Part shown: positions 1 to 44,435 of the stretch, piece by piece
Numbering within the stretch: position 1 is the stretch's first letter
Layout of the letters: each line of letters opens with the position of its first letter
Source: a virus
DNA length: 44,435 nucleotides
Strand: one strand, 5' to 3'
IMG/VR virus record: IMGVR_UViG_3300037502_000991
Coordinates: 1 to 44,435 of that record
Notes under the pieces: model-generated
The model's input: only the letters and a program-made list of their open reading frames with translations
Told to the model about the DNA's origin: nothing
Database searches by the model: none
Program-made: the position numbers and the translations under genes

Positions 1-1883
1 TATTCCTGCTCCCAAGACGGACGGGAGTAGAAATCCTTCATCTTCTCTTCTGTGTTGATCACCTTGTTCAGGCCGGGGATTCGGCTTGTAACAACTCGCG
101 TGACAATTTTGCCAGCCCTGATGGCGTTTTTCTCCTGAGGAGTCGGCACATACTCCTCACCCCTGCGCCGCGTCCTGATCTTTGCGAGATCGTCGGCAGA
201 CACATTCTGGATTGGGGTGCCGTACTCATCCGTGGGATAAGGCGTATCATAAGACCGGGGTCCAAGCGGAGAGATCTTTTCCTTCGTATCGACACGGGGA
301 TATTCACCGACAAAGTCAGTCGTGGGCGTTTCGGGACCCGGCACACCAGCGGCGGTGTCTTCCATACCCGGCCTGAATTTTTCATAGCCCTCAGTGGCCA
401 TTTGGCGAAGATCACCCGTGAGCGTCCTTGGGTTCGTCGCGAAGATGTTTGTGACGCGACTATAGCCCGGGCGAGGTTCGCTAGGGAGACTTTCAACACT
501 CAAAACCTTCTCAGTGCCAGCGTAAGGAGGAGTTTCGCTGACCCTTATATTCGGAGTGAATCCCTTAATTACAACAGAATCTGCTGAAACGGGCATAGAT
601 GGATATCCGCCCGTTCCTGCATAAGGAGGTGCGCCAATGTCAGACAGTCTTTCCGGGAGCCTGTTCGACAAAACAGTTTCGCCCGGTGGCGGCTTGGGGA
701 GATTTGAACTGCCATATCCGGTATAAGCAGAAGGGGTCCGCGCTTCATAGGCGGGCCTTGCAAGAGATGCCAACCCGGCAGATTCATAAGCAGGACGGCT
801 CAAAGAAGACAGACCAGTTGCTCCATATGCAGGACGGCTCAGGGAAGGGAGAGTTGGGGACGCAGACGGCAACCGGCTCTGGTCCTTAATGGAGGCTCTC
901 TTCTCGGCCTCGTAGGCACGCAATGTCTGCTCCGCGTTAAAGCGGGGCGGGGCAACACCGGAATAGGGAGATGTCATCCCAGTTGTGATCATCCCGGGCA
1001 TCGTTGCCGTGCGGAGATATCCTGTCCCAGCAGGAACGCGGGGTCCAAAAACGCCCTGAGGGGCTCGGGGAGTTGTGCCCTCAAACACCTTTTTTGTAGC
1101 CAGTCTGGCGTCATTGATGCGCTGGAATGTGTCGATCCTCGCGTCAAGAGTGGAGCCAAAGCTTGCTCCCTGACCAGCCATTGGGGATTTTACAGGCGTC
1201 TGAGCAACCCTACTGATGGCACCCTTAATCTGGCCAGAGGTCTGCCCCGTCTTGACATTAACAGGGGTGCCCATAGGGCCGACATTCAAAGTCTTGATGC
1301 CACCCCTTGTGAGATCAGAACCCGCCGCAGGAGACTTCTTGAGTGCCGCAGAAGCGCGTGTGCTTTCCGCAATCTGTTTAAACTGCGCGTCACGGGCATT
1401 CATCCCAGCCTTCTGGGTCGAAGACTTTTGCCCACCAACGCCGCCCTTGCCACCGCCACCACCACGGCCAATAGCGGAGCCCCCAGCGCCAACACCGAGG
1501 CCACGGGAGCTATCCCTACCGGCACCACCTCCACCACCACCTATAGAAGTGGATGACTTGGCGGTCTTTGAGCCGCCAGTGGAACCGGGTCCAGATTTAT
1601 TTGAGCTTGTTGTCTTGGAGGAACTGCTCGACTTGCTGACAGACCCGGTGCTGGTCTTTGTCGATCCTGACCCTACGGCACCCTGACCACCGCGAGAAAC
1701 GCCCTTTGAGGACGCGCTGTCATCGGCAAAGGACGGGAGGCCTCTCGGACCCCGCTCCATGTTCCCGCCATTGATGCGCTGAAGCTCCTGCATCTCCTGC
1801 CAATTCAGGTATGCAAGATACTCCTTCGGGCGACCTTTGCCCGGGTTATATGTAAGCGGGGCAGTTACCTTTTTCTTGCTCAC
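1..1883 (-). CDS. Large Gly/Ser/Pro-rich phage protein, truncated by the window edge
   Basis: The minus strand is open from a GTG at 1883 to position 1 with no stop, giving at least 627 residues; the C-terminus is outside the window. The GTG overlaps the TGA of the upstream gene and is preceded by AGAGGA. The N-terminus (MSKKKVTAPLTYNPGKGRPK) is followed by a long low-complexity Ser/Thr/Gly tract with runs of five or six glycines, then Pro-rich sequence with a three-fold repeat of the type SL(S/A)RPAY(G/E)A. No enzymatic domain is visible in the part present. It may be a structural or host-contact protein with a catalytic domain beyond the edge, but that is inference. It has no recognisable family in what I can see. 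Confidence 0.75.
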   Translation of the reverse strand, partial: MSKKKVTAPLTYNPGKGRPKEYLAYLNWQEMQELQRINGGNMERGPRGLPSFADDSASSKGVSRGGQGAVGSGSTKTSTGSVSKSSSSSKTTSSNKSGPGSTGGSKTAKSSTSIGGGGGGAGRDSSRGLGVGAGGSAIGRGGGGGKGGVGGQKSSTQKAGMNARDAQFKQIAESTRASAALKKSPAAGSDLTRGGIKTLNVGPMGTPVNVKTGQTSGQIKGAISRVAQTPVKSPMAGQGASFGSTLDARIDTFQRINDARLATKKVFEGTTPRAPQGVFGPRVPAGTGYLRTATMPGMITTGMTSPYSGVAPPRFNAEQTLRAYEAEKRASIKDQSRLPSASPTLPSLSRPAYGATGLSSLSRPAYESAGLASLARPAYEARTPSAYTGYGSSNLPKPPPGETVLSNRLPERLSDIGAPPYAGTGGYPSMPVSADSVVIKGFTPNIRVSETPPYAGTEKVLSVESLPSEPRPGYSRVTNIFATNPRTLTGDLRQMATEGYEKFRPGMEDTAAGVPGPETPTTDFVGEYPRVDTKEKISPLGPRSYDTPYPTDEYGTPIQNVSADDLAKIRTRRRGEEYVPTPQEKNAIRAGKIVTRVVTSRIPGLNKVINTEEKMKDFYSRPSWEQE

Positions 1884-2080
1884 TTGGAAATCCTCTTCGC
1901 ACGGCGCGGACGGCGAGGCCTACGCGCTTCGCTAAGGGCAATAGCAATGGCCTGCTTCGGGTTTGTAACGCGCTGGCCAGAACTGGACTTCAAGGTCTTT
2001 GCCTTGAACTCCTTCATCACCTTCTTGACCTTGCCGGGTCGAGTGATCTGCTTGCCCATGTTCCCACGACTCATCGCCAT
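1880..2080 (-). CDS. DUF6496-type small basic protein
   Basis: 66 residues, strongly basic. The core (KVKKVMKEFKAKTLKSSSGQ followed by VTNPKQAIAIALSEAR) matches what I know as the DUF6496 family, short proteins of unknown function that occur in phages and bacteria. It ends in an Arg/Pro/Lys-rich tail. A second ATG at 2074 overlaps the upstream stop in ATGA fashion and is an equally good start. Such basic proteins might bind nucleic acid, but nothing here proves it. Confidence 0.75.
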   Translation of the reverse strand: MAMSRGNMGKQITRPGKVKKVMKEFKAKTLKSSSGQRVTNPKQAIAIALSEARRPRRPRRAKRISK

Positions 2081-2301
2081 TTGTCACACCGCTTCTTTAC
2101 CGGGTCCCATCTTCCGCCACGGCGCTGGCAATCACGCCAAGCCTTTTCCTGCTCAGGGGTCATGCGCTTTGTGATGATAGGAGCTAAACCTTTAAACACA
2201 TGAGAAACGAGCCCCACCCAGAAGGCAGGGCTCTGCGCCACGAAATAAGTGCCGATTGCCAAACCAACCACAATGGCGATAAGGAAAGCGGCTTCGTACA
2301 T
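2071..2301 (-). CDS. Single-TM lysis-cassette protein with conserved basic tail (copy 1)
   Basis: 76 residues. An N-terminal hydrophobic segment (about residues 3-24) is followed by a charged C-terminus containing EQEKAWRDCQRRGGRWDPVK. The same architecture and tail (QEQAWRDCLRRGGEWDHV) occur in the 31657-31899 gene, also placed just downstream of a small two-TM protein and an endolysin, so the two are diverged paralogues. It starts with a TGATG overlap on the upstream gene. Position suggests a membrane-anchored lysis accessory; the biochemical role is unknown to me. Confidence 0.7.
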   Translation of the reverse strand: MYEAAFLIAIVVGLAIGTYFVAQSPAFWVGLVSHVFKGLAPIITKRMTPEQEKAWRDCQRRGGRWDPVKKRCDKWR

Positions 2302-2468
2302 CAGGCAGAACGCTTGTCAGCGACAGACCACGCAATACCAACGATTGTCATGATGGCACCAATGGCTTCATTGACCATCGCCTGATCGGCAATGCCCTTG
2401 GCGGCAACATAACCACCGGCAAAGGTGAGGATGTGCCGAACGATACCGAGAATAGACTGCTTGTTCAT
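2301..2468 (-). CDS. Putative small holin, two hydrophobic segments
   Basis: 55 residues (MNKQSILGIVRHILTFAGGY...). It has two hydrophobic stretches (about residues 5-24 and 34-49) separated by a short polar turn, and a charged end (ADKRSA). Size, topology and position between an M15-type endolysin and the single-TM tail protein are what a class II-like holin would show; it resembles small Pam3-gp28-type phage holins. Its role would be timed inner-membrane permeabilisation to release the signal-less endolysin. Function is inferred from context. Confidence 0.65.
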   Translation of the reverse strand: MNKQSILGIVRHILTFAGGYVAAKGIADQAMVNEAIGAIMTIVGIAWSVADKRSA

Positions 2469-2477
2469 TTTCGTTTC

Positions 2478-2936
2478 CTATTTGTTACCGGGGTAAACTT
2501 TTCTGTCGCACTCAAAATGCGGTCCATCGGGGAATGTTCGGCTAAGGTGAGCCGAAGAAATCTGCCCCTTAACAGAGTTTAGCAGCTTCCAGCTTCCTCC
2601 CCAAACGATAGGGACATTCTCCACAATGGCCGCATCCTTCATTGCATTTGCAATCTTTATGTACAGATTCCAGTCCCACTTTGCCTTCCCGTCAATCATG
2701 GCGACCACATCCACAGCATGGCTGAAGCCATTCTTCGCGGGAATGTGACGGGAATTCATTGTTCTGGAGGCACCCTTCTTCACAAGGACCCTCTGCTCTT
2801 CGACTGTACGAACCCCGCAAGTGATGCCAAATGTAAACGTTTTGTCTTTCCAGTCTTTGGCGCAACGCATAACAACGCGCACCAAGTCAGGATGCACGCC
2901 CTTAAGCTTTGACAAGGATGACTTGCTGAACTGCAT
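2478..2936 (-). CDS. Endolysin, M15-family peptidase (copy 1)
   Basis: 152 residues. Family features are visible: HPDLVRVV near residues 15-22, TCGVRT (39-44), a zinc-binding SRH (62-64) with HAVD (73-76), and GPHFE (138-142), so the likely zinc ligands are H64, D76 and H140. M15 phage enzymes of this type cut the L-Ala-D-Glu (or similar) peptide bond of peptidoglycan. There is no signal peptide, so release should depend on a holin. Compared with the second copy at 32107 it has an extra loop between SRH and HAVD and an insertion of about 17 residues before GPHFE. It starts directly at the stop of the upstream secreted-protein gene. Confidence 0.88.
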   Translation of the reverse strand: MQFSKSSLSKLKGVHPDLVRVVMRCAKDWKDKTFTFGITCGVRTVEEQRVLVKKGASRTMNSRHIPAKNGFSHAVDVVAMIDGKAKWDWNLYIKIANAMKDAAIVENVPIVWGGSWKLLNSVKGQISSAHLSRTFPDGPHFECDRKVYPGNK

Positions 2937-3331
2937 CAGGCACCCTGTAGGAGGAAGAAGTCATCCGCAGTGACACCAGCGGTGTTGGCAAACGAAGCCC
3001 ACTGAGGAAGTGTCATGACGGCAACCGTGTCCTGAATCACACAGCCATTCTGATCGAAAATTGCCGCAATCACATCGATTTCAGTGGGGCTCTTCTGAAC
3101 AAGAGAGATGGCGATAAGCTTGCCATCCACGGGCTGCTTGCCAGCAGCCATCCTGTTCTCGTTTACTTTGGCGATAACCTTCTTGCTTGCGTTCGCATTC
3201 GAAACAAGCACAGAAGCATTAACCGCCTTTACGGCCTCGCTAAACCTGTCGAGATTGTAGCATTCCTGTGCGAAGGAAGGTACAGTCGCGAAAAGGAGAA
3301 AAGCCGTAGCAATCAGCGCCCGAAAGGCCAT
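2936..3331 (-). CDS. Secreted protein with signal peptide, lysis cassette
   Basis: 131 residues from an ATG at 3331, which I prefer because it places a clear signal peptide (MAFRALIATAFLLFATVPSF followed by AQ) at the N-terminus. The mature part of about 110 residues holds two cysteines and no domain I recognise. There is no lipobox before the first Cys, so it is not an obvious o-spanin. It overlaps the upstream gene by 19 nt and abuts the endolysin. Position suggests a periplasmic role at lysis or superinfection; this is inference. The right-hand lysis cassette has no counterpart. Confidence 0.65.
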   Translation of the reverse strand: MAFRALIATAFLLFATVPSFAQECYNLDRFSEAVKAVNASVLVSNANASKKVIAKVNENRMAAGKQPVDGKLIAISLVQKSPTEIDVIAAIFDQNGCVIQDTVAVMTLPQWASFANTAGVTADDFFLLQGA

Positions 3332-3540
3332 AATGTCATTACCTTTGTTGCAAAACTTCCAATAGCAGCCGAAATAGTGCCGACAACGAGCAGCATCTTC
3401 CACCCGCCACTTGCCTTATCAAGCGTGGCACGAATTGCCTTTACGTCATCCTTCATCTCGGCCATGTCTTTTTCTAGCCGCTCAACTTGAACTTCCATGC
3501 GGGCAACCGAAATTTCAATTCTCTCGTTCACTTCTGTCAC
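3313..3540 (-). CDS. Coiled-coil plus C-terminal TM protein (XhlA-like)
   Basis: 75 residues. Residues 1-45 are a heptad-rich charged helix (ERIEISVARMEVQVERLEKD) and residues 49-66 are a hydrophobic transmembrane segment, ending MTLWPFGR. The plan resembles XhlA-type lysis accessory proteins, which associate with a holin and endolysin at the membrane. It heads the left lysis cassette and overlaps the DUF5872-type gene by ATGA. The gene at 32490-32762 has the same two parts in opposite order. Confidence 0.65.
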   Translation of the reverse strand: MTEVNERIEISVARMEVQVERLEKDMAEMKDDVKAIRATLDKASGGWKMLLVVGTISAAIGSFATKVMTLWPFGR

Positions 3541-3908
3541 CGGAACCGGGCGGTCTTCGCCGCAATCTTCTTTGGTTGCTTGACAAATTGTTTGCCTGCC
3601 CTTGTGCCTTCACGCTTTGCGCGGGTTGTGGCAGCGTATTCTGCGGGGCTGAGGGCCTCACGCGCCTTCTTGGGGAGGTAGCGTTCACCTGTCTTCCCAG
3701 ACGGCTTGCCGCTCTTTGTGCCCCATTCTTCCCTTGTCCATTTGGTCATGGACTTCTGAGCCTTTGTTTTCGGCCCGGTGTAACCACCACCACGATCCTT
3801 GTAGATCTTCCCAGCAAGCTGCATCGCTCTCGCGGAGTGCTTGCCGCCCATCTTGGCTTTGGCTTCTGCCTTGGCCCTAGACCACAGTGCCTCGTTGGTG
3901 CGCCCCAT
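3537..3908 (-). CDS. DUF5872-type basic protein
   Basis: 123 residues, Lys/Arg-rich. The C-terminal half contains KWTREEWGTKSGKPSGKTGE and RYLPKKAREALSPAEYAATT, which I recognise as the DUF5872 family found in large DNA viruses and phages; its function is not established. The N-terminal third may be a separate short helix-rich segment. It is followed by the lysis cassette and preceded by another small basic protein. Confidence 0.75.
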   Translation of the reverse strand: MGRTNEALWSRAKAEAKAKMGGKHSARAMQLAGKIYKDRGGGYTGPKTKAQKSMTKWTREEWGTKSGKPSGKTGERYLPKKAREALSPAEYAATTRAKREGTRAGKQFVKQPKKIAAKTARFR

Positions 3909-3909
3909 G

Positions 3910-4164
3910 TCAGCAGTTCCACGCCCGAAGGGACTTGTTGATACGGCTGTTGGGATCCTTTGCCGTCTTAGTAGATGTCAGCTTCTTCTTCATGCCCTTC
4001 ATGCGGGCACAGAAAGAATCACGGCGCGAACCGCCTTCAGGTTGCGGAGCCTTTAGCCCCGGCTTTCCGGGGTTTGCACGATTGTATGACGCGCGGCCTT
4101 TAGCGTTTAAACCACCTTTTGGGTTTTTGCCCTCTTTGCGCTGCCATGCTTGTGTCTTGGCCAT
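3910..4164 (-). CDS. DUF6321-type basic protein
   Basis: 84 residues. The signature AWQRKEGKNPKGGLNAKGRA followed by ASYNR, then SFCARMKGMK and a final SLRAW, matches the DUF6321 family as I know it. It is short, very basic and of unknown function, and is often found near DUF5872-type genes in phages. It is translated just upstream of the DUF5872-type gene with one base between them. Confidence 0.72.
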   Translation of the reverse strand: MAKTQAWQRKEGKNPKGGLNAKGRASYNRANPGKPGLKAPQPEGGSRRDSFCARMKGMKKKLTSTKTAKDPNSRINKSLRAWNC

Positions 4165-4180
4165 TTTTAAAACCCCGCAA

Positions 4181-5212
4181 CTATTGTTGCACCTGAATTA
4201 CATCCAATATAACACCCGGCACTGCGGGCCTTGCAAATGTCGGACCCCCGTTTGCCCCGGTTGTCGCGGCTTTGGTGGTGATGCTTATGTCTGTGCTATC
4301 CCCAGCAAACATCAGTTCAAAATACTGACCGGCACTCATCGAAAGCGTCCAAGACCAAGAAGGAACGAGAACAGTTCCGGATCCGCTGACCGTTGTCTCA
4401 GAATTGCTGTCAGCGACATCGTTTCCGTTTATTCTCGGCCAAATCCAAAGCTTTTTGCCGGAAGCAGAGCCACTCTCAATCTGAAGAGAGAAATCAAACT
4501 TATAAAGCCCACTGCCCGTTATAACGATTCTTGATGCAGGGGAACCAATCGAGACACCATTCGAGACCTCTGTCGTGTCAAGCACTACAGCTTTTGGGGT
4601 GTAGATTGCACTTGGTGTTTGTGCAGCGCCCTTGTAAGTGAAGACACCGTAATATTTCTGCTGTTCAATTGTCGGTCTTACGAAGATCTCTCCGTTGGTC
4701 ACGCCCTTCTCAAGAACAGCAGCAATAGGAACAACCGCGCTTGGGGCAGTTGGCTTTACATTCGTTAAGCCACCAGCAACCGATGGGTTTGCATAAAGAA
4801 CATCACCAGCGTTGAAAGAATTGGTGTTTATCCCGCTGACATGCCCCCATACGGTGCAATAACCAATTTGCCCGGTATCCGGGAGATCATGTGCCATGAT
4901 CCCGAGAATATAGAGAGTTGGCACAGTTCCGTTTGCGACATACGGTGTAACAAGAAGTACGTTGTTTGCACCAACGCCAGCAAAACCAACAACAGTGCCT
5001 TTTGGTATCAAGGAGCCTGTGCTGTTTTGGACCCGGGCATATGTTTCCTGCCCAACCTGCATTGAGACCCCGTATTCGAGGCCTACATCAAATGTGCCGT
5101 CCTGCACAGACCACGCCATCTGCCCAAGCGCCAAAGGCCCCACCTCCGGCGTGGTGCCGAAGATGAAGCCATTATCGGACTTTACCGGGCCACTGAACCG
5201 CGTCTGGGCCAA
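4181..5212 (-). CDS. Fibre- or baseplate-like virion protein
   Basis: 343 residues. The first two thirds hold the pattern VQNSTGSLIPKGTVVGFAGV ... GIMAHDLPDTGQIGYCTVWG, typical of phage structural proteins with small beta-domains. The last ~130 residues form a predicted beta-sandwich (SRIVITGSGLYKFDFSLQIE) like C1q/TNF-type fibre heads. It probably contributes to a receptor-binding or decoration structure, though host range cannot be read from it. It lies 3 nt downstream of the 127-residue gene that belongs to the 695-bp repeat, at the edge where the two repeat copies diverge. Confidence 0.6.
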   Translation of the reverse strand: MAQTRFSGPVKSDNGFIFGTTPEVGPLALGQMAWSVQDGTFDVGLEYGVSMQVGQETYARVQNSTGSLIPKGTVVGFAGVGANNVLLVTPYVANGTVPTLYILGIMAHDLPDTGQIGYCTVWGHVSGINTNSFNAGDVLYANPSVAGGLTNVKPTAPSAVVPIAAVLEKGVTNGEIFVRPTIEQQKYYGVFTYKGAAQTPSAIYTPKAVVLDTTEVSNGVSIGSPASRIVITGSGLYKFDFSLQIESGSASGKKLWIWPRINGNDVADSNSETTVSGSGTVLVPSWSWTLSMSAGQYFELMFAGDSTDISITTKAATTGANGGPTFARPAVPGVILDVIQVQQ

Positions 5213-5215
5213 TGT

Positions 5216-5599
5216 TTACACTCCCGGCACCCAATAACTCATCCCCCCCGCCCAGATGCGCCGGGGGTTGTCTACGGAAGCGGGATCAATCCACTCAACA
5301 CCGGGTCCGCCTTGGGCAAGCACGGCAGGATCGTGGCCCTGCTGCACGTAGTCCTCGGGCACCGGATCGGGCATGGGTCCGGCGATCTGCGTGAGGCGGA
5401 CGTTCACGTGGAAGTGTTCATCCACGACAGCGGGGGACACCACATCGCCCGTCTCGGGGTCAATGACAGCGGGGGTTGTGACTATCTGGCCTATACAGTC
5501 GATATAACAGCCCAGAGGCTGCCCGTCAGAAGTGAGGCTGACGATGGCTGCATAGGCATCCCATGCTGCCTTGTCGGTGGCGCGGTACATCAGGTCCAT
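5216..5599 (-). CDS. Conserved phage protein within the 695-bp repeat (copy 1)
   Basis: 127 residues beginning MDLMYRATDKAAWDAYAAIV. No domain recognised. The protein is nearly identical to the 130-residue product at 43710-44102: differences are a Pro/Glu and an Ile/Val change about 20-25 residues before the end, and different C-termini (SYWVPGV here, SYYTPVTTEE there). It starts at the stop of the HNH nuclease gene. Position between a head-fibre-like gene and, at the other copy, connector genes suggests a virion role. Confidence 0.6.
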   Translation of the reverse strand: MDLMYRATDKAAWDAYAAIVSLTSDGQPLGCYIDCIGQIVTTPAVIDPETGDVVSPAVVDEHFHVNVRLTQIAGPMPDPVPEDYVQQGHDPAVLAQGGPGVEWIDPASVDNPRRIWAGGMSYWVPGV

Positions 5600-5932
5600 T
5601 ATGCGGTCCTCGACTGGAGTTGGAGGCGATTGCTAAGAGTGGCTGGCATCAAGTCAGGCCGTCTGCGCCACTGAAGGATTTGCGAGGAATGAATGTCGAG
5701 CCGTCGTGCGGCGTCGGCTTGGATCATCTCTTCCCCATCCAGCACTACCCGGACAGTTTTGCGCTGGTTCCGCGATTGCTCGTTATTGGGTATCCAGCGG
5801 CAATTATCGGGGCTGTATCCGAGGTGCGGGTTAATCCGGTCAAGCGAACCGCCTTCCGGCCTGTCACCCATGTCGGCATAAAAAGCCTCAAAGCTTGCCC
5901 ACGCCTCACAGTAACTAATGCCGATGCCACCA
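5238..5932. repeat. 695-bp direct repeat, copy 1
   Basis: This stretch recurs at 43741-44435 in the same orientation (offset 38503). I compared the rows by eye: the first ~50 bp match, ten mismatches fall between about 5290 and 5318, and 5319-5932 appears identical. It contains the 127-residue gene and the C-terminal half of the HNH gene. The second copy ends because the window ends. Confidence 0.93.
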
Positions 5933-6243
5933 TATCGGTCATAGTTGACCGCCTTGGGATTGTCGCAGCGTTGCTTCATGGACCGCCACGAACGGTAAGC
6001 GCCAAGGAAGTCACCGTTCCTTGTCGCACCATGCGTGATTGACCGCTCAAGCGTCTTCTGGCGTGTGCGGCACCCACAAGAGCCGGAGTTCCCGCGTCTA
6101 AGGTCAACACCATTCAAGACTTTCGTGTTGCCGCAGTCGCACTTGCAGAGCCATTTAGCTCTATGGTTCTTAAGTCCTACGAACTCAAGCACCGTCAGCA
6201 TGTCGAACCGCTGCCCTGTTATGTCGATCACTTTGCGGGCCAT
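5599..6243 (-). CDS. HNH homing endonuclease with zinc finger (intact copy)
   Basis: 214 residues from the ATG at 6243, which overlaps the stop of the fibre gene (TAATG). Residues 31-58 hold two cysteine pairs (WLCKCDCGN ... SCGC), a zinc-finger-like element. Residues 71-160 have the pattern HG ... YRSWRSMKQRC ... DRINPHLGYSPDNCRW, the HNH form seen in free-standing phage homing nucleases. A C-terminal helix-turn-helix (about 164-195, IQADAARRLDIHSSQILQW) resembles NUMOD-type DNA-binding segments. It probably cuts an intron- or gene-less cognate allele. A partial second copy sits at the right edge. Confidence 0.8.
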   Translation of the reverse strand: MARKVIDITGQRFDMLTVLEFVGLKNHRAKWLCKCDCGNTKVLNGVDLRRGNSGSCGCRTRQKTLERSITHGATRNGDFLGAYRSWRSMKQRCDNPKAVNYDRYGGIGISYCEAWASFEAFYADMGDRPEGGSLDRINPHLGYSPDNCRWIPNNEQSRNQRKTVRVVLDGEEMIQADAARRLDIHSSQILQWRRRPDLMPATLSNRLQLQSRTA

Positions 6244-8528
6244 TAGGCGCTCGTCCTCTGCTGCAACTCGGCGTTGGTCAGGCGGCGAGGGATGTAAGTG
6301 ATCTGCCGTATCCACTGCTGACCAGCTACGGACCCACTTGAGCTAGGTCCGTAATCCGCACCGATGCCAAGCCTTGTTAAACCCGGTGTGGGTGATCCAC
6401 TTGTGCTCAGTGTTGTCGCCGCTGCACCGTTTACAGACGCTGCTGCTGATCCCGTGGCGTAAGCGTAAGCTGCTTTCCCGGTAAAAAGCGTATTTGATGC
6501 GCCGTTTAAGATAGTAGTATTCGCGACAAAATTGTTGCTGTTGTTGTTTTCCTGTACAATCAGGTCGCCAACCACATAGTTATAGTACATCACGCGGTAG
6601 TTGTCGTAACCACCGTTGCCATCGTCCATCGAGTATTGCGCGGCACCAGCAGCTCCACCCGTCAGAACAGACGCGGCGCTGACCACCACCGTCCCCTCGC
6701 TCGCCGAGTACGGAAACTGACTGGTTGCCACGCTCGCCACATCGGCGTTGCGGGTGACGGTAGAAGCGGCTGTCGGGATGTAACTGGTGGCGAAGGCTCC
6801 GGCTTCGAGTTGGGCGCCCCAGACGTAAACACTGTCACCTGCCGTCTGAGATGACGGTCCCGGATAAAAATAAATTGTGGTCGTGCCAGCCGCTACGGAT
6901 GACGACGTGGTGAGAGTTACCTTTGTCCACCCAGTAGTCAGCCCCGTCATCGTCATCAAGTCGGTGCCAGTAATTGAACCGCTACCAGAAACAACAGCGG
7001 TGGTAGCAGCTATCCATGAACCATTATTTAGCCCGAAGCGAAGCGCAGTAGCAGTACCAGACCGCACCCAGAACGAAAGAGTGTGCTGTGCCACAATAGT
7101 TGTAGTAGCGGCACGATTGCGACTGGCATTTGAAGCAGAGGCAACAATTTCATCTGCTGTTTGCACGCCAGATGGAGCAATCGCACCATTCGCATTTACA
7201 GTCGTGCCGCCACCTCCGCTCGACCAGTTTGTGAAATCTTCCGAGTAAGTCGCCAGATTAGTCCTCGTCTCCTCAACGAGAAGCCCCCTCGCAGCCAGCG
7301 TCACCGGATCATAGTCCAGCCTCGGCCCATGCGCGGCAGCAGCAGACGGAGCGGCACCGTAGGAGCCTACATAGGGGTCGAGGGAGGCGCTGTCGGAGAG
7401 CTGCGCGCCCCAGAAACTGACGCTCTCGGTGCCAACCGGGCTCCACGTTTGAGCGCGAGTTGCCGTGGCGCTTGCGGCAAGCATGTACAACGGATAACGA
7501 CCAGTAGACGCTGCCGTGTACGTTATAGAAATCCGATACCACCCATCTGCAATGGCAGTAATCGAAGCGGTGCATGCACCATTTGCGGTGGCGGTTCCAG
7601 CCCCTGAGAGCGTGTAATTGGCCCACTCTGTCGCTTGGCCGTTAATGTAGATTTGGACGAAACTATATGTTCCGGCCTTGGCGTAGATTGACGCCGTGTA
7701 CTTGGTATCGGTGATCGACGGCGGTGACGTGCTTCCGATACGAGGGATTACTCCCGACCCAGCGTTAGCGGTGATCGTCTGCGCCGAAATAGAGCCGTTG
7801 GGCGCAGAAACTTTTGCGCCCGGTATCGTAACAACATTTTTGTCCCACGCGGCATTGTCGAACGCCTCGCTGTAGCCATAGATGTTCTTCGGCGTGCTCG
7901 GGTTATACAGCGGATAGGCAGAGGCATTCGCTTGCATGCCGCCGAGGTCGGAGCGGTAGAGGTGGGCGCCCCAGACATATACACCAGAGGTGTTGTCGCC
8001 TGTAAACGTCTTGGAGCCATATTGGTCAGCAGTGAATGTGCCGGTGTCTACAACGGATAGAACATAGTCGACCGTGGTATTTGCGATTTCAATGCGCCAC
8101 CAACCGCTGCCAACCGAAACAGGAGCCGGAATAGTACCGGAGCTTTGAGTTACGGCGCCGGTTGTCAAGTTGACCACTGCATAATCACCGGTGGTCTGCC
8201 CGATGGAAATAAAATTATACTCAGCAGCCCGCGCGTATATTACCCCGGCCTTGGAAACTCCCAAGAAGCCAGTCTGATACGTTCTGTGAACGCCGGAGGT
8301 GTTAGTCGCAATCAACTTGTCAGCCGTGGTCGTGCCATTTGGCGCTGCGATGCTATTTGCAGCAACCGTTACGTTGGTCTTTACCCAGCTACTCGCGTCG
8401 AACTGCTCGCTCGCCAGCAGCAGATTATGCGGAGCCCACTTGATGCGGCCATCCGCGTCCGTCACGGTGGCGAGGGAGCCGCGCGAGAAGGTAATTAGCT
8501 GCGTTGCATTGCCAGTTGTTGTCGGCAT
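6243..8528 (-). CDS. Head-spike/fibre-like protein with repeated modules
   Basis: 761 residues. It contains at least three related modules that begin with a signature such as NLLLASEQFDASSWVK, YGYSEAFDNAAWDK and NLATYSEDFTNWSS, each followed by a beta-rich jelly-roll-like stretch (TADKLIAT..., ISAQTITA..., TADEIVAS...). A C-terminal LamG-like part starts near SYIPTAASTVTRNADV. This is the pattern annotated as phage head spike fibre domain. Its place soon after capsid and decoration genes fits a capsid-attached fibre that could bind the host surface or glycans; that is inference. It starts at the stop of the upstream gene (overlap of 1 nt). Confidence 0.75.
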   Translation of the reverse strand: MPTTTGNATQLITFSRGSLATVTDADGRIKWAPHNLLLASEQFDASSWVKTNVTVAANSIAAPNGTTTADKLIATNTSGVHRTYQTGFLGVSKAGVIYARAAEYNFISIGQTTGDYAVVNLTTGAVTQSSGTIPAPVSVGSGWWRIEIANTTVDYVLSVVDTGTFTADQYGSKTFTGDNTSGVYVWGAHLYRSDLGGMQANASAYPLYNPSTPKNIYGYSEAFDNAAWDKNVVTIPGAKVSAPNGSISAQTITANAGSGVIPRIGSTSPPSITDTKYTASIYAKAGTYSFVQIYINGQATEWANYTLSGAGTATANGACTASITAIADGWYRISITYTAASTGRYPLYMLAASATATRAQTWSPVGTESVSFWGAQLSDSASLDPYVGSYGAAPSAAAAHGPRLDYDPVTLAARGLLVEETRTNLATYSEDFTNWSSGGGGTTVNANGAIAPSGVQTADEIVASASNASRNRAATTTIVAQHTLSFWVRSGTATALRFGLNNGSWIAATTAVVSGSGSITGTDLMTMTGLTTGWTKVTLTTSSSVAAGTTTIYFYPGPSSQTAGDSVYVWGAQLEAGAFATSYIPTAASTVTRNADVASVATSQFPYSASEGTVVVSAASVLTGGAAGAAQYSMDDGNGGYDNYRVMYYNYVVGDLIVQENNNSNNFVANTTILNGASNTLFTGKAAYAYATGSAAASVNGAAATTLSTSGSPTPGLTRLGIGADYGPSSSGSVAGQQWIRQITYIPRRLTNAELQQRTSA

Positions 8529-8770
8529 TAGAGAGTCCTCACCGCGTAGGTGTTGGAGATGTAGTCCATCGCAAAGCCTTGAGGCTCCGCACCAATGAGA
8601 TCAAGCGCATCGAGCCTTCTCAAGGCATATGAATCAGTTAAGAAGTCAATCGCGAAGCCGTTGTCTTCCGTTCCGAGAAGGTAAATCGCGCCATTGCCAC
8701 CGGCACCGCCAACGCTCGGCGGGCCGAATGGAGAGCGTATCCCGCTGATAGGCGAGACTAGCTTACGCAT
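8528..8770 (-). CDS. Small virion-region protein with repeated AIDF motif
   Basis: 80 residues from ATG 8770 (MRKLVSPISGIRSPFG), chosen because it overlaps the upstream stop by only 8 nt. The C-terminal half contains two copies of a 14-residue motif: AIDFLTDSYALRRL and AMDYISNTYAVRTL. A third related copy (AIDFMLDEYVVKM) ends the protein at 32759-32968. The function is unknown; it lies between a decoration-like gene and the spike-fibre gene. Confidence 0.6.
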   Translation of the reverse strand: MRKLVSPISGIRSPFGPPSVGGAGGNGAIYLLGTEDNGFAIDFLTDSYALRRLDALDLIGAEPQGFAMDYISNTYAVRTL

Positions 8771-9047
8771 GAGACACAACCACCGGAACGATTTCCGTGG
8801 CGTAGGCATAAACTCGATTAGCTCCGCTCAAGCCGGGAAACAAATCAGAAAGGAGCGTGTTGCGCTCACCCTGGCCAGGATTATAGCGAATAGAACCCGC
8901 CGTGCTCGTTGGCGTCACCGCGCCGACCGTGGCCTTGATAAGGATGTGATTGGAACCGACGTTCTGAAACGTGATTGCTGGCACGTTTGCGTCGGTAAGC
9001 TGAACCCACGCATTAGCCGTGGTGTTGATCGTCGTATTCTGTGGCAT
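8763..9047 (-). CDS. Small virion protein, decoration-like
   Basis: 94 residues, Thr/Asn-rich and beta-predicted (MPQNTTINTTANAWVQLTDA, then VGSNHILIKATVGAV). No charged helical segment, no TM. Such small beta proteins after the major capsid gene are often capsid-decorating or fibre-base proteins. The family is not recognised, so the role is inferred from position and composition. Confidence 0.6.
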   Translation of the reverse strand: MPQNTTINTTANAWVQLTDANVPAITFQNVGSNHILIKATVGAVTPTSTAGSIRYNPGQGERNTLLSDLFPGLSGANRVYAYATEIVPVVVSHA

Positions 9048-9107
9048 TTCGAACTCCGTTCATTTCGGATGGTAGGGCGACCCCAATGGAGCCGCCCCTT
9101 AGAGTCG

Positions 9108-9551
9108 TTAGGTAGCAGCCACCGAGGAACCGACGAAAGTCGCCGGGGCCTGAGCGTCGTGGCTCACGATGGCATAGACGGTCACGGAAGCATTGGTGCC
9201 CGTGGTGCCCACGCCATTGAGGCGCAGATACCGCTTGGCACCGCGATAGCCCACCGCGCCGATGCACTTGTTGTCATCGGTATCCGCCGTCACGGAAAGA
9301 GCAAACGTGCCATCTGTGGTATCGGCGGCGACAAGAGCCGAAGCCCCGGAAGCCGCAGTCGTGTCCGAGTGCTGGGCCGTGAAGGTGAAGCCCGCCGTAT
9401 CGCCAGCATCCGTCACCGTGTTCGTATGAAGAACGATGGCGGCGCTATCGAAGCCACGGGTATCAACCCAAGCGGAGGCTCCCGGCGTGGTGCCGGACAG
9501 GGTAATGGCCCCCAGATGAACGATCTGGATATTAGACTTGAGGTCACGCAT
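9108..9551 (-). CDS. Decoration-like capsid-region protein
   Basis: 147 residues, Ala/Thr-rich with alternating beta pattern: MRDLKSNIQIVHLGAITLSG, then ASAWVDTRGFDSAAIVLHTN, GFTFTAQHSDTTAA and a final VTVYAIVSHDAQAP. I recall similar proteins next to HK97-type capsid genes, where they are annotated as head or decoration proteins. It follows the capsid gene after a strong hairpin. Assigned by position and fold-like pattern only. Confidence 0.6.
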   Translation of the reverse strand: MRDLKSNIQIVHLGAITLSGTTPGASAWVDTRGFDSAAIVLHTNTVTDAGDTAGFTFTAQHSDTTAASGASALVAADTTDGTFALSVTADTDDNKCIGAVGYRGAKRYLRLNGVGTTGTNASVTVYAIVSHDAQAPATFVGSSVAAT

Positions 9552-9583
9552 TGATTGAGTTCCTTATGCGCTTGATTGAGGAA

Positions 9584-9605
9584 GGGGGCGGATTAAACCG
9601 CCCCC
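9584..9605 (-). terminator. Strong hairpin after the capsid gene, attenuator or terminator
   Basis: The plus strand reads GGGGGCGG-ATTAAA-CCGCCCCC, a perfect 8-bp GC stem with a 6-nt loop. On the minus strand it is followed by TTCCTCAATC, which is only weakly T-rich, so it may attenuate transcription or stabilise the capsid mRNA 3' end instead of fully stopping it. It would help explain a high capsid dose relative to downstream genes. Confidence 0.65.
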
Positions 9606-9611
9606 CGATTG

Positions 9612-10907
9612 TTACGAGCCGAGCTTCACCAGCTTGATGGCTTCGAAATTCACCACATCGCCGCCCACGCGCTTCGTGGTGTAGAACTCCACGTAGGGCT
9701 TGGCAGAGTAGGGGTCACGAAGCGTGCGGATGCCGAGGCGGTCCACGATCTGATAGGCCTCGCGCATATCGCCAACGGCGATGGAGAGCGAGTTCGAAGC
9801 CGGATCGGGCATGTCCTCGAAGGCCGCAACCGGATAGCCGAGCAGCGTGGCTGGCTGACCGGCCTGAATGCCGGGAGACCAGATGTAAGCGCCATCGGAA
9901 TCCTTGGCCTTGCGAACCAGCTTCGTGGTTGCGCGATTCATGAACCAAGTGGCGTTAGCACGATACTGCTGCTTTAGGCCATAGAGCGCATTGATGAGCG
10001 CATCACCGCCATCGGGGGCAGAGGCCAGAGCGCCGGAAGCGCCCGTGGGGAACTGCTCGATGGTGCCCGGAAGCGTGGTGCCCGAGGCATAGGTGAGGAA
10101 GCCGCGCGGCTTGTTGACGCCGTTGCCGACCACGAAGGCGTTGGCTTCGTCGCGGGCGAACTTCTCGGCAACCTTGGAGGCAAGCCATGCTTCCATGTTG
10201 ATCGAGGCATCGTCCAAAAGCTTCTGCGTCGCCTTGGGCTTCGCATAAAGCTCATGAGCCGGAATGCGCCACTTGCCGAGCTGCGGCGTGTTGGTCTCGG
10301 CGCGGGAGTCCGTTTCACCAACCCAACCGGAAGAGGCTTCGTTCAGATCGAATAGACCTTCGAGAGCATCGGTAGAGATGACCTGAACCGAAGCATAGGC
10401 ACGCATCGGGGAAGATTCGAAAACCTTCATAACGATACGGCCCGAGAGGTCCGGGTTGACCACATAACCGCCATCGGGATCGGCACCGACCGAGAGAGCC
10501 TTGCGCTCCTCGACGCCCATGACCTCTTCGCCCTTGCGGAGGAAGGTGTCGAACGCGGCCTTGTAGCCTTCCATGTCGGCGGAACCGAAGGAGCCGATCA
10601 CGGCACCGCGACGGCGGGCATTCATGGAAGCCCATTCCTGGGCCTTGCGGTCGAAGTCGAGAACATTGCCGTTCTCATCGGTCACGACACGCGACTGACG
10701 CTTCGCCGCAAGCACGGCTTCGTCGGCAATCTTCTGAGCCTTTTCGAGGTCTTCCTCGATCTTGCGGAGCTTCGCCTCGGTCACGACATCGGCGGAGCCC
10801 TTCTTTTCGATCTGGGCAAGCCGTTCATCGTTGGCCTTCTTGAACTCTTCGAATCCGGCGTGAAGCGCGTCAACCGCGCCGATTGCCTTCTTGATTTCCT
10901 CTGACAT
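9612..10907 (-). CDS. HK97-family major capsid protein
   Basis: 431 residues from ATG 10907. Residues 1-80 form a charged coiled-coil scaffold region (EEFKKANDERLAQIEKKGSA), the delta domain removed by the prohead protease in this family. The mature shell domain follows (ALSVGADPDGGYVVNPDLSG, then GKWRIPAHELYAKPKATQKL, FVVGNGVNKPRGFL and AVGDMREAYQIVDRLGIR), all characteristic HK97-fold landmarks. Length is normal for the family. It overlaps the end of the protease gene by 38 nt, usual for this pair. Confidence 0.95.
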   Translation of the reverse strand: MSEEIKKAIGAVDALHAGFEEFKKANDERLAQIEKKGSADVVTEAKLRKIEEDLEKAQKIADEAVLAAKRQSRVVTDENGNVLDFDRKAQEWASMNARRRGAVIGSFGSADMEGYKAAFDTFLRKGEEVMGVEERKALSVGADPDGGYVVNPDLSGRIVMKVFESSPMRAYASVQVISTDALEGLFDLNEASSGWVGETDSRAETNTPQLGKWRIPAHELYAKPKATQKLLDDASINMEAWLASKVAEKFARDEANAFVVGNGVNKPRGFLTYASGTTLPGTIEQFPTGASGALASAPDGGDALINALYGLKQQYRANATWFMNRATTKLVRKAKDSDGAYIWSPGIQAGQPATLLGYPVAAFEDMPDPASNSLSIAVGDMREAYQIVDRLGIRTLRDPYSAKPYVEFYTTKRVGGDVVNFEAIKLVKLGS

Positions 10908-12030
10908 TGAATACACCTTTGAGTTTTGTCAGCTTTTCCGTGAGGGTATCAAGCCCCTCGGTTACTGCCACTTCCTCGCCAGCGTCTCGCTGTTTCAGTA
11001 GGGCCTTGAATCCGTGGAGGGTAAGAGCCACGGCCTCTTTGCGAGAGTATCCTGCATCACGCAGGAACTTCTCAAAATCGCGTTCTGTGTGGATGGATTC
11101 CGCACTCTTAACGTTCGTCACCTTGGCATCGGGAAGCATCGGGAAGGTGACTAGGGAGATTTCGAACAGATCAAGCTCCATGAGCTTGCGGACCCGACCA
11201 TCACCTTCCATCGTGGCCTCGACGGTGCGATAGCCGATGGACATGGAGTCGATAGCCCCGGCGCGAAGAAGCGCCATAGCCTCGCGGCCCTTCTCGACTT
11301 CCTTAAGCAAGCGGCCACGGACAAAGAGGCCGCGTTCGTCTTCATAGATTTCATCCCAGACCCCGATGGGCTGAGACATATCGTGCTGCCAAAGCATCTT
11401 GACCTTGCGGGCACCGAGCGATTTGCGGAAGGCACCGCGCTCGACCACATCCATGCCTTGATCGACTACGCCGAAGACGGAGGCATATCCTTCAAAGACG
11501 CCATCCTGATCAGGCTCTCGCTTGAGGGTGAGCGAGAAATTCTTGTGCTGGATTGATTCGTCCATGAACTTGTCGCCTTCATTGGAGCTTTCGCGGTCAA
11601 CGATCTTGTTCGCCCATGACTTGCCCGGATCACCGCCCCACAAGGCCCAGGCTATGCGCCCTGCGGAAGGGTATCCATCTTCACCGGGAGACCATCCTTG
11701 GCCTTGCTTGTCTACTTCGTGGCGGGCGAAATAAGACTTCATCCGCTTAACGGTATCGAGCGAGAGATTACGGCGGTTCTTAATGTCGCGTGCGCGTGCA
11801 ACTCCGATCTCGGTGCCGCCACGGCCAAACTCTTCGCGCCATGCAAGGCCGCGCTCGGCTTCGCGTGCCATAGCCTCGGTCGGTGAGAATCCGTCTGCCT
11901 TGCCTTCCCACTTGGAAATGCACACGGCATATCGCTGATCTTCATCAGGAAAATCGGCCATAGCTTCCTCGTCGCTCATGCAACGGGAGAGAAATTCGTC
12001 TTCGCTTTCGGTCGGACCGGGGCTAGGCAT
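10870..12030 (-). CDS. Prohead protease (S78 family) with N-terminal extension
   Basis: 386 residues. Residues 1-150 are an extension with the SWEG-like region (YAVCISKWEGKADGF) and a helical segment (NRRNLSLDTVKRMKSYFARH) seen in some phage protease fusions. The protease proper begins about residue 160 (FEGYASVFGVVDQGMDVVER), with the catalytic His in LWQHDMSQPIG and Ser in AIDSMSIGYR. It would cleave capsid delta domains and itself during prohead maturation. The C-terminus (EGLDTLTEKLTKLKGV) is coiled-coil-like. Encoded between the MuF-like gene and the capsid gene, the expected order. Confidence 0.92.
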   Translation of the reverse strand: MPSPGPTESEDEFLSRCMSDEEAMADFPDEDQRYAVCISKWEGKADGFSPTEAMAREAERGLAWREEFGRGGTEIGVARARDIKNRRNLSLDTVKRMKSYFARHEVDKQGQGWSPGEDGYPSAGRIAWALWGGDPGKSWANKIVDRESSNEGDKFMDESIQHKNFSLTLKREPDQDGVFEGYASVFGVVDQGMDVVERGAFRKSLGARKVKMLWQHDMSQPIGVWDEIYEDERGLFVRGRLLKEVEKGREAMALLRAGAIDSMSIGYRTVEATMEGDGRVRKLMELDLFEISLVTFPMLPDAKVTNVKSAESIHTERDFEKFLRDAGYSRKEAVALTLHGFKALLKQRDAGEEVAVTEGLDTLTEKLTKLKGVFNVRGNQEGNRRG

Positions 12031-12059
12031 GATGGCAATATATCATTGGTTGATGGAAA

Positions 12060-13748
12060 TCACAACATGGCCTCGAAGGCTTCTTCGTCAATGATGTAAC
12101 CGAGCGCGCACCGGCAATTATGATTGACTATGCCGTTGCTTATTAGTAGTCCTGTATCGCTCTCAAAATTATACACAGGACCATCATAATGGAACGTCTC
12201 GATAGAAGTGCATTCAAGAAGCTCGAAGGCCCTGTTGCTGTTAGATGGAAGGCAATTCGAGTTAGCAATTACGCTTTCGCCAAAGAACTGTTCGATACTG
12301 GGCATACCGTCAACAGCATCGCTCAAAAACTCAATCTTTCTAGGGCTATGGTTTATACCATTTTTGAAGAGCTTGGCCTTCCGCGTTTGAGTGTTTCCGA
12401 AGGCAACAAGAGGTCCGCTGCCTTGATGACTGAAAGTCAACGCATTGCCAGAGCCAGAAATGCTCATGAAGCAATCCGCAAAATCGGCAGAAATAGAATT
12501 GCTCAATCCGAGCATTCTGTTCGCCAGCAATCGACCGGAAACTATATCGGCATGGGTGAATCCGAATTGGCCGAAAAGTTGATTGCCAAAGGTTTTCATC
12601 CGATCCCGCAAGCTGCCGTTGAAGGATACAATATCGACTTGCTCTGTGACCACCTCGCCGTGGAAGTTCACAACTACACCACTCGACCCAGCGACAAGAC
12701 GCAAATTCTTTCCAGAATCATAAAGCTCTTGTGCGCTAATGTATCCATCATTTACGTCAGAACTGGACCGCATTTCCCGGTCATTAGCGATGCGGCTGTG
12801 AATCAGATTGTCGCCTTTTACGATCTTACCAGCGGCAACCCATCCTCTATCGGTAAGTATCGGGTGATTAGGGGTGACGGTCAAATTGATTGGACCGCCG
12901 AAAGACATCTTTATGAGCTGGCCGATATAGTTTCGGCGTATGCCGCGCTTAAGGCCAGCAGTTAAAATCATAGTGTCAGGATGGAAACAATTGATGACCT
13001 CATCCGCAGCCCCGGCGGGGTCGCCCGGATAATGCAAATCGGAATCGCCCACGCGGAAGGTGTCATCCATTCCAACGGTGTCACCATCAGCCGCGCGGTG
13101 TGTGTCGCGGGTGCGGTCATCTGCGGTTGCAAGCCATTGTTTTTTCATGGGCAATCCGGTTTGCTTGGCCGCTTCTTGTGAACCGAAATTGGCCGCGCCA
13201 TGTGTCTCGGTGCGGGCGATCATATTTGCGCGGTAGTCGGCTATTTGCGGAACAAGATCGAGGATATAATTGGCGGTGCCGCGCTGACCGAGGCCATCCT
13301 CGTAGCCTTTGCGAACAGCGCGGATGACTTGATCGCGGGTCGTGTCGGTCACTTCCGTGATGCGGCGACGGATGGCCTCTTGCTCAATATAGCGCAACGC
13401 AAGGCGGCGCATGATTTGGGCGAAGCTCTCTTTGGTTTCCTTTGTCTCAAGATCGAGACCACGCGATTTGCCTTGCTCATAAACGCGAGAGCCAAAGGTG
13501 GTGACGGAAGCCAGTGCCATTTGTTGATATGTCGCGGCGATGCGGTCATAGAACCCGCGCGGCAAGACAACATTGCCGGTCTGTTCCCAATGGCTCACCA
13601 TCTCGCGCATGGCGGCTTCTAGTTCGCTCTTGAGACGGCCACGAAATTGAATCGTCAGCCGATCAAGCAATGCGCCTTGGCGGCGCACTTCCCGGCGCGG
13701 GTTTTGGTCAATGAGCCTTCGTGCCATATGCCAGCGCCTTGATGTCAT
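12060..13748 (-). CDS. MuF-like head morphogenesis protein interrupted by an intein
   Basis: 562 codons. Residues 1-253 are the N-extein: a helical region followed by the MuF/SPP1 gp7-type domain (RTETHGAANFGSQEAAKQTG, DRTRDTHRAADGDTVGMDD, LHYPGDPAGAADEVIN). Residues 254-544 are the intein and 545-562 the C-extein (CRCALGYIIDEEAFEAML). Joining the exteins restores the conserved INCRC motif and gives a 271-residue protein. MuF-type proteins are minor capsid components linked to the portal. The gene overlaps the portal gene; an internal ATG at 13727 shortens the overlap to 20 nt and is an alternative start. Splicing is predicted from motifs and not shown. Confidence 0.92.
   Translation of the reverse strand: MTSRRWHMARRLIDQNPRREVRRQGALLDRLTIQFRGRLKSELEAAMREMVSHWEQTGNVVLPRGFYDRIAATYQQMALASVTTFGSRVYEQGKSRGLDLETKETKESFAQIMRRLALRYIEQEAIRRRITEVTDTTRDQVIRAVRKGYEDGLGQRGTANYILDLVPQIADYRANMIARTETHGAANFGSQEAAKQTGLPMKKQWLATADDRTRDTHRAADGDTVGMDDTFRVGDSDLHYPGDPAGAADEVINCFHPDTMILTAGLKRGIRRNYIGQLIKMSFGGPINLTVTPNHPILTDRGWVAAGKIVKGDNLIHSRIANDREMRSSSDVNDGYISAQELYDSGKNLRLVAGSSGVVVNFHGEVVTEQVDIVSFNGSLRDRMKTFGNQLFGQFGFTHADIVSGRLLANRMLGLSNSISADFADCFMSISGSGNALTFSHQGSGPLVAFGNTQTRKAKLFKNGINHSPRKIEFLSDAVDGMPSIEQFFGESVIANSNCLPSNSNRAFELLECTSIETFHYDGPVYNFESDTGLLISNGIVNHNCRCALGYIIDEEAFEAML
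12117..12989 (-). other. Intein (Hint splicing element) inserted at INCRC
   Basis: 291 codons in frame. It starts with Cys (CFHPDTMILT, block A), has block B with TPNH at intein residues 39-42 followed by PILTDRGWVAAGKI, and ends with blocks F and G (FHYDGPVYNF at 266-275, LLISNGIVNHN at 281-291). The +1 residue is Cys. All class 1 splicing residues are present: Cys1, block-B Thr and His, penultimate His290, Asn291, Cys+1. The central ~190 residues contain no LAGLIDADG or HNH nuclease on this strand; instead the opposite strand encodes a nuclease-like protein covering intein residues 9-267. A mini-intein needs only ~130-150 residues, so the extra length fits the embedded antisense gene or a large Hint variant. 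Confidence 0.93.
12189..12965 (+). CDS. Putative homing endonuclease encoded antisense inside the intein
   Basis: 258 residues on the strand opposite the intein, entirely inside it. Residues 31-66 form a helix-turn-helix (TGHTVNSIAQKLNLSRAMVY). Residues about 118-192 look like a Vsr/PD-(D/E)XK-type nuclease: E124 and E126 in GMGESELAEKL, then GYNID with D150, LAVEVH with E159 and H161, and the strand VSIIYV (185-190). The C-terminal part has YRVIRGDG (224-231), a motif I recall from phage nucleases of this kind. An AGGA at 12177-12180 stands 8 nt before the ATG. Codons are in exact register with intein codons. It would cut intein-less MuF alleles; that is inference. No convincing promoter seen. 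Confidence 0.82.
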   Translation: MERLDRSAFKKLEGPVAVRWKAIRVSNYAFAKELFDTGHTVNSIAQKLNLSRAMVYTIFEELGLPRLSVSEGNKRSAALMTESQRIARARNAHEAIRKIGRNRIAQSEHSVRQQSTGNYIGMGESELAEKLIAKGFHPIPQAAVEGYNIDLLCDHLAVEVHNYTTRPSDKTQILSRIIKLLCANVSIIYVRTGPHFPVISDAAVNQIVAFYDLTSGNPSSIGKYRVIRGDGQIDWTAERHLYELADIVSAYAALKASS

Positions 13749-14973
13749 CCGGTGTTAGCGTCGGCTCTGGCAAAGGCTCCGATGCCATGCTCAATGGAAT
13801 CTCGGATGCCGATACGAATAGCACATCACCACCTTCGATTGGTCCATACCCCTTCAAGGCGCGGCGTTCGTTGATGGTGAGATCTTTTGAGGCGTCTGCC
13901 ATCTGCCACATCGAAAGACGCTTCTCGGCAATGGCAGGAACGGAATCAATGTCGGGTTTGATTGTCACGCCATAAAGGGAGCCGAGCCATGCGTTCCAAT
14001 CATGAACGATCATGTCGAGAAGCGGAAGCGCGGTGTCTTCCCAAAACGCCAGACGAGCCTCGGAATAATTCGAGTAAGTGTTATCGCCAGGAATACCGAG
14101 AAGCTGGGGCGGGACGCCGAAGGCAAGGGCAACATCACGGGCGCTTGAGAACTTGGCCTCGATGATGCCCATGTCTGTAGGGCTTAAGCCCATCTGTTGC
14201 CAGTCTAGGCCACCTTCCAAAAGCATCGGGCGACCGGCATTCGATGAGCCAGAATATTGCTCTTCGATCTGAGCCTTGAGCCGGTTGAAGTTTTCATCCG
14301 AAAGCGTGCCGCCATCCTTGACGGTGAGAGCGCCGGAGGGGCGAGCCGAGTTTTGGAGCAATGCTTGCATCCAGCTCATGCTCTCATTGTTTTGGTCGAT
14401 GGCATATGAACCGGCTTCGATGGGCGACATGCCATACCAATCGTTGAGCGGATTGAAGAGCTTGAGATGCCGCACATCGCAAGAGAGCGTGCGCGGGTCC
14501 ACTTCCCATCGCGCCTTATTCTGGCCGAGCGTATATTCATAAGCCGCCGGAATGCCGTTCGAAGAAGGAATGATCTTCATACGGTCGGGGCGAAGCTGGT
14601 AAAGTTCCTTAACCTCGCGGCCAACCATGAAACGCTCTTCATAGCCGTTGCCCGCGATCATGAGGAAAGACACTTTTGCCCGCACATAATCGCCGTATGA
14701 TTGGAGCGGATTGGGGCGATTGAGAAGCGTCTTTAGCGGGTGCTCAACCAATTCCGTTTCGCCGCGATAGATTCCGAGCTTGACGGAAGCGATGGCATCG
14801 GCAATGCGATTGATTGCCTGATAAGCAACGACGTTCTTGCCGTAGGCTTCTTTAGCGAAACTCTCGTAATTGCGTGGCGACCATACGGCTTGACCAGGAT
14901 TGACCACCATGACCTTTGCGGCGGCGGATTCCTTGCGCTCTTGCGGGCGGCGGAAACGGTCAAAAAGTCCCAT
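13708..14973 (-). CDS. HK97-family portal protein
   Basis: 421 residues. Family landmarks in order: MGLFDRFRR start, VVAYQAINRIADAIASVKLG (about 50-68), HPLKTLLNRPNPLQSYGDY, YQLRPDRMKI, LFNPLNDWYGMSPIEAGSYA, and LAFGVPPQLLGIPGDNTYSN with ARLAFWEDTALPLLDMI near residue 320-340. Portals form the dodecameric ring through which DNA is packaged and to which head-tail connectors bind. Normal length. It lies 9 nt after the large terminase and overlaps the MuF-like gene. Confidence 0.95.
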   Translation of the reverse strand: MGLFDRFRRPQERKESAAAKVMVVNPGQAVWSPRNYESFAKEAYGKNVVAYQAINRIADAIASVKLGIYRGETELVEHPLKTLLNRPNPLQSYGDYVRAKVSFLMIAGNGYEERFMVGREVKELYQLRPDRMKIIPSSNGIPAAYEYTLGQNKARWEVDPRTLSCDVRHLKLFNPLNDWYGMSPIEAGSYAIDQNNESMSWMQALLQNSARPSGALTVKDGGTLSDENFNRLKAQIEEQYSGSSNAGRPMLLEGGLDWQQMGLSPTDMGIIEAKFSSARDVALAFGVPPQLLGIPGDNTYSNYSEARLAFWEDTALPLLDMIVHDWNAWLGSLYGVTIKPDIDSVPAIAEKRLSMWQMADASKDLTINERRALKGYGPIEGGDVLFVSASEIPLSMASEPLPEPTLTPDDIKALAYGTKAH

Positions 14974-14981
14974 TTAATACC

Positions 14982-16364
14982 TCACAAGGCGCGGACCGCA
15001 GGGGCGGATTGCGGCGCGGTCATATCTGAAATTGCACTCATGGCGGCATCTATCATATCATCATGAGTTCCGTTTGGAAATACGGAGGCTTCGGCCATGA
15101 AATCCGATAAATGATCAATATTGCTCATGATGTAGACATTGCCGGATTGGATGTATGGCGCGGCATCAAAAGCGCGGGTGACTTTATCGACATTGCGCTG
15201 AATTGGAATGATCGGGATTCCCTCGCGCTTTAGCTTTTGAATCAGGCCGGTGCCGCTCACCTTGTCTTCGACTTTGAAGGCTCGAAGCGGCCCATGATAC
15301 GTCTGGGAAAAATGTTTCTTCCAGAATGCCCGAGCCATCGTCTCAAGTTCCGGAGCTTCCCACTTGCCACGCACCATATCGAGCATGACGATTTGTCCGG
15401 TTTGCGTTTGGCCCCAGCATTGAAAGACGGAATAGTCATTTTGCTCCTTTGTCTTTTGCGCGGTGTCGGCGTAGATCGAGCGCCATTTGAGCGGAGGAAT
15501 GGCATCATAGAAGCGCCACCAATCGTCCTTGAAGATGCCGCCACCGATGGGCGAGGGGCGTTGCATATACTGGCCAGCGAACACGTAGGGGCTTGATGTC
15601 TCCAGGCGGTCGAGCATGTCGGGTGGGAATTGTTCCGGCCAGAATGATGATCCATCGTCATTGCGTGCCGGGATGACAAGGCTATTCCACTTCTCGCCAG
15701 AGCCTCCGTTGAGCAACCAGCCCGAAAGATCATCTTCGTGGAGTCGCTGCATGATGACGATGATCGGCGTATCTGGCTTGTTGAGGCGTGACTGGATCGT
15801 GGTCTGATACCAATCAATGACGTTCTGCCGCATAATGGGCGAAGTTGCTTCACCGGCCTTGTGCGGGTCATCAATGATGATTGCACCGCCAAATCCGTCT
15901 CTCATCTTGCCAGCGCCATAGCCAGTGATGGTGCCTTCTGCGCCTGTTGCGTAGACAATGCCGCCGTGTGATGTGCGGAACTCATCCTTTGCCTTGCTAT
16001 CGTCTTGCAGCGACACCCAAGGAAACACGGCACGATATGTCTCGTGCTGCATCATAGCGCGAATGTCATATGCGTTCGCGGTTGCGAGACGTTTTGAATA
16101 GCTAGCGTGGATATATTCGGCATCTGGATGAAGGCCGATGGTCCAAGCGATGAACGCCTTGACGGCAATCTCGGTCTTGCCTGATCGAGGCGGTACGTTG
16201 ATGATGAGCCGCTTGACGCGACCAAGTGCGACTTGCTCAAGGCGACGGCATATTGCCAATTGATGCTGATTTGGCAGCATCTCTTGGTTGGTGCGTGCGC
16301 GGTAGATCGTGCGTGCGAATTTGTAGAGCCGTTGATGGTTAGCGGCTTGTTCACTCGGTGTCAT
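14982..16364 (-). CDS. terL: Terminase large subunit
   Basis: 460 residues from ATG 16364 (an upstream ATG at 16403 is less likely because of the overlap). ATPase domain: Walker A PPRSGKTE (58-65), Walker B AIIIDDPHK (161-169), motif III region IIVIMQRLHEDDLSG (201-215). RNase H-like nuclease domain: YADTAQKTKEQNDYSVFQCW (about D300) and HDDMIDAAMSAISD near the C-terminus. It pumps and cuts DNA at the portal. It overlaps the small terminase by 14 nt and precedes the portal gene. Confidence 0.95.
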   Translation of the reverse strand: MTPSEQAANHQRLYKFARTIYRARTNQEMLPNQHQLAICRRLEQVALGRVKRLIINVPPRSGKTEIAVKAFIAWTIGLHPDAEYIHASYSKRLATANAYDIRAMMQHETYRAVFPWVSLQDDSKAKDEFRTSHGGIVYATGAEGTITGYGAGKMRDGFGGAIIIDDPHKAGEATSPIMRQNVIDWYQTTIQSRLNKPDTPIIVIMQRLHEDDLSGWLLNGGSGEKWNSLVIPARNDDGSSFWPEQFPPDMLDRLETSSPYVFAGQYMQRPSPIGGGIFKDDWWRFYDAIPPLKWRSIYADTAQKTKEQNDYSVFQCWGQTQTGQIVMLDMVRGKWEAPELETMARAFWKKHFSQTYHGPLRAFKVEDKVSGTGLIQKLKREGIPIIPIQRNVDKVTRAFDAAPYIQSGNVYIMSNIDHLSDFMAEASVFPNGTHDDMIDAAMSAISDMTAPQSAPAVRAL

Positions 16365-16731
16365 CGTGAATCTTGGCGAGTGCTGCCATAACAGCAGCGG
16401 CAACTGGCTCTGGCTTTAGTGAGCCATCTTCGTTAGAGATATCCACGGTCTCACGCCAACGGGCGCGGGTCTTGAGCCAGAATATCATCGAGGCGGTATC
16501 GCCAGCCATAGCTTTCTTGTAGAGCGCACCGCCGACCGAAGCGTTGGCTTGGTCTCGGGCAAGATCGAGTTCCTTGCGGTAATGACGCTGGAGGCTATCG
16601 ACCGAGATGCCGAGGATTTCCGCGATGATCTCCTGGCGCGTTCCGACCATGCCATGAAGCTGCACCTTCTGGCGCGTTTCATCGGTGGGTTGATGAGGCG
16701 GTCGGCCTAGCTTCTTGGGTTCGTCGGTCAT
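16351..16731 (-). CDS. terS: Terminase small subunit
   Basis: 126 residues from ATG 16731 (MTDEPKKLGRPPHQPTDET), overlapping the upstream stop in ATGA style. A helix-turn-helix lies at about residues 32-52 (RQEIIAEILGISVDSLQRHY), followed by LARDQANASVGGALYKKAMA and AMIFWLKTRARWRETV, the arrangement of small terminases that recognise packaging sites and recruit the large subunit. Located directly before terL. Confidence 0.88.
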   Translation of the reverse strand: MTDEPKKLGRPPHQPTDETRQKVQLHGMVGTRQEIIAEILGISVDSLQRHYRKELDLARDQANASVGGALYKKAMAGDTASMIFWLKTRARWRETVDISNEDGSLKPEPVAAAVMAALAKIHDDTE

Positions 16732-17429
16732 GTTGTCACCATAGAACATGGAGCGTGTGGGTCAGTGCTGCCCTGCCGCTGTTCCGGGGGGTTCCCGGTC
16801 ATCGCCTGCTTCACACGCTTGGGATATGGTTTTGCAAGCGGCATTATACGCTGCCGCATGTCTTCGTCTAGTGGCATGAGGTATCGGTGTTTGCCGGGTT
16901 TCTCAACTGGTGTGCATTGATTTGGCGTCAGCGTTTTACGGCGCTTGCCCTGCACAGTAGTCCACCCTTGTTTTTTTATCATTCGCGCGTGCCAACGCTT
17001 TCCGTCTGGGCCTATATATTCAACAGACTTTGAACCTTGGCCTGAATATATCCAGTTTCCAGCTTGATAAACGCCGCCATGGTGACCTTCGCTCGGATCA
17101 GCGAAGGAAACTATCAATCTCAATTCTGAACTATTGCGCTTTAAAAATTGAATAGCCAATCGAACGATACGAGACACTGGCGTATCATGTTTTGTCATCG
17201 CAATGCGCGTCAATTCACATCCTTCTGTTTGTTGCAATCCAAACGGATTAAGCAATGATGGTGTTGCGCCTCTTGAAAAAATCACCACACCCACAAACTT
17301 ATCTCGTTCCCAAGCGCCTACTTTAACCAAAGGCGGAACTGGTACGCTTTTGCTATAATGCCAATTCTCACAGGCATATTTCGCTGCTTCATGCGTTGCC
17401 CAGTCGATGCGAAGGTTAGCCTTGCTCAT
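16728..17429 (-). CDS. mom: Mom-family DNA adenine modification protein
   Basis: 233 residues. It shows the Mom pattern: ENWHYSKSVP (21-30), GVVIFSRGA (47-55), EGCELTRIAM (69-78), PVSR (84-87), and SFADPSEGHHGGVYQAGNW (108-126), then IYSG. Mom of phage Mu, a GNAT-fold enzyme, turns adenine into N6-(methylcarbamoyl)adenine and protects phage DNA from restriction. The last ~60 residues (TLTPNQCTPVEKPGKHRYLM onward) are basic. Mu needs Com for mom translation; no Com-like gene is present. It overlaps the ParB-like gene upstream by 14 nt and leads into the terminase genes. Confidence 0.85.
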   Translation of the reverse strand: MSKANLRIDWATHEAAKYACENWHYSKSVPVPPLVKVGAWERDKFVGVVIFSRGATPSLLNPFGLQQTEGCELTRIAMTKHDTPVSRIVRLAIQFLKRNSSELRLIVSFADPSEGHHGGVYQAGNWIYSGQGSKSVEYIGPDGKRWHARMIKKQGWTTVQGKRRKTLTPNQCTPVEKPGKHRYLMPLDEDMRQRIMPLAKPYPKRVKQAMTGNPPEQRQGSTDPHAPCSMVTT

Positions 17430-17934
17430 GCTTCCTCAAATCGAACTCATCGCCGCAATGCGGGCATTGAATGATCTTTGGCGCTAGTTCGTCTAGCTTG
17501 CCTTGATCGGCTTCTGTTCCCGGCTCAAAGTTTGGCTGCGCGAACATAGATGCCATCTCACCCAGCTCAAAGCCGGTAAGCGTCAGATCGAATTTTAGTT
17601 CTTCGAGGTCTTTTAGTTCTACCTTGAGCATCTCGAAGTCCCACCCAGCATCGAGCGCCATGCGGTTGTCGGCGATGACATATGCCCGCTTCTGGGCCTC
17701 GGTAAGGTGCTTTGCCTCAACGCACGGCACTTCTTTAAGGCCAAGCTTGTTCGCCGCCATGACGCGACCGTGACCCGCCACGATGCCGTTCTTGCCGTCT
17801 GTCACGACGGGGTTGATGAATCCGAATTCCTTGATCGAGGATGCAATCTTGGTGACTTGGGCCTCGGAATGGGTGCGGCTATTGCGGGCATACGGGATGA
17901 GGTCGGCGGTAGGGATAAGCTTATAGGTCAGCAT
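17416..17934 (-). CDS. ParB/Srx-fold protein with C-terminal zinc ribbon
   Basis: 172 residues from ATG 17934 (MLTYKLIPTADLIPYARNSR), which overlaps the upstream gene by 14 nt. The ParB N-terminal fold is plain: ARNSRTHSEAQVTKIASSIK, then EFGFINPVVTDGKNGIVAGH with GRVMAANKLG (GHGR motif). The C-terminus has CPHCGDEF, half of a zinc ribbon. Similar domains occur fused to phage DNA methylases, but the methylase part is missing here. Its pairing with mom suggests a role in DNA modification or its control; this is inference. Confidence 0.82.
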   Translation of the reverse strand: MLTYKLIPTADLIPYARNSRTHSEAQVTKIASSIKEFGFINPVVTDGKNGIVAGHGRVMAANKLGLKEVPCVEAKHLTEAQKRAYVIADNRMALDAGWDFEMLKVELKDLEELKFDLTLTGFELGEMASMFAQPNFEPGTEADQGKLDELAPKIIQCPHCGDEFDLRKHEQG

Positions 17935-18127
17935 AGCTGTCTTTTCTAGTGCCGCAATTTGCACTGTTGGATAGTGACCTAACGGCAAGCTCAATGTATC
18001 GCGGGATTGGTTGCTTGCCGGTTTCATAGGCGCGGAAGGTATTGCGGGCGAGGCCGAGTGCTTCGGCGGCTTGCCGTTTCGAGAAGGCGATGGAGGTGCG
18101 CCATTGGATTAGTTCGTCGGGGGTCAT
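17921..18127 (-). CDS. Small XRE-type HTH regulator
   Basis: 68 residues from ATG 18127. Residues 1-50 are one helix-turn-helix domain (MTPDELIQWRTSIAFSKRQA, then AEALGLARNTFRAYETGKQP), the lambda-repressor-like fold. The C-terminus is short and not dimerisation-like. It is the first gene of the modification-terminase operon, so it may tune late or modification gene expression. An upstream in-frame ATG at 18160 falls inside a terminator hairpin and is disfavoured. Confidence 0.78.
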   Translation of the reverse strand: MTPDELIQWRTSIAFSKRQAAEALGLARNTFRAYETGKQPIPRYIELAVRSLSNSANCGTRKDSYADL

Positions 18128-18133
18128 TGGCTC

Positions 18134-18162
18134 AATATAGCGCAAAGAAAAACCCGCCACAA
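18134..18162 (-). promoter_or_regulatory. Candidate sigma70-like promoter for the mom-terminase operon
   Basis: On the minus strand TTGTGG and TATATT are separated by 17 nt. The -10 ends 6 nt before the ATG at 18127, so the transcript would be almost leaderless. The -35 box lies in the stem-loop of the terminator that ends the previous operon. Predicted from sequence only. Confidence 0.4.
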
Positions 18163-18171
18163 GGGCGGGTT
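18146..18171 (-). terminator. Rho-independent terminator between early and late minus-strand operons
   Basis: On the minus strand AACCCGCC-loop-GGCGGGTT is followed by TTTCTTTG. The 8-bp stem plus T-rich tail sits between the small early genes (ending at 18203) and the HTH gene. It would stop early transcripts from reading into mom and the terminase genes. Confidence 0.75.
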
Positions 18172-18202
18172 GAGGTGGGGCACAGGGAGGAGTGTCCGGG
18201 GG

Positions 18203-18394
18203 TTATTGTATACGCGTGACTTTGATCCCTGTCACGCCTCGAATTATGACCTTGCGGCAAGTGAAACGAAGGTGGCGGTGATATTTGCGTGCGTCACCTT
18301 GGAGTGAGGATGAGGTGCGACCGGGGGCGAAGAAGGATTCCCCGATGCGGATGGTGCGCCACGGGTGTTTGGTGGGTCGGCCTCCGAGGGTCAT
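18203..18394 (-). CDS. Small basic protein of unknown function
   Basis: 63 residues (MTLGGRPTKHPWRTIRIGES), with a basic second half (RKYHRHLRFTCRKVIIRGVT). It starts in ATGA overlap with the upstream gene, which supports translation. Basic charge and a beta-like end could mean nucleic acid contact, but no family is recognised. Terminator follows within 60 nt. Confidence 0.6.
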   Translation of the reverse strand: MTLGGRPTKHPWRTIRIGESFFAPGRTSSSLQGDARKYHRHLRFTCRKVIIRGVTGIKVTRIQ

Positions 18395-18648
18395 TTTTGA
18401 TCCACTCTAAAAGCAACTTCTAGGAAATCATTGCGGATTTCTGTGATCATCTTGATGCGCTGGAAATGCGCTTGATAGGCAAGTGCTCGGCGGGCATTGG
18501 TCGAGAAGTGACGTCCATTTGGATATGCAGCTTGGAGTGCATCGAGAAGGTCATCGAATGCCATGTCAAGTGCGGCGTGATTCTCGATGATTTCCTCGTG
18601 ATCTTGGGCGCGGAGATGATCGGGAACTTGGAGAGGGGTGACGATCAT
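18391..18648 (-). CDS. Small helical protein of unknown function
   Basis: 85 residues (MIVTPLQVPDHLRAQDHEEI). Predicted alpha-helical and acidic in the first half (HAALDMAFDDLLDALQAAYP), more basic later. No family recognised. It is part of a tight string of small early genes. Confidence 0.6.
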   Translation of the reverse strand: MIVTPLQVPDHLRAQDHEEIIENHAALDMAFDDLLDALQAAYPNGRHFSTNARRALAYQAHFQRIKMITEIRNDFLEVAFRVDQK

Positions 18649-18651
18649 GGG

Positions 18652-18879
18652 TCATTCCCCCCTCTCGGCATTGATGACGGGGCACATGGAGAAGGTTCCG
18701 GCGGGCTTGCAATGCTCGATACCGTTCCAAAGATAGATGCCGCGCTGTTCGGTGTTGCCGTGGCGGTCTTCGAGAGTGATCCGCTTGGCGGTGCGGGCGA
18801 CCACGGTCCAAGCGAAGATGGTGTCACAATCGCAAGCGGAGCGTGTGGTGTAGGTCTTGCCGATTTGGAAGGTGGTCAT
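18652..18879 (-). CDS. Small beta-rich protein of unknown function
   Basis: 75 residues from ATG 18879 (MTTFQIGKTYTTRSACDCDT). It has a CDC motif and a short beta pattern (IFAWTVVARTAKRITLEDRH) ending in a Cys-containing tail (HCKPAGTFSMCPV). Four cysteines might bind a metal. The composition and length resemble tiny phage early proteins; no assigned function. Confidence 0.6.
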   Translation of the reverse strand: MTTFQIGKTYTTRSACDCDTIFAWTVVARTAKRITLEDRHGNTEQRGIYLWNGIEHCKPAGTFSMCPVINAERGE

Positions 18880-18883
18880 TGGA

Positions 18884-19063
18884 TTAGCCCTCGTTCTTGT
18901 CAAGGCGGCGGATATTCTCAAGTGCGCACTTAATCATGAGCGGCGCGTGCTTGGCGAAAACGTGGCCCTTGATCGTAGAGCCGATGAGCATCTGTGCGAT
19001 GCCGTCAGCGTAAGAGTTGGTTCCGGGCTTCTCGTTCCAAGTGGTCGGGTGAATGCGGTCCAT
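18884..19063 (-). CDS. Small protein of unknown function with strong RBS
   Basis: 59 residues (MDRIHPTTWNEKPGTNSYAD). An AAGGAGGAA stands just before the ATG at 19063. The sequence is mixed helix (IAQMLIGSTIKGHVFAKHAP and LMIKCALENIRRLDKNEG). Not recognised. It ends 4 nt before the next gene start. Confidence 0.6.
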   Translation of the reverse strand: MDRIHPTTWNEKPGTNSYADGIAQMLIGSTIKGHVFAKHAPLMIKCALENIRRLDKNEG

Positions 19064-19111
19064 TGGGTTCCTCCTTGGTGGTGTGTGGGTGAGGGGCGCG
19101 AGGCCCCTCGG

Positions 19112-19312
19112 TTAGGCGAATGGGTTAATGCTAGAGCTGTAGACTTGACACACTTCATAGCGTTCCGGATTGTTGAGGGTGCGCTGGATCAACTTTTCAG
19201 CGGTCTCTTTGTTAGTGAAAACCTTACCAACGTAAATGTTGAGCTTTTGAGCTTCCCGGCGAACATCCTTGGGAAGGTCCGTCTTGGCGAAAATTTTGTA
19301 GGCGTCTGTCAT
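19112..19312 (-). CDS. Small protein of unknown function, first gene of early operon
   Basis: 66 residues (MTDAYKIFAKTDLPKDVRRE), with a compact alternating alpha/beta feel (NIYVGKVFTNKETAEKLIQR). It is the promoter-proximal gene of the leftward small-gene operon, just downstream of two operator-like sites. Family not recognised. Confidence 0.62.
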   Translation of the reverse strand: MTDAYKIFAKTDLPKDVRREAQKLNIYVGKVFTNKETAEKLIQRTLNNPERYEVCQVYSSSINPFA

Positions 19313-19354
19313 CTGCGTCTTTCCCTTGTTGATGTCCCCTTATCCCACACATTG

Positions 19355-19369
19355 CAGAAATCTGCAATA
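19355..19369. promoter_or_regulatory. Operator-like site 1 (CAGAAAnnTGCAATA)
   Basis: CAGAAATCTGCAATA. With the bases before it this forms the palindrome ATTGCAGA-AA-TCTGCAAT, the kind of site bound by a dimeric HTH protein. It lies about 45 nt upstream of the small gene starting at 19312 and shares its consensus with sites at 19379 and 22354. Confidence 0.6.
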
Positions 19370-19378
19370 TGTCTAGTA

Positions 19379-19393
19379 CAGAAAAGTGCAATA
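19379..19393. promoter_or_regulatory. Operator-like site 2 (CAGAAAnnTGCAATA)
   Basis: CAGAAAAGTGCAATA, 24 bp from site 1 (about two helical turns), in the same orientation. A partial related half-site (ATTGCAC) lies near 19424. Confidence 0.55.
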
Positions 19394-19756
19394 TTCTTCA
19401 AGATTTACCTAAACCATTGAAATCATTGCACTTTGAATTAACAAGGAATATGCCGCGAATTGCCAAAGGCCCCAAAGAATGTCGAATTGGCTTGTGCTTT
19501 CAATGGCTTATGCAATCCAAGCCGAATTGAATCATTTATGTGAATTATAGGGGGGCGCTAAGGGGGTCACTAGGGAACCCGGACGGGGTGGGGGTGTGGG
19601 ACGTGGTGGGTGGTAGGTACTATAATATATATATAAATAGTATTATTCTCTCTACTATACAGAACACACAGCAACATCAAGCACTTGCCCGTCCGATTTA
19701 CGGGTTAGGCATCATCCCTCGAATAGCCCCCTTTAAATAGGCCAATCCAAAGCAAA

Positions 19757-19778
19757 GGCCCCGGATCACTCCGAGGCC
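19757..19778 (-). terminator. Terminator after the primase-helicase gene
   Basis: On the minus strand GGCCTCGGA-GTGA-TCCGGGGCC (one internal mismatch) is followed by TTTGCTTTGG. It begins about 30 nt after the stop at 19809 and would end transcription from the HTH/primase operon. Confidence 0.65.
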
Positions 19779-19808
19779 CCTGTTAACGTGCCGTCACCTA
19801 TCGCTACG

Positions 19809-22133
19809 TCAATCTTCCGTGGCCTCTGGTGCCGGAATGAACCACGCCATTCTCGGTCGGCCCCGCTGGCCTTTGTTCGTCTGGCGGCATTGGATGCCAT
19901 AGTCAGCAACCAGCTTCTCCATGACTTGCCCTCGGTCGCGGAGGGTCAAGGCATCGAAGGCGGATATGCGATTGCCAAGCTCGGCCTCGGTCATGCCCTT
20001 GAGGCCAGCCGCCTTGATCTTTGCGAACACCGCCTTGCAGATGGCTTGATGGCTGCTCTCGGCCATGTTGTCGCGGAACATGGCAATCGCGCGTTGGTTG
20101 TAGAGGCGCACATAGTCGATTGCCCATTGCATAGGCTCCGGGCCGATCTCATCGGCCACTAGCGACCGCGCCACGATGAGGCTAATCCGCATGGCAATCT
20201 CGCGGCTCCGGTTGTACATGGCTTCTAGGCCGCTTTCGTTCTCGCTCTTGATGGCCGTCACCAGCTCGGCCTCATAGGTACGGAGAAGATCGAGCGCGGC
20301 CCGTGTAAACGGAACCTCGACCGGCTCCGGCGGATTGTCATAGGTGTTAGAGCCGGAAAGGTTCCCGGTTGTGCCATGCGCCGTGGCTTGTTCCTTGAGC
20401 CAGCCGATGATCCGGTCCCCAATGGGCACGATTTGCCGCTCCTGGCTCATTTGCACGCCGATCTCGGACTTGACGATGAGGAAGCGGTTGAGAAGCCCCG
20501 AGGCAATGTCGCCCCCAGAGATGGCCCCATAGAACTCGCTCGGCGTAGACATGCCCAGGAGCGTCAAGGATGGCCTTCTAATGACCTTCTCGAAGGCCTC
20601 GGCCTGTTCCTTGGTGAGGCCGATGGTGGCGTATCCCTGTGGCCTGAGAACGCCATCCTGCCGGCCAAAGCATTCCATGATGGCGGTGAGGCTATCCGCC
20701 TTGTGCTGCATGTTCCGGTTAGCCGCGCTTTTGAGAGTGCGGCCTAGTTCGTCGATCACGGAAATGTGAATGGGCCGGGAGATCAAGGCTGAGAAGACGC
20801 CGCTGGCTGATGTGTAACCGGCAGGGCCGAGCAAATGCCCTAGCTGTGCCGCATCAAGCATGGCCTCGATCACGGTCTTGGCGTGCTCTTTGCCGCAGCC
20901 GGTCTCGCCGATGTTAAGAAGATACAAGTTTGAGAAGTTGCGTTGCGGGGTTGTCCATCTCCGCCCCATGGCAACCGCACCTAGGGCAATGGCGGCTTGC
21001 ACGGCAAACTGCGGCTGGGTCTTGATGGCGGTCGTTTCGTAATAGCGCACCACATCTTGAAGCACGCCGGGGATAGTCAAGAGATGCTCAGGGATCGAGG
21101 CAAGGGGATCGTCTTTCTTGGCCTTTTTAAGAGAAGGCAGCATGTTGACCTTGACGGCCCCGCCGTGGTCGATTGCGACCTTGGCTTCCGGTGTCCATTC
21201 GTATGACGGATCGAGGTTGATATTGAGAAATGCCGCCGCATCCTTGATGGCACGGGTCATATTCCCGCTATGCTCGAATTGAAGGTACAACTCGAAACAA
21301 TCGAAAGAATGCTCGTTCCCGAAGGGGTCGGAGCCATGGTGTGAAAAGGCCGTGTTGTTGTCGAAGACGTTGCAACCGGCAAGGCCGGTGCTCGAATTGG
21401 GGCTGAGATACCGATTCGGAGCGGTGCGCTTGTATCCGTACTTGAGGAGCAGTTCGCCAATATTGTGCGCCGCATTATAGGCGTCGATCACGGATGTGCC
21501 TGGGGTCACAGTGCGAACCTTGACCGGGGCTTGATACTCCGGGCGCACTTTCCACGGGCATAGGTCCATGATTTGAGGTCGGAAGCGGTCCCATTCGTCC
21601 CAAATGGTCTGAATTGGCTTCGGCAAAAGCGGGATGTTGGCGGCGTCGATTCCTTCCCATAAGTAGGGTTGCATCGTGTCGGGGTGCATCGAGGGCGGCA
21701 AAACATCTTGCACCGGCCCCCCGCGAAGCTCCAGCACGGTGCTATTGCCGCGACCGTCCCTGTTAGGCCACGCGATCTTGTGCGTCTGTAGGTCTTCTCG
21801 ATGGGCGCGGAAGATGAGCTTGCCACGGCCTTCCCGGCCCCGGATTCGGGCGGTCGAAGCCATCAATTCATCGAGGTCTAGGCCAAGGCCCTCGAAGATA
21901 ATCCGGCTCCATTCCATGTGGTCAATGTCAATGGCGCATGTGCCGGAGAATTGATGGAGCAGCCCGACGTTCCATGTCGGATTTTTGGCATAGAACTCGA
22001 TGGCGCTAGGCCCGAATAGGGCCTTGTCTTTCTGGTTCCAGCCGTAGGATGTCGGCCCCTTCTGGCCCGCCGGAATCGGTACGAGATACCAGCCGAGGTC
22101 GGTATATGATTTGATGCTCGCGGTGATGGTCAT
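19809..22133 (-). CDS. Primase-polymerase / helicase fusion for phage replication
   Basis: 774 residues. N-terminal prim-pol domain: LVPIPAGQKGPTSYGWNQKD (about 17-36), NPTWNVGLLHQFSGTCAIDIDH (metal-binding IDID). C-terminal helicase ATPase (DUF3987-like): Walker A GETGCGKEH near residue 410-420, Walker B ISVIDELGR about 470, then LLGMSTPSEFYGAISGGDI. The final ~100 residues are a winged-helix-like segment (MTEAELGNRISAFDALTLRD). It would prime and unwind phage DNA. It begins right at the stop of the small HTH gene (22134), so the two are one operon. Confidence 0.88.
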   Translation of the reverse strand: MTITASIKSYTDLGWYLVPIPAGQKGPTSYGWNQKDKALFGPSAIEFYAKNPTWNVGLLHQFSGTCAIDIDHMEWSRIIFEGLGLDLDELMASTARIRGREGRGKLIFRAHREDLQTHKIAWPNRDGRGNSTVLELRGGPVQDVLPPSMHPDTMQPYLWEGIDAANIPLLPKPIQTIWDEWDRFRPQIMDLCPWKVRPEYQAPVKVRTVTPGTSVIDAYNAAHNIGELLLKYGYKRTAPNRYLSPNSSTGLAGCNVFDNNTAFSHHGSDPFGNEHSFDCFELYLQFEHSGNMTRAIKDAAAFLNINLDPSYEWTPEAKVAIDHGGAVKVNMLPSLKKAKKDDPLASIPEHLLTIPGVLQDVVRYYETTAIKTQPQFAVQAAIALGAVAMGRRWTTPQRNFSNLYLLNIGETGCGKEHAKTVIEAMLDAAQLGHLLGPAGYTSASGVFSALISRPIHISVIDELGRTLKSAANRNMQHKADSLTAIMECFGRQDGVLRPQGYATIGLTKEQAEAFEKVIRRPSLTLLGMSTPSEFYGAISGGDIASGLLNRFLIVKSEIGVQMSQERQIVPIGDRIIGWLKEQATAHGTTGNLSGSNTYDNPPEPVEVPFTRAALDLLRTYEAELVTAIKSENESGLEAMYNRSREIAMRISLIVARSLVADEIGPEPMQWAIDYVRLYNQRAIAMFRDNMAESSHQAICKAVFAKIKAAGLKGMTEAELGNRISAFDALTLRDRGQVMEKLVADYGIQCRQTNKGQRGRPRMAWFIPAPEATED

Positions 22134-22304
22134 TTATGTGCGACCTTCAAAATACTCCGTGAGCAGCTTGATCGTCTCATATCGAGCGCCTGGGGCACCG
22201 TCGCGGATTGCCTTCACGGTATTGTACGAAAGCCCCGTGGCCTTGACGATCTCAGGGATTTCAGCCCCGGCAAGGCGGGTCCGGATTTCTTCGATGGATA
22301 GCAT
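22134..22304 (-). CDS. Small HTH regulator upstream of the primase gene
   Basis: 56 residues (MLSIEEIRTRLAGAEIPEIV, then KATGLSYNTVKAIRDGAPGA). One helix-turn-helix with a TGLSYNTVKAI recognition-helix pattern, like short Cro/XRE proteins. AGGAG is placed before the ATG. It faces the rightward operon across a 95-bp region that carries an operator-like site also found at 19355 and 19379, so it is a natural candidate for the protein that binds them; this is inference. Confidence 0.8.
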   Translation of the reverse strand: MLSIEEIRTRLAGAEIPEIVKATGLSYNTVKAIRDGAPGARYETIKLLTEYFEGRT

Positions 22305-22353
22305 GGTTTCTGCTCCTGTTGGATGATTGCAAAAAATTCTATTGCACGCCTTT

Positions 22354-22368
22354 CAGAAAAATGCAATA
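22354..22368. promoter_or_regulatory. Operator-like site 3 in the divergent control region
   Basis: CAGAAAAATGCAATA, the third match to CAGAAAnnTGCAATA. Two further ATTGCA half-sites lie at 22325 and 22341. The region separates the leftward HTH/primase operon from the rightward recombination operon. Confidence 0.58.
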
Positions 22369-22399
22369 AGGGTCACGTTGGAGAGAAAGGAGGCCCACA

Positions 22400-22786
22400 A
22401 TGGGCAACACGACGAGCAATGTCGCAGGACTATGCGGGGCATGGATTGAAGCCAAGCGCCGCGAAGAAGAGGCCAAGAAGGCCCGCATCAAGATCGAGGA
22501 CGAGTTGAGCGCGGCCCTCGAAAAGAAGTCGGAAGGCTCGATCACACACAAGGTTGGCGATTACAAGGTGGTGCTGACACAGCCCATCTATCGCAAGATA
22601 GACGAATCCGTGTGGCACGAAGTCAAGACCAACATTCAGCCCGATCTTTGGCCGATCAAGCACAAGATCGAGGTGGATGACGTTGGGGTCAGGTTCCTTG
22701 TCGAGCACATGCCCGACATGTGGGGTCTGATTGCGGAAGCCTTCACTGTGACGCCGGGAAAGGTCGGCGTGAAGGTGACGGAATGA
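22400..22786 (+). CDS. Conserved phage protein, first gene of rightward operon
   Basis: 128 residues with strong RBS (AAGGAGG). The N-terminal half is a charged helix (AKRREEEAKKARIKIEDELS), followed by a beta-rich part (ITHKVGDYKVVLTQPIYRKI, then WPIKHKIEVDDVGVRFL). I recall similar short proteins next to Sak4-type ATPases in phages (DUF7173-like) but am not certain. Possible partner of recombination or SSB proteins; inference only. Confidence 0.65.
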   Translation: MGNTTSNVAGLCGAWIEAKRREEEAKKARIKIEDELSAALEKKSEGSITHKVGDYKVVLTQPIYRKIDESVWHEVKTNIQPDLWPIKHKIEVDDVGVRFLVEHMPDMWGLIAEAFTVTPGKVGVKVTE

Positions 22787-22983
22787 GTGATTTCAAATCT
22801 GTAAACCCGTTCAAACAGGCGTTTGACATCTACACGATAGCCGATGCGTTGCAGAATGCGCGAGATCACATCATGCAAGCTCGGTTCAGCACCAACCGCA
22901 ACCGCGAGATTGATCTTGCGATTGAGAATGTACGTGACGCGATGAAACTACTCGGAATTAAGGAGGCCCGTCCTGATGAATAA
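22783..22983 (+). CDS. Small helical protein of unknown function
   Basis: 66 residues (MSDFKSVNPFKQAFDIYTIA), alpha-helical (RFSTNRNREIDLAIENVRDA). ATGA overlap with the upstream gene. Not recognised. Confidence 0.62.
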   Translation: MSDFKSVNPFKQAFDIYTIADALQNARDHIMQARFSTNRNREIDLAIENVRDAMKLLGIKEARPDE

Positions 22984-23455
22984 TTTTGACGATAAACTGA
23001 GATCATCAATAATCTACTGTCCAGAAACAGGAAGTTTATCTTGCGCCAAAACTAGAAAGTTAAAATTTAATGCAAAACAAAAGTCTGGTCATCTTCATGG
23101 CGTTTTTGATGGAACTTATCTGAAAGCTCATAGAGTAGCTTGGTTTATATCTCACAATGAGTGGCCTGATTTTATTGATCATATAAACGGCAATCCAAGC
23201 GATAACAGATTATGCAATCTGCGTGCCGCATCAAGATCAGACAACAATAAAAATGCAAGCATAAGAAAAGATAACACATCAGGTGTAGTCGGCGTTTACT
23301 GGAATAAACAATGCAAAAAATGGATGGCCGTTATTAACAGTGATGGGAAATCAAAATACTTAGGAATGTACAACAACAAAGAAGCTGCAATAGAGGCAAG
23401 AACAACAGCAGAAAAATACTTTGGATTTTGCAATAACGGAAGGAGGACTAAGTGA
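22976..23455 (+). CDS. Free-standing HNH/AP2 homing endonuclease
   Basis: 159 residues. HNH core: HRVAWFISHNEWPDFIDHIN, then GNPSDNRLCNLRAASRSDNN (H-N-H spaced as in HNH_3). The C-terminus is an AP2-like DNA-binding domain: SGVVGVYWNKQCKKWMAVIN, then GKSKYLGMYNNKEAAIEART. The gene is visibly AT-rich with many AAT/AAA codons against GC-richer neighbours, typical of a mobile nuclease. It overlaps both neighbours by a few nt, so it sits cleanly within the operon without an RBS of its own. Confidence 0.87.
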   Translation: MNNFDDKLRSSIIYCPETGSLSCAKTRKLKFNAKQKSGHLHGVFDGTYLKAHRVAWFISHNEWPDFIDHINGNPSDNRLCNLRAASRSDNNKNASIRKDNTSGVVGVYWNKQCKKWMAVINSDGKSKYLGMYNNKEAAIEARTTAEKYFGFCNNGRRTK

Positions 23456-24207
23456 GCATTGACCTCAAGAAACTAGAAAGACCGAAAGGGCAGAGGCCGA
23501 TCATCTGCACTTTCTTCGGTGAGGGTGGCATGGGCAAGTCAACACTTGCCGCGATGTTCCCGAAGCCGGTGTTTATCCGCACCGAAGATGGCACGGCATC
23601 GCTAGTCGGTAACGATGATGTAATGCTGTTTCCGTTGGCAACGTCGAGCAAGGATGTCCTCGATCAAATCGAAGCACTGGCGACACAGGATCATGATTTC
23701 AAGACGCTGGTGCTCGATAGCATTACCCAGCTTGCCACGATCATCGAGCATGAGATTGTCGCAGCCGATCCAAAGGCCAAGAGCATCAACCAAGCCGGTG
23801 GCGGCTATGGAGCGGGCTACAACACCGCCGCCGAGAAGCACCGGCAAGTGCGTGAATGGGCCGGTGCGCTGGCTTATGAGCGCGGCATGAATGTGGTCTT
23901 TATCGGCCATGCCGATACGGAGACGCTCGACCTTCCCGACTTTGATCCGTTCGCCCGTTACACTGTGAGGATGCACAAGAAGTCCTTGCCGCATTATACC
24001 GACAATGTGGACCTCGTGGGCCTGATCCGGCTCAAGACCTATGTGCGCGGTGACGGCGACAAGAAACGGGCAATCTCAACCGGCGACCGGGAAATCATCT
24101 GCTTCCCGCAAGCCAGCTCGGTCACCAAGAACCGTTTCAACATCACCCAGGCATTGCCGTTCACATTTGAAGGCGGCAACCCCTTTGATCAATTTGTAGC
24201 GAAGTAA
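23452..24207 (+). CDS. Sak4-like RecA-fold ATPase
   Basis: 251 residues, GTG start in GTGA overlap with the HNH stop. Walker A is FFGEGGMGKSTLA (about 21-33), Walker B TLVLDSITQL (about 84-93), and VVFIGHADTET (about 148) resembles a RecA motif. The C-terminus gives FNITQALPFTFEGGNPF. This matches the Sak4 group of phage single-strand annealing or recombinase ATPases, often next to a DUF669 SSB-like gene, as here. Confidence 0.85.
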   Translation: MSIDLKKLERPKGQRPIICTFFGEGGMGKSTLAAMFPKPVFIRTEDGTASLVGNDDVMLFPLATSSKDVLDQIEALATQDHDFKTLVLDSITQLATIIEHEIVAADPKAKSINQAGGGYGAGYNTAAEKHRQVREWAGALAYERGMNVVFIGHADTETLDLPDFDPFARYTVRMHKKSLPHYTDNVDLVGLIRLKTYVRGDGDKKRAISTGDREIICFPQASSVTKNRFNITQALPFTFEGGNPFDQFVAK

Positions 24208-24229
24208 AAGAGAAAGACAGGAGAAGACA

Positions 24230-24688
24230 ATGAGACTTTCTGGTTTTGATGCGAATGCCGTTGAGCCGAGTGCACCGCGTGCGGTGATTCCTCCCGGCAA
24301 ATACAAGGCGGTGATTACGAAGTCGGAGGAACGCCCGACCAAGGCACAGACCGGCTCAATGCTGGTGCTGACATGCCAGATCATCGACGGCCCGCACAAT
24401 GGCGTGACTTTGATGGACCGGCTCAACCTCAATAACCCCAATAAGACCACGGAGGAGATTGCACAGCGCACGCTTTCCGCGATTTGCCGCGCGGTCGGGG
24501 TGATGATGCCGAATGATAGCTCTGACCTTCACGACAAGCCGTTGATGATTACGGTCAAGATCAAGCCCGCAGAAGGGCAGTACAGTGAATCAAACGAGAT
24601 TGCTGGCTATGAAGGTTGCGAGGGTGGTGCGGTAGCTAATAACGCATCGGCACCGGCGGTGGCAACGCCACCCTGGAAGCGGAAGTAG
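24230..24688 (+). CDS. DUF669-type ssDNA-binding-like protein
   Basis: 152 residues: AVIPPGKYKAVITKSEERPT, then SMLVLTCQIIDGPHNGVTLM and DRLNLNNPNKTTEEIAQRTL. This is the DUF669 pattern, thought to be OB-fold SSB-like proteins. The acidic/Ala-rich tail ends PPWKRK. It works with the Sak4-like protein, which lies directly upstream (gene pairs of this kind are common in phages). Good RBS (AGGAG). Confidence 0.85.
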   Translation: MRLSGFDANAVEPSAPRAVIPPGKYKAVITKSEERPTKAQTGSMLVLTCQIIDGPHNGVTLMDRLNLNNPNKTTEEIAQRTLSAICRAVGVMMPNDSSDLHDKPLMITVKIKPAEGQYSESNEIAGYEGCEGGAVANNASAPAVATPPWKRK

Positions 24689-24698
24689 GATCAAACAA

Positions 24699-24734
24699 GG
24701 GCGGCTCTATCGAGAGAAGGGGTCGCCATTTTTT
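24699..24734 (+). terminator. Candidate rho-independent terminator
   Basis: GGCGG, a CTCT-ATCG-AGAG inner hairpin, and CGCC close into a stem, followed by ATTTTTT. It lies just after the DUF669 gene and before the AT-rich DGQHR gene, giving that gene its own unit. Confidence 0.6.
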
Positions 24735-24794
24735 ACAGGTCACGGAGATTCGGGTTATCGCAAGGCAAGTCACGTTGAGATAAAGGAGGATTTC

Positions 24795-25604
24795 ATGAAC
24801 GTTAAGACAACAACGATAAAAGTCACCCCAGAAATAGCCGCTGAATGGCTAGAAAAGTACAACACAAAAAACAGAAACATGCGGCCATTGCACGTTGCAA
24901 AAATAGCTCAAGATATTGTTGATGGCAGATGGTTTTTGAATGGCGCAACCATTGTCATCGGAACTGATAATACATTGCTTGACGGCCAGCATAGGCTTGC
25001 GGCTATTGTAAAATCAAAAACGCCTGTAGATATGATTGTTGTCACTGGCGTTTTATCAAATTCAAAGCCAACAATAGATGGCAATATTCCTAGAAAAGCA
25101 AATGACATCTTGTCGCTTGATGGGTATGCCAATTCCCGTGCACTTGTGGCTGTCGCGAGGATGTTGATGTGCATCAAGGATGGCAATCTCTCCGGGCGCT
25201 CAAATCACAGCAATATTGAAATAAATGATTTTGTAACATTGCGGCCTGATATTGCGAAATCAGTATCAATAACAAAAGACATGAAAGGCATTTGCCCGCC
25301 GTCAATAATAGGCACATGGCACTATTTAGCGTTTAACTTATCGCAACATGCAATGGCAAGCGAAGCTGCCCTTAGCGTTCTAAAATCTGGCATACCGGCT
25401 TATGATGGCGATCCGATTCATTTGTTTAGAGAGCGAATGATAAAGATGTCAACTGCCGAAAAGCACTTGGACTCGCAAAGAATGGCACTTTTCTATACCC
25501 TTGTTGGCGCTTGGAATGATTTTATTTTGCATAAAAAGACAAAGATATGCAAAATCAGACAGACAATTGTTGATATGGCAAATGTTAGCTATCCAGATAT
25601 TTGA
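24795..25604 (+). CDS. DGQHR/ParB-like phage protein, AT-rich
   Basis: 269 residues. A clear DGQHRLAAI motif sits at about 61-69 after NGATIVIGTDNTLL, the signature of ParB/Srx-like DGQHR proteins found in phages. The remainder is helical (SRALVAVARMLMCIKDGNLS). Substrate or reaction is unknown; relatives are linked to DNA modification in some phages. It has AAT/AAA-rich codon use, unlike the neighbours, with a terminator upstream, so it looks recently acquired. Confidence 0.72.
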   Translation: MNVKTTTIKVTPEIAAEWLEKYNTKNRNMRPLHVAKIAQDIVDGRWFLNGATIVIGTDNTLLDGQHRLAAIVKSKTPVDMIVVTGVLSNSKPTIDGNIPRKANDILSLDGYANSRALVAVARMLMCIKDGNLSGRSNHSNIEINDFVTLRPDIAKSVSITKDMKGICPPSIIGTWHYLAFNLSQHAMASEAALSVLKSGIPAYDGDPIHLFRERMIKMSTAEKHLDSQRMALFYTLVGAWNDFILHKKTKICKIRQTIVDMANVSYPDI

Positions 25605-25606
25605 AG

Positions 25607-26107
25607 ATGAGCAACATAGTTAACACCTACATCACCGAAGACTACATCAAGCGTGTGCTCGACGGATCATTCTTCTACATTGATCTTGAAGGCAAGGTGC
25701 GGCATCGCTTTGTGGAGGTGTCGTTTATCCCTACGCACAAGCAAGGTTCATTTGCATCACTTTCGAATATTGACGAAGAGTTGCAAGTTGATAAGCCTTC
25801 GAATGGTCATCATATCGTGTGGCCGGAAGGTGCCTTTGCGACAATGGAATCCATGCGAGAGCGTGGGTTCACTTGGATGAAGATTGCCGAGCGAATGGGC
25901 GCAAGCCCAAGTGCGGCGCAAGAATATTACAAGAAGCACCGCGAGATCAATCAAGCATTAGAAGACGCGAAGTATCGAGAGACGCGAACGCGCGAGGTCA
26001 AGAAGATGATAAAGCGCGGGATGGATTTACGGAAAATTAAGGTCGAGACGGGATATAGTGCCAGCTTCATCAAAAGCGTGCATTCAATGATAGAGGAGGA
26101 AACATGA
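25607..26107 (+). CDS. Helix-turn-helix-containing protein of unknown function
   Basis: 166 residues from ATG 25607 (MSNIVNTYITEDYIKRVLDG). Two HTH-like stretches occur: GFTWMKIAERMGASPSAAQE and MDLRKIKVETGYSASFIKSV. The protein probably binds DNA; target unknown. It begins 2 nt after the upstream stop and overlaps the next ATG by ATGA. Confidence 0.65.
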   Translation: MSNIVNTYITEDYIKRVLDGSFFYIDLEGKVRHRFVEVSFIPTHKQGSFASLSNIDEELQVDKPSNGHHIVWPEGAFATMESMRERGFTWMKIAERMGASPSAAQEYYKKHREINQALEDAKYRETRTREVKKMIKRGMDLRKIKVETGYSASFIKSVHSMIEEET

Positions 26108-27045
26108 AACTCGACATGACGGCACCGATTGTGAAGGCCATCTATGCGGCCTATGAGAACAATCGACGCAACGGCGGGCGTGTGCATTTGGGCGGGTCAC
26201 AGATCGGGAACAATTGCTCTAGGGCGTTGTGGTATCAATTCCGATGGGTGCATTTCGAGCCGCATGAAGGGCGGATTCTGAGGCTTTTTGAGACGGGCGA
26301 CCGCGAGGAGATAAGGGTCATTCAGAATCTTCGCGCGGCGGGATGCACCGTATGGGATCGAGACCCTAGCACCGGAAGGCAATTCACATACACGGCATTC
26401 GGCGGGCATTTCGCTTTGAGCCTTGATGGTGTTGTGGAAGGTTTGCCGGAAAGCTCGCAACCGCACACGCTTGAAGTGAAGACGATGAGCGACAAATACT
26501 TCAAGAGCTTGTGCAATCTTGGTTTGGAGAAGGCCAAGCCGATCTATTACGCGCAGTGCCAGATCGGAATGCACTTGAGCGGGCTTGATAGGTGCTTGTT
26601 CTTGTCGGTGAACAAGAACACGGATGAGATATATGCGGAGCGGCTGAAGGTAGACCATGCCTTTGCGGAGAAGCTGCTAGACAAGGCGAAGTCGATCATC
26701 TTTGCCGAGCGGCCACCGCTTGGGATTAGCAACGATCCCGCATGGTTCGAGTGCAAATTTTGCCCGTATCATACGAATTGCCATGACATCGCGGCGGGAA
26801 ACATTAACTGCCGCACTTGTGCCTTTTCGACACCGGAGGAAAGCGGGGCTTGGACTTGCGAACGGCACAAGAAGACGCTTGATGAACTCGATCAATATTC
26901 CGCGTGCGGTGATCACATCTATAATCCAGTTCTGGTGAAGTTGCCGGTGCATGATAGCGGCGAAGATTGGATCGACTATATCAACGAGGACGGCGAGATT
27001 GTGCGGAATAAGGGCAGGGAGTTTAAGGTGGATTTCAATGCTTGA
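26104..27045 (+). CDS. PD-(D/E)XK nuclease, Cas4/RecB-like with iron-sulphur cysteines
   Basis: 313 residues. LGGSQIGNNCSRALWYQFRW holds the first cysteine; FALSLDGVVEG and HTLEVKTMSD carry the catalytic D ... ExK; FECKFCPYHTNCH holds the three further cysteines of a [4Fe-4S]-type cluster. A second Cys set follows (CRTCAFSTPEESGAWTCERH). These are the hallmarks of RecB/Cas4-type exonucleases that process DNA ends, for example in recombination. It precedes a helicase gene, overlapping it by 8 nt. Confidence 0.87.
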   Translation: MKLDMTAPIVKAIYAAYENNRRNGGRVHLGGSQIGNNCSRALWYQFRWVHFEPHEGRILRLFETGDREEIRVIQNLRAAGCTVWDRDPSTGRQFTYTAFGGHFALSLDGVVEGLPESSQPHTLEVKTMSDKYFKSLCNLGLEKAKPIYYAQCQIGMHLSGLDRCLFLSVNKNTDEIYAERLKVDHAFAEKLLDKAKSIIFAERPPLGISNDPAWFECKFCPYHTNCHDIAAGNINCRTCAFSTPEESGAWTCERHKKTLDELDQYSACGDHIYNPVLVKLPVHDSGEDWIDYINEDGEIVRNKGREFKVDFNA

Positions 27046-28669
27046 ACTTCGCCCCTACCAACGCGCCGCAATTGATGGCCTATATAATTATTGGTCGGAC
27101 AAGAAAGGCGACAATCCGATTATCGTTGCCCCTACTGGATCAGGGAAAAGCCTTATCATCGCGCACTTGATCAAAGATGCAATGAGCTATCCCGGCACGC
27201 GCGTGTTGATGTTGACCCATGTGAAAGAATTGATCCAGCAGAATGCCGATGAGTTGTTGGGCCTATGCCCCGAGTTGAAAGATGACATTGGCTTCTATAG
27301 CGCAAGCCTCAAAAAGAAGGTGTTGCGGAAGCCGATCACGTTTGCAGGCATACAGTCGATTCATAAGCGGGCTTATGACATGGTGCCCGCGCCTGATTTG
27401 GTTATTATAGATGAGTGCCATACGTGTCCTCGCAAAGAAACAACACGCTACAACAAATTCCTCTCCGACCTTCGCATATGCAATCCCGGCGTAAAGGTAG
27501 TGGGCTTGACGGCAACGCCTTACCGGCTTGATAGTGGATGGTTGCACGAAGGCGAGAACGCCATCTTTGATGGGATTGCGTATGACATTCCGGTAGCCGA
27601 TCTCATGGAGCAGGGATTCCTGGCCCCGGTGATTAGCAAGAGCGGCGTCAAGACCATCGACCTCACGAACGTTGGCAAGCGTGGCGGTGAGTATATCGAA
27701 AGCGAACTTGCCAAGGCCGCGTCGGACCCAGAATTAGTAACAGAAACGGTTGCAGAAATTGTGCGCTATGGTGCCGAGCGCAAGGCATGGCTCGTATTCG
27801 CGTGCGGGGTCAATCATGCGGAGCTGCTTCGTGCGGAGTTTAATACGCATGGCATCGCTGCGGATGTTGTGACGGGTGCCGATAGTATGATCGACCGAGC
27901 CGACAAGATCGAGCGATTCCGGCGTGGCGAGAGCAAGTGCCTGATCAATGTGAACGTGCTCACCACCGGATTCAACGTGCCGCATGTTGACCTCGTGGCA
28001 ATCGTGCGGGCAACCGAAAGCACCGGCTTGTATATCCAGATCGTCGGGCGTGGCACGCGCATTGCGCCGGGGAAAGAGAATTGCCTCGTTCTCGACTACG
28101 GGGATAACGTGATGCGGCACGGCTTCATTGATCAGATCAAGCCCAAGATCAAGGGCCGATCACAAGATGGTGAAGCGCCGGTCAAGAAATGCCCGGAGTG
28201 TTTGACTGTTAATCACGCCGCCGTTAGATTGTGCATTGAATGCGGATTTCAATTCCCGCCTCCTCAATTCAATCACGGAACAAAGGCGTATTCGGGGGCT
28301 ATGATTTCGACACAAGTGAATGCCGAATGGGTTGACGTTGACGATGTGGGCTATTCTCGCTGGCGCAAGGAAGGCAAGCCAGACTCTATTCGCGTCACCT
28401 ATTATTGCGGGTTGATCAAGGTGTCGGAGTGGCTATGCCCAGACCACGGAGGCTATGCGGCGGAGCGATACCATAAGCGGATGTCTTCGCTAGGTGCTAC
28501 GGCAATCACAACGGAAGATGCCATGCTTGAATGCGACACATGGATCAAGCCGCGCAGGATCAAGGTAAAGCCCAATGACAAATTTTATGACATCGTACAG
28601 CTTGACTACAGCCGACCAAAGCAACTCAATGCAGAAGAACGAGCCGAGCTGGAGCAGCCGCTGTTCTAA
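27038..28669 (+). CDS. Superfamily 2 DEAH-type helicase with zinc ribbon
   Basis: 543 residues from ATG 27038. Q-motif-like LRPYQRAAIDGL (4-15), Walker A APTGSGKS (31-38), DECH (IIDECHTC, about 124), TATPYRLDSG (about 163), and C-terminal motif V/VI FNVPHVDLVAIVRATESTGLY with QIVGRGTR. A zinc ribbon follows (CPECLTVNHAAVRLCIECGF). It would unwind duplex in replication or recombination with the adjacent nuclease. Length typical of phage SF2 helicases. Confidence 0.9.
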   Translation: MLELRPYQRAAIDGLYNYWSDKKGDNPIIVAPTGSGKSLIIAHLIKDAMSYPGTRVLMLTHVKELIQQNADELLGLCPELKDDIGFYSASLKKKVLRKPITFAGIQSIHKRAYDMVPAPDLVIIDECHTCPRKETTRYNKFLSDLRICNPGVKVVGLTATPYRLDSGWLHEGENAIFDGIAYDIPVADLMEQGFLAPVISKSGVKTIDLTNVGKRGGEYIESELAKAASDPELVTETVAEIVRYGAERKAWLVFACGVNHAELLRAEFNTHGIAADVVTGADSMIDRADKIERFRRGESKCLINVNVLTTGFNVPHVDLVAIVRATESTGLYIQIVGRGTRIAPGKENCLVLDYGDNVMRHGFIDQIKPKIKGRSQDGEAPVKKCPECLTVNHAAVRLCIECGFQFPPPQFNHGTKAYSGAMISTQVNAEWVDVDDVGYSRWRKEGKPDSIRVTYYCGLIKVSEWLCPDHGGYAAERYHKRMSSLGATAITTEDAMLECDTWIKPRRIKVKPNDKFYDIVQLDYSRPKQLNAEERAELEQPLF

Positions 28670-28778
28670 TTGCGTGAGCCTATACGATGGGAGATACTGC
28701 ACGCATTGGCGCGATGTTGTGCCGGAAGAAGTCATGTCAAAAGGTTGTGATGAAATAAATGAGTTCCCTCCCTTTTAG
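28629..28778 (+). CDS. Small cysteine-rich protein overlapping the helicase end
   Basis: 49 residues from ATG 28629 (MQKNEPSWSSRCSNCVSLYD), out of frame with the helicase over 41 nt. Cysteine positions CSNC ... YCTHW ... GCD, followed by INEFPPF, form a pattern I recall from small phage zinc-binding proteins. An earlier ATG at 28575 is possible. Function unknown. Confidence 0.6.
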   Translation: MQKNEPSWSSRCSNCVSLYDGRYCTHWRDVVPEEVMSKGCDEINEFPPF

Positions 28779-29136
28779 CGTGCCATCGGAGCATAAAGAG
28801 CAAGCCGGATTTATAACATGGTTCCGGTCACGGTGGCCGCGTGTGATAATCTTTGCTATTCCGAATGGCGGCAAGCGCAACATCACGACGGCCAAGAATC
28901 TGAAGCTCGAAGGCGTCATGCCTGGAGTCCCCGATCTATTTATTCCGGCGTGGTCTATGTGGATCGAGATGAAACGCCAGAAAGGCGGAAGGCTTTCGCC
29001 TGAGCAAGAAGAAATGATTAACTATCTCGAAAGCATCGGCCATCGCGTGATCGTTGGATATGGCGCTACTGATGCAAGCGAAAAGCTGTTGAACTTTTTG
29101 CACTTGGAAGGTGGGGCGGCAGCCAAAGGAGGATGA
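28759..29136 (+). CDS. VRR-NUC domain nuclease
   Basis: 125 residues. E12 in EHKEQAGFITWF, then IFAIPNGGKRNITTAKNLKL, EGVMPGVPDLFIP, and the ExK pair in MWIEMKRQKGGRLSPEQEEM, ending HRVIVGYGATDASEKLL. This is a VRR-NUC (PD-(D/E)XK) nuclease, a family that includes Holliday-junction and structure-specific nucleases. Likely resolves recombination structures. Start overlaps the upstream ORF by 20 nt. Confidence 0.88.
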   Translation: MSSLPFSVPSEHKEQAGFITWFRSRWPRVIIFAIPNGGKRNITTAKNLKLEGVMPGVPDLFIPAWSMWIEMKRQKGGRLSPEQEEMINYLESIGHRVIVGYGATDASEKLLNFLHLEGGAAAKGG

Positions 29137-29251
29137 CCACCGCCCCGGCCCTCCGGGGACGCGAGCACTGACCGGAAGGCATTGCAGAAATATTCATTTT
29201 ATGTTAAGGAGTATAGTCTAGAGTTGAGGTTGCATCAAGGAGGGTGCTATC

Positions 29252-29476
29252 ATGACGCGATACGTTTACGATGCCACGAGCGAGAAGTGGCTTAACAATC
29301 CCGGCACGAAGCCGGTATCGGTAGCCGCTGCCGTTCAGCGGTATAATGCCCTACAGACCACAACTCACTCGGCCAAGGAGAAGGTCCCCCCCGTTCACTT
29401 CTCCTTGGTTGAGTGGTTCATTATCGGTCCGATGGTCATTGGCCTTGGCTTCATGATCGGGGTGTATTGGCCGTGA
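29252..29476 (+). CDS. Small single-TM protein
   Basis: 74 residues (MTRYVYDATSEKWLNNPGTK), with a hydrophobic C-terminal segment (EWFIIGPMVIGLGFMIGVYW). A strong RBS (AAGGAGG) precedes it. Upstream lies a perfect CCCCGG-CCCT-CCGGGG hairpin (29143-29158) and a TATAGT near 29212. Membrane protein of unknown role. Confidence 0.62.
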   Translation: MTRYVYDATSEKWLNNPGTKPVSVAAAVQRYNALQTTTHSAKEKVPPVHFSLVEWFIIGPMVIGLGFMIGVYWP

Positions 29477-29673
29477 CCGAGTTCTGGATGGGCTACATCG
29501 TCGGCGCATTGAGCTGTGCCATTCCATTGATGTTGCTGGCGTTCTTCAAGGTTGGCGGATTCGCGGATGATGAGCGATACCGCGATTATCAAGAAGAAGA
29601 ACAGCCAGACATCCGCCTGACCACTATCAAAAGCGAGCACGTAAGGAGCTATACAAATGTTGAACGCGATTGA
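29473..29673 (+). CDS. Small TM protein, GTG start
   Basis: 66 residues starting at a GTG in GTGA overlap (VTEFWMGYIVGALSCAIPLM). One TM segment then a charged tail (DERYRDYQEEEQPDIRLTTI). Unknown function. Confidence 0.6.
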   Translation: MTEFWMGYIVGALSCAIPLMLLAFFKVGGFADDERYRDYQEEEQPDIRLTTIKSEHVRSYTNVERD

Positions 29674-30013
29674 GAATGCAATCGACGTTGTGCGGAAGGC
29701 CGCGCGAGATCAAAGCGAACGCATTGTGTCAGAGCTAAACGCCGATTTTGACAATAGGAATGTGGCTTTGGGCATGTTCAATGATCTCTTGAAGCAAGCC
29801 AGGGTACTCCGTGAACAGGCCGACCAGATTGAGCGCGATGCGTGCGATGCACTTAACACCGCATTGACGGCAAGCGGTGGCGTGTCTTTGTCGATTGTGA
29901 ATCAGATCACGCAAGGTCAGATGGTCACGAGCCATGATGTGCCGAGCAATAGGAAGCGGATTACGGAGCCGAAGATGGAAGCCATAGCACAAGCCACGGC
30001 TCAAGATGAATGA
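29657..30013 (+). CDS. Helical protein of unknown function
   Basis: 118 residues, helical and charged in the first two thirds (KAARDQSERIVSELNADFDN, then LREQADQIERDACDALNTAL). Coiled-coil-like. Overlaps both neighbours. No family recognised. Confidence 0.58.
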   Translation: MLNAIENAIDVVRKAARDQSERIVSELNADFDNRNVALGMFNDLLKQARVLREQADQIERDACDALNTALTASGGVSLSIVNQITQGQMVTSHDVPSNRKRITEPKMEAIAQATAQDE

Positions 30014-30249
30014 GCGCCACCATATCGGTTGCAATGCTAGGGCTTTTGCTAGGAGCTGAATGCCATAGCCCAATACAGCACCGGCCCAATGAAACGGTGG
30101 TGTTCAAGTGCGGATTGCCGGAAGTCCAAGGCCCGCCCAAAGCACCACTATGGTGGCTGCATCAAAAGCGCATCGAGATCGAACGAGCACAAGCCATCGA
30201 GCCGGTTAAGAAGAAAAAGCGAAAGAAGAAAAAGAGGGTGAGGAGATGA
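30010..30249 (+). CDS. Small protein with signal-like N-terminus and Lys/Arg-rich tail
   Basis: 79 residues. The first ~17 residues are hydrophobic (SATISVAMLGLLLGAEC), possibly a secretion signal without a canonical lipobox. The C-terminus is an extreme basic run beginning PVKKKKRKKKK. Unusual composition; function unknown. Confidence 0.5.
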   Translation: MSATISVAMLGLLLGAECHSPIQHRPNETVVFKCGLPEVQGPPKAPLWWLHQKRIEIERAQAIEPVKKKKRKKKKRVRR

Positions 30250-30512
30250 CTGACATTGTGGAAAGGCTGAGGCGTTGCGCCGACAGAGAGCGCCCGTATG
30301 GCCCAGTCAGTGACATATGCGATGAAGCCGCCGCAGAGATTGAGCGGCTGCGTGCGGCGCTGGAGGAGATTTTTGCTCAAGATGATGCCGCCGCTTGCTG
30401 TGGCAAAGGCCGTGGCTATGGCGACCAGTTAGAATGCTGCGGCAACCCTGAGTACGGCATTGACCGGGCGCAACGCATCGCCCGCGCCGCCCTCGCAAAG
30501 GAAGGTGAGTGA
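30246..30512 (+). CDS. Small cysteine-containing phage protein
   Basis: 88 residues (MTDIVERLRRCADRERPYGP). The pattern ERLRRCAD ... CDEAAAEIERLRAALEEI is common in small phage proteins of rhizobial and related phages. Four-cysteine segment CCGKGRGYGDQLECCG. Function unknown. Confidence 0.62.
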   Translation: MTDIVERLRRCADRERPYGPVSDICDEAAAEIERLRAALEEIFAQDDAAACCGKGRGYGDQLECCGNPEYGIDRAQRIARAALAKEGE

Positions 30513-30769
30513 TGGTCGGAAGTGAGTACACATACTGCCCGATGTGTGGCTGCGAGGATGGACAAGGCTGCTCAAAGGACTGCCCGTCAGAAGTCATGCC
30601 GCGCCTACTCGCGGAGAACGCCAAACTGCGTGCGGCGCTGATAGCGTGGATGGATGCCGTTCGCATCGACGCCACAATGGAAGGCCCCGTTTACATGGGC
30701 ATTTCCTCAACGCTGGGCCGCAAGGCTTGGGAACAGACCCGCGCCGCCCTCGCGCAGGGAGGTGAGTGA
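30512..30769 (+). CDS. Small cysteine-rich phage protein
   Basis: 85 residues from ATG 30512 (MVGSEYTYCPMCGCEDGQGC). CPMCGCEDGQGC with a later C forms a zinc-binding-like site, followed by a helix (RLLAENAKLRAALIAW). TGATG coupling at both ends of the chain 30246-31425. Function unknown. Confidence 0.6.
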   Translation: MVGSEYTYCPMCGCEDGQGCSKDCPSEVMPRLLAENAKLRAALIAWMDAVRIDATMEGPVYMGISSTLGRKAWEQTRAALAQGGE

Positions 30770-31020
30770 TGATCCGTCCTGAACAGATACCCGACGAGGT
30801 GGTGGAGGCGGCTGCGAAGGTTCTTCATGCTAACAACGAGGTGTTTCACGATGTTTCGTGGGATGACCTTGGTGACTACGACCAAGAGGCATATCGTGAA
30901 GAAGCCCGCGCCGCCATCGCCGCAGCTTTGAATGCGTGGCCGGATTCGTTCATTACCAAGTACAGCGAAGGCGCACCGGCTTTTAATATCCCCCTGCCGC
31001 AGAAAGAAGGTGACGCATGA
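30769..31020 (+). CDS. Small protein with MIRPxQIPDE start (copy 1)
   Basis: 83 residues (MIRPEQIPDEVVEAAAKVLH). Shares its start and an AAIAAALNAWP segment with the next gene, so the pair looks duplicated. Helical. Function unknown; such motifs recur in small phage early ORFs. Confidence 0.6.
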   Translation: MIRPEQIPDEVVEAAAKVLHANNEVFHDVSWDDLGDYDQEAYREEARAAIAAALNAWPDSFITKYSEGAPAFNIPLPQKEGDA

Positions 31021-31205
31021 TCCGGCCTGACCAGATACCCGACGAGGCATGGGAAGCCGCCATGAAGACAGACCCGCGAGATGGTCTGCGCGCAGCCATC
31101 GCCGCAGCTTTGAACGCATGGCCGGGGGCGGCCCAAAATTACAATTGGGATGGAAGCCGCTGGAGGATTGTCCTTCCTAACGAGCAGGAGGGCTGTGATG
31201 AGTGA
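31017..31205 (+). CDS. Small protein with MIRPxQIPDE start (copy 2)
   Basis: 62 residues (MIRPDQIPDEAWEAAMKTDP), then AAIAAALNAWPGAAQNYNWD. Shorter paralogue of the previous gene, linked by ATGA. Function unknown. Confidence 0.58.
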   Translation: MIRPDQIPDEAWEAAMKTDPRDGLRAAIAAALNAWPGAAQNYNWDGSRWRIVLPNEQEGCDE

Positions 31206-31425
31206 TCTGGTGGAGCGCGTGGCGCGGACGTTTTGCTCCCAGCCCAGCGAAAAATGCAGTAAATGCAATGGCTCTAGTGACTGCTGGTACATGCACACTG
31301 CCCGCGCAGCCATCGCCGTGGTGCTGGAAGAGGCGGCGGACGCTGTTGGCGAAGTTGGTGATCATGCAGACGCCGGGGCTTATATAGCCGCCATCCGGGC
31401 GATGATCCCGAAGGAGGAAGTATGA
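31198..31425 (+). CDS. Small cysteine-containing protein
   Basis: 75 residues from ATG 31198 (MSDLVERVARTFCSQPSEKC). CSQPSEKCSKCNGSSDC could bind zinc; a helix (TARAAIAVVLEEAADAVGEV) follows. The start overlaps the upstream gene by 8 nt. Function unknown. Confidence 0.58.
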   Translation: MSDLVERVARTFCSQPSEKCSKCNGSSDCWYMHTARAAIAVVLEEAADAVGEVGDHADAGAYIAAIRAMIPKEEV

Positions 31426-31775
31426 TCGAAGACATTCTGAGCGAACGCCAGAAAACCCACGGCGACTTCTATGATGTCGCCATGACCGCGCAGACGCTCA
31501 AGGACGCGATGCGGCGAGGCAAGAATTGGAAGATTCTAGACGATACGCAACGCGAGACTCTGGAGATGATTGCCAGCAAGATCGGGCGCATCTTGGCGGG
31601 CAACCCGCATGAGCCGGATCACTTTCGAGACATCGCTGGTTATGCTCAGTTGATCGTCAACGCTTACAACGCCGTCGAACGTGATCCCATTCTCCCCCAC
31701 GACGAAGGCAATCACGCCACGCCTGTTCCTGCTCTTGGGGCATCCTCTTCAATAGGTAGGGCAACACTGCCTTGA
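31422..31775 (+). CDS. DUF6378-type protein
   Basis: 117 residues. ILSERQKTHGDFYDVAMTAQ, then QRETLEMIASKIGRILAGNP and HFRDIAGYAQLIVNAYNAVE match DUF6378, a small phage/bacterial family of unknown function. The domain ends near residue 88. The remaining ~29 residues are not family-like and lie opposite the minus-strand gene ending at 31657, so the natural C-terminus may be a read-through extension. Confidence 0.8.
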   Translation: MIEDILSERQKTHGDFYDVAMTAQTLKDAMRRGKNWKILDDTQRETLEMIASKIGRILAGNPHEPDHFRDIAGYAQLIVNAYNAVERDPILPHDEGNHATPVPALGASSSIGRATLP

Positions 31776-31899
31776 TTCCGGCTTGTGCCACAACGGTGCC
31801 AATGCCCAACCAAAAACTAGGCCGTTGGGCAACGAGGAAGCCCGCTGCACCAACGCCTAGCAATACCATCGCAATAGCGGCTATTTCGAGCCAGTTCAT
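31657..31899 (-). CDS. Single-TM lysis-cassette protein (copy 2)
   Basis: 80 residues: hydrophobic N-terminus (AIAMVLLGVGAAGFLVAQRP), a second weak hydrophobic stretch, then the conserved tail EQEQAWRDCLRRGGEWDHVR. Related to the 76-residue protein at 2071-2301. Its 3' half overlaps the rightward DUF6378 gene by 119 bp, convergent and antisense. Role inferred as lysis accessory. Confidence 0.7.
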   Translation of the reverse strand: MNWLEIAAIAMVLLGVGAAGFLVAQRPSFWLGIGTVVAQAGIKAVLPYLLKRMPQEQEQAWRDCLRRGGEWDHVRRRCKR

Positions 31900-32072
31900 G
31901 TTTTTGGCTTGTTAGGCACCATGTACGTGATGACGGCAGTGAGAACGGCACCAAGTACCACGGAAACGCTCTCGATCAGGCTAGGCGAAGCCCAAGAGGT
32001 AGAGACACCAAACATGGCAACAAGAGCCACAAGGCTCGTGAGGAATGCGGCAACGGCTTTATGTGCGGTCAT
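31896..32072 (-). CDS. Putative small holin (copy 2)
   Basis: 58 residues (MTAHKAVAAFLTSLVALVAM...). Two hydrophobic segments (about 6-22 and 36-53) with a short linker and a Lys-rich end (PNKPKT). ATGA overlap with the 80-residue gene. It follows the endolysin gene by ~35 nt, matching the left cassette in order. Holin role inferred. Confidence 0.6.
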   Translation of the reverse strand: MTAHKAVAAFLTSLVALVAMFGVSTSWASPSLIESVSVVLGAVLTAVITYMVPNKPKT

Positions 32073-32106
32073 TTTATTCTCCTATGTTGAAATGGGTTGA
32101 AAGGCA

Positions 32107-32493
32107 CTAAGGGTATGATTTGCGTGTCAACTCGAAGTGCGGTCCGTCCTTGAACGAAACCCAGTCACCGCCCCAGGTGATCGGCACCTTCTCCGCTTTT
32201 GCTGCGGCCTTCATGGCCTTTGCCAGCTTGCTATACAGGGGCCAATCCCATCGCACTTGCCCCGTGACGGTGGCGGCTAGATCAACTGCGTGGCCCGTCA
32301 AGTGGCGGCTTTTGAGCGTGCGCGTTGCTCCCTTCTTGTAGAGAAGTTTCTGCTCTTCCAAAGTGCGAAGGCCACACGTGACTATAAACCCTGATTCCTT
32401 GTCTTTCCAATCCGCAGCGCAACGGCGCACCACTCGCACAAGATCGGGATGCACACCACGGAGCCTAGCATTGGATGCAGAGTTCAAGTTCAT
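32107..32493 (-). CDS. Endolysin, M15-family peptidase (copy 2)
   Basis: 128 residues. HPDLVRVV (15-22), TCGLRT (39-44), SRHLTGHAVD with H64 and D71, and GPHFE with H119. Clear homologue of the left endolysin, but the zinc loop is compact (LTG between SRH and HAVD) and lacks the insertion before GPHFE, closer to the usual family form. No signal peptide. Adjacent to tail genes, the more typical place for a siphophage lysis gene. Confidence 0.88.
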   Translation of the reverse strand: MNLNSASNARLRGVHPDLVRVVRRCAADWKDKESGFIVTCGLRTLEEQKLLYKKGATRTLKSRHLTGHAVDLAATVTGQVRWDWPLYSKLAKAMKAAAKAEKVPITWGGDWVSFKDGPHFELTRKSYP

Positions 32494-32762
32494 TTCCTCA
32501 ATGCCTCCTCGATACTGTCTAATTTGACCATGATGGCGCGAGTGGTTTCACGGATTTCCTTGATCTCGCGGTCATGCGCGGTGCGTGCCGTAAGGCTTTC
32601 GGCTTGAAGCACAGCGATGGCAGTACCATGCTGATTCTGTGTCCGGTAGATCAGCCAGACGAATGCACATACAGGCATCACGATCCATTGCATGATCGTG
32701 TTGAGTACTTTTAACGTTTCGCCATCCATAATCACACCACGTAGACCACTTGGATTCTTCAC
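32490..32762 (-). CDS. TM plus coiled-coil lysis-cassette protein
   Basis: 90 residues from a GTG at 32762 in GTGA overlap; ATG 32729 (MDGETLKVLNTIMQWIVMPV) is a reasonable alternative and gives 79 residues. A TM segment (VLNTIMQWIVMPVCAFVWLI) is followed by a charged helix (HDREIKEIRETTRAIMVKLD). Reverse order of the XhlA-like protein at 3313-3540. Probably a lysis accessory; inference from position. Confidence 0.6.
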   Translation of the reverse strand: MKNPSGLRGVIMDGETLKVLNTIMQWIVMPVCAFVWLIYRTQNQHGTAIAVLQAESLTARTAHDREIKEIRETTRAIMVKLDSIEEALRK

Positions 32763-32968
32763 ATCTTCACGACATATTCATCTAGCATAAAGTCGATTGC
32801 TAGACCACTATCACCAAAAAGCAGCATCTCGGTCGTTGTCAATGGTTGCCGTGCAACCGTCACCGTGCCGCTTCCGACGATCAAGGAAATGGATTGCGTC
32901 GGCTGCTCTTGGTTCATATCCAGGCTGATCGTTTGCGCCGGATTATTTACGGTTACGGAAACGGTCAT
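32759..32968 (-). CDS. Small tail-region protein ending in AIDF motif
   Basis: 69 residues (MTVSVTVNNPAQTISLDMNQ). Beta-like first part, then MLLFGDSGLAIDFMLDEYVV near the C-terminus. The AIDF-x-x-D-x-Y motif is shared with the 80-residue protein at 8528-8770. Located between baseplate-like and lysis genes. Role unknown. Confidence 0.55.
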   Translation of the reverse strand: MTVSVTVNNPAQTISLDMNQEQPTQSISLIVGSGTVTVARQPLTTTEMLLFGDSGLAIDFMLDEYVVKM

Positions 32969-33309
32969 GTCGTGATGTCCTCGCGCACATCAATCTTGAA
33001 AGTCTCCGTGCTTTCCACGCCGTCGCTTGTGAATTGTATGTCGCAATACATTATGCTGTCAGCGTCTTCATCGGAGATCGGCCAAAGCGCGGTATTGGCA
33101 GCGGTCTGAGAAATCGTGAAGTTGCCGGTCGTTGGCGCGGTGATGGTCACCGTCAAGGCTTGACTGAATCCTCCATTGCGAACCGTTGCCGCAACCGTAT
33201 AGCCGACAAGGCTGAACGATGCGGGCGCGGAAGTGAGCCGCTGGCATAAAAGCGAAAGCGTATCGCCGCGTTTGAAGGTGATAGACTTGGTGATGATTGC
33301 CATTGTCAT
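32965..33309 (-). CDS. Baseplate-associated beta-sandwich protein
   Basis: 114 residues. TFKRGDTLSLLCQRLTSAPA followed by VGYTVAATVRNGGFSQALTV and DIQFTSDGVESTETFKIDVR, a BppU-like N-terminal pattern found in phage baseplate or tail-fibre base proteins. The in-frame ATG at 33303 is equally likely. Probably binds the tail tip to fibres. Confidence 0.65.
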   Translation of the reverse strand: MTMAIITKSITFKRGDTLSLLCQRLTSAPASFSLVGYTVAATVRNGGFSQALTVTITAPTTGNFTISQTAANTALWPISDEDADSIMYCDIQFTSDGVESTETFKIDVREDITT

Positions 33310-33315
33310 TGTTCC

Positions 33316-33915
33316 TTATGGCAGCGAGGCGTATTCGCGGCGGCGGAAGAGGTAGACCTTGCCGCCTGTGATGTTATTTAAGTTGAACAAGATACGAAAC
33401 CGACTGAGCTTCTTTGCGGTGACGTTGTAGGCGAACCATCTTACACTATCGGAGATGCTACTGCCGCGCGACGTAATCAAAAAATTTCCATGCCAATTTT
33501 TAGCGATACGCGGCAATACAAATTCAGTTTCGAATGAGGCATTAGCAGATGAAGAACCGCCTAAAAATATTGAATCATAAACCGTCTCGCCTTCCCATAG
33601 CACATAAGCAATAAGGCCACCTGCGCCCGATGACGTTAAGCCTTGGCAAGAAATTCTATATTCCCATCCATCTTCAAAAGGGGCCGTTGTTACGTTGGCA
33701 ACTGTGCCATTCACAGCACCATCATAGATCAAGCCAGTCTTGCCATCGCCAATCGTGACTTTATCAATAGGGTGCCAGCCAGACACCACGATGGGCGCAC
33801 CGCTTGCCGCTTCCGCAATGGCCGAAGGATTGTCGCGCAATGCCGTGACGGTTGAGCTTGATGGAATGCCACCAACTGCAACAGCCGCATTTGAGATCGA
33901 AGTCCATGTTGTCAT
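33316..33915 (-). CDS. Tail-fibre or baseplate protein
   Basis: 199 residues from ATG 33915 (TGATG overlap with the tail-tip gene). SSSTVTALRDNPSAIAEAAS is an N-terminal helix, then a beta-rich body with DKVTIGDGKTGLIYDGAVNG and VRWFAYNVTAKKLSRFRILF. No family recognised. Tail-fibre component by position. Confidence 0.6.
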   Translation of the reverse strand: MTTWTSISNAAVAVGGIPSSSTVTALRDNPSAIAEAASGAPIVVSGWHPIDKVTIGDGKTGLIYDGAVNGTVANVTTAPFEDGWEYRISCQGLTSSGAGGLIAYVLWEGETVYDSIFLGGSSSANASFETEFVLPRIAKNWHGNFLITSRGSSISDSVRWFAYNVTAKKLSRFRILFNLNNITGGKVYLFRRREYASLP

Positions 33916-35717
33916 CAGAGCCACCTATAGGGTTGTTCGACGCCAAGCGAATCCTTGCCGTCATTATCAAGCCAGCGCCACGGCTGCGGGTTGCCATTGG
34001 CATCATTGCCGCTATCATCAAGCCAAGTCCAGATCACGCCGCCCTTCTCGTTGTCTTCCGCCGTGAAGCGATAGGTGAGGCCATTGCGCGACACTTCCGC
34101 AGACGTAATGAGCCATTCTCCATCACGTGGTGCGCCGGTAAAATCAACGTCGAGATAATGCCGAATGGTGACAACACTGCCAGTCCAGATCGTCTCCGCG
34201 TCCTTTGCACTTACGTCGAATGCCACCTCACGGCGCACATCCGAAAAGCGGTTGAGGTAGGTCTGGCTTAAGCTGTTGGCGATGGCTTGTGTCGGAATGA
34301 ACCGGCAGAATAGCTCCCTGATCTGCGGCTCACCGCCATATTGGATTTGCTTGTTAACGTCGATGAACACGGACACGCGGGTGTAATTCGTCTTGTCCGT
34401 CACACTCTGGACGGGCGTGCGCTGCAAATAATAGACATGGGCTTGTGACGCCCGCTCTTCCGGCTTCTCCTTGATGACAAAAGAACCTGCAATGATGGCA
34501 TCTTCATCTGTCAGCAAGTACGGCGAAGGTTCCGGCTTGACCGCCTTCATGATGATTTGCTGAATGCGTTCGTCCCACCACACATTCGCAATGGCCTGAA
34601 GGCATACCTCGCCCGCAAGTTCATCAATCGCTGTTGGCTCCGCAAGCCATGCTGTGAAATTATAGTCAGGCCGATATGTTGTCTTCTCCGCCGCCCATTC
34701 CGCTGCATCAATATAGCGTGCGGGAATGCCGCCCCAGTTCACGAAGAGATCGTAAAGGACTTCATTAAATGGTCGTGCATTGTAGTAGATGACCCGCTGA
34801 ACACGGTCATTCTGGTTGTGAGCCGCCGCCGTGGTTCCGGCTACGCCTCGGGTCACGCCAGAGAAGTAAAGGTTGCCGCCGCTCAATTGATAGAGCTGGG
34901 TGTATTGCAAGATTTCCGAGTTTATTCGAACATAGCCAGCCGATTCATAGTCAGACAGAACCGCACCAGCCACGGTGAAATTTGTTTGAACGTTCGTAAT
35001 GGCAGCCGATAGCTCGCCTTTGCTGAGGTACGGGGCGGTTATGTTGGTGTCGGTAATCTTGCGAAGAATGTCCTTCGCGGTGATCGACACACCATCCTTG
35101 CCCCTGTCGATCTTCTCAATGACATATTCTCGCTTGGTCATCGCGCTCAATGGCTGGCCGATGTATCCCTCGTAAACGTTCAGCGTATAGCCGACATGGA
35201 AGGGATTACGGGCAAGCCACTTCGACCAGAATGAGCCAAGCTCATCCGGCACATAGGTTCTGGTGGAGACATATGGATCGGTGCCGATGTCGTTCCACGG
35301 GAAATCTTTTATGCTGACATTGCAGACGGCGCGATAGCCGAGTGGTGACTGATTACGAGAGCCGGAGGCAACATTCAGCACAGTCGGCGCGGTGTTATAT
35401 CCAGCCAAGGCGGGAATGTCCAAAGCTGGCTGATAGTAGTAATCAATCAAGAATGGTTGATCCGCCTCCGTCGTTAGAATATCACCATTCTCGGCCAGGA
35501 GATTGATGTTGTTGTCTTGCCAATCATAAACCTCATCCGGCACGAAGCGAAGGCTTAGGCTTTTGCTAAGGTCCAAGGCCGAACGATACTTGCAAGTCGC
35601 ATCCGTATTCCAACACGCATCGCCCGTGGCAAGGCAAGGATCAACGCCAAAAACCCGTGAGCAAAGCGGCTGGATGATCTCCACGATTTCAATGGGGCGT
35701 GCGGCGAAGGTTGCCAT
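33915..35717 (-). CDS. Tail tip/hub protein with N-terminal four-cysteine motif
   Basis: 600 residues. N-terminus: C19, C28, C35 and C42 in CSRVFGVDPCLATGDACWNT followed by DATCKY, a metal- or cluster-binding motif of siphophage tail hub proteins (BR0599/DUF2163-like). The middle part contains phage tail-type beta domains (LSKGELSAAITNVQTNFTVA). The C-terminus repeats WTWLDDSGNDANGNPQPWRW and WLDNDGKDSLGVEQPYRW. It would form the tail hub contacting the host. The gene ends in TGATG with the next. Confidence 0.75.
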   Translation of the reverse strand: MATFAARPIEIVEIIQPLCSRVFGVDPCLATGDACWNTDATCKYRSALDLSKSLSLRFVPDEVYDWQDNNINLLAENGDILTTEADQPFLIDYYYQPALDIPALAGYNTAPTVLNVASGSRNQSPLGYRAVCNVSIKDFPWNDIGTDPYVSTRTYVPDELGSFWSKWLARNPFHVGYTLNVYEGYIGQPLSAMTKREYVIEKIDRGKDGVSITAKDILRKITDTNITAPYLSKGELSAAITNVQTNFTVAGAVLSDYESAGYVRINSEILQYTQLYQLSGGNLYFSGVTRGVAGTTAAAHNQNDRVQRVIYYNARPFNEVLYDLFVNWGGIPARYIDAAEWAAEKTTYRPDYNFTAWLAEPTAIDELAGEVCLQAIANVWWDERIQQIIMKAVKPEPSPYLLTDEDAIIAGSFVIKEKPEERASQAHVYYLQRTPVQSVTDKTNYTRVSVFIDVNKQIQYGGEPQIRELFCRFIPTQAIANSLSQTYLNRFSDVRREVAFDVSAKDAETIWTGSVVTIRHYLDVDFTGAPRDGEWLITSAEVSRNGLTYRFTAEDNEKGGVIWTWLDDSGNDANGNPQPWRWLDNDGKDSLGVEQPYRWL

Positions 35718-36503
35718 TTAGTAATACCCCGTGACGCCGAGGCTTACGGAACGGTATGACTTGATCCCCATTTGAACCGGCTCCGGATCTCGGTCTGTCC
35801 AGACGAAGCCCACATCGGAACCGATCTTCGATGGATTGCCCGCGATGCAAAAAGGATTAAGCGGAAGCGTTTGTGCAAACGGCTCAAAGCTGGCATCGTA
35901 CCATGACGCCTTCAGATACTCCCAATCATAGGTGGTCGTGACGGCGCGACGCTTGATGATGCGCCCTAGCCACTGCCCTGCCTCGCTGAACTGTTGCTGC
36001 GCTTCCGTCACACGGTTGAGGTTCAAGGGCCGGTGCCCGCCATAGATCGGGATTGGCATTTGCAAGGCCTTGCCAACCTTGATCACACCGATAGCAATAT
36101 CCGTCCCGTCATTGACCGATATTCTCACCTGACGAATGACATGGGGATAGCCCGATCCTTGATTGAACAAGATGCCAATGGTCGTGTTGTCCGTTGGCGT
36201 GACCGTGGCACGGGTGACGAAGCTCGTTCCGGTGGTTGCTTCCGTCGAGATGGTCACCGTCTTTCCGGCGAGATTGTGCGCCGCAATAAACACGCAATCG
36301 AGATCGGCATCGGTTGCGGTGAGCAGCGTCCAATGGTTCGTGCCGGGAACGAGCGACCACCTTTGCATCGTGTAATCGTTCTGGGCATATGAGCCATTGC
36401 TGCCATCCGCCGTCACCGTACCGCCAAGAGGCGCGTAGAGTATCCGCGCATGGTTCAGCGGCTCATTCATTGAAACGGTATAGCTGGCGGTTGAGATGGT
36501 CAT
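35718..36503 (-). CDS. Distal-tail-like protein
   Basis: 261 residues from ATG 36503 (TAATG overlap). MTISTASYTVSMNEPLNHAR, then DYTMQRWSLVPGTNHWTLLT and a C-terminal part RAVTTTYDWEYLKASWYDAS. Similar proteins in this gene position are distal tail or tail-tip components in siphophages. Family not firmly identified. Confidence 0.62.
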   Translation of the reverse strand: MTISTASYTVSMNEPLNHARILYAPLGGTVTADGSNGSYAQNDYTMQRWSLVPGTNHWTLLTATDADLDCVFIAAHNLAGKTVTISTEATTGTSFVTRATVTPTDNTTIGILFNQGSGYPHVIRQVRISVNDGTDIAIGVIKVGKALQMPIPIYGGHRPLNLNRVTEAQQQFSEAGQWLGRIIKRRAVTTTYDWEYLKASWYDASFEPFAQTLPLNPFCIAGNPSKIGSDVGFVWTDRDPEPVQMGIKSYRSVSLGVTGYY

Positions 36504-37117
36504 TATGGAATTGTCCCGGCTGCCACGATCAGCCACGTTGAGCCATCGCAGACAAGCTCCGCCCATGCCCCACCACCTGTAACAGCTGGTAGGATAGCCG
36601 TGGTTGCCGCGCCGCCGCCTTTTTGCGTGACGTTTGATGATGCAGATACTACTGTTTGATTAGTGCGAGTCATGACCCTTAGAACGCGCCCCGCGCTCGA
36701 CGCTACAGCCGGGAGCGTGAGCGTGTTGCTGGCCGCTCTATTAGAGATGATGTAATAGGCCGTGTCTGCAACTGTGTAATCTGTCGTTACAACAATTGGC
36801 GCTGCGAATCCAAACGACCCATTGACTTGAAACTTTGCCGTTGGCGTGGCCGTGCCGATGCCAATCCGATCCGTTGATGCGTCGAGGTAGAAGAGATTCG
36901 CATCCGTATCCCCCTCCATCCGCTGATCAACGTCAGCACCGGCATCATTGAAGACATTCGCACCCGCGAAGTCAGCAGCCGGGATATTCTTGAATAGCTC
37001 CGCGCGGGTCTGCTTCTTAGTCTCCGGTACATTAACATCGACCACAAGATATAGATCGTCCGTGGCCGTGTTTGCCCCGGTCAAGGCAGAGAGGCTACTA
37101 ATCTTTGTGCCAGACAT
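36503..37117 (-). CDS. Tail-fibre-like protein
   Basis: 204 residues. N-terminus SGTKISSLSALTGANTATDD, LYLVVDVNVPETKKQTRAEL and the fibre-like YLDASTDRIGIGTATPTAKF followed by a beta-rich C-terminus. These elements are common in phage fibre or tail-tip proteins. Ends in overlap with the distal-tail-like gene. Confidence 0.65.
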   Translation of the reverse strand: MSGTKISSLSALTGANTATDDLYLVVDVNVPETKKQTRAELFKNIPAADFAGANVFNDAGADVDQRMEGDTDANLFYLDASTDRIGIGTATPTAKFQVNGSFGFAAPIVVTTDYTVADTAYYIISNRAASNTLTLPAVASSAGRVLRVMTRTNQTVVSASSNVTQKGGGAATTAILPAVTGGGAWAELVCDGSTWLIVAAGTIP

Positions 37118-39060
37118 TAGGCGATCACTCCACGAATCTGCCCGCCGTTGCGTTGCGTGCTGTTCAATTGGTCGATGAATTGCCGCGCGAACTTCTCACC
37201 GAAGCCCATCGGGTCGTTCATGAGGGTGAATGAGAAGGTTGTGGTTGGTGTAGGAGCCGCCGCACCACCACCAGCAGCCGCCGCACCGGCACCGCCACGT
37301 GTTGAGCCGCCTCCGCCACCACCTCCACCACCGCCTCCACCGCTTTCGGAGACGCCCTTGATAGCAGCAACCGCGCTCATGCCTTTGGCAAAAACGGCGG
37401 CATAGGCCGCAAATTTTGAAGCAGGGTCTACAAGAAGTGGATTTTTCATGGCGTCAACTGCTGCTTGAATTGTGGCAACAATCGCTTGCGCTGCTGCAAA
37501 TGCTTTTGATACTTTAAGCATCTTTTTTCCGCCGTTCTGAAATGCCGCAGCCATGCTTCCAAAACCAGAGCCAAGATCGGAAAGCTGTTGACTTATAGAT
37601 GCTTGCTGAATCGTAGCAAGAGCAGCCGCATGATCTTCTGCGAGCTTCTTTGACAACTCATAATATTCTTGCTCGGAAAGGAGCTTGTTCGCTAGTGCAT
37701 TATCAAGCACTTCTTGATTGAGCGTGTATTCTTCCGCCAAGATTTCGCGCTCAGTCTTGAACTGTTCGCGGATGGCGTCGAGCCTGTCAATGAAGAATGG
37801 GTCTTCCTCACGGTAGATTCCTGGCTCCCGCGTCTTATCTTTTTCGCCACCGCCAGCACCGGGGATGGCGGGTGGAGTAAACACTTCGCCACCATCACCA
37901 GAAATCATTTTGCGTGCAGCGTTAATCTCAGCCTCAAGCCCAGAAAGATCAATGCCGAAAGCATCGGCTGCTGCTTTGCCAGCGTCAACCAATTGCGGAG
38001 CCAAATCTTTTGCGGTCTGATATATCATATCAAGCCCGCGCTTTAATTCATCAACACTATCGGTGGCTAATGCGACACCAACGGCAATTGCTATGAACCC
38101 AGCAAGGCTTGCGTTTTTAACCGCATTGAAAGCGGCCATAACAACACCAGCAGCCTTGACCGCTTTCGCAAAGCTAATGAATCCAGCGGCAGCGCCGAAC
38201 ACATAACGTGTGAAAAGAACCAGCCCAATTCCTTGCATTACTTGGCCGAGCAAAGAAAGATTATCTTTCACAATAATCACGGCTCGTGCTGTGCCTTCAA
38301 GAACTCGGCCAGCGGCTTCACCTGCCGTTTTAAATATATCTGTTGACCCAGCACTATTGATAAGTGCTTCAGTTACATTAACAAGTGCTGGTGTTAGGCC
38401 GGATGTAAAGTTGCTGACCGCACCTTGAGCATATTGCGTGAGCCTCGTGATGTTGTCGTTGAATTGCTCGGCACCAGCTGCCGCTTCTTGAGAGATCACA
38501 ACACCAAAGCGTTGTGCTTCATTCGTTGCTTGTGCAATGGCTTGAGAGCCACCATTCATCAATGGAATCAGATCAAGACCTGATCGTCCAAAGAGTTCCA
38601 GCGCCCATTGAGATTTCTGAATACCATCCGGCATTTTGGCAAAGCGATCAGCAATGTCCATGAGGACTTCATTGCTTGACCGCATTGTGCCGTCATTGTT
38701 CCGAAGCGACACACCAAATGCTTGGAAGCTCTCGGCACTATCACCCATTTTGCGGGCCATAATGCCGAGAGAGGATTGCAATTGACCAAGAGAAACATCA
38801 GAAAGTTTTGCGGCATAGTTTAGGCCAGACAACTCCTCGGTTGTCATGCCAACCTTTTGAGCGACCTTTCCGATATTATCCGCGTAATTGAGAGCCGCCT
38901 TACCAGCCGCAACAAACACGCCAGCAGAAAGCGCCCCGGCGATTCCAGCCGCAGCGCCTTTTGCAAATCTGCTTAACGAATTTTCAGCCTTACCTAGTGC
39001 TCGATCTAGGCCGGTTGTATTACCACCTATTGTGACTTCAATTCCGCTTACTTGAGCCAT
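37117..39060 (-). CDS. Tape measure protein
   Basis: 647 residues. Starts VSGIEVTIGGNTTGLDRALG, then hydrophobic/helical ALSAGVFVAAGKAALNYADN, the family motif KVGMTTEELSGLNYAAKLSD (about 70-90) and coiled-coil ERE region (TEREILAEEYTLNQEVLDNA). The last ~100 residues are extremely Gly-rich. Tape measures fix tail length and form the channel; 647 residues would mean a roughly 97 nm tail by the usual 0.15 nm-per-residue rule. It overlaps the chaperone frame by 23 nt. Confidence 0.9.
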   Translation of the reverse strand: MAQVSGIEVTIGGNTTGLDRALGKAENSLSRFAKGAAAGIAGALSAGVFVAAGKAALNYADNIGKVAQKVGMTTEELSGLNYAAKLSDVSLGQLQSSLGIMARKMGDSAESFQAFGVSLRNNDGTMRSSNEVLMDIADRFAKMPDGIQKSQWALELFGRSGLDLIPLMNGGSQAIAQATNEAQRFGVVISQEAAAGAEQFNDNITRLTQYAQGAVSNFTSGLTPALVNVTEALINSAGSTDIFKTAGEAAGRVLEGTARAVIIVKDNLSLLGQVMQGIGLVLFTRYVFGAAAGFISFAKAVKAAGVVMAAFNAVKNASLAGFIAIAVGVALATDSVDELKRGLDMIYQTAKDLAPQLVDAGKAAADAFGIDLSGLEAEINAARKMISGDGGEVFTPPAIPGAGGGEKDKTREPGIYREEDPFFIDRLDAIREQFKTEREILAEEYTLNQEVLDNALANKLLSEQEYYELSKKLAEDHAAALATIQQASISQQLSDLGSGFGSMAAAFQNGGKKMLKVSKAFAAAQAIVATIQAAVDAMKNPLLVDPASKFAAYAAVFAKGMSAVAAIKGVSESGGGGGGGGGGGGSTRGGAGAAAAGGGAAAPTPTTTFSFTLMNDPMGFGEKFARQFIDQLNSTQRNGGQIRGVIA

Positions 39061-39229
39061 GCTTCATATATTCCTTTAGTTCTTCAACATCGGCCCTTGT
39101 CAGCTTACCGGCATATGTTCCCTTGGGGTCTTGCGGTGCCTTGAGTTCGTATTCTAGCCACCATTCGGAAATTGTCATTGCCCAAAATTCGCTAGGCTGA
39201 ATGCCCCATTCCCTCGCCCAAAGATACAT
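39038..39229 (-). CDS. Tail assembly chaperone, downstream (T-like) frame
   Basis: 63 codons as a stand-alone ORF. In the -1 frame the reading continues upstream without stop to the A AAA AAT slippery site, through RDKLDWNGMYLWAREWGIQP then SEFWAMTISEWWLEY, a gene-transfer-agent-like chaperone motif. So this ORF is best read as the extension of the 39241-39612 protein. If translated alone, the ATG at 39229 would be used. Confidence 0.72.
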   Translation of the reverse strand: MYLWAREWGIQPSEFWAMTISEWWLEYELKAPQDPKGTYAGKLTRADVEELKEYMKHGSSKRN

Positions 39230-39240
39230 CCCGTTCCAGT

Positions 39241-39612
39241 CTAGTTTGTCTCGTTCTCCTCCGCCCTCGCCTTCGACTGGCTCTCGGTCTGGGCGTCTTG
39301 ATTTTTTGGCTTATCGCTGCTCGGTGAGAATGCCGTGAGAACGATTGAAATCAATTCGGTCACAGTGTCTTGTGAACCGGAGATGAGTTCTTCATAGACT
39401 TGTTCATCGTTCACCCTCACGCCAGCCGATTGCAACATCTTCGCAAGAACAAAAGAGATGTGCGAGATCGGCGGGCGACCTTGGCTTGTACGAACAGCGA
39501 TGTCGGTGAAGCTAATATCGCCCATTTCAATAGAGCGCATTAGCTTCATAGAAGGCGAGATCGTATATTCCTCGCCCTTCCACTTGATTGTCAGCTCGCG
39601 GAAAACTGCCAT
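39241..39612 (-). CDS. Tail assembly chaperone, upstream (G-like) frame
   Basis: 123 residues (MAVFRELTIKWKGEEYTISP), with a helical core (HISFVLAKMLQSAGVRVNDE) and an acidic tail (SKARAEENETN). Located directly before the tape measure region, like lambda G and GTA gp10-type chaperones. Contains the A AAA AAT heptamer over codons K103-N104. Confidence 0.8.
   Translation of the reverse strand: MAVFRELTIKWKGEEYTISPSMKLMRSIEMGDISFTDIAVRTSQGRPPISHISFVLAKMLQSAGVRVNDEQVYEELISGSQDTVTELISIVLTAFSPSSDKPKNQDAQTESQSKARAEENETN
39301..39307 (-). promoter_or_regulatory. Programmed -1 frameshift site (A AAA AAT)
   Basis: On the minus strand the 0-frame codons CCA AAA AAT give the canonical X XXY YYZ heptamer AAAAAAT. 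The -1 frame has a TAA just upstream of the site and is open from there through 39038. A shift gives a fusion of 191 residues: 104 from the first frame plus 87 from the second. Strong match in sequence and gene context. Confidence 0.88.
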
Positions 39613-39618
39613 GTTCTA

Positions 39619-40008
39619 TTAGCCCGGAGTAAATGTGATCGTGCCGGAAGACTGAATAGACGCCGTGAATGTCGTGGCGTCGGCCTGTTCGCCCGTCACC
39701 GCAAAGGAGGCGAGGTAGAAGTTGCCGGTGAAGTCACCAATCGTATCGACCTCAAGAGTGTAGGATTCGAGCAATGCCGAAGCCGTGCCGACCGCGAGAG
39801 CCAGGAAGGTGGAATCCTCAAGGATGCCTTCGACCTCGGCATCAATCGAGCGAACGCCAACGTCGGCAAGATAGGTGCGCCAGCCGTTGCTGTCCTTCTC
39901 GGTGATGTCGATGGGTTCGTTATTGATCGTCAAGGAATCGGCCCGCGCACCGGCAACGGCAGTGCTGCCGCGCTTGATGCGAACTTTACGGCCAGAGATA
40001 GCAGCCAT
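39619..40008 (-). CDS. Major tail tube protein, short paralogue
   Basis: 129 residues (MAAISGRKVRIKRGSTAVAG). The motif LTINNEPIDITEKDSNGWRT, then YLADVGVRSIDAEVEGILED and FYLASFAVTGEQADATTFTA, typical of TP901-1-like phage tail tube proteins. It is a paralogue of the next upstream gene (LTINNEPLDITDKDDSGWRT-type motif). Possibly the tube or a tail terminator-associated form. Confidence 0.82.
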   Translation of the reverse strand: MAAISGRKVRIKRGSTAVAGARADSLTINNEPIDITEKDSNGWRTYLADVGVRSIDAEVEGILEDSTFLALAVGTASALLESYTLEVDTIGDFTGNFYLASFAVTGEQADATTFTASIQSSGTITFTPG

Positions 40009-40022
40009 TTCTTAGTCCTTTC

Positions 40023-40703
40023 TTAGGTCACAGGTCCACGAATGTTAGAGAATGCCACCGTGGAGCCTACGCTATTGGTGGCGGTAAGACGGCACCGGAT
40101 ATATTTTCCGGTGTCCGATCCGGTGAGAGTATAGGTCAAGCCCGTTGCCGATGCGATATTAACCCATGACGGATCATTGCCATCGGCATTATTGCCGCGC
40201 TGCCACTGGCGGGCATAAGTGATAGTCGCATCTCCGAGCCATGTGCCATTGGTCGTGGTCTGAACATTGGTTCCGGAGAGCGTGCCGGTGATAGCCGGAA
40301 GCACCGTGTTGTAAGGTCCGATAGTCGCGGTCATGGATTCACCGCTTTCCAAGGTAGCCGTGAAGGTCACGACATCGCCTTGCTCGGCACCGAGCTGAAC
40401 ACTGTTGAGAAAGAAATCGCCGGTTAGTGTGCCGATGCCGGAGATCGTCACCACGCATTCTTTGAGAAGAGCGGTAGAAGCAGAGCCAACGCTATCAACC
40501 AGAAGCGCATCATTTTTCAACACGCCTTCTACTTCGAGCGACACCGAACGAAGACCGGCATCGGCAAGCATGGTGCGCCAGCCGGAATCATCCTTGTCGG
40601 TGATGTCGAGCGGCTCATTATTGATCGTGACGCTATCAGTTCGAGCACCAACGATATTCGATCCGGCTCGGCTGATCCTCACTGCTCGGCCTGAAATAGC
40701 CAT
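40023..40703 (-). CDS. Major tail tube protein with Ig-like domain
   Basis: 226 residues. Residues 1-130 repeat the tail tube fold (VTINNEPLDITDKDDSGWRT, FFLNSVQLGAEQGDVVTFTA). The last ~90 residues form an Ig-like domain (TYARQWQRGNNADGNDPSWV, then TYTLTGSDTGKYIRCRLTAT) that would project from the tail surface and may help host attachment; that is a common idea for such domains. Lies 14 nt upstream of the short paralogue. Confidence 0.85.
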   Translation of the reverse strand: MAISGRAVRISRAGSNIVGARTDSVTINNEPLDITDKDDSGWRTMLADAGLRSVSLEVEGVLKNDALLVDSVGSASTALLKECVVTISGIGTLTGDFFLNSVQLGAEQGDVVTFTATLESGESMTATIGPYNTVLPAITGTLSGTNVQTTTNGTWLGDATITYARQWQRGNNADGNDPSWVNIASATGLTYTLTGSDTGKYIRCRLTATNSVGSTVAFSNIRGPVT

Positions 40704-40742
40704 GCTTCATCCTCTTGGTTTGGCCGAATTATATCACGGAAA

Positions 40743-41171
40743 CTATGCAATCCACAATACACGGTACAGGATCAAGGCACGTTTGGTCTTCCCATCCGGG
40801 TCTTTCGAAAAATTGCAAGAATCGAGTTCCGTGGTGATGTGGGTCACGCCGGAAATGGAAAGGGGCTGGCGGCGAAGTCGGTTGTCTACGGCATCGACCA
40901 CGGCCTTGAGATCAAGCATTGATGTGGCGCGATCCCATACGTCAATTTGCACCACCGCCGATCCGCCGAGATCATCCTTGCTGTCGAACGGATTGATAGT
41001 GTCACCGCCTATAGTGATAAACGGGAAGGCGGATTCTAGCTCCGAATCGGCAGCTTGTGGCACATCCGAGAAGATGGCAACCAGTGGGCTGTAATAGGTG
41101 CTCAAGAGGCTCGTGACGGACGAATTATTTAGCCGCGTATAGATTGCCGTTTGGAGGTCATCGGATTTCAT
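40743..41171 (-). CDS. Tail completion/terminator-like protein (DUF3168)
   Basis: 142 residues. MKSDDLQTAIYTRLNNSSVT, then PFITIGGDTINPFDSKDDLG, QIDVWDRATSMLDLKAVVDA and LILYRVLWIA, the DUF3168 pattern in siphophage tail completion proteins. It sits between a HK97 gp10-like gene and the tail tube genes, as usual. Confidence 0.85.
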   Translation of the reverse strand: MKSDDLQTAIYTRLNNSSVTSLLSTYYSPLVAIFSDVPQAADSELESAFPFITIGGDTINPFDSKDDLGGSAVVQIDVWDRATSMLDLKAVVDAVDNRLRRQPLSISGVTHITTELDSCNFSKDPDGKTKRALILYRVLWIA

Positions 41172-41707
41172 TTTGTGGTTTTCTCCGCGCGGGACTTGGC
41201 TTTGGCGATGGCGATTTTAATATTTTTCAACATGATCGGAATGCGCTTCTCGACATTCGGCACCCAAGCTGGACGCATTTCAATTTTACGTGTTCCGAAC
41301 TCAAGATAACGCGAATATGGAAGCGGGCTGCCGATCTTGAATGATGTTCCCGTTTCATGGAAATATAGAGATCGAAGAAGTGATCCGGTATCGTTCGCCG
41401 GTGCTTGTCCTGGAGCCGATGATTGATGCCTCAATGATAGATTTTGTTTCCCGCTTGCATTGAAAACTGCAACAATCGGCCCATCTTCCGCGCCACGCCT
41501 TACGGTCATAACCTTATCGCCGGGAATACGATAATAAACATGTCCCGTCTTCGGCCCTTGCGTGATCGAATTTCTGACGCCGGTCAATGCTTGACTAGCA
41601 GTTGCTTTCATGATCAAGGCAAGCGAGGCACCAAGGTCTTTGCCATAGGCCCGCAAGGCCGCGTTGACCTCTTGGATGCCCTTGATCTCGACCTTGACGT
41701 CCCTCAC
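41168..41707 (-). CDS. HK97 gp10-family head-tail protein
   Basis: 179 residues (MRDVKVEIKGIQEVNAALRA). LIMKATASQALTGVRNSITQ, SLLRSLYFHETGTSFKIGSP and YSRYLEFGTRKIEMRPAWVP fit the HK97 gp10 family of connector/tail-completion proteins. Length in range. ATGA overlap with DUF3168 gene. Confidence 0.85.
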   Translation of the reverse strand: MRDVKVEIKGIQEVNAALRAYGKDLGASLALIMKATASQALTGVRNSITQGPKTGHVYYRIPGDKVMTVRRGAEDGPIVAVFNASGKQNLSLRHQSSAPGQAPANDTGSLLRSLYFHETGTSFKIGSPLPYSRYLEFGTRKIEMRPAWVPNVEKRIPIMLKNIKIAIAKAKSRAEKTTK

Positions 41708-42051
41708 GCCGCCACGCCTCCGTCAACGTCGATCTGGAGCCACTTGTTGGCAAATTCCATGTTGTCGATGAAGCGGATGTTGTGGACCTTGTTACGGATT
41801 TGCACGCGGTCGCTTTCGAGCAAGGCCGAGGTATAGCGCACCACAAGGCGAAGCCGAACCGTGGCTTCTACCCGATCATGCGAATATCGCTCCGAGCCGC
41901 TCGTGGGCATCACGTGCGCCCGCGTCGGCGCGCCCGATACCGTGGCCCATGATTCCGTCTGTCCCCCTGCGCCGTCGCTTGTGAGCGTGCGCCGTTGGAA
42001 CGTCACCGGCTCCTTGAGCTTGCCAGAGTTCATATCGCAACATTTAATCAT
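41704..42051 (-). CDS. Head-tail joining (stopper-type) protein
   Basis: 115 residues from ATG 42051, which overlaps the upstream stop in ATGA fashion. KEPVTFQRRTLTSDGAGGQT followed by ESWATV and a beta-rich YTSALLESDRVQIRNKVHNI, then IRFIDNMEFANKWLQIDVDG. This is the common phage head-tail adaptor pattern (gp16/SPP1-type). It lies between gp6-like and gp10-like genes. Confidence 0.83.
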   Translation of the reverse strand: MIKCCDMNSGKLKEPVTFQRRTLTSDGAGGQTESWATVSGAPTRAHVMPTSGSERYSHDRVEATVRLRLVVRYTSALLESDRVQIRNKVHNIRFIDNMEFANKWLQIDVDGGVAA

Positions 42052-42818
42052 CGCGGGATAAACTCCATGATGTCCATGTTGACGGAGACATCGACGGTGC
42101 TGGCCGATACATTGGCAAGGAAGCCGAAGTCGCACAATGGCGGGAAGTAGAGTGGCGGATCGAAGACAACATCAATAAGGCCGGAACTCTGAGGATACTC
42201 GGTCACGAGTAGCATCGATGTATATGGTGCCGCCGTCTCAAGGATATTCTCGCGTTTGTACAGGACGATGTTCGCCTTCTTGTCGGCATCGCTCGAAATG
42301 GTCACGTTGTGAAGTGCGGCACTTCGGTCACGCGGCGTTGTATAAACCGCCATCTCAGTCTTGCCACGGCCTAGTGCGCCATCCGCAATGGTTGCCCAAT
42401 CCTCGCCGCCTGTAGACCTCTCAATCACAATTGTAGAGGCATGTGATCCGGCGGATTGGGTCGCATAGGTGCCAGACTTCGAGACATAGGCATCGAACAA
42501 CCGGATGAATGATGTGGTCGTTGCCGCACTGGCCGAAGCCCCAGCCGTGGCAAGCGCCTCGACTTGCTGGTTGCCATTGGCATCGATCCCTACGAGCGTG
42601 ACCTCTCTGCCGCCGGAACCGTTGGCCGTGTCGTTCGCATTGCCACCTGCCTTGATGCGGAGACTAACCGCCGCATTCGCTTGGGGCGTGCGATAGAAGC
42701 CGGAACGTGTGACAGGCGTAAAGCTGGAACCGATGGAAATATTGCGCCCGAACTTGTTGAACGACCGACAACCCGAAGCCAGCCCGCGCGCAATGTCGAG
42801 ACTGCTGGGATATGTCAT
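42048..42818 (-). CDS. Structural protein, head-tail region
   Basis: 256 residues. SGFYRTPQANAAVSLRIKAG, EVTLVGIDANGNQQVEALAT, then ASTIVIERSTGGEDWATIAD and IDVVFDPPLYFPPLCDFGFL. Beta-rich, no family recognised with certainty. It lies between gp6-like and stopper genes, where an extra neck or decoration protein may occur. Overlap by ATGA with both neighbours. Confidence 0.6.
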   Translation of the reverse strand: MTYPSSLDIARGLASGCRSFNKFGRNISIGSSFTPVTRSGFYRTPQANAAVSLRIKAGGNANDTANGSGGREVTLVGIDANGNQQVEALATAGASASAATTTSFIRLFDAYVSKSGTYATQSAGSHASTIVIERSTGGEDWATIADGALGRGKTEMAVYTTPRDRSAALHNVTISSDADKKANIVLYKRENILETAAPYTSMLLVTEYPQSSGLIDVVFDPPLYFPPLCDFGFLANVSASTVDVSVNMDIMEFIPR

Positions 42819-43495
42819 ATCTTCATGGCCTTATATTGAGCCATAATGACCGAAGCGCCGGATGCGTCATAGGCATCACTTGCATCGCAGTCATCGCCAC
42901 GGTTGCTATAGAGGAAAGCCGCGAGTTGCTTGACGGCCCGCTTCATGGTGCTAGGCACGGCTGCCGCATTGGCATAACCAGCCACATAGATCACTTGAAT
43001 CGCATCATTGGCACGCAAGGCAACCGGCCAAGTCTGGCCGCGCTTGAGGGTCAATCGCCCCGGAGTCTGATAGGTATCAACGTCGAATGTATCGGCAACC
43101 GTGACCACCGTGGCGTTGCTATCTTCATCATAGACCGTGACCGATGTGATAGACACCAACGGCCAACGCGGGACCACAAGGCTTTGAATGGTGCTGGTGC
43201 GGTAAAGTTCCGTGATCGACATCTCGCGCACACCATCCCACCAAGCTTCGCCGCCAGACGGCCAACGGTCGAGCGAAAGCCGCCACGACTGACTGATAAA
43301 GGCAAGGCCCGTCATGTTCTCGATCTCGGTACGTGCATCCGTGATCAAGGCATTAGCCTCCGCATCGGGAAGCTCGGTCGAATCGGTGCGGAGATGGGTG
43401 CGAAGTTCCGCCGCCGTCACCGGCTCGGTAGCGGGTGCCGATGTGAGGACCGAACCACGGAACTGATAAAACGGTACGGCGGCGCGAAGGCTCAT
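42815..43495 (-). CDS. gp6-like head-tail connector
   Basis: 226 residues. EPVTAAELRTHLRTDSTELP (21-40 region), DAEANALITDARTEIENMTG, LDRWPSGGEAWWDG and VPSTMKRAVKQLAAFLYSNR form the HK97 gp6-like connector pattern, the ring below the portal. It overlaps the structural gene by 4 nt. Confidence 0.88.
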   Translation of the reverse strand: MSLRAAVPFYQFRGSVLTSAPATEPVTAAELRTHLRTDSTELPDAEANALITDARTEIENMTGLAFISQSWRLSLDRWPSGGEAWWDGVREMSITELYRTSTIQSLVVPRWPLVSITSVTVYDEDSNATVVTVADTFDVDTYQTPGRLTLKRGQTWPVALRANDAIQVIYVAGYANAAAVPSTMKRAVKQLAAFLYSNRGDDCDASDAYDASGASVIMAQYKAMKI

Positions 43496-43498
43496 GGA

Positions 43499-43708
43499 TT
43501 AGCCCTTCTTGGTTTTCTTCTTGGCGGGGGCTTCGGCCTTTGCTTCGACCTTTGCTTCAAGAGGCGGGGCTTCTGCAATTTCGATAGCGGCACCTTCTGC
43601 CATTGCCAGCGTTGCGAGTTCGCCTTCCAGGATCGTGTTCATTTCAAAGCGCACCACCGTATGGCCTTCCGGCGCACACGTGAACGGGCGAATAAGTTTA
43701 ACCTTCAT
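43499..43708 (-). CDS. Small head-region protein with Lys-rich tail
   Basis: 69 residues (MKVKLIRPFTCAPEGHTVVR). The end is an Ala/Glu/Lys run (EAKVEAKAEAPAKKKTKKG). Short proteins of this kind often lie between capsid and connector genes. Function unknown. No overlap with the connector gene (3 nt gap). Confidence 0.6.
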   Translation of the reverse strand: MKVKLIRPFTCAPEGHTVVRFEMNTILEGELATLAMAEGAAIEIAEAPPLEAKVEAKAEAPAKKKTKKG

Positions 43709-43709
43709 T

Positions 43710-44102
43710 TCATTCCTCCGTGGTTACGGGAGTATAGTAGCTCATCCCCCCCGCCCAGATGCGCCGGGGGTTGTCTACGGAAGCGGGATCAACCCACTCG
43801 ACGCCTTCGCCACCTTGAGCCAGCACGGCAGGATCGTGGCCCTGCTGCACGTAGTCCTCGGGCACCGGATCGGGCATGGGTCCGGCGATCTGCGTGAGGC
43901 GGACGTTCACGTGGAAGTGTTCATCCACGACAGCGGGGGACACCACATCGCCCGTCTCGGGGTCAATGACAGCGGGGGTTGTGACTATCTGGCCTATACA
44001 GTCGATATAACAGCCCAGAGGCTGCCCGTCAGAAGTGAGGCTGACGATGGCTGCATAGGCATCCCATGCTGCCTTGTCGGTGGCGCGGTACATCAGGTCC
44101 AT
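43710..44102 (-). CDS. Conserved phage protein within the 695-bp repeat (copy 2)
   Basis: 130 residues, nearly identical to the product of 5216-5599, with a different last ~7 residues. It follows the partial HNH gene by 1 nt overlap and is followed by the 69-residue gene and connectors, so this copy is in the canonical capsid-to-connector context. Confidence 0.6.
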   Translation of the reverse strand: MDLMYRATDKAAWDAYAAIVSLTSDGQPLGCYIDCIGQIVTTPAVIDPETGDVVSPAVVDEHFHVNVRLTQIAGPMPDPVPEDYVQQGHDPAVLAQGGEGVEWVDPASVDNPRRIWAGGMSYYTPVTTEE

Positions 44103-44435
44103 TATGCGGTCCTCGACTGGAGTTGGAGGCGATTGCTAAGAGTGGCTGGCATCAAGTCAGGCCGTCTGCGCCACTGAAGGATTTGCGAGGAATGAATGTC
44201 GAGCCGTCGTGCGGCGTCGGCTTGGATCATCTCTTCCCCATCCAGCACTACCCGGACAGTTTTGCGCTGGTTCCGCGATTGCTCGTTATTGGGTATCCAG
44301 CGGCAATTATCGGGGCTGTATCCGAGGTGCGGGTTAATCCGGTCAAGCGAACCGCCTTCCGGCCTGTCACCCATGTCGGCATAAAAAGCCTCAAAGCTTG
44401 CCCACGCCTCACAGTAACTAATGCCGATGCCACCA
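43741..44435. repeat. 695-bp direct repeat, copy 2
   Basis: Second copy of 5238-5932, same orientation, ending exactly at the window end. See copy 1 for the mismatch pattern. The position of the cut makes it impossible to see how far the similarity extends. Confidence 0.93.
44102..44435 (-). CDS. HNH homing endonuclease, second copy, cut by window edge
   Basis: The last ~111 codons of the HNH gene at 5599-6243 are present with no visible differences (GGSLDRINPHLGYSPDNCRW, IQADAARRLDIHSSQILQW). The N-terminal part, including the zinc-finger-like region, lies beyond the right edge, if it exists. Confidence 0.85.
   Translation of the reverse strand, partial: GGIGISYCEAWASFEAFYADMGDRPEGGSLDRINPHLGYSPDNCRWIPNNEQSRNQRKTVRVVLDGEEMIQADAARRLDIHSSQILQWRRRPDLMPATLSNRLQLQSRTA

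Follow-up and report, generated by a model that had tools for sequence, protein, structure and literature searches.

The question raised by this locus is why one virus record contains the same stretch of 695 bp twice, and whether any single phage genome really holds both copies. The record is an entire virus contig and no slice of a longer one, and its whole length of 44,435 bp, which was analysed here, will be referred to as the window. By direct comparison, positions 5238-5932 and 43741-44435 are identical at 685 of 695 bases, with an offset of 38503; the ten mismatches lie at 5290, 5297, 5300, 5303-5306, 5309, 5315 and 5318, and the 614 bp that follow (5319-5932, corresponding to 43822-44435) contain none. 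The repeat described in the first-pass annotation, which had placed ten differences in some 30 bp next to 614 identical bp at this same offset, is thereby confirmed. BLAST adds 3 bp at its left (698 bp, 98.4%), and in the flanks left of 5235 the similarity of both copies is at chance level. Since the second-best repeat in the window measures 70 bp at 81%, and nothing else comes close, the 695-bp match is far beyond chance. The right copy stops exactly at the final base of the record (44435). On the minus strand, the repeat comprises most of an ORF of 127 aa (5216-5599) or 130 aa (43710-44102), hereafter the sORF, together with the 3' part of an HNH gene (5599-6315). The first 52 bp of the left copy (5238-5289), at the 3' end of the sORF, are GC-rich, the same in both alleles and nearly the same in two contigs of other lineages, L005 and L003 (44-45 of 48 positions); this stretch could mark a boundary at which modules are exchanged. 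The reading that we consider best, at a probability of about 0.92, is that short-read assembly has fused two phages of one sample into a chimeric contig, namely the circle of a phage A and a 5.2-kb piece of a phage B. The repeat is most likely an ordinary metagenome assembly artefact, and no duplicated gene.

Positions 5933-44435 are very probably a complete circular genome of 38.5 kb (38,503 bp), belonging to a siphovirus lineage that we call A. A full siphovirus gene set is found there. The head genes comprise small and large terminase, portal, head morphogenesis, protease and a major capsid protein of HK97 type (9612-10916, minus strand; TIGR01554, E 1.6e-111; PF05065). Across the contig ends there are a head-tail connector (42815-43495, minus strand; PHROG 442, E 6.3e-24; PF05135), head closure, neck, tail terminator, major tail protein, tape measure, fibre and endolysin (32107-32493, minus strand; PHROG 465, E 5.4e-53). 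Replication genes are located on the plus strand and a primase on the minus strand. Joining 44435 to 5933 gives the order capsid, spike, HNH, sORF, a 69-aa gene, connector. The independent contig L004 runs unbroken from the end of the gene at 8528-8809 via the spike, the sORF, the gene at 43499 and the connector to the tail genes, at nucleotide identities to the window of 88% over 40252-43914 and 91% over 8401-8592; its connector (96%) comes directly after the sORF and the 69-aa gene. Furthermore, more than 50 other independent contigs have the capsid, the cassette region (whose content varies) and the connector in one contiguous stretch. Four near-complete relatives have overlapping ends, and they open at four different genes of one circular map: G001 (38,482 bp, overlap of 132 bp), G002 (37,550 bp, 51 bp), G003 (37,263 bp, 127 bp) and G005 (38,339 bp, 126 bp). 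Because these four relatives of 37.3-38.5 kb have matching ends, and 38,503 bp fits their size, the map of phage A is taken as circular. The 38.5-kb circle already proposed for 5933-44435 is thus upheld by the gene order and by the terminal overlaps of relatives. Contig ends among the A relatives show no excess at the cassette, their upstream and downstream distributions being alike. A scan of bacterial genomes with the phage A capsid returned distant relatives only (best, 46%), so that no host was assigned.

Some other features of this genome deserve mention. A Mom-like DNA modification gene (16728-17429; PHROG 1384, E 2.9e-54) adjoins the small terminase gene. Two neighbouring genes at 39619-40703 each match PHROG 1407, a major tail protein family, and contain the above-mentioned 70-bp DNA repeat at 81%; they are probably an old tandem duplication. 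The small plus-strand ORFs (about 60-90 aa) that follow one another at 30481-31125 contain repeated stretches of 34-40 bp (88-92%) and are perhaps a small early-gene family that arose by tandem duplication.

The left arm (1-5237, minus strand) is very probably a fragment of phage B. Its gene order is a 343-aa C1q-like protein, the genes 3910, 3537, 3313 and 2936, an endolysin (2478-2936, minus strand; PHROG 465, E 1.4e-49), 2071, 1880 and the start of a Gly/Ser-rich protein (3-1883) that runs off the contig edge. The B contigs L164-L174 have the same order (3910, 3537, 3313, endolysin 2478, 2071, 1880, start of the Gly/Ser-rich protein), with amino acid identities of 62-95% for the best conserved proteins and 62-73% for the endolysin. 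The arm had been called an odd branch with a second lysis cassette, a description that is upheld; its genes are collinear with those of lineage B. The B contig L171 carries the B capsid, small genes, the spike (42%), the sORF (76%), a 268-aa gene, 3910, 3537, 3313 and the endolysin in this order, from which it follows that the junction between arm and cassette is natural in phage B. The 343-aa protein (4181-5212) sits where L171 has its 268-aa gene, and its relatives are annotated as cerebellin/C1q-like. Lineage B differs in its capsid (PHROG 371), encodes GroES and has structural genes of a podovirus-like kind; "podovirus-like" is our judgement from gene content, not morphology. As B is recognised by homology alone, the arm could in principle be sitting in an unusual genome.

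The genes of both parts of the window are found in separate genomes elsewhere. The A capsid is present in 11 of 29 records and the 3537 gene of B in 10, and the two occur together in none of the 29. Among the loci retrieved by single-gene searches, which thus form no random sample, 85 contain at least two A core genes and 12 at least two B core genes, and none contains both. The composition also switches along the contig: tetranucleotide usage of windows in 1-5200 correlates with B at r 0.82 and with A at 0.56-0.65, the cassette (5201-9100) correlates poorly with both, and from about 9.1 kb onward usage is A-type (r 0.71-0.86 to A). No near DNA match to 1-12000 was found among phage GenBank records. 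The arm does meet the cassette in the same orientation as the downstream genes of A itself, as would be expected of a strain variant of phage A with an alternative late region at the same place; nonetheless, it has neither a head-tail connector nor tail genes, the contigs to which its genes belong differ in capsid and other structural genes and encode GroES, and its tetranucleotide usage is unlike the rest of A, so that this explanation has next to no chance of being right. In this sense, the earlier suggestion that related genomes were joined at a shared segment needs to be divided. The joining stands on the gene order and terminal overlaps of relatives, on the mutually exclusive gene sets and on the compositional switch; the word "related" does not, as the lineages have different capsids and a common cassette only.

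The same observations bear on whether the repeat might be a true duplication, i.e., a single linear phage genome exceeding 44 kb whose two copies of sORF and HNH were kept identical by recent gene conversion, as the first-pass annotation had offered. Such a genome would account for two copies within one contig and for their identity over 614 bp. It would not account for a right copy that stops at the contig end, or for a conserved gene order that appears when 44435 is joined to 5933; arm and circle genes are never together in relatives, the composition of the arm differs from that of the circle, and complete relatives of 37.3-38.5 kb exist without such a sORF/HNH duplication. A real duplication is consequently rejected on gene order, exclusive gene sets, composition and the relatives lacking it, and we leave it a very slight probability. 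The perfect identity of the 614 bp may be that of one and the same graph edge printed twice, and is thus no independent evidence for gene conversion.

What the two lineages have in common is a head-spike cassette. The fibre (6243-8528, minus strand; 761 aa) is of gene-transfer-agent type, like that of the Rhodobacter agent (RcGTA): it matches the spike fibre domain NF048003 in three copies (E 5.6e-74) and resembles the solved spike chain Rcc01080 (PDB 6tb9, E 1.2e-20), the two features by which we class it as an RcGTA-type spike. The RcGTA spike fibre binds capsular polysaccharide (PMC10218006). Like the head spike Rcc01080 (PMC10218006), the protein described here has three copies of the spike fibre domain, N-terminal similarity to the solved chain and a gene beside the capsid gene; unlike it, it measures 761 aa instead of 325 aa, occurs in phages of several lineages and is followed by the sORF of 127 or 130 aa, and its binding would be by analogy only. 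Besides A and B (L171), at least two more lineages (L005 and L003), whose capsids were judged by eye, have spike and sORF next to the capsid gene; the cassettes lie at L171:2371-5269, L005:7494-10378 and L003:1-2525. Such neighbourhoods suggest, at the level of sequence, that the cassette is a head module open to exchange between phage types, and the shared head-spike cassette is a new instance of known modular exchange. A cassette of gene-transfer-agent type beside unrelated capsid genes in several lineages suggests, moreover, that a receptor-binding part is exchanged. The slot between capsid and connector (6243-9551) is hypervariable in more than 50 contigs of lineage A, where alternative cassettes of different content are found. 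The contig with loci L005 and L006 (IMGVR_UViG_3300045580_000289, 39,799 bp) has ends that share 140 bp (97.9%), a stretch lying within this sORF and immediately behind it, and may be circular with allele differences at the sORF.

The two sORF copies are best regarded as alleles. The first, v1 (5216-5599, minus strand; 127 aa), is the final gene of the spike cassette, has its 3' end joined to the B arm and is 75-76% identical in amino acids to the L171 sORF; the second, v2 (43710-44102, minus strand; 130 aa), is joined to the 69-aa gene and connector of A, a context also present in L004. Seven of the ten repeat differences fall in third codon positions of the 127/130-aa ORF, and the copies therefore look like genuine diverged coding alleles and not like read errors. 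In the diverged stretch, v1 agrees with the L171 sequence of B at 28 of 30 positions and v2 at 22 of 30, while the 3' end of v2 agrees with the L004 sequence of A at 73 of 79. Some A relatives also resemble v1 in these 30 bp, among them L090 (27 of 30). Because the stretch is short and such A relatives exist, the match of alleles to lineages is used as supporting evidence only; the diverged 30 bp by themselves would be a weak lineage marker, and gene context and the C-terminal codons weigh more. The part of the sORF shared by both copies is equally close to A-type, B-type and other relatives (about 70% identity) and therefore does not discriminate between the possible directions of donation. 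The sORF had no near match among phage GenBank records, and the low quality of its AlphaFold model (mean pLDDT 59.8) precluded a fold search. When the viral collection was scanned for exact copies of the shared segment and of the diagnostic stretch of each allele, there were 0 matches, and thus no same-sample parent was found.

The way in which both genomes became one contig can be proposed as follows. In both lineages, the head-spike cassette comes directly behind the capsid gene and closes with the 127/130-aa protein; here it has the HNH gene inserted, and the A and B sequences would coincide from 5319 on, inside the sORF gene. In a de Bruijn graph, the shared stretch would form one edge with two entries, one from B (1-5318, with v1) and another from A (up to 43821, with v2). 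The assembler could have come in through the B entry, followed the shared edge, gone round the circle of A and printed the shared edge again; the right copy is read as this same edge in its second printing, which would stop at the equivalent of 5932 where the edge ends, presumably by divergence of A and B inside the HNH gene. Both this mechanism and the presence of all 614 bp in B are inferred; the sharing that must be real for the join is about one k-mer next to v1. A cassette common to both phages would explain why the assembler joined a piece of B to the genome of A. In independent relatives, the sequence on either side of the junction continues naturally (for A in L004 and more than 50 other contigs, for B in L171), and the two gene sets come together in 0 of 29 records and in 0 of the loci retrieved. 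A joint molecule might also have existed physically, either as a rare A x B recombinant or as a chimera arising in DNA amplification or library preparation, and here an identical shared sequence would serve as a natural crossover point in a cassette that is found in several lineages. However, to be viable a recombinant would have to contain the full A genome, a portion of B and two lysis genes, a rare molecule would not be expected to prevail in the assembly, and the overlap printed at the contig end is explained without any joint molecule; we consider its chance slim.

The assembly chimera has known precedents, as chimeric phage contigs are recognised to arise from repeats and mosaic modules (PMC10563150, Phables). 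The likeness lies in two genomes that share a module and whose unique parts are joined by the assembler, with the shared segment placed at both ends of one genome; the case described here differs in that the partners are of different lineages, sharing only a cassette and not most of their sequence, and in that one genome is complete and circular. For practical purposes, the record is to be split before use into 5933-44435 and 1-5237, the latter very probably derived from another phage. Used whole, the record would make it seem that one phage has two lysis cassettes and a duplicated gene, both probably non-existent. Besides their suggested part in exchange, shared head-spike cassettes also create places where assemblers fuse genomes.

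The HNH endonuclease gene between spike and sORF (5599-6315, minus strand) offers a further view of the shared stretch. The protein is listed with 238 aa from a GTG, its conserved part starts near MARKVIDITGQRF, and it matches PHROG 374 (E 3.2e-60); searches of Pfam and NCBIfam gave no match. Spike and sORF are directly adjacent, without the HNH gene, in L004, L003, L005 and L171, which thus show the empty site. Homologues at about 75-83% amino acid identity follow the spike in L131 and L245 of lineage A and in L244 of another lineage with different downstream genes (coordinates L244:419-1156 and L245:1961-2662). The family match and the related genomes with an empty site identify the gene as a candidate free-standing homing endonuclease. 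The shared 614 bp might then be real and stem from a very recent transfer between two otherwise distinct phages of one community, in which the putative HNH enzyme cut an empty site and repair copied the nuclease along with a co-conversion tract ending in the sORF at 5319. Judged from these sequences, a homing event with co-conversion would be a fair explanation of the shared stretch; the transfer as such is put forward tentatively, at odds below even. If true, part of a receptor-binding head-spike module would have passed between a siphovirus and a podovirus-like phage with a homing endonuclease as its vehicle. Homing endonucleases at phage exchange boundaries are known (PMC10448857), and the gene described here is similarly free-standing, in a module of otherwise different phages and near the capsid gene. 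The HEG islands of that work involve a shared tract of more than 10 kb, whereas here it amounts to at most 614 bp with one nuclease gene at a cassette, and cleavage is only predicted.

A second fusion of this kind may be present in another public record. In the 75,554-bp contig G006 (IMGVR_UViG_3300044618_000713, loci L332-L335), two phage genomes of about 37.7 kb are seemingly joined at short shared segments, and it is a probable second chimera, comparable to the one described here.

Follow-up and report, generated by a model that had tools for sequence, protein, structure and literature searches.

Homing endonuclease genes (HEGs) are known on the antisense strand of group I introns, and the HEG family found in fractured genes includes I-Bth0305I. 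That enzyme has been reviewed among the phage intron endonucleases (PMC3943268), while descriptions of intein endonucleases have them as in-frame domains, inserted at a single conserved position (PMC6801210). In fractured genes (Dassa 2009, cited in PMC10448857), inteins are reportedly split and a separate Vsr-like HEG lies between the halves. A literature search, with bioRxiv and most subscription journals outside its scope, returned no report of an antisense endonuclease inside an intein.

The window, meaning the whole stretch of viral DNA analysed (44,435 nucleotides, positions 1 to 44,435 of IMG/VR virus record IMGVR_UViG_3300037502_000991), has a probable case of such an arrangement in a head morphogenesis gene. 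Its features are as follows.

12060..13748, minus strand: MuF / SPP1 gp7-like head morphogenesis gene with an intein inserted in it (PF04233, E 7.9e-12, residues 141-232; PHROG matches to head morphogenesis families)
12117..12989, minus strand: intein of 291 aa, read from the sequence, with C1, block B T39-x-x-H42, terminal H290-N291 and extein C+1; weak TIGR01443 and PF14890 matches
12177..12191, plus strand: antisense start, ATG at 12189-12191 with AGGA at 12177-12180, 8 nt before it (from the sequence)
12189..12965, plus strand: antisense gene for a predicted nuclease, 258 aa plus stop (ORF, homologues, AlphaFold2 (AF2) model, fold matches)
12231..12485, plus strand: helical N half of the nuclease (residues 15-99), with a predicted HTH at residues 31-60 (HTH_7, E 0.0032; AF2); opposite lies intein linker, mostly predicted to be disordered
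12558..12671, plus strand: predicted nuclease catalytic core, E124, Y147-N148-x-D150 and A157-V-E159 (conservation; profile matches to 3hrl and 3r3p)
12654..12665, minus strand: intein F109-H-G-E112 (the 'DFHGD' motif), opposite nuclease L156-A-V-E159 (per-site decomposition)
12858..12881, both strands: doubly coded site, intein T37-I44 (block B) and nuclease Y224-G231, the last core strand (codon pairs, codon bias, per-site decomposition)

The nuclease ORF lies fully within the intein, on the opposite strand and in codon register with the intein frame; any nuclease residue n has its codon in common with the intein residue m for which n + m = 268. Sense and antisense overlap over 774 bases in total, and the 24 bases of block B are one end of this overlap.

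The window intein has C1, T39-P-N-H42, H290-N291 and C+1, the residues of a class 1 Hint intein. Among 100 intein sequences C1 and N291 are invariant, and T39 and H42 are each at least 90% conserved. The Hint parts of the AF2 model (1-70 and 250-291) are mostly above pLDDT 84 and the centre (129-249) is almost wholly below 50; the best Foldseek matches are intein splicing domains (prob 1.00), the Mtu RecA intein among them, and AF2 and Foldseek together identify a Hint fold.

On the other strand, an alignment of 106 nuclease sequences has N148, D150 and E159 invariant and E124, Q141, Y147 and A157 conserved at 90% or more. The profile matches PDB 3hrl (2.8e-6), I-Bth0305I (3r3p, 1.2e-4) and resolvase-type HTH domains. 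Pfam finds MTES_1575 in 63 of the 106 members, HTH_7 in 52 and DUF559 in 11; the window nuclease scanned alone gives weak HTH and REase matches. Its AF2 model (pLDDT 87.6) matches the folds of I-Bth0305I (3r3p, Z 10.7; Foldseek prob 0.99), Vsr (1cw0, Z 10.5) and 3hrl (Z 10.5). In a comparison with the EDxHD motif the E, D and second E align; the xHD part is ambiguous in the alignment. Profile similarity, fold and conserved acidic active-site residues all place the family in the Vsr-like / EDxHD / DUF559-MTES_1575 superfamily, and the antisense protein is predicted to be a Vsr/EDxHD-like nuclease with an HTH-rich N half.

A tblastn search with the antisense protein returned 123 phage records at E<=1 (best 3e-20). 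In the loci inspected the match runs antisense to a MuF intein, with three kinds of exception: Virus Rctr197k, which has the intein and antisense nuclease in a dCMP deaminase-like extein; a Streptomyces plasmid copy (L017), whose extein was given no name; and Acinetobacter phages, which have the nuclease without an intein. The Rctr197k gene (L015:616-1968) is annotated 'putative head morphogenesis protein' and resembles a dCMP deaminase-type extein; inteins of this kind in loci L071, L075, L079 and L141 are also flanked by extein residues that are un-MuF-like. Profile-guided IMG/VR scans brought the collection of nuclease ORFs, earlier loci included, to 183 (near-duplicates counted; 119 at a 75% identity cut-off). 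Of the 183, 181 run opposite an intein frame, 180 of them in codon register; since the sample was seeded by antisense-nuclease similarity and one search pattern included the motif opposite block B, unoverlapped relatives may be under-represented in these counts, which likewise give no rate of nuclease-free MuF inteins. The overlapped loci come from Gordonia, Pseudomonas, Salmonella, Klebsiella, Vibrio and uncultured phages. A search of genome contigs added three relatives, all overlapped, and a class-wide search around a Rhizobium genome found one overlapped copy together with weak DUF559-like matches that do not have the motif; related-locus searches with a single window protein or with broad alignments gave no usable matches. 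These MuF genes are annotated as 'head morphogenesis' or 'intein' alone. The deposited annotation of Escherichia phage Snoke (L012:2141-4000) has a 273-residue intein (Cys244-Cys516) and no antisense gene, and in the other annotated regions that were opened no antisense gene is entered, apart from the free-standing Acinetobacter copies.

Selection on each strand was assessed by swapping intein codons among synonymous positions, which keeps the intein protein and its codon composition (200 permutations per locus), and scoring the antisense frame with a leave-one-out HMM from which near relatives were excluded. The window scores 169.7 bits against a permuted mean of 69.6 (maximum of 200, 105.5). 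Across loci the real scores are 130-263 bits and the permuted means 35-94, and in 18/18 loci none of the 200 permutations reaches the real score (z 7.1-12.5, values that are not exact probabilities since the loci are kin). The mirror test on the intein side is also positive in 18/18. The conservation of each protein is independent of that of the other, and the dual constraint is at the protein level. Divergence agrees: pooled over five related pairs, sense codon positions 1/2/3 diverge by 0.348/0.115/0.248 in the overlap and by 0.205/0.155/0.373 in the exteins. Position 1 exceeds position 3 in the overlap of all five pairs, the reverse of the exteins, so over most of the overlap it is the antisense protein that is under the stronger constraint.

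These results bear on two explanations that do without a second protein. The antisense ORF might be a by-product of the biased codons of a conserved intein, its frame open and superficially conserved; in-register antisense frames are indeed often open in GC-rich genes, and the intein region of Gordonia phage Lennon, which is without any nuclease, has one in-register stop only. However, the antisense score collapses in 18/18 loci once codons are permuted with protein and codon composition unchanged. Solved nucleases are among the matches of the nuclease profile, the AF2 fold is confident, and homologues exist without an overlap. Taken with the codon-position divergence, the permutation test and profile matches refute a codon-bias artefact, and we give this explanation next to no chance. 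A DNA- or RNA-level element, such as a recombination site or RNA structure, deserves just as little credence: overlapping constraint from such an element would likewise lower third-position substitution, but the constraint seen here tracks antisense codon structure (position 2 lowest, position 1 above 3) and, at 25-30% identity, the residue preferences of an established nuclease fold. The permutation test and the per-site decomposition also speak against such an element.

How two folds occupy the same bases can be read from a per-site decomposition, in which the log-odds of the real sequence are compared with those of synonymously permuted codons. Nuclease residues 31-145 carry 1.4-1.8 bits per residue of constraint of their own; the intein linker opposite them (123-237) has no constraint of its own, at 0.04-0.06 bits per residue. 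Intein residues 37-51 carry 2.2-2.6 bits per residue beyond what the nuclease explains. The long linker between the Hint halves (residues ~123-237) is in essence a shadow that the nuclease casts on the sense strand. Ordered parts of the two proteins are staggered, and both models are confident together at roughly intein 40-70 / nuclease 198-228, which includes the block-B site. The main collisions are of intein blocks A and B with the C-terminal helix and strand of the nuclease, and of the intein HGD with a nuclease core strand; at these sites the codon choice suits both proteins. The second of them, intein H110-G111-E112 against nuclease L156-A157-V158, adjoins E159 and is also doubly constrained. 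In the decomposition H110, G111 and E112 are kept in the intein beyond the nuclease-explained level, and the linker motif 'DFHGD' may therefore have a role in the intein.

A linker with so little constraint of its own, and a nuclease strand that is the more conserved, would also suit a locus in which the nuclease is the sole functional product and the intein frame a by-product or degenerate. We regard this as very improbable, since blocks A/B and F/G keep the intein catalytic residues beyond the nuclease-explained level (the 2.2-2.6 bits at 37-51), the intein frame must remain open for MuF to be produced, and a Hint fold is found.

Block B had drawn attention in a sequence-only reading, which paired its codons one by one with those of nuclease residues 224-231 and proposed a double constraint on about 24 bases. 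Direct reading of the codons shows the pairing to be exact and every pair given there correct: Y224 TAT/I44 ATA, R225 CGG/P43 CCG, V226 GTG/H42 CAC, I227 ATT/N41 AAT, R228 AGG/P40 CCT, G229 GGT/T39 ACC, D230 GAC/V38 GTC and G231 GGT/T37 ACC. The paired motif occupies 12858-12881, inside the 12837-12882 assigned to it in that reading. Codon choice was then compared, over 97 non-redundant loci, with the codon usage of each locus's own extein. T39 is ACC in 64/95 (expected 29), N41 is AAT in 78/93 (expected 38) and H42 is CAC in 67/97 (expected 54); at intein codon 44, Ile is ATA in 42/42 (expected 10.6) and Val is GTA or GTG in 36/36 (expected 18.4). In a clade with Leu-44 in the intein, E or Q replaces nuclease Y224, so Tyr224 is preferred and non-essential.

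The decomposition separates the two contributions. Real against permuted values are 3.50 and -1.03 bits at Y224, 2.63 and 1.41 at G229, 1.96 and 0.06 at G231, and 3.13 and 2.41 at I227; at V226 (3.28 and 3.22), R225 (2.46 and 2.02) and R228 (2.20 and 1.88) the difference is small. Y224, G229, G231 and, weakly, I227 are nuclease constraint added beyond that of the intein, while the identity of V226, R225 and R228 is mostly expected anyway from complementarity to intein H42, P43 and P40. The constraint at block B is double, yet unevenly divided between intein and nuclease. The proposal of a double constraint holds in that both proteins are conserved and third-position freedom is lost, and is to be amended in that 'VIR' is mostly set by the intein N-H-P. 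Its companion, that these residues are a conserved nuclease motif, stands for the structure: AF2 places 224-228 in a core strand, in a block of pLDDT 93. It does not stand for most of the 'VIR' identity, which is no independent motif.

Natural controls exist on both sides. In Acinetobacter phages and in locus L140 the nuclease adjoins an intact, intein-less MuF (…MCKCRAKL… and …HPGCRCSC…); these free-standing family members, at L019:2797-3687 and L140:2621-3313, may be either ancestral or remnants of a lost intein. The corresponding nuclease strand reads 'GYFKVLTIRS' in the Acinetobacter phages and 'EYHLVWNSG' in L140, so that outside an intein the strand is kept and 'VIRG' is absent. An independent 'YRVIRG' nuclease motif is ruled out by these unoverlapped nucleases and the per-site decomposition. 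Conversely, Gordonia phages Lennon and SchottB (L197 and L198) have a MuF intein at the same N|C-R-C site and no nuclease match. Their block B reads ACG-[CCG or CTG]-AAC-CAT-CCG-ATC, with ACG at T39, AAC at N41 and ATC at codon 44, whereas the overlapped Gordonia phage APunk has ACC at T39 and GTA at 44. Without the overlap, Lennon and SchottB use default codons (ATC, against GTA in APunk). The controls on the two sides are few and all concordant. The in-register antisense frame of Lennon and SchottB is nearly open from GC bias alone, and for this reason openness of the antisense frame is poor evidence.

Signals for expression of the antisense frame are enriched. Counting back from the intein C-terminus, 64/100 loci have within codons 15-30 a start codon paired with a Shine-Dalgarno core of 4 nt or more, where permutation gives 21.2 ± 3.7; with a core of at least 5 nt the number is 40, against 8.2 expected (n=100). 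The typical start region is GGAGGTTATAAAC-ATG, opposite block F 'HVYNLQ', and many relatives have GGAGG-N8-ATG. A promoter scan for the plus-strand frame found no clear promoter.

The insertion shows a presence/absence polymorphism at a conserved site. In about a dozen listed Guernseyvirinae (Salmonella phage) records MuF matches in two pieces at 87-93% identity, with the 816-bp intein absent, and the protein of Salmonella virus VSiA is continuous across the insertion site (AHPN|CRSTT). The extein after the intein is C[RK]C in 78/98 loci. The nuclease is thus tied to an intervening element whose site is conserved and, in relatives, empty, as a homing endonuclease is. Its main role might still be other than homing, either cutting competing phages or regulating through the HTH: HEGs can act against co-infecting phages, and the HTH-rich N half could bind operators. 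We think this unlikely given the tight linkage to an intein at one conserved extein site, the presence and absence among close relatives, and nearest folds that are a homing endonuclease and Vsr-like nucleases.

A homing intein with an antisense-encoded endonuclease is, with high confidence on our part, the best explanation of the locus. Phage MuF genes would be host, at their conserved N|C-R-C site, to a mobile intein, and nearly all of the intein's length would also encode, on the other strand and in codon register, its homing endonuclease. After translation of the MuF mRNA the intein would splice itself out; a separate HTH and Vsr/EDxHD-like endonuclease would be translated from a start codon of its own, in many cases with a Shine-Dalgarno sequence; and this enzyme would cut the intein-less MuF allele, whose repair would copy the intein in. 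A plausible origin is that a nuclease gene was inserted, inverted, where intein endonucleases usually lie, and that the in-register complement chanced to be open. More broadly, it is probable that this is a widespread phage element, an intein and a Vsr-like homing endonuclease of unrelated folds on opposite strands in codon register, with a linker that is only the shadow of the nuclease.

If this is true, homing elements would gain a new kind of genetic architecture, and two enzymes coded in register in both directions could be studied in a natural, testable case. Endonucleases placed antisense would escape annotation, and what looks like a mini-intein with a disordered linker might, with such an endonuclease on its other strand, be an active mobile element. 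The family would offer many independent natural cases of two unrelated folds on opposite strands in codon register, with constraints separable per site, of direct relevance to the theory of overlapping genes and to proposals of bidirectional coding of early enzymes.

Compared with known systems, the MuF intein resembles LAGLIDADG/HNH inteins (PI-SceI, PI-PfuI type) in that the Hint domain is interrupted between blocks B and F, the endonuclease is genetically linked to the intein and the extein site is conserved. The endonuclease of those inteins is an in-frame domain, whereas that of the MuF intein would be a separate protein of another nuclease fold, encoded on the opposite strand of nearly the whole intein. 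I-Bth0305I (3r3p) is the nearest solved relative by profile and fold and likewise has a nuclease domain joined to DNA-binding helical modules; the MuF-intein nuclease differs in having its gene antisense inside protein-coding sequence and its HTH-rich part N-terminal. Fractured genes also combine an intein with a separately encoded endonuclease of the I-Bth0305I-containing family. Their intein is reportedly split, with the HEG between the halves, whereas the MuF intein is unsplit and its HEG is on the complementary strand, sharing the same bases. Antisense HEGs in group I introns are alike in that the endonuclease gene and its host element occupy opposite strands, but that host is non-coding, so unlike in the MuF intein there is no dual protein coding. 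The parts of the MuF intein are therefore known ones, in a new, doubly coding arrangement.
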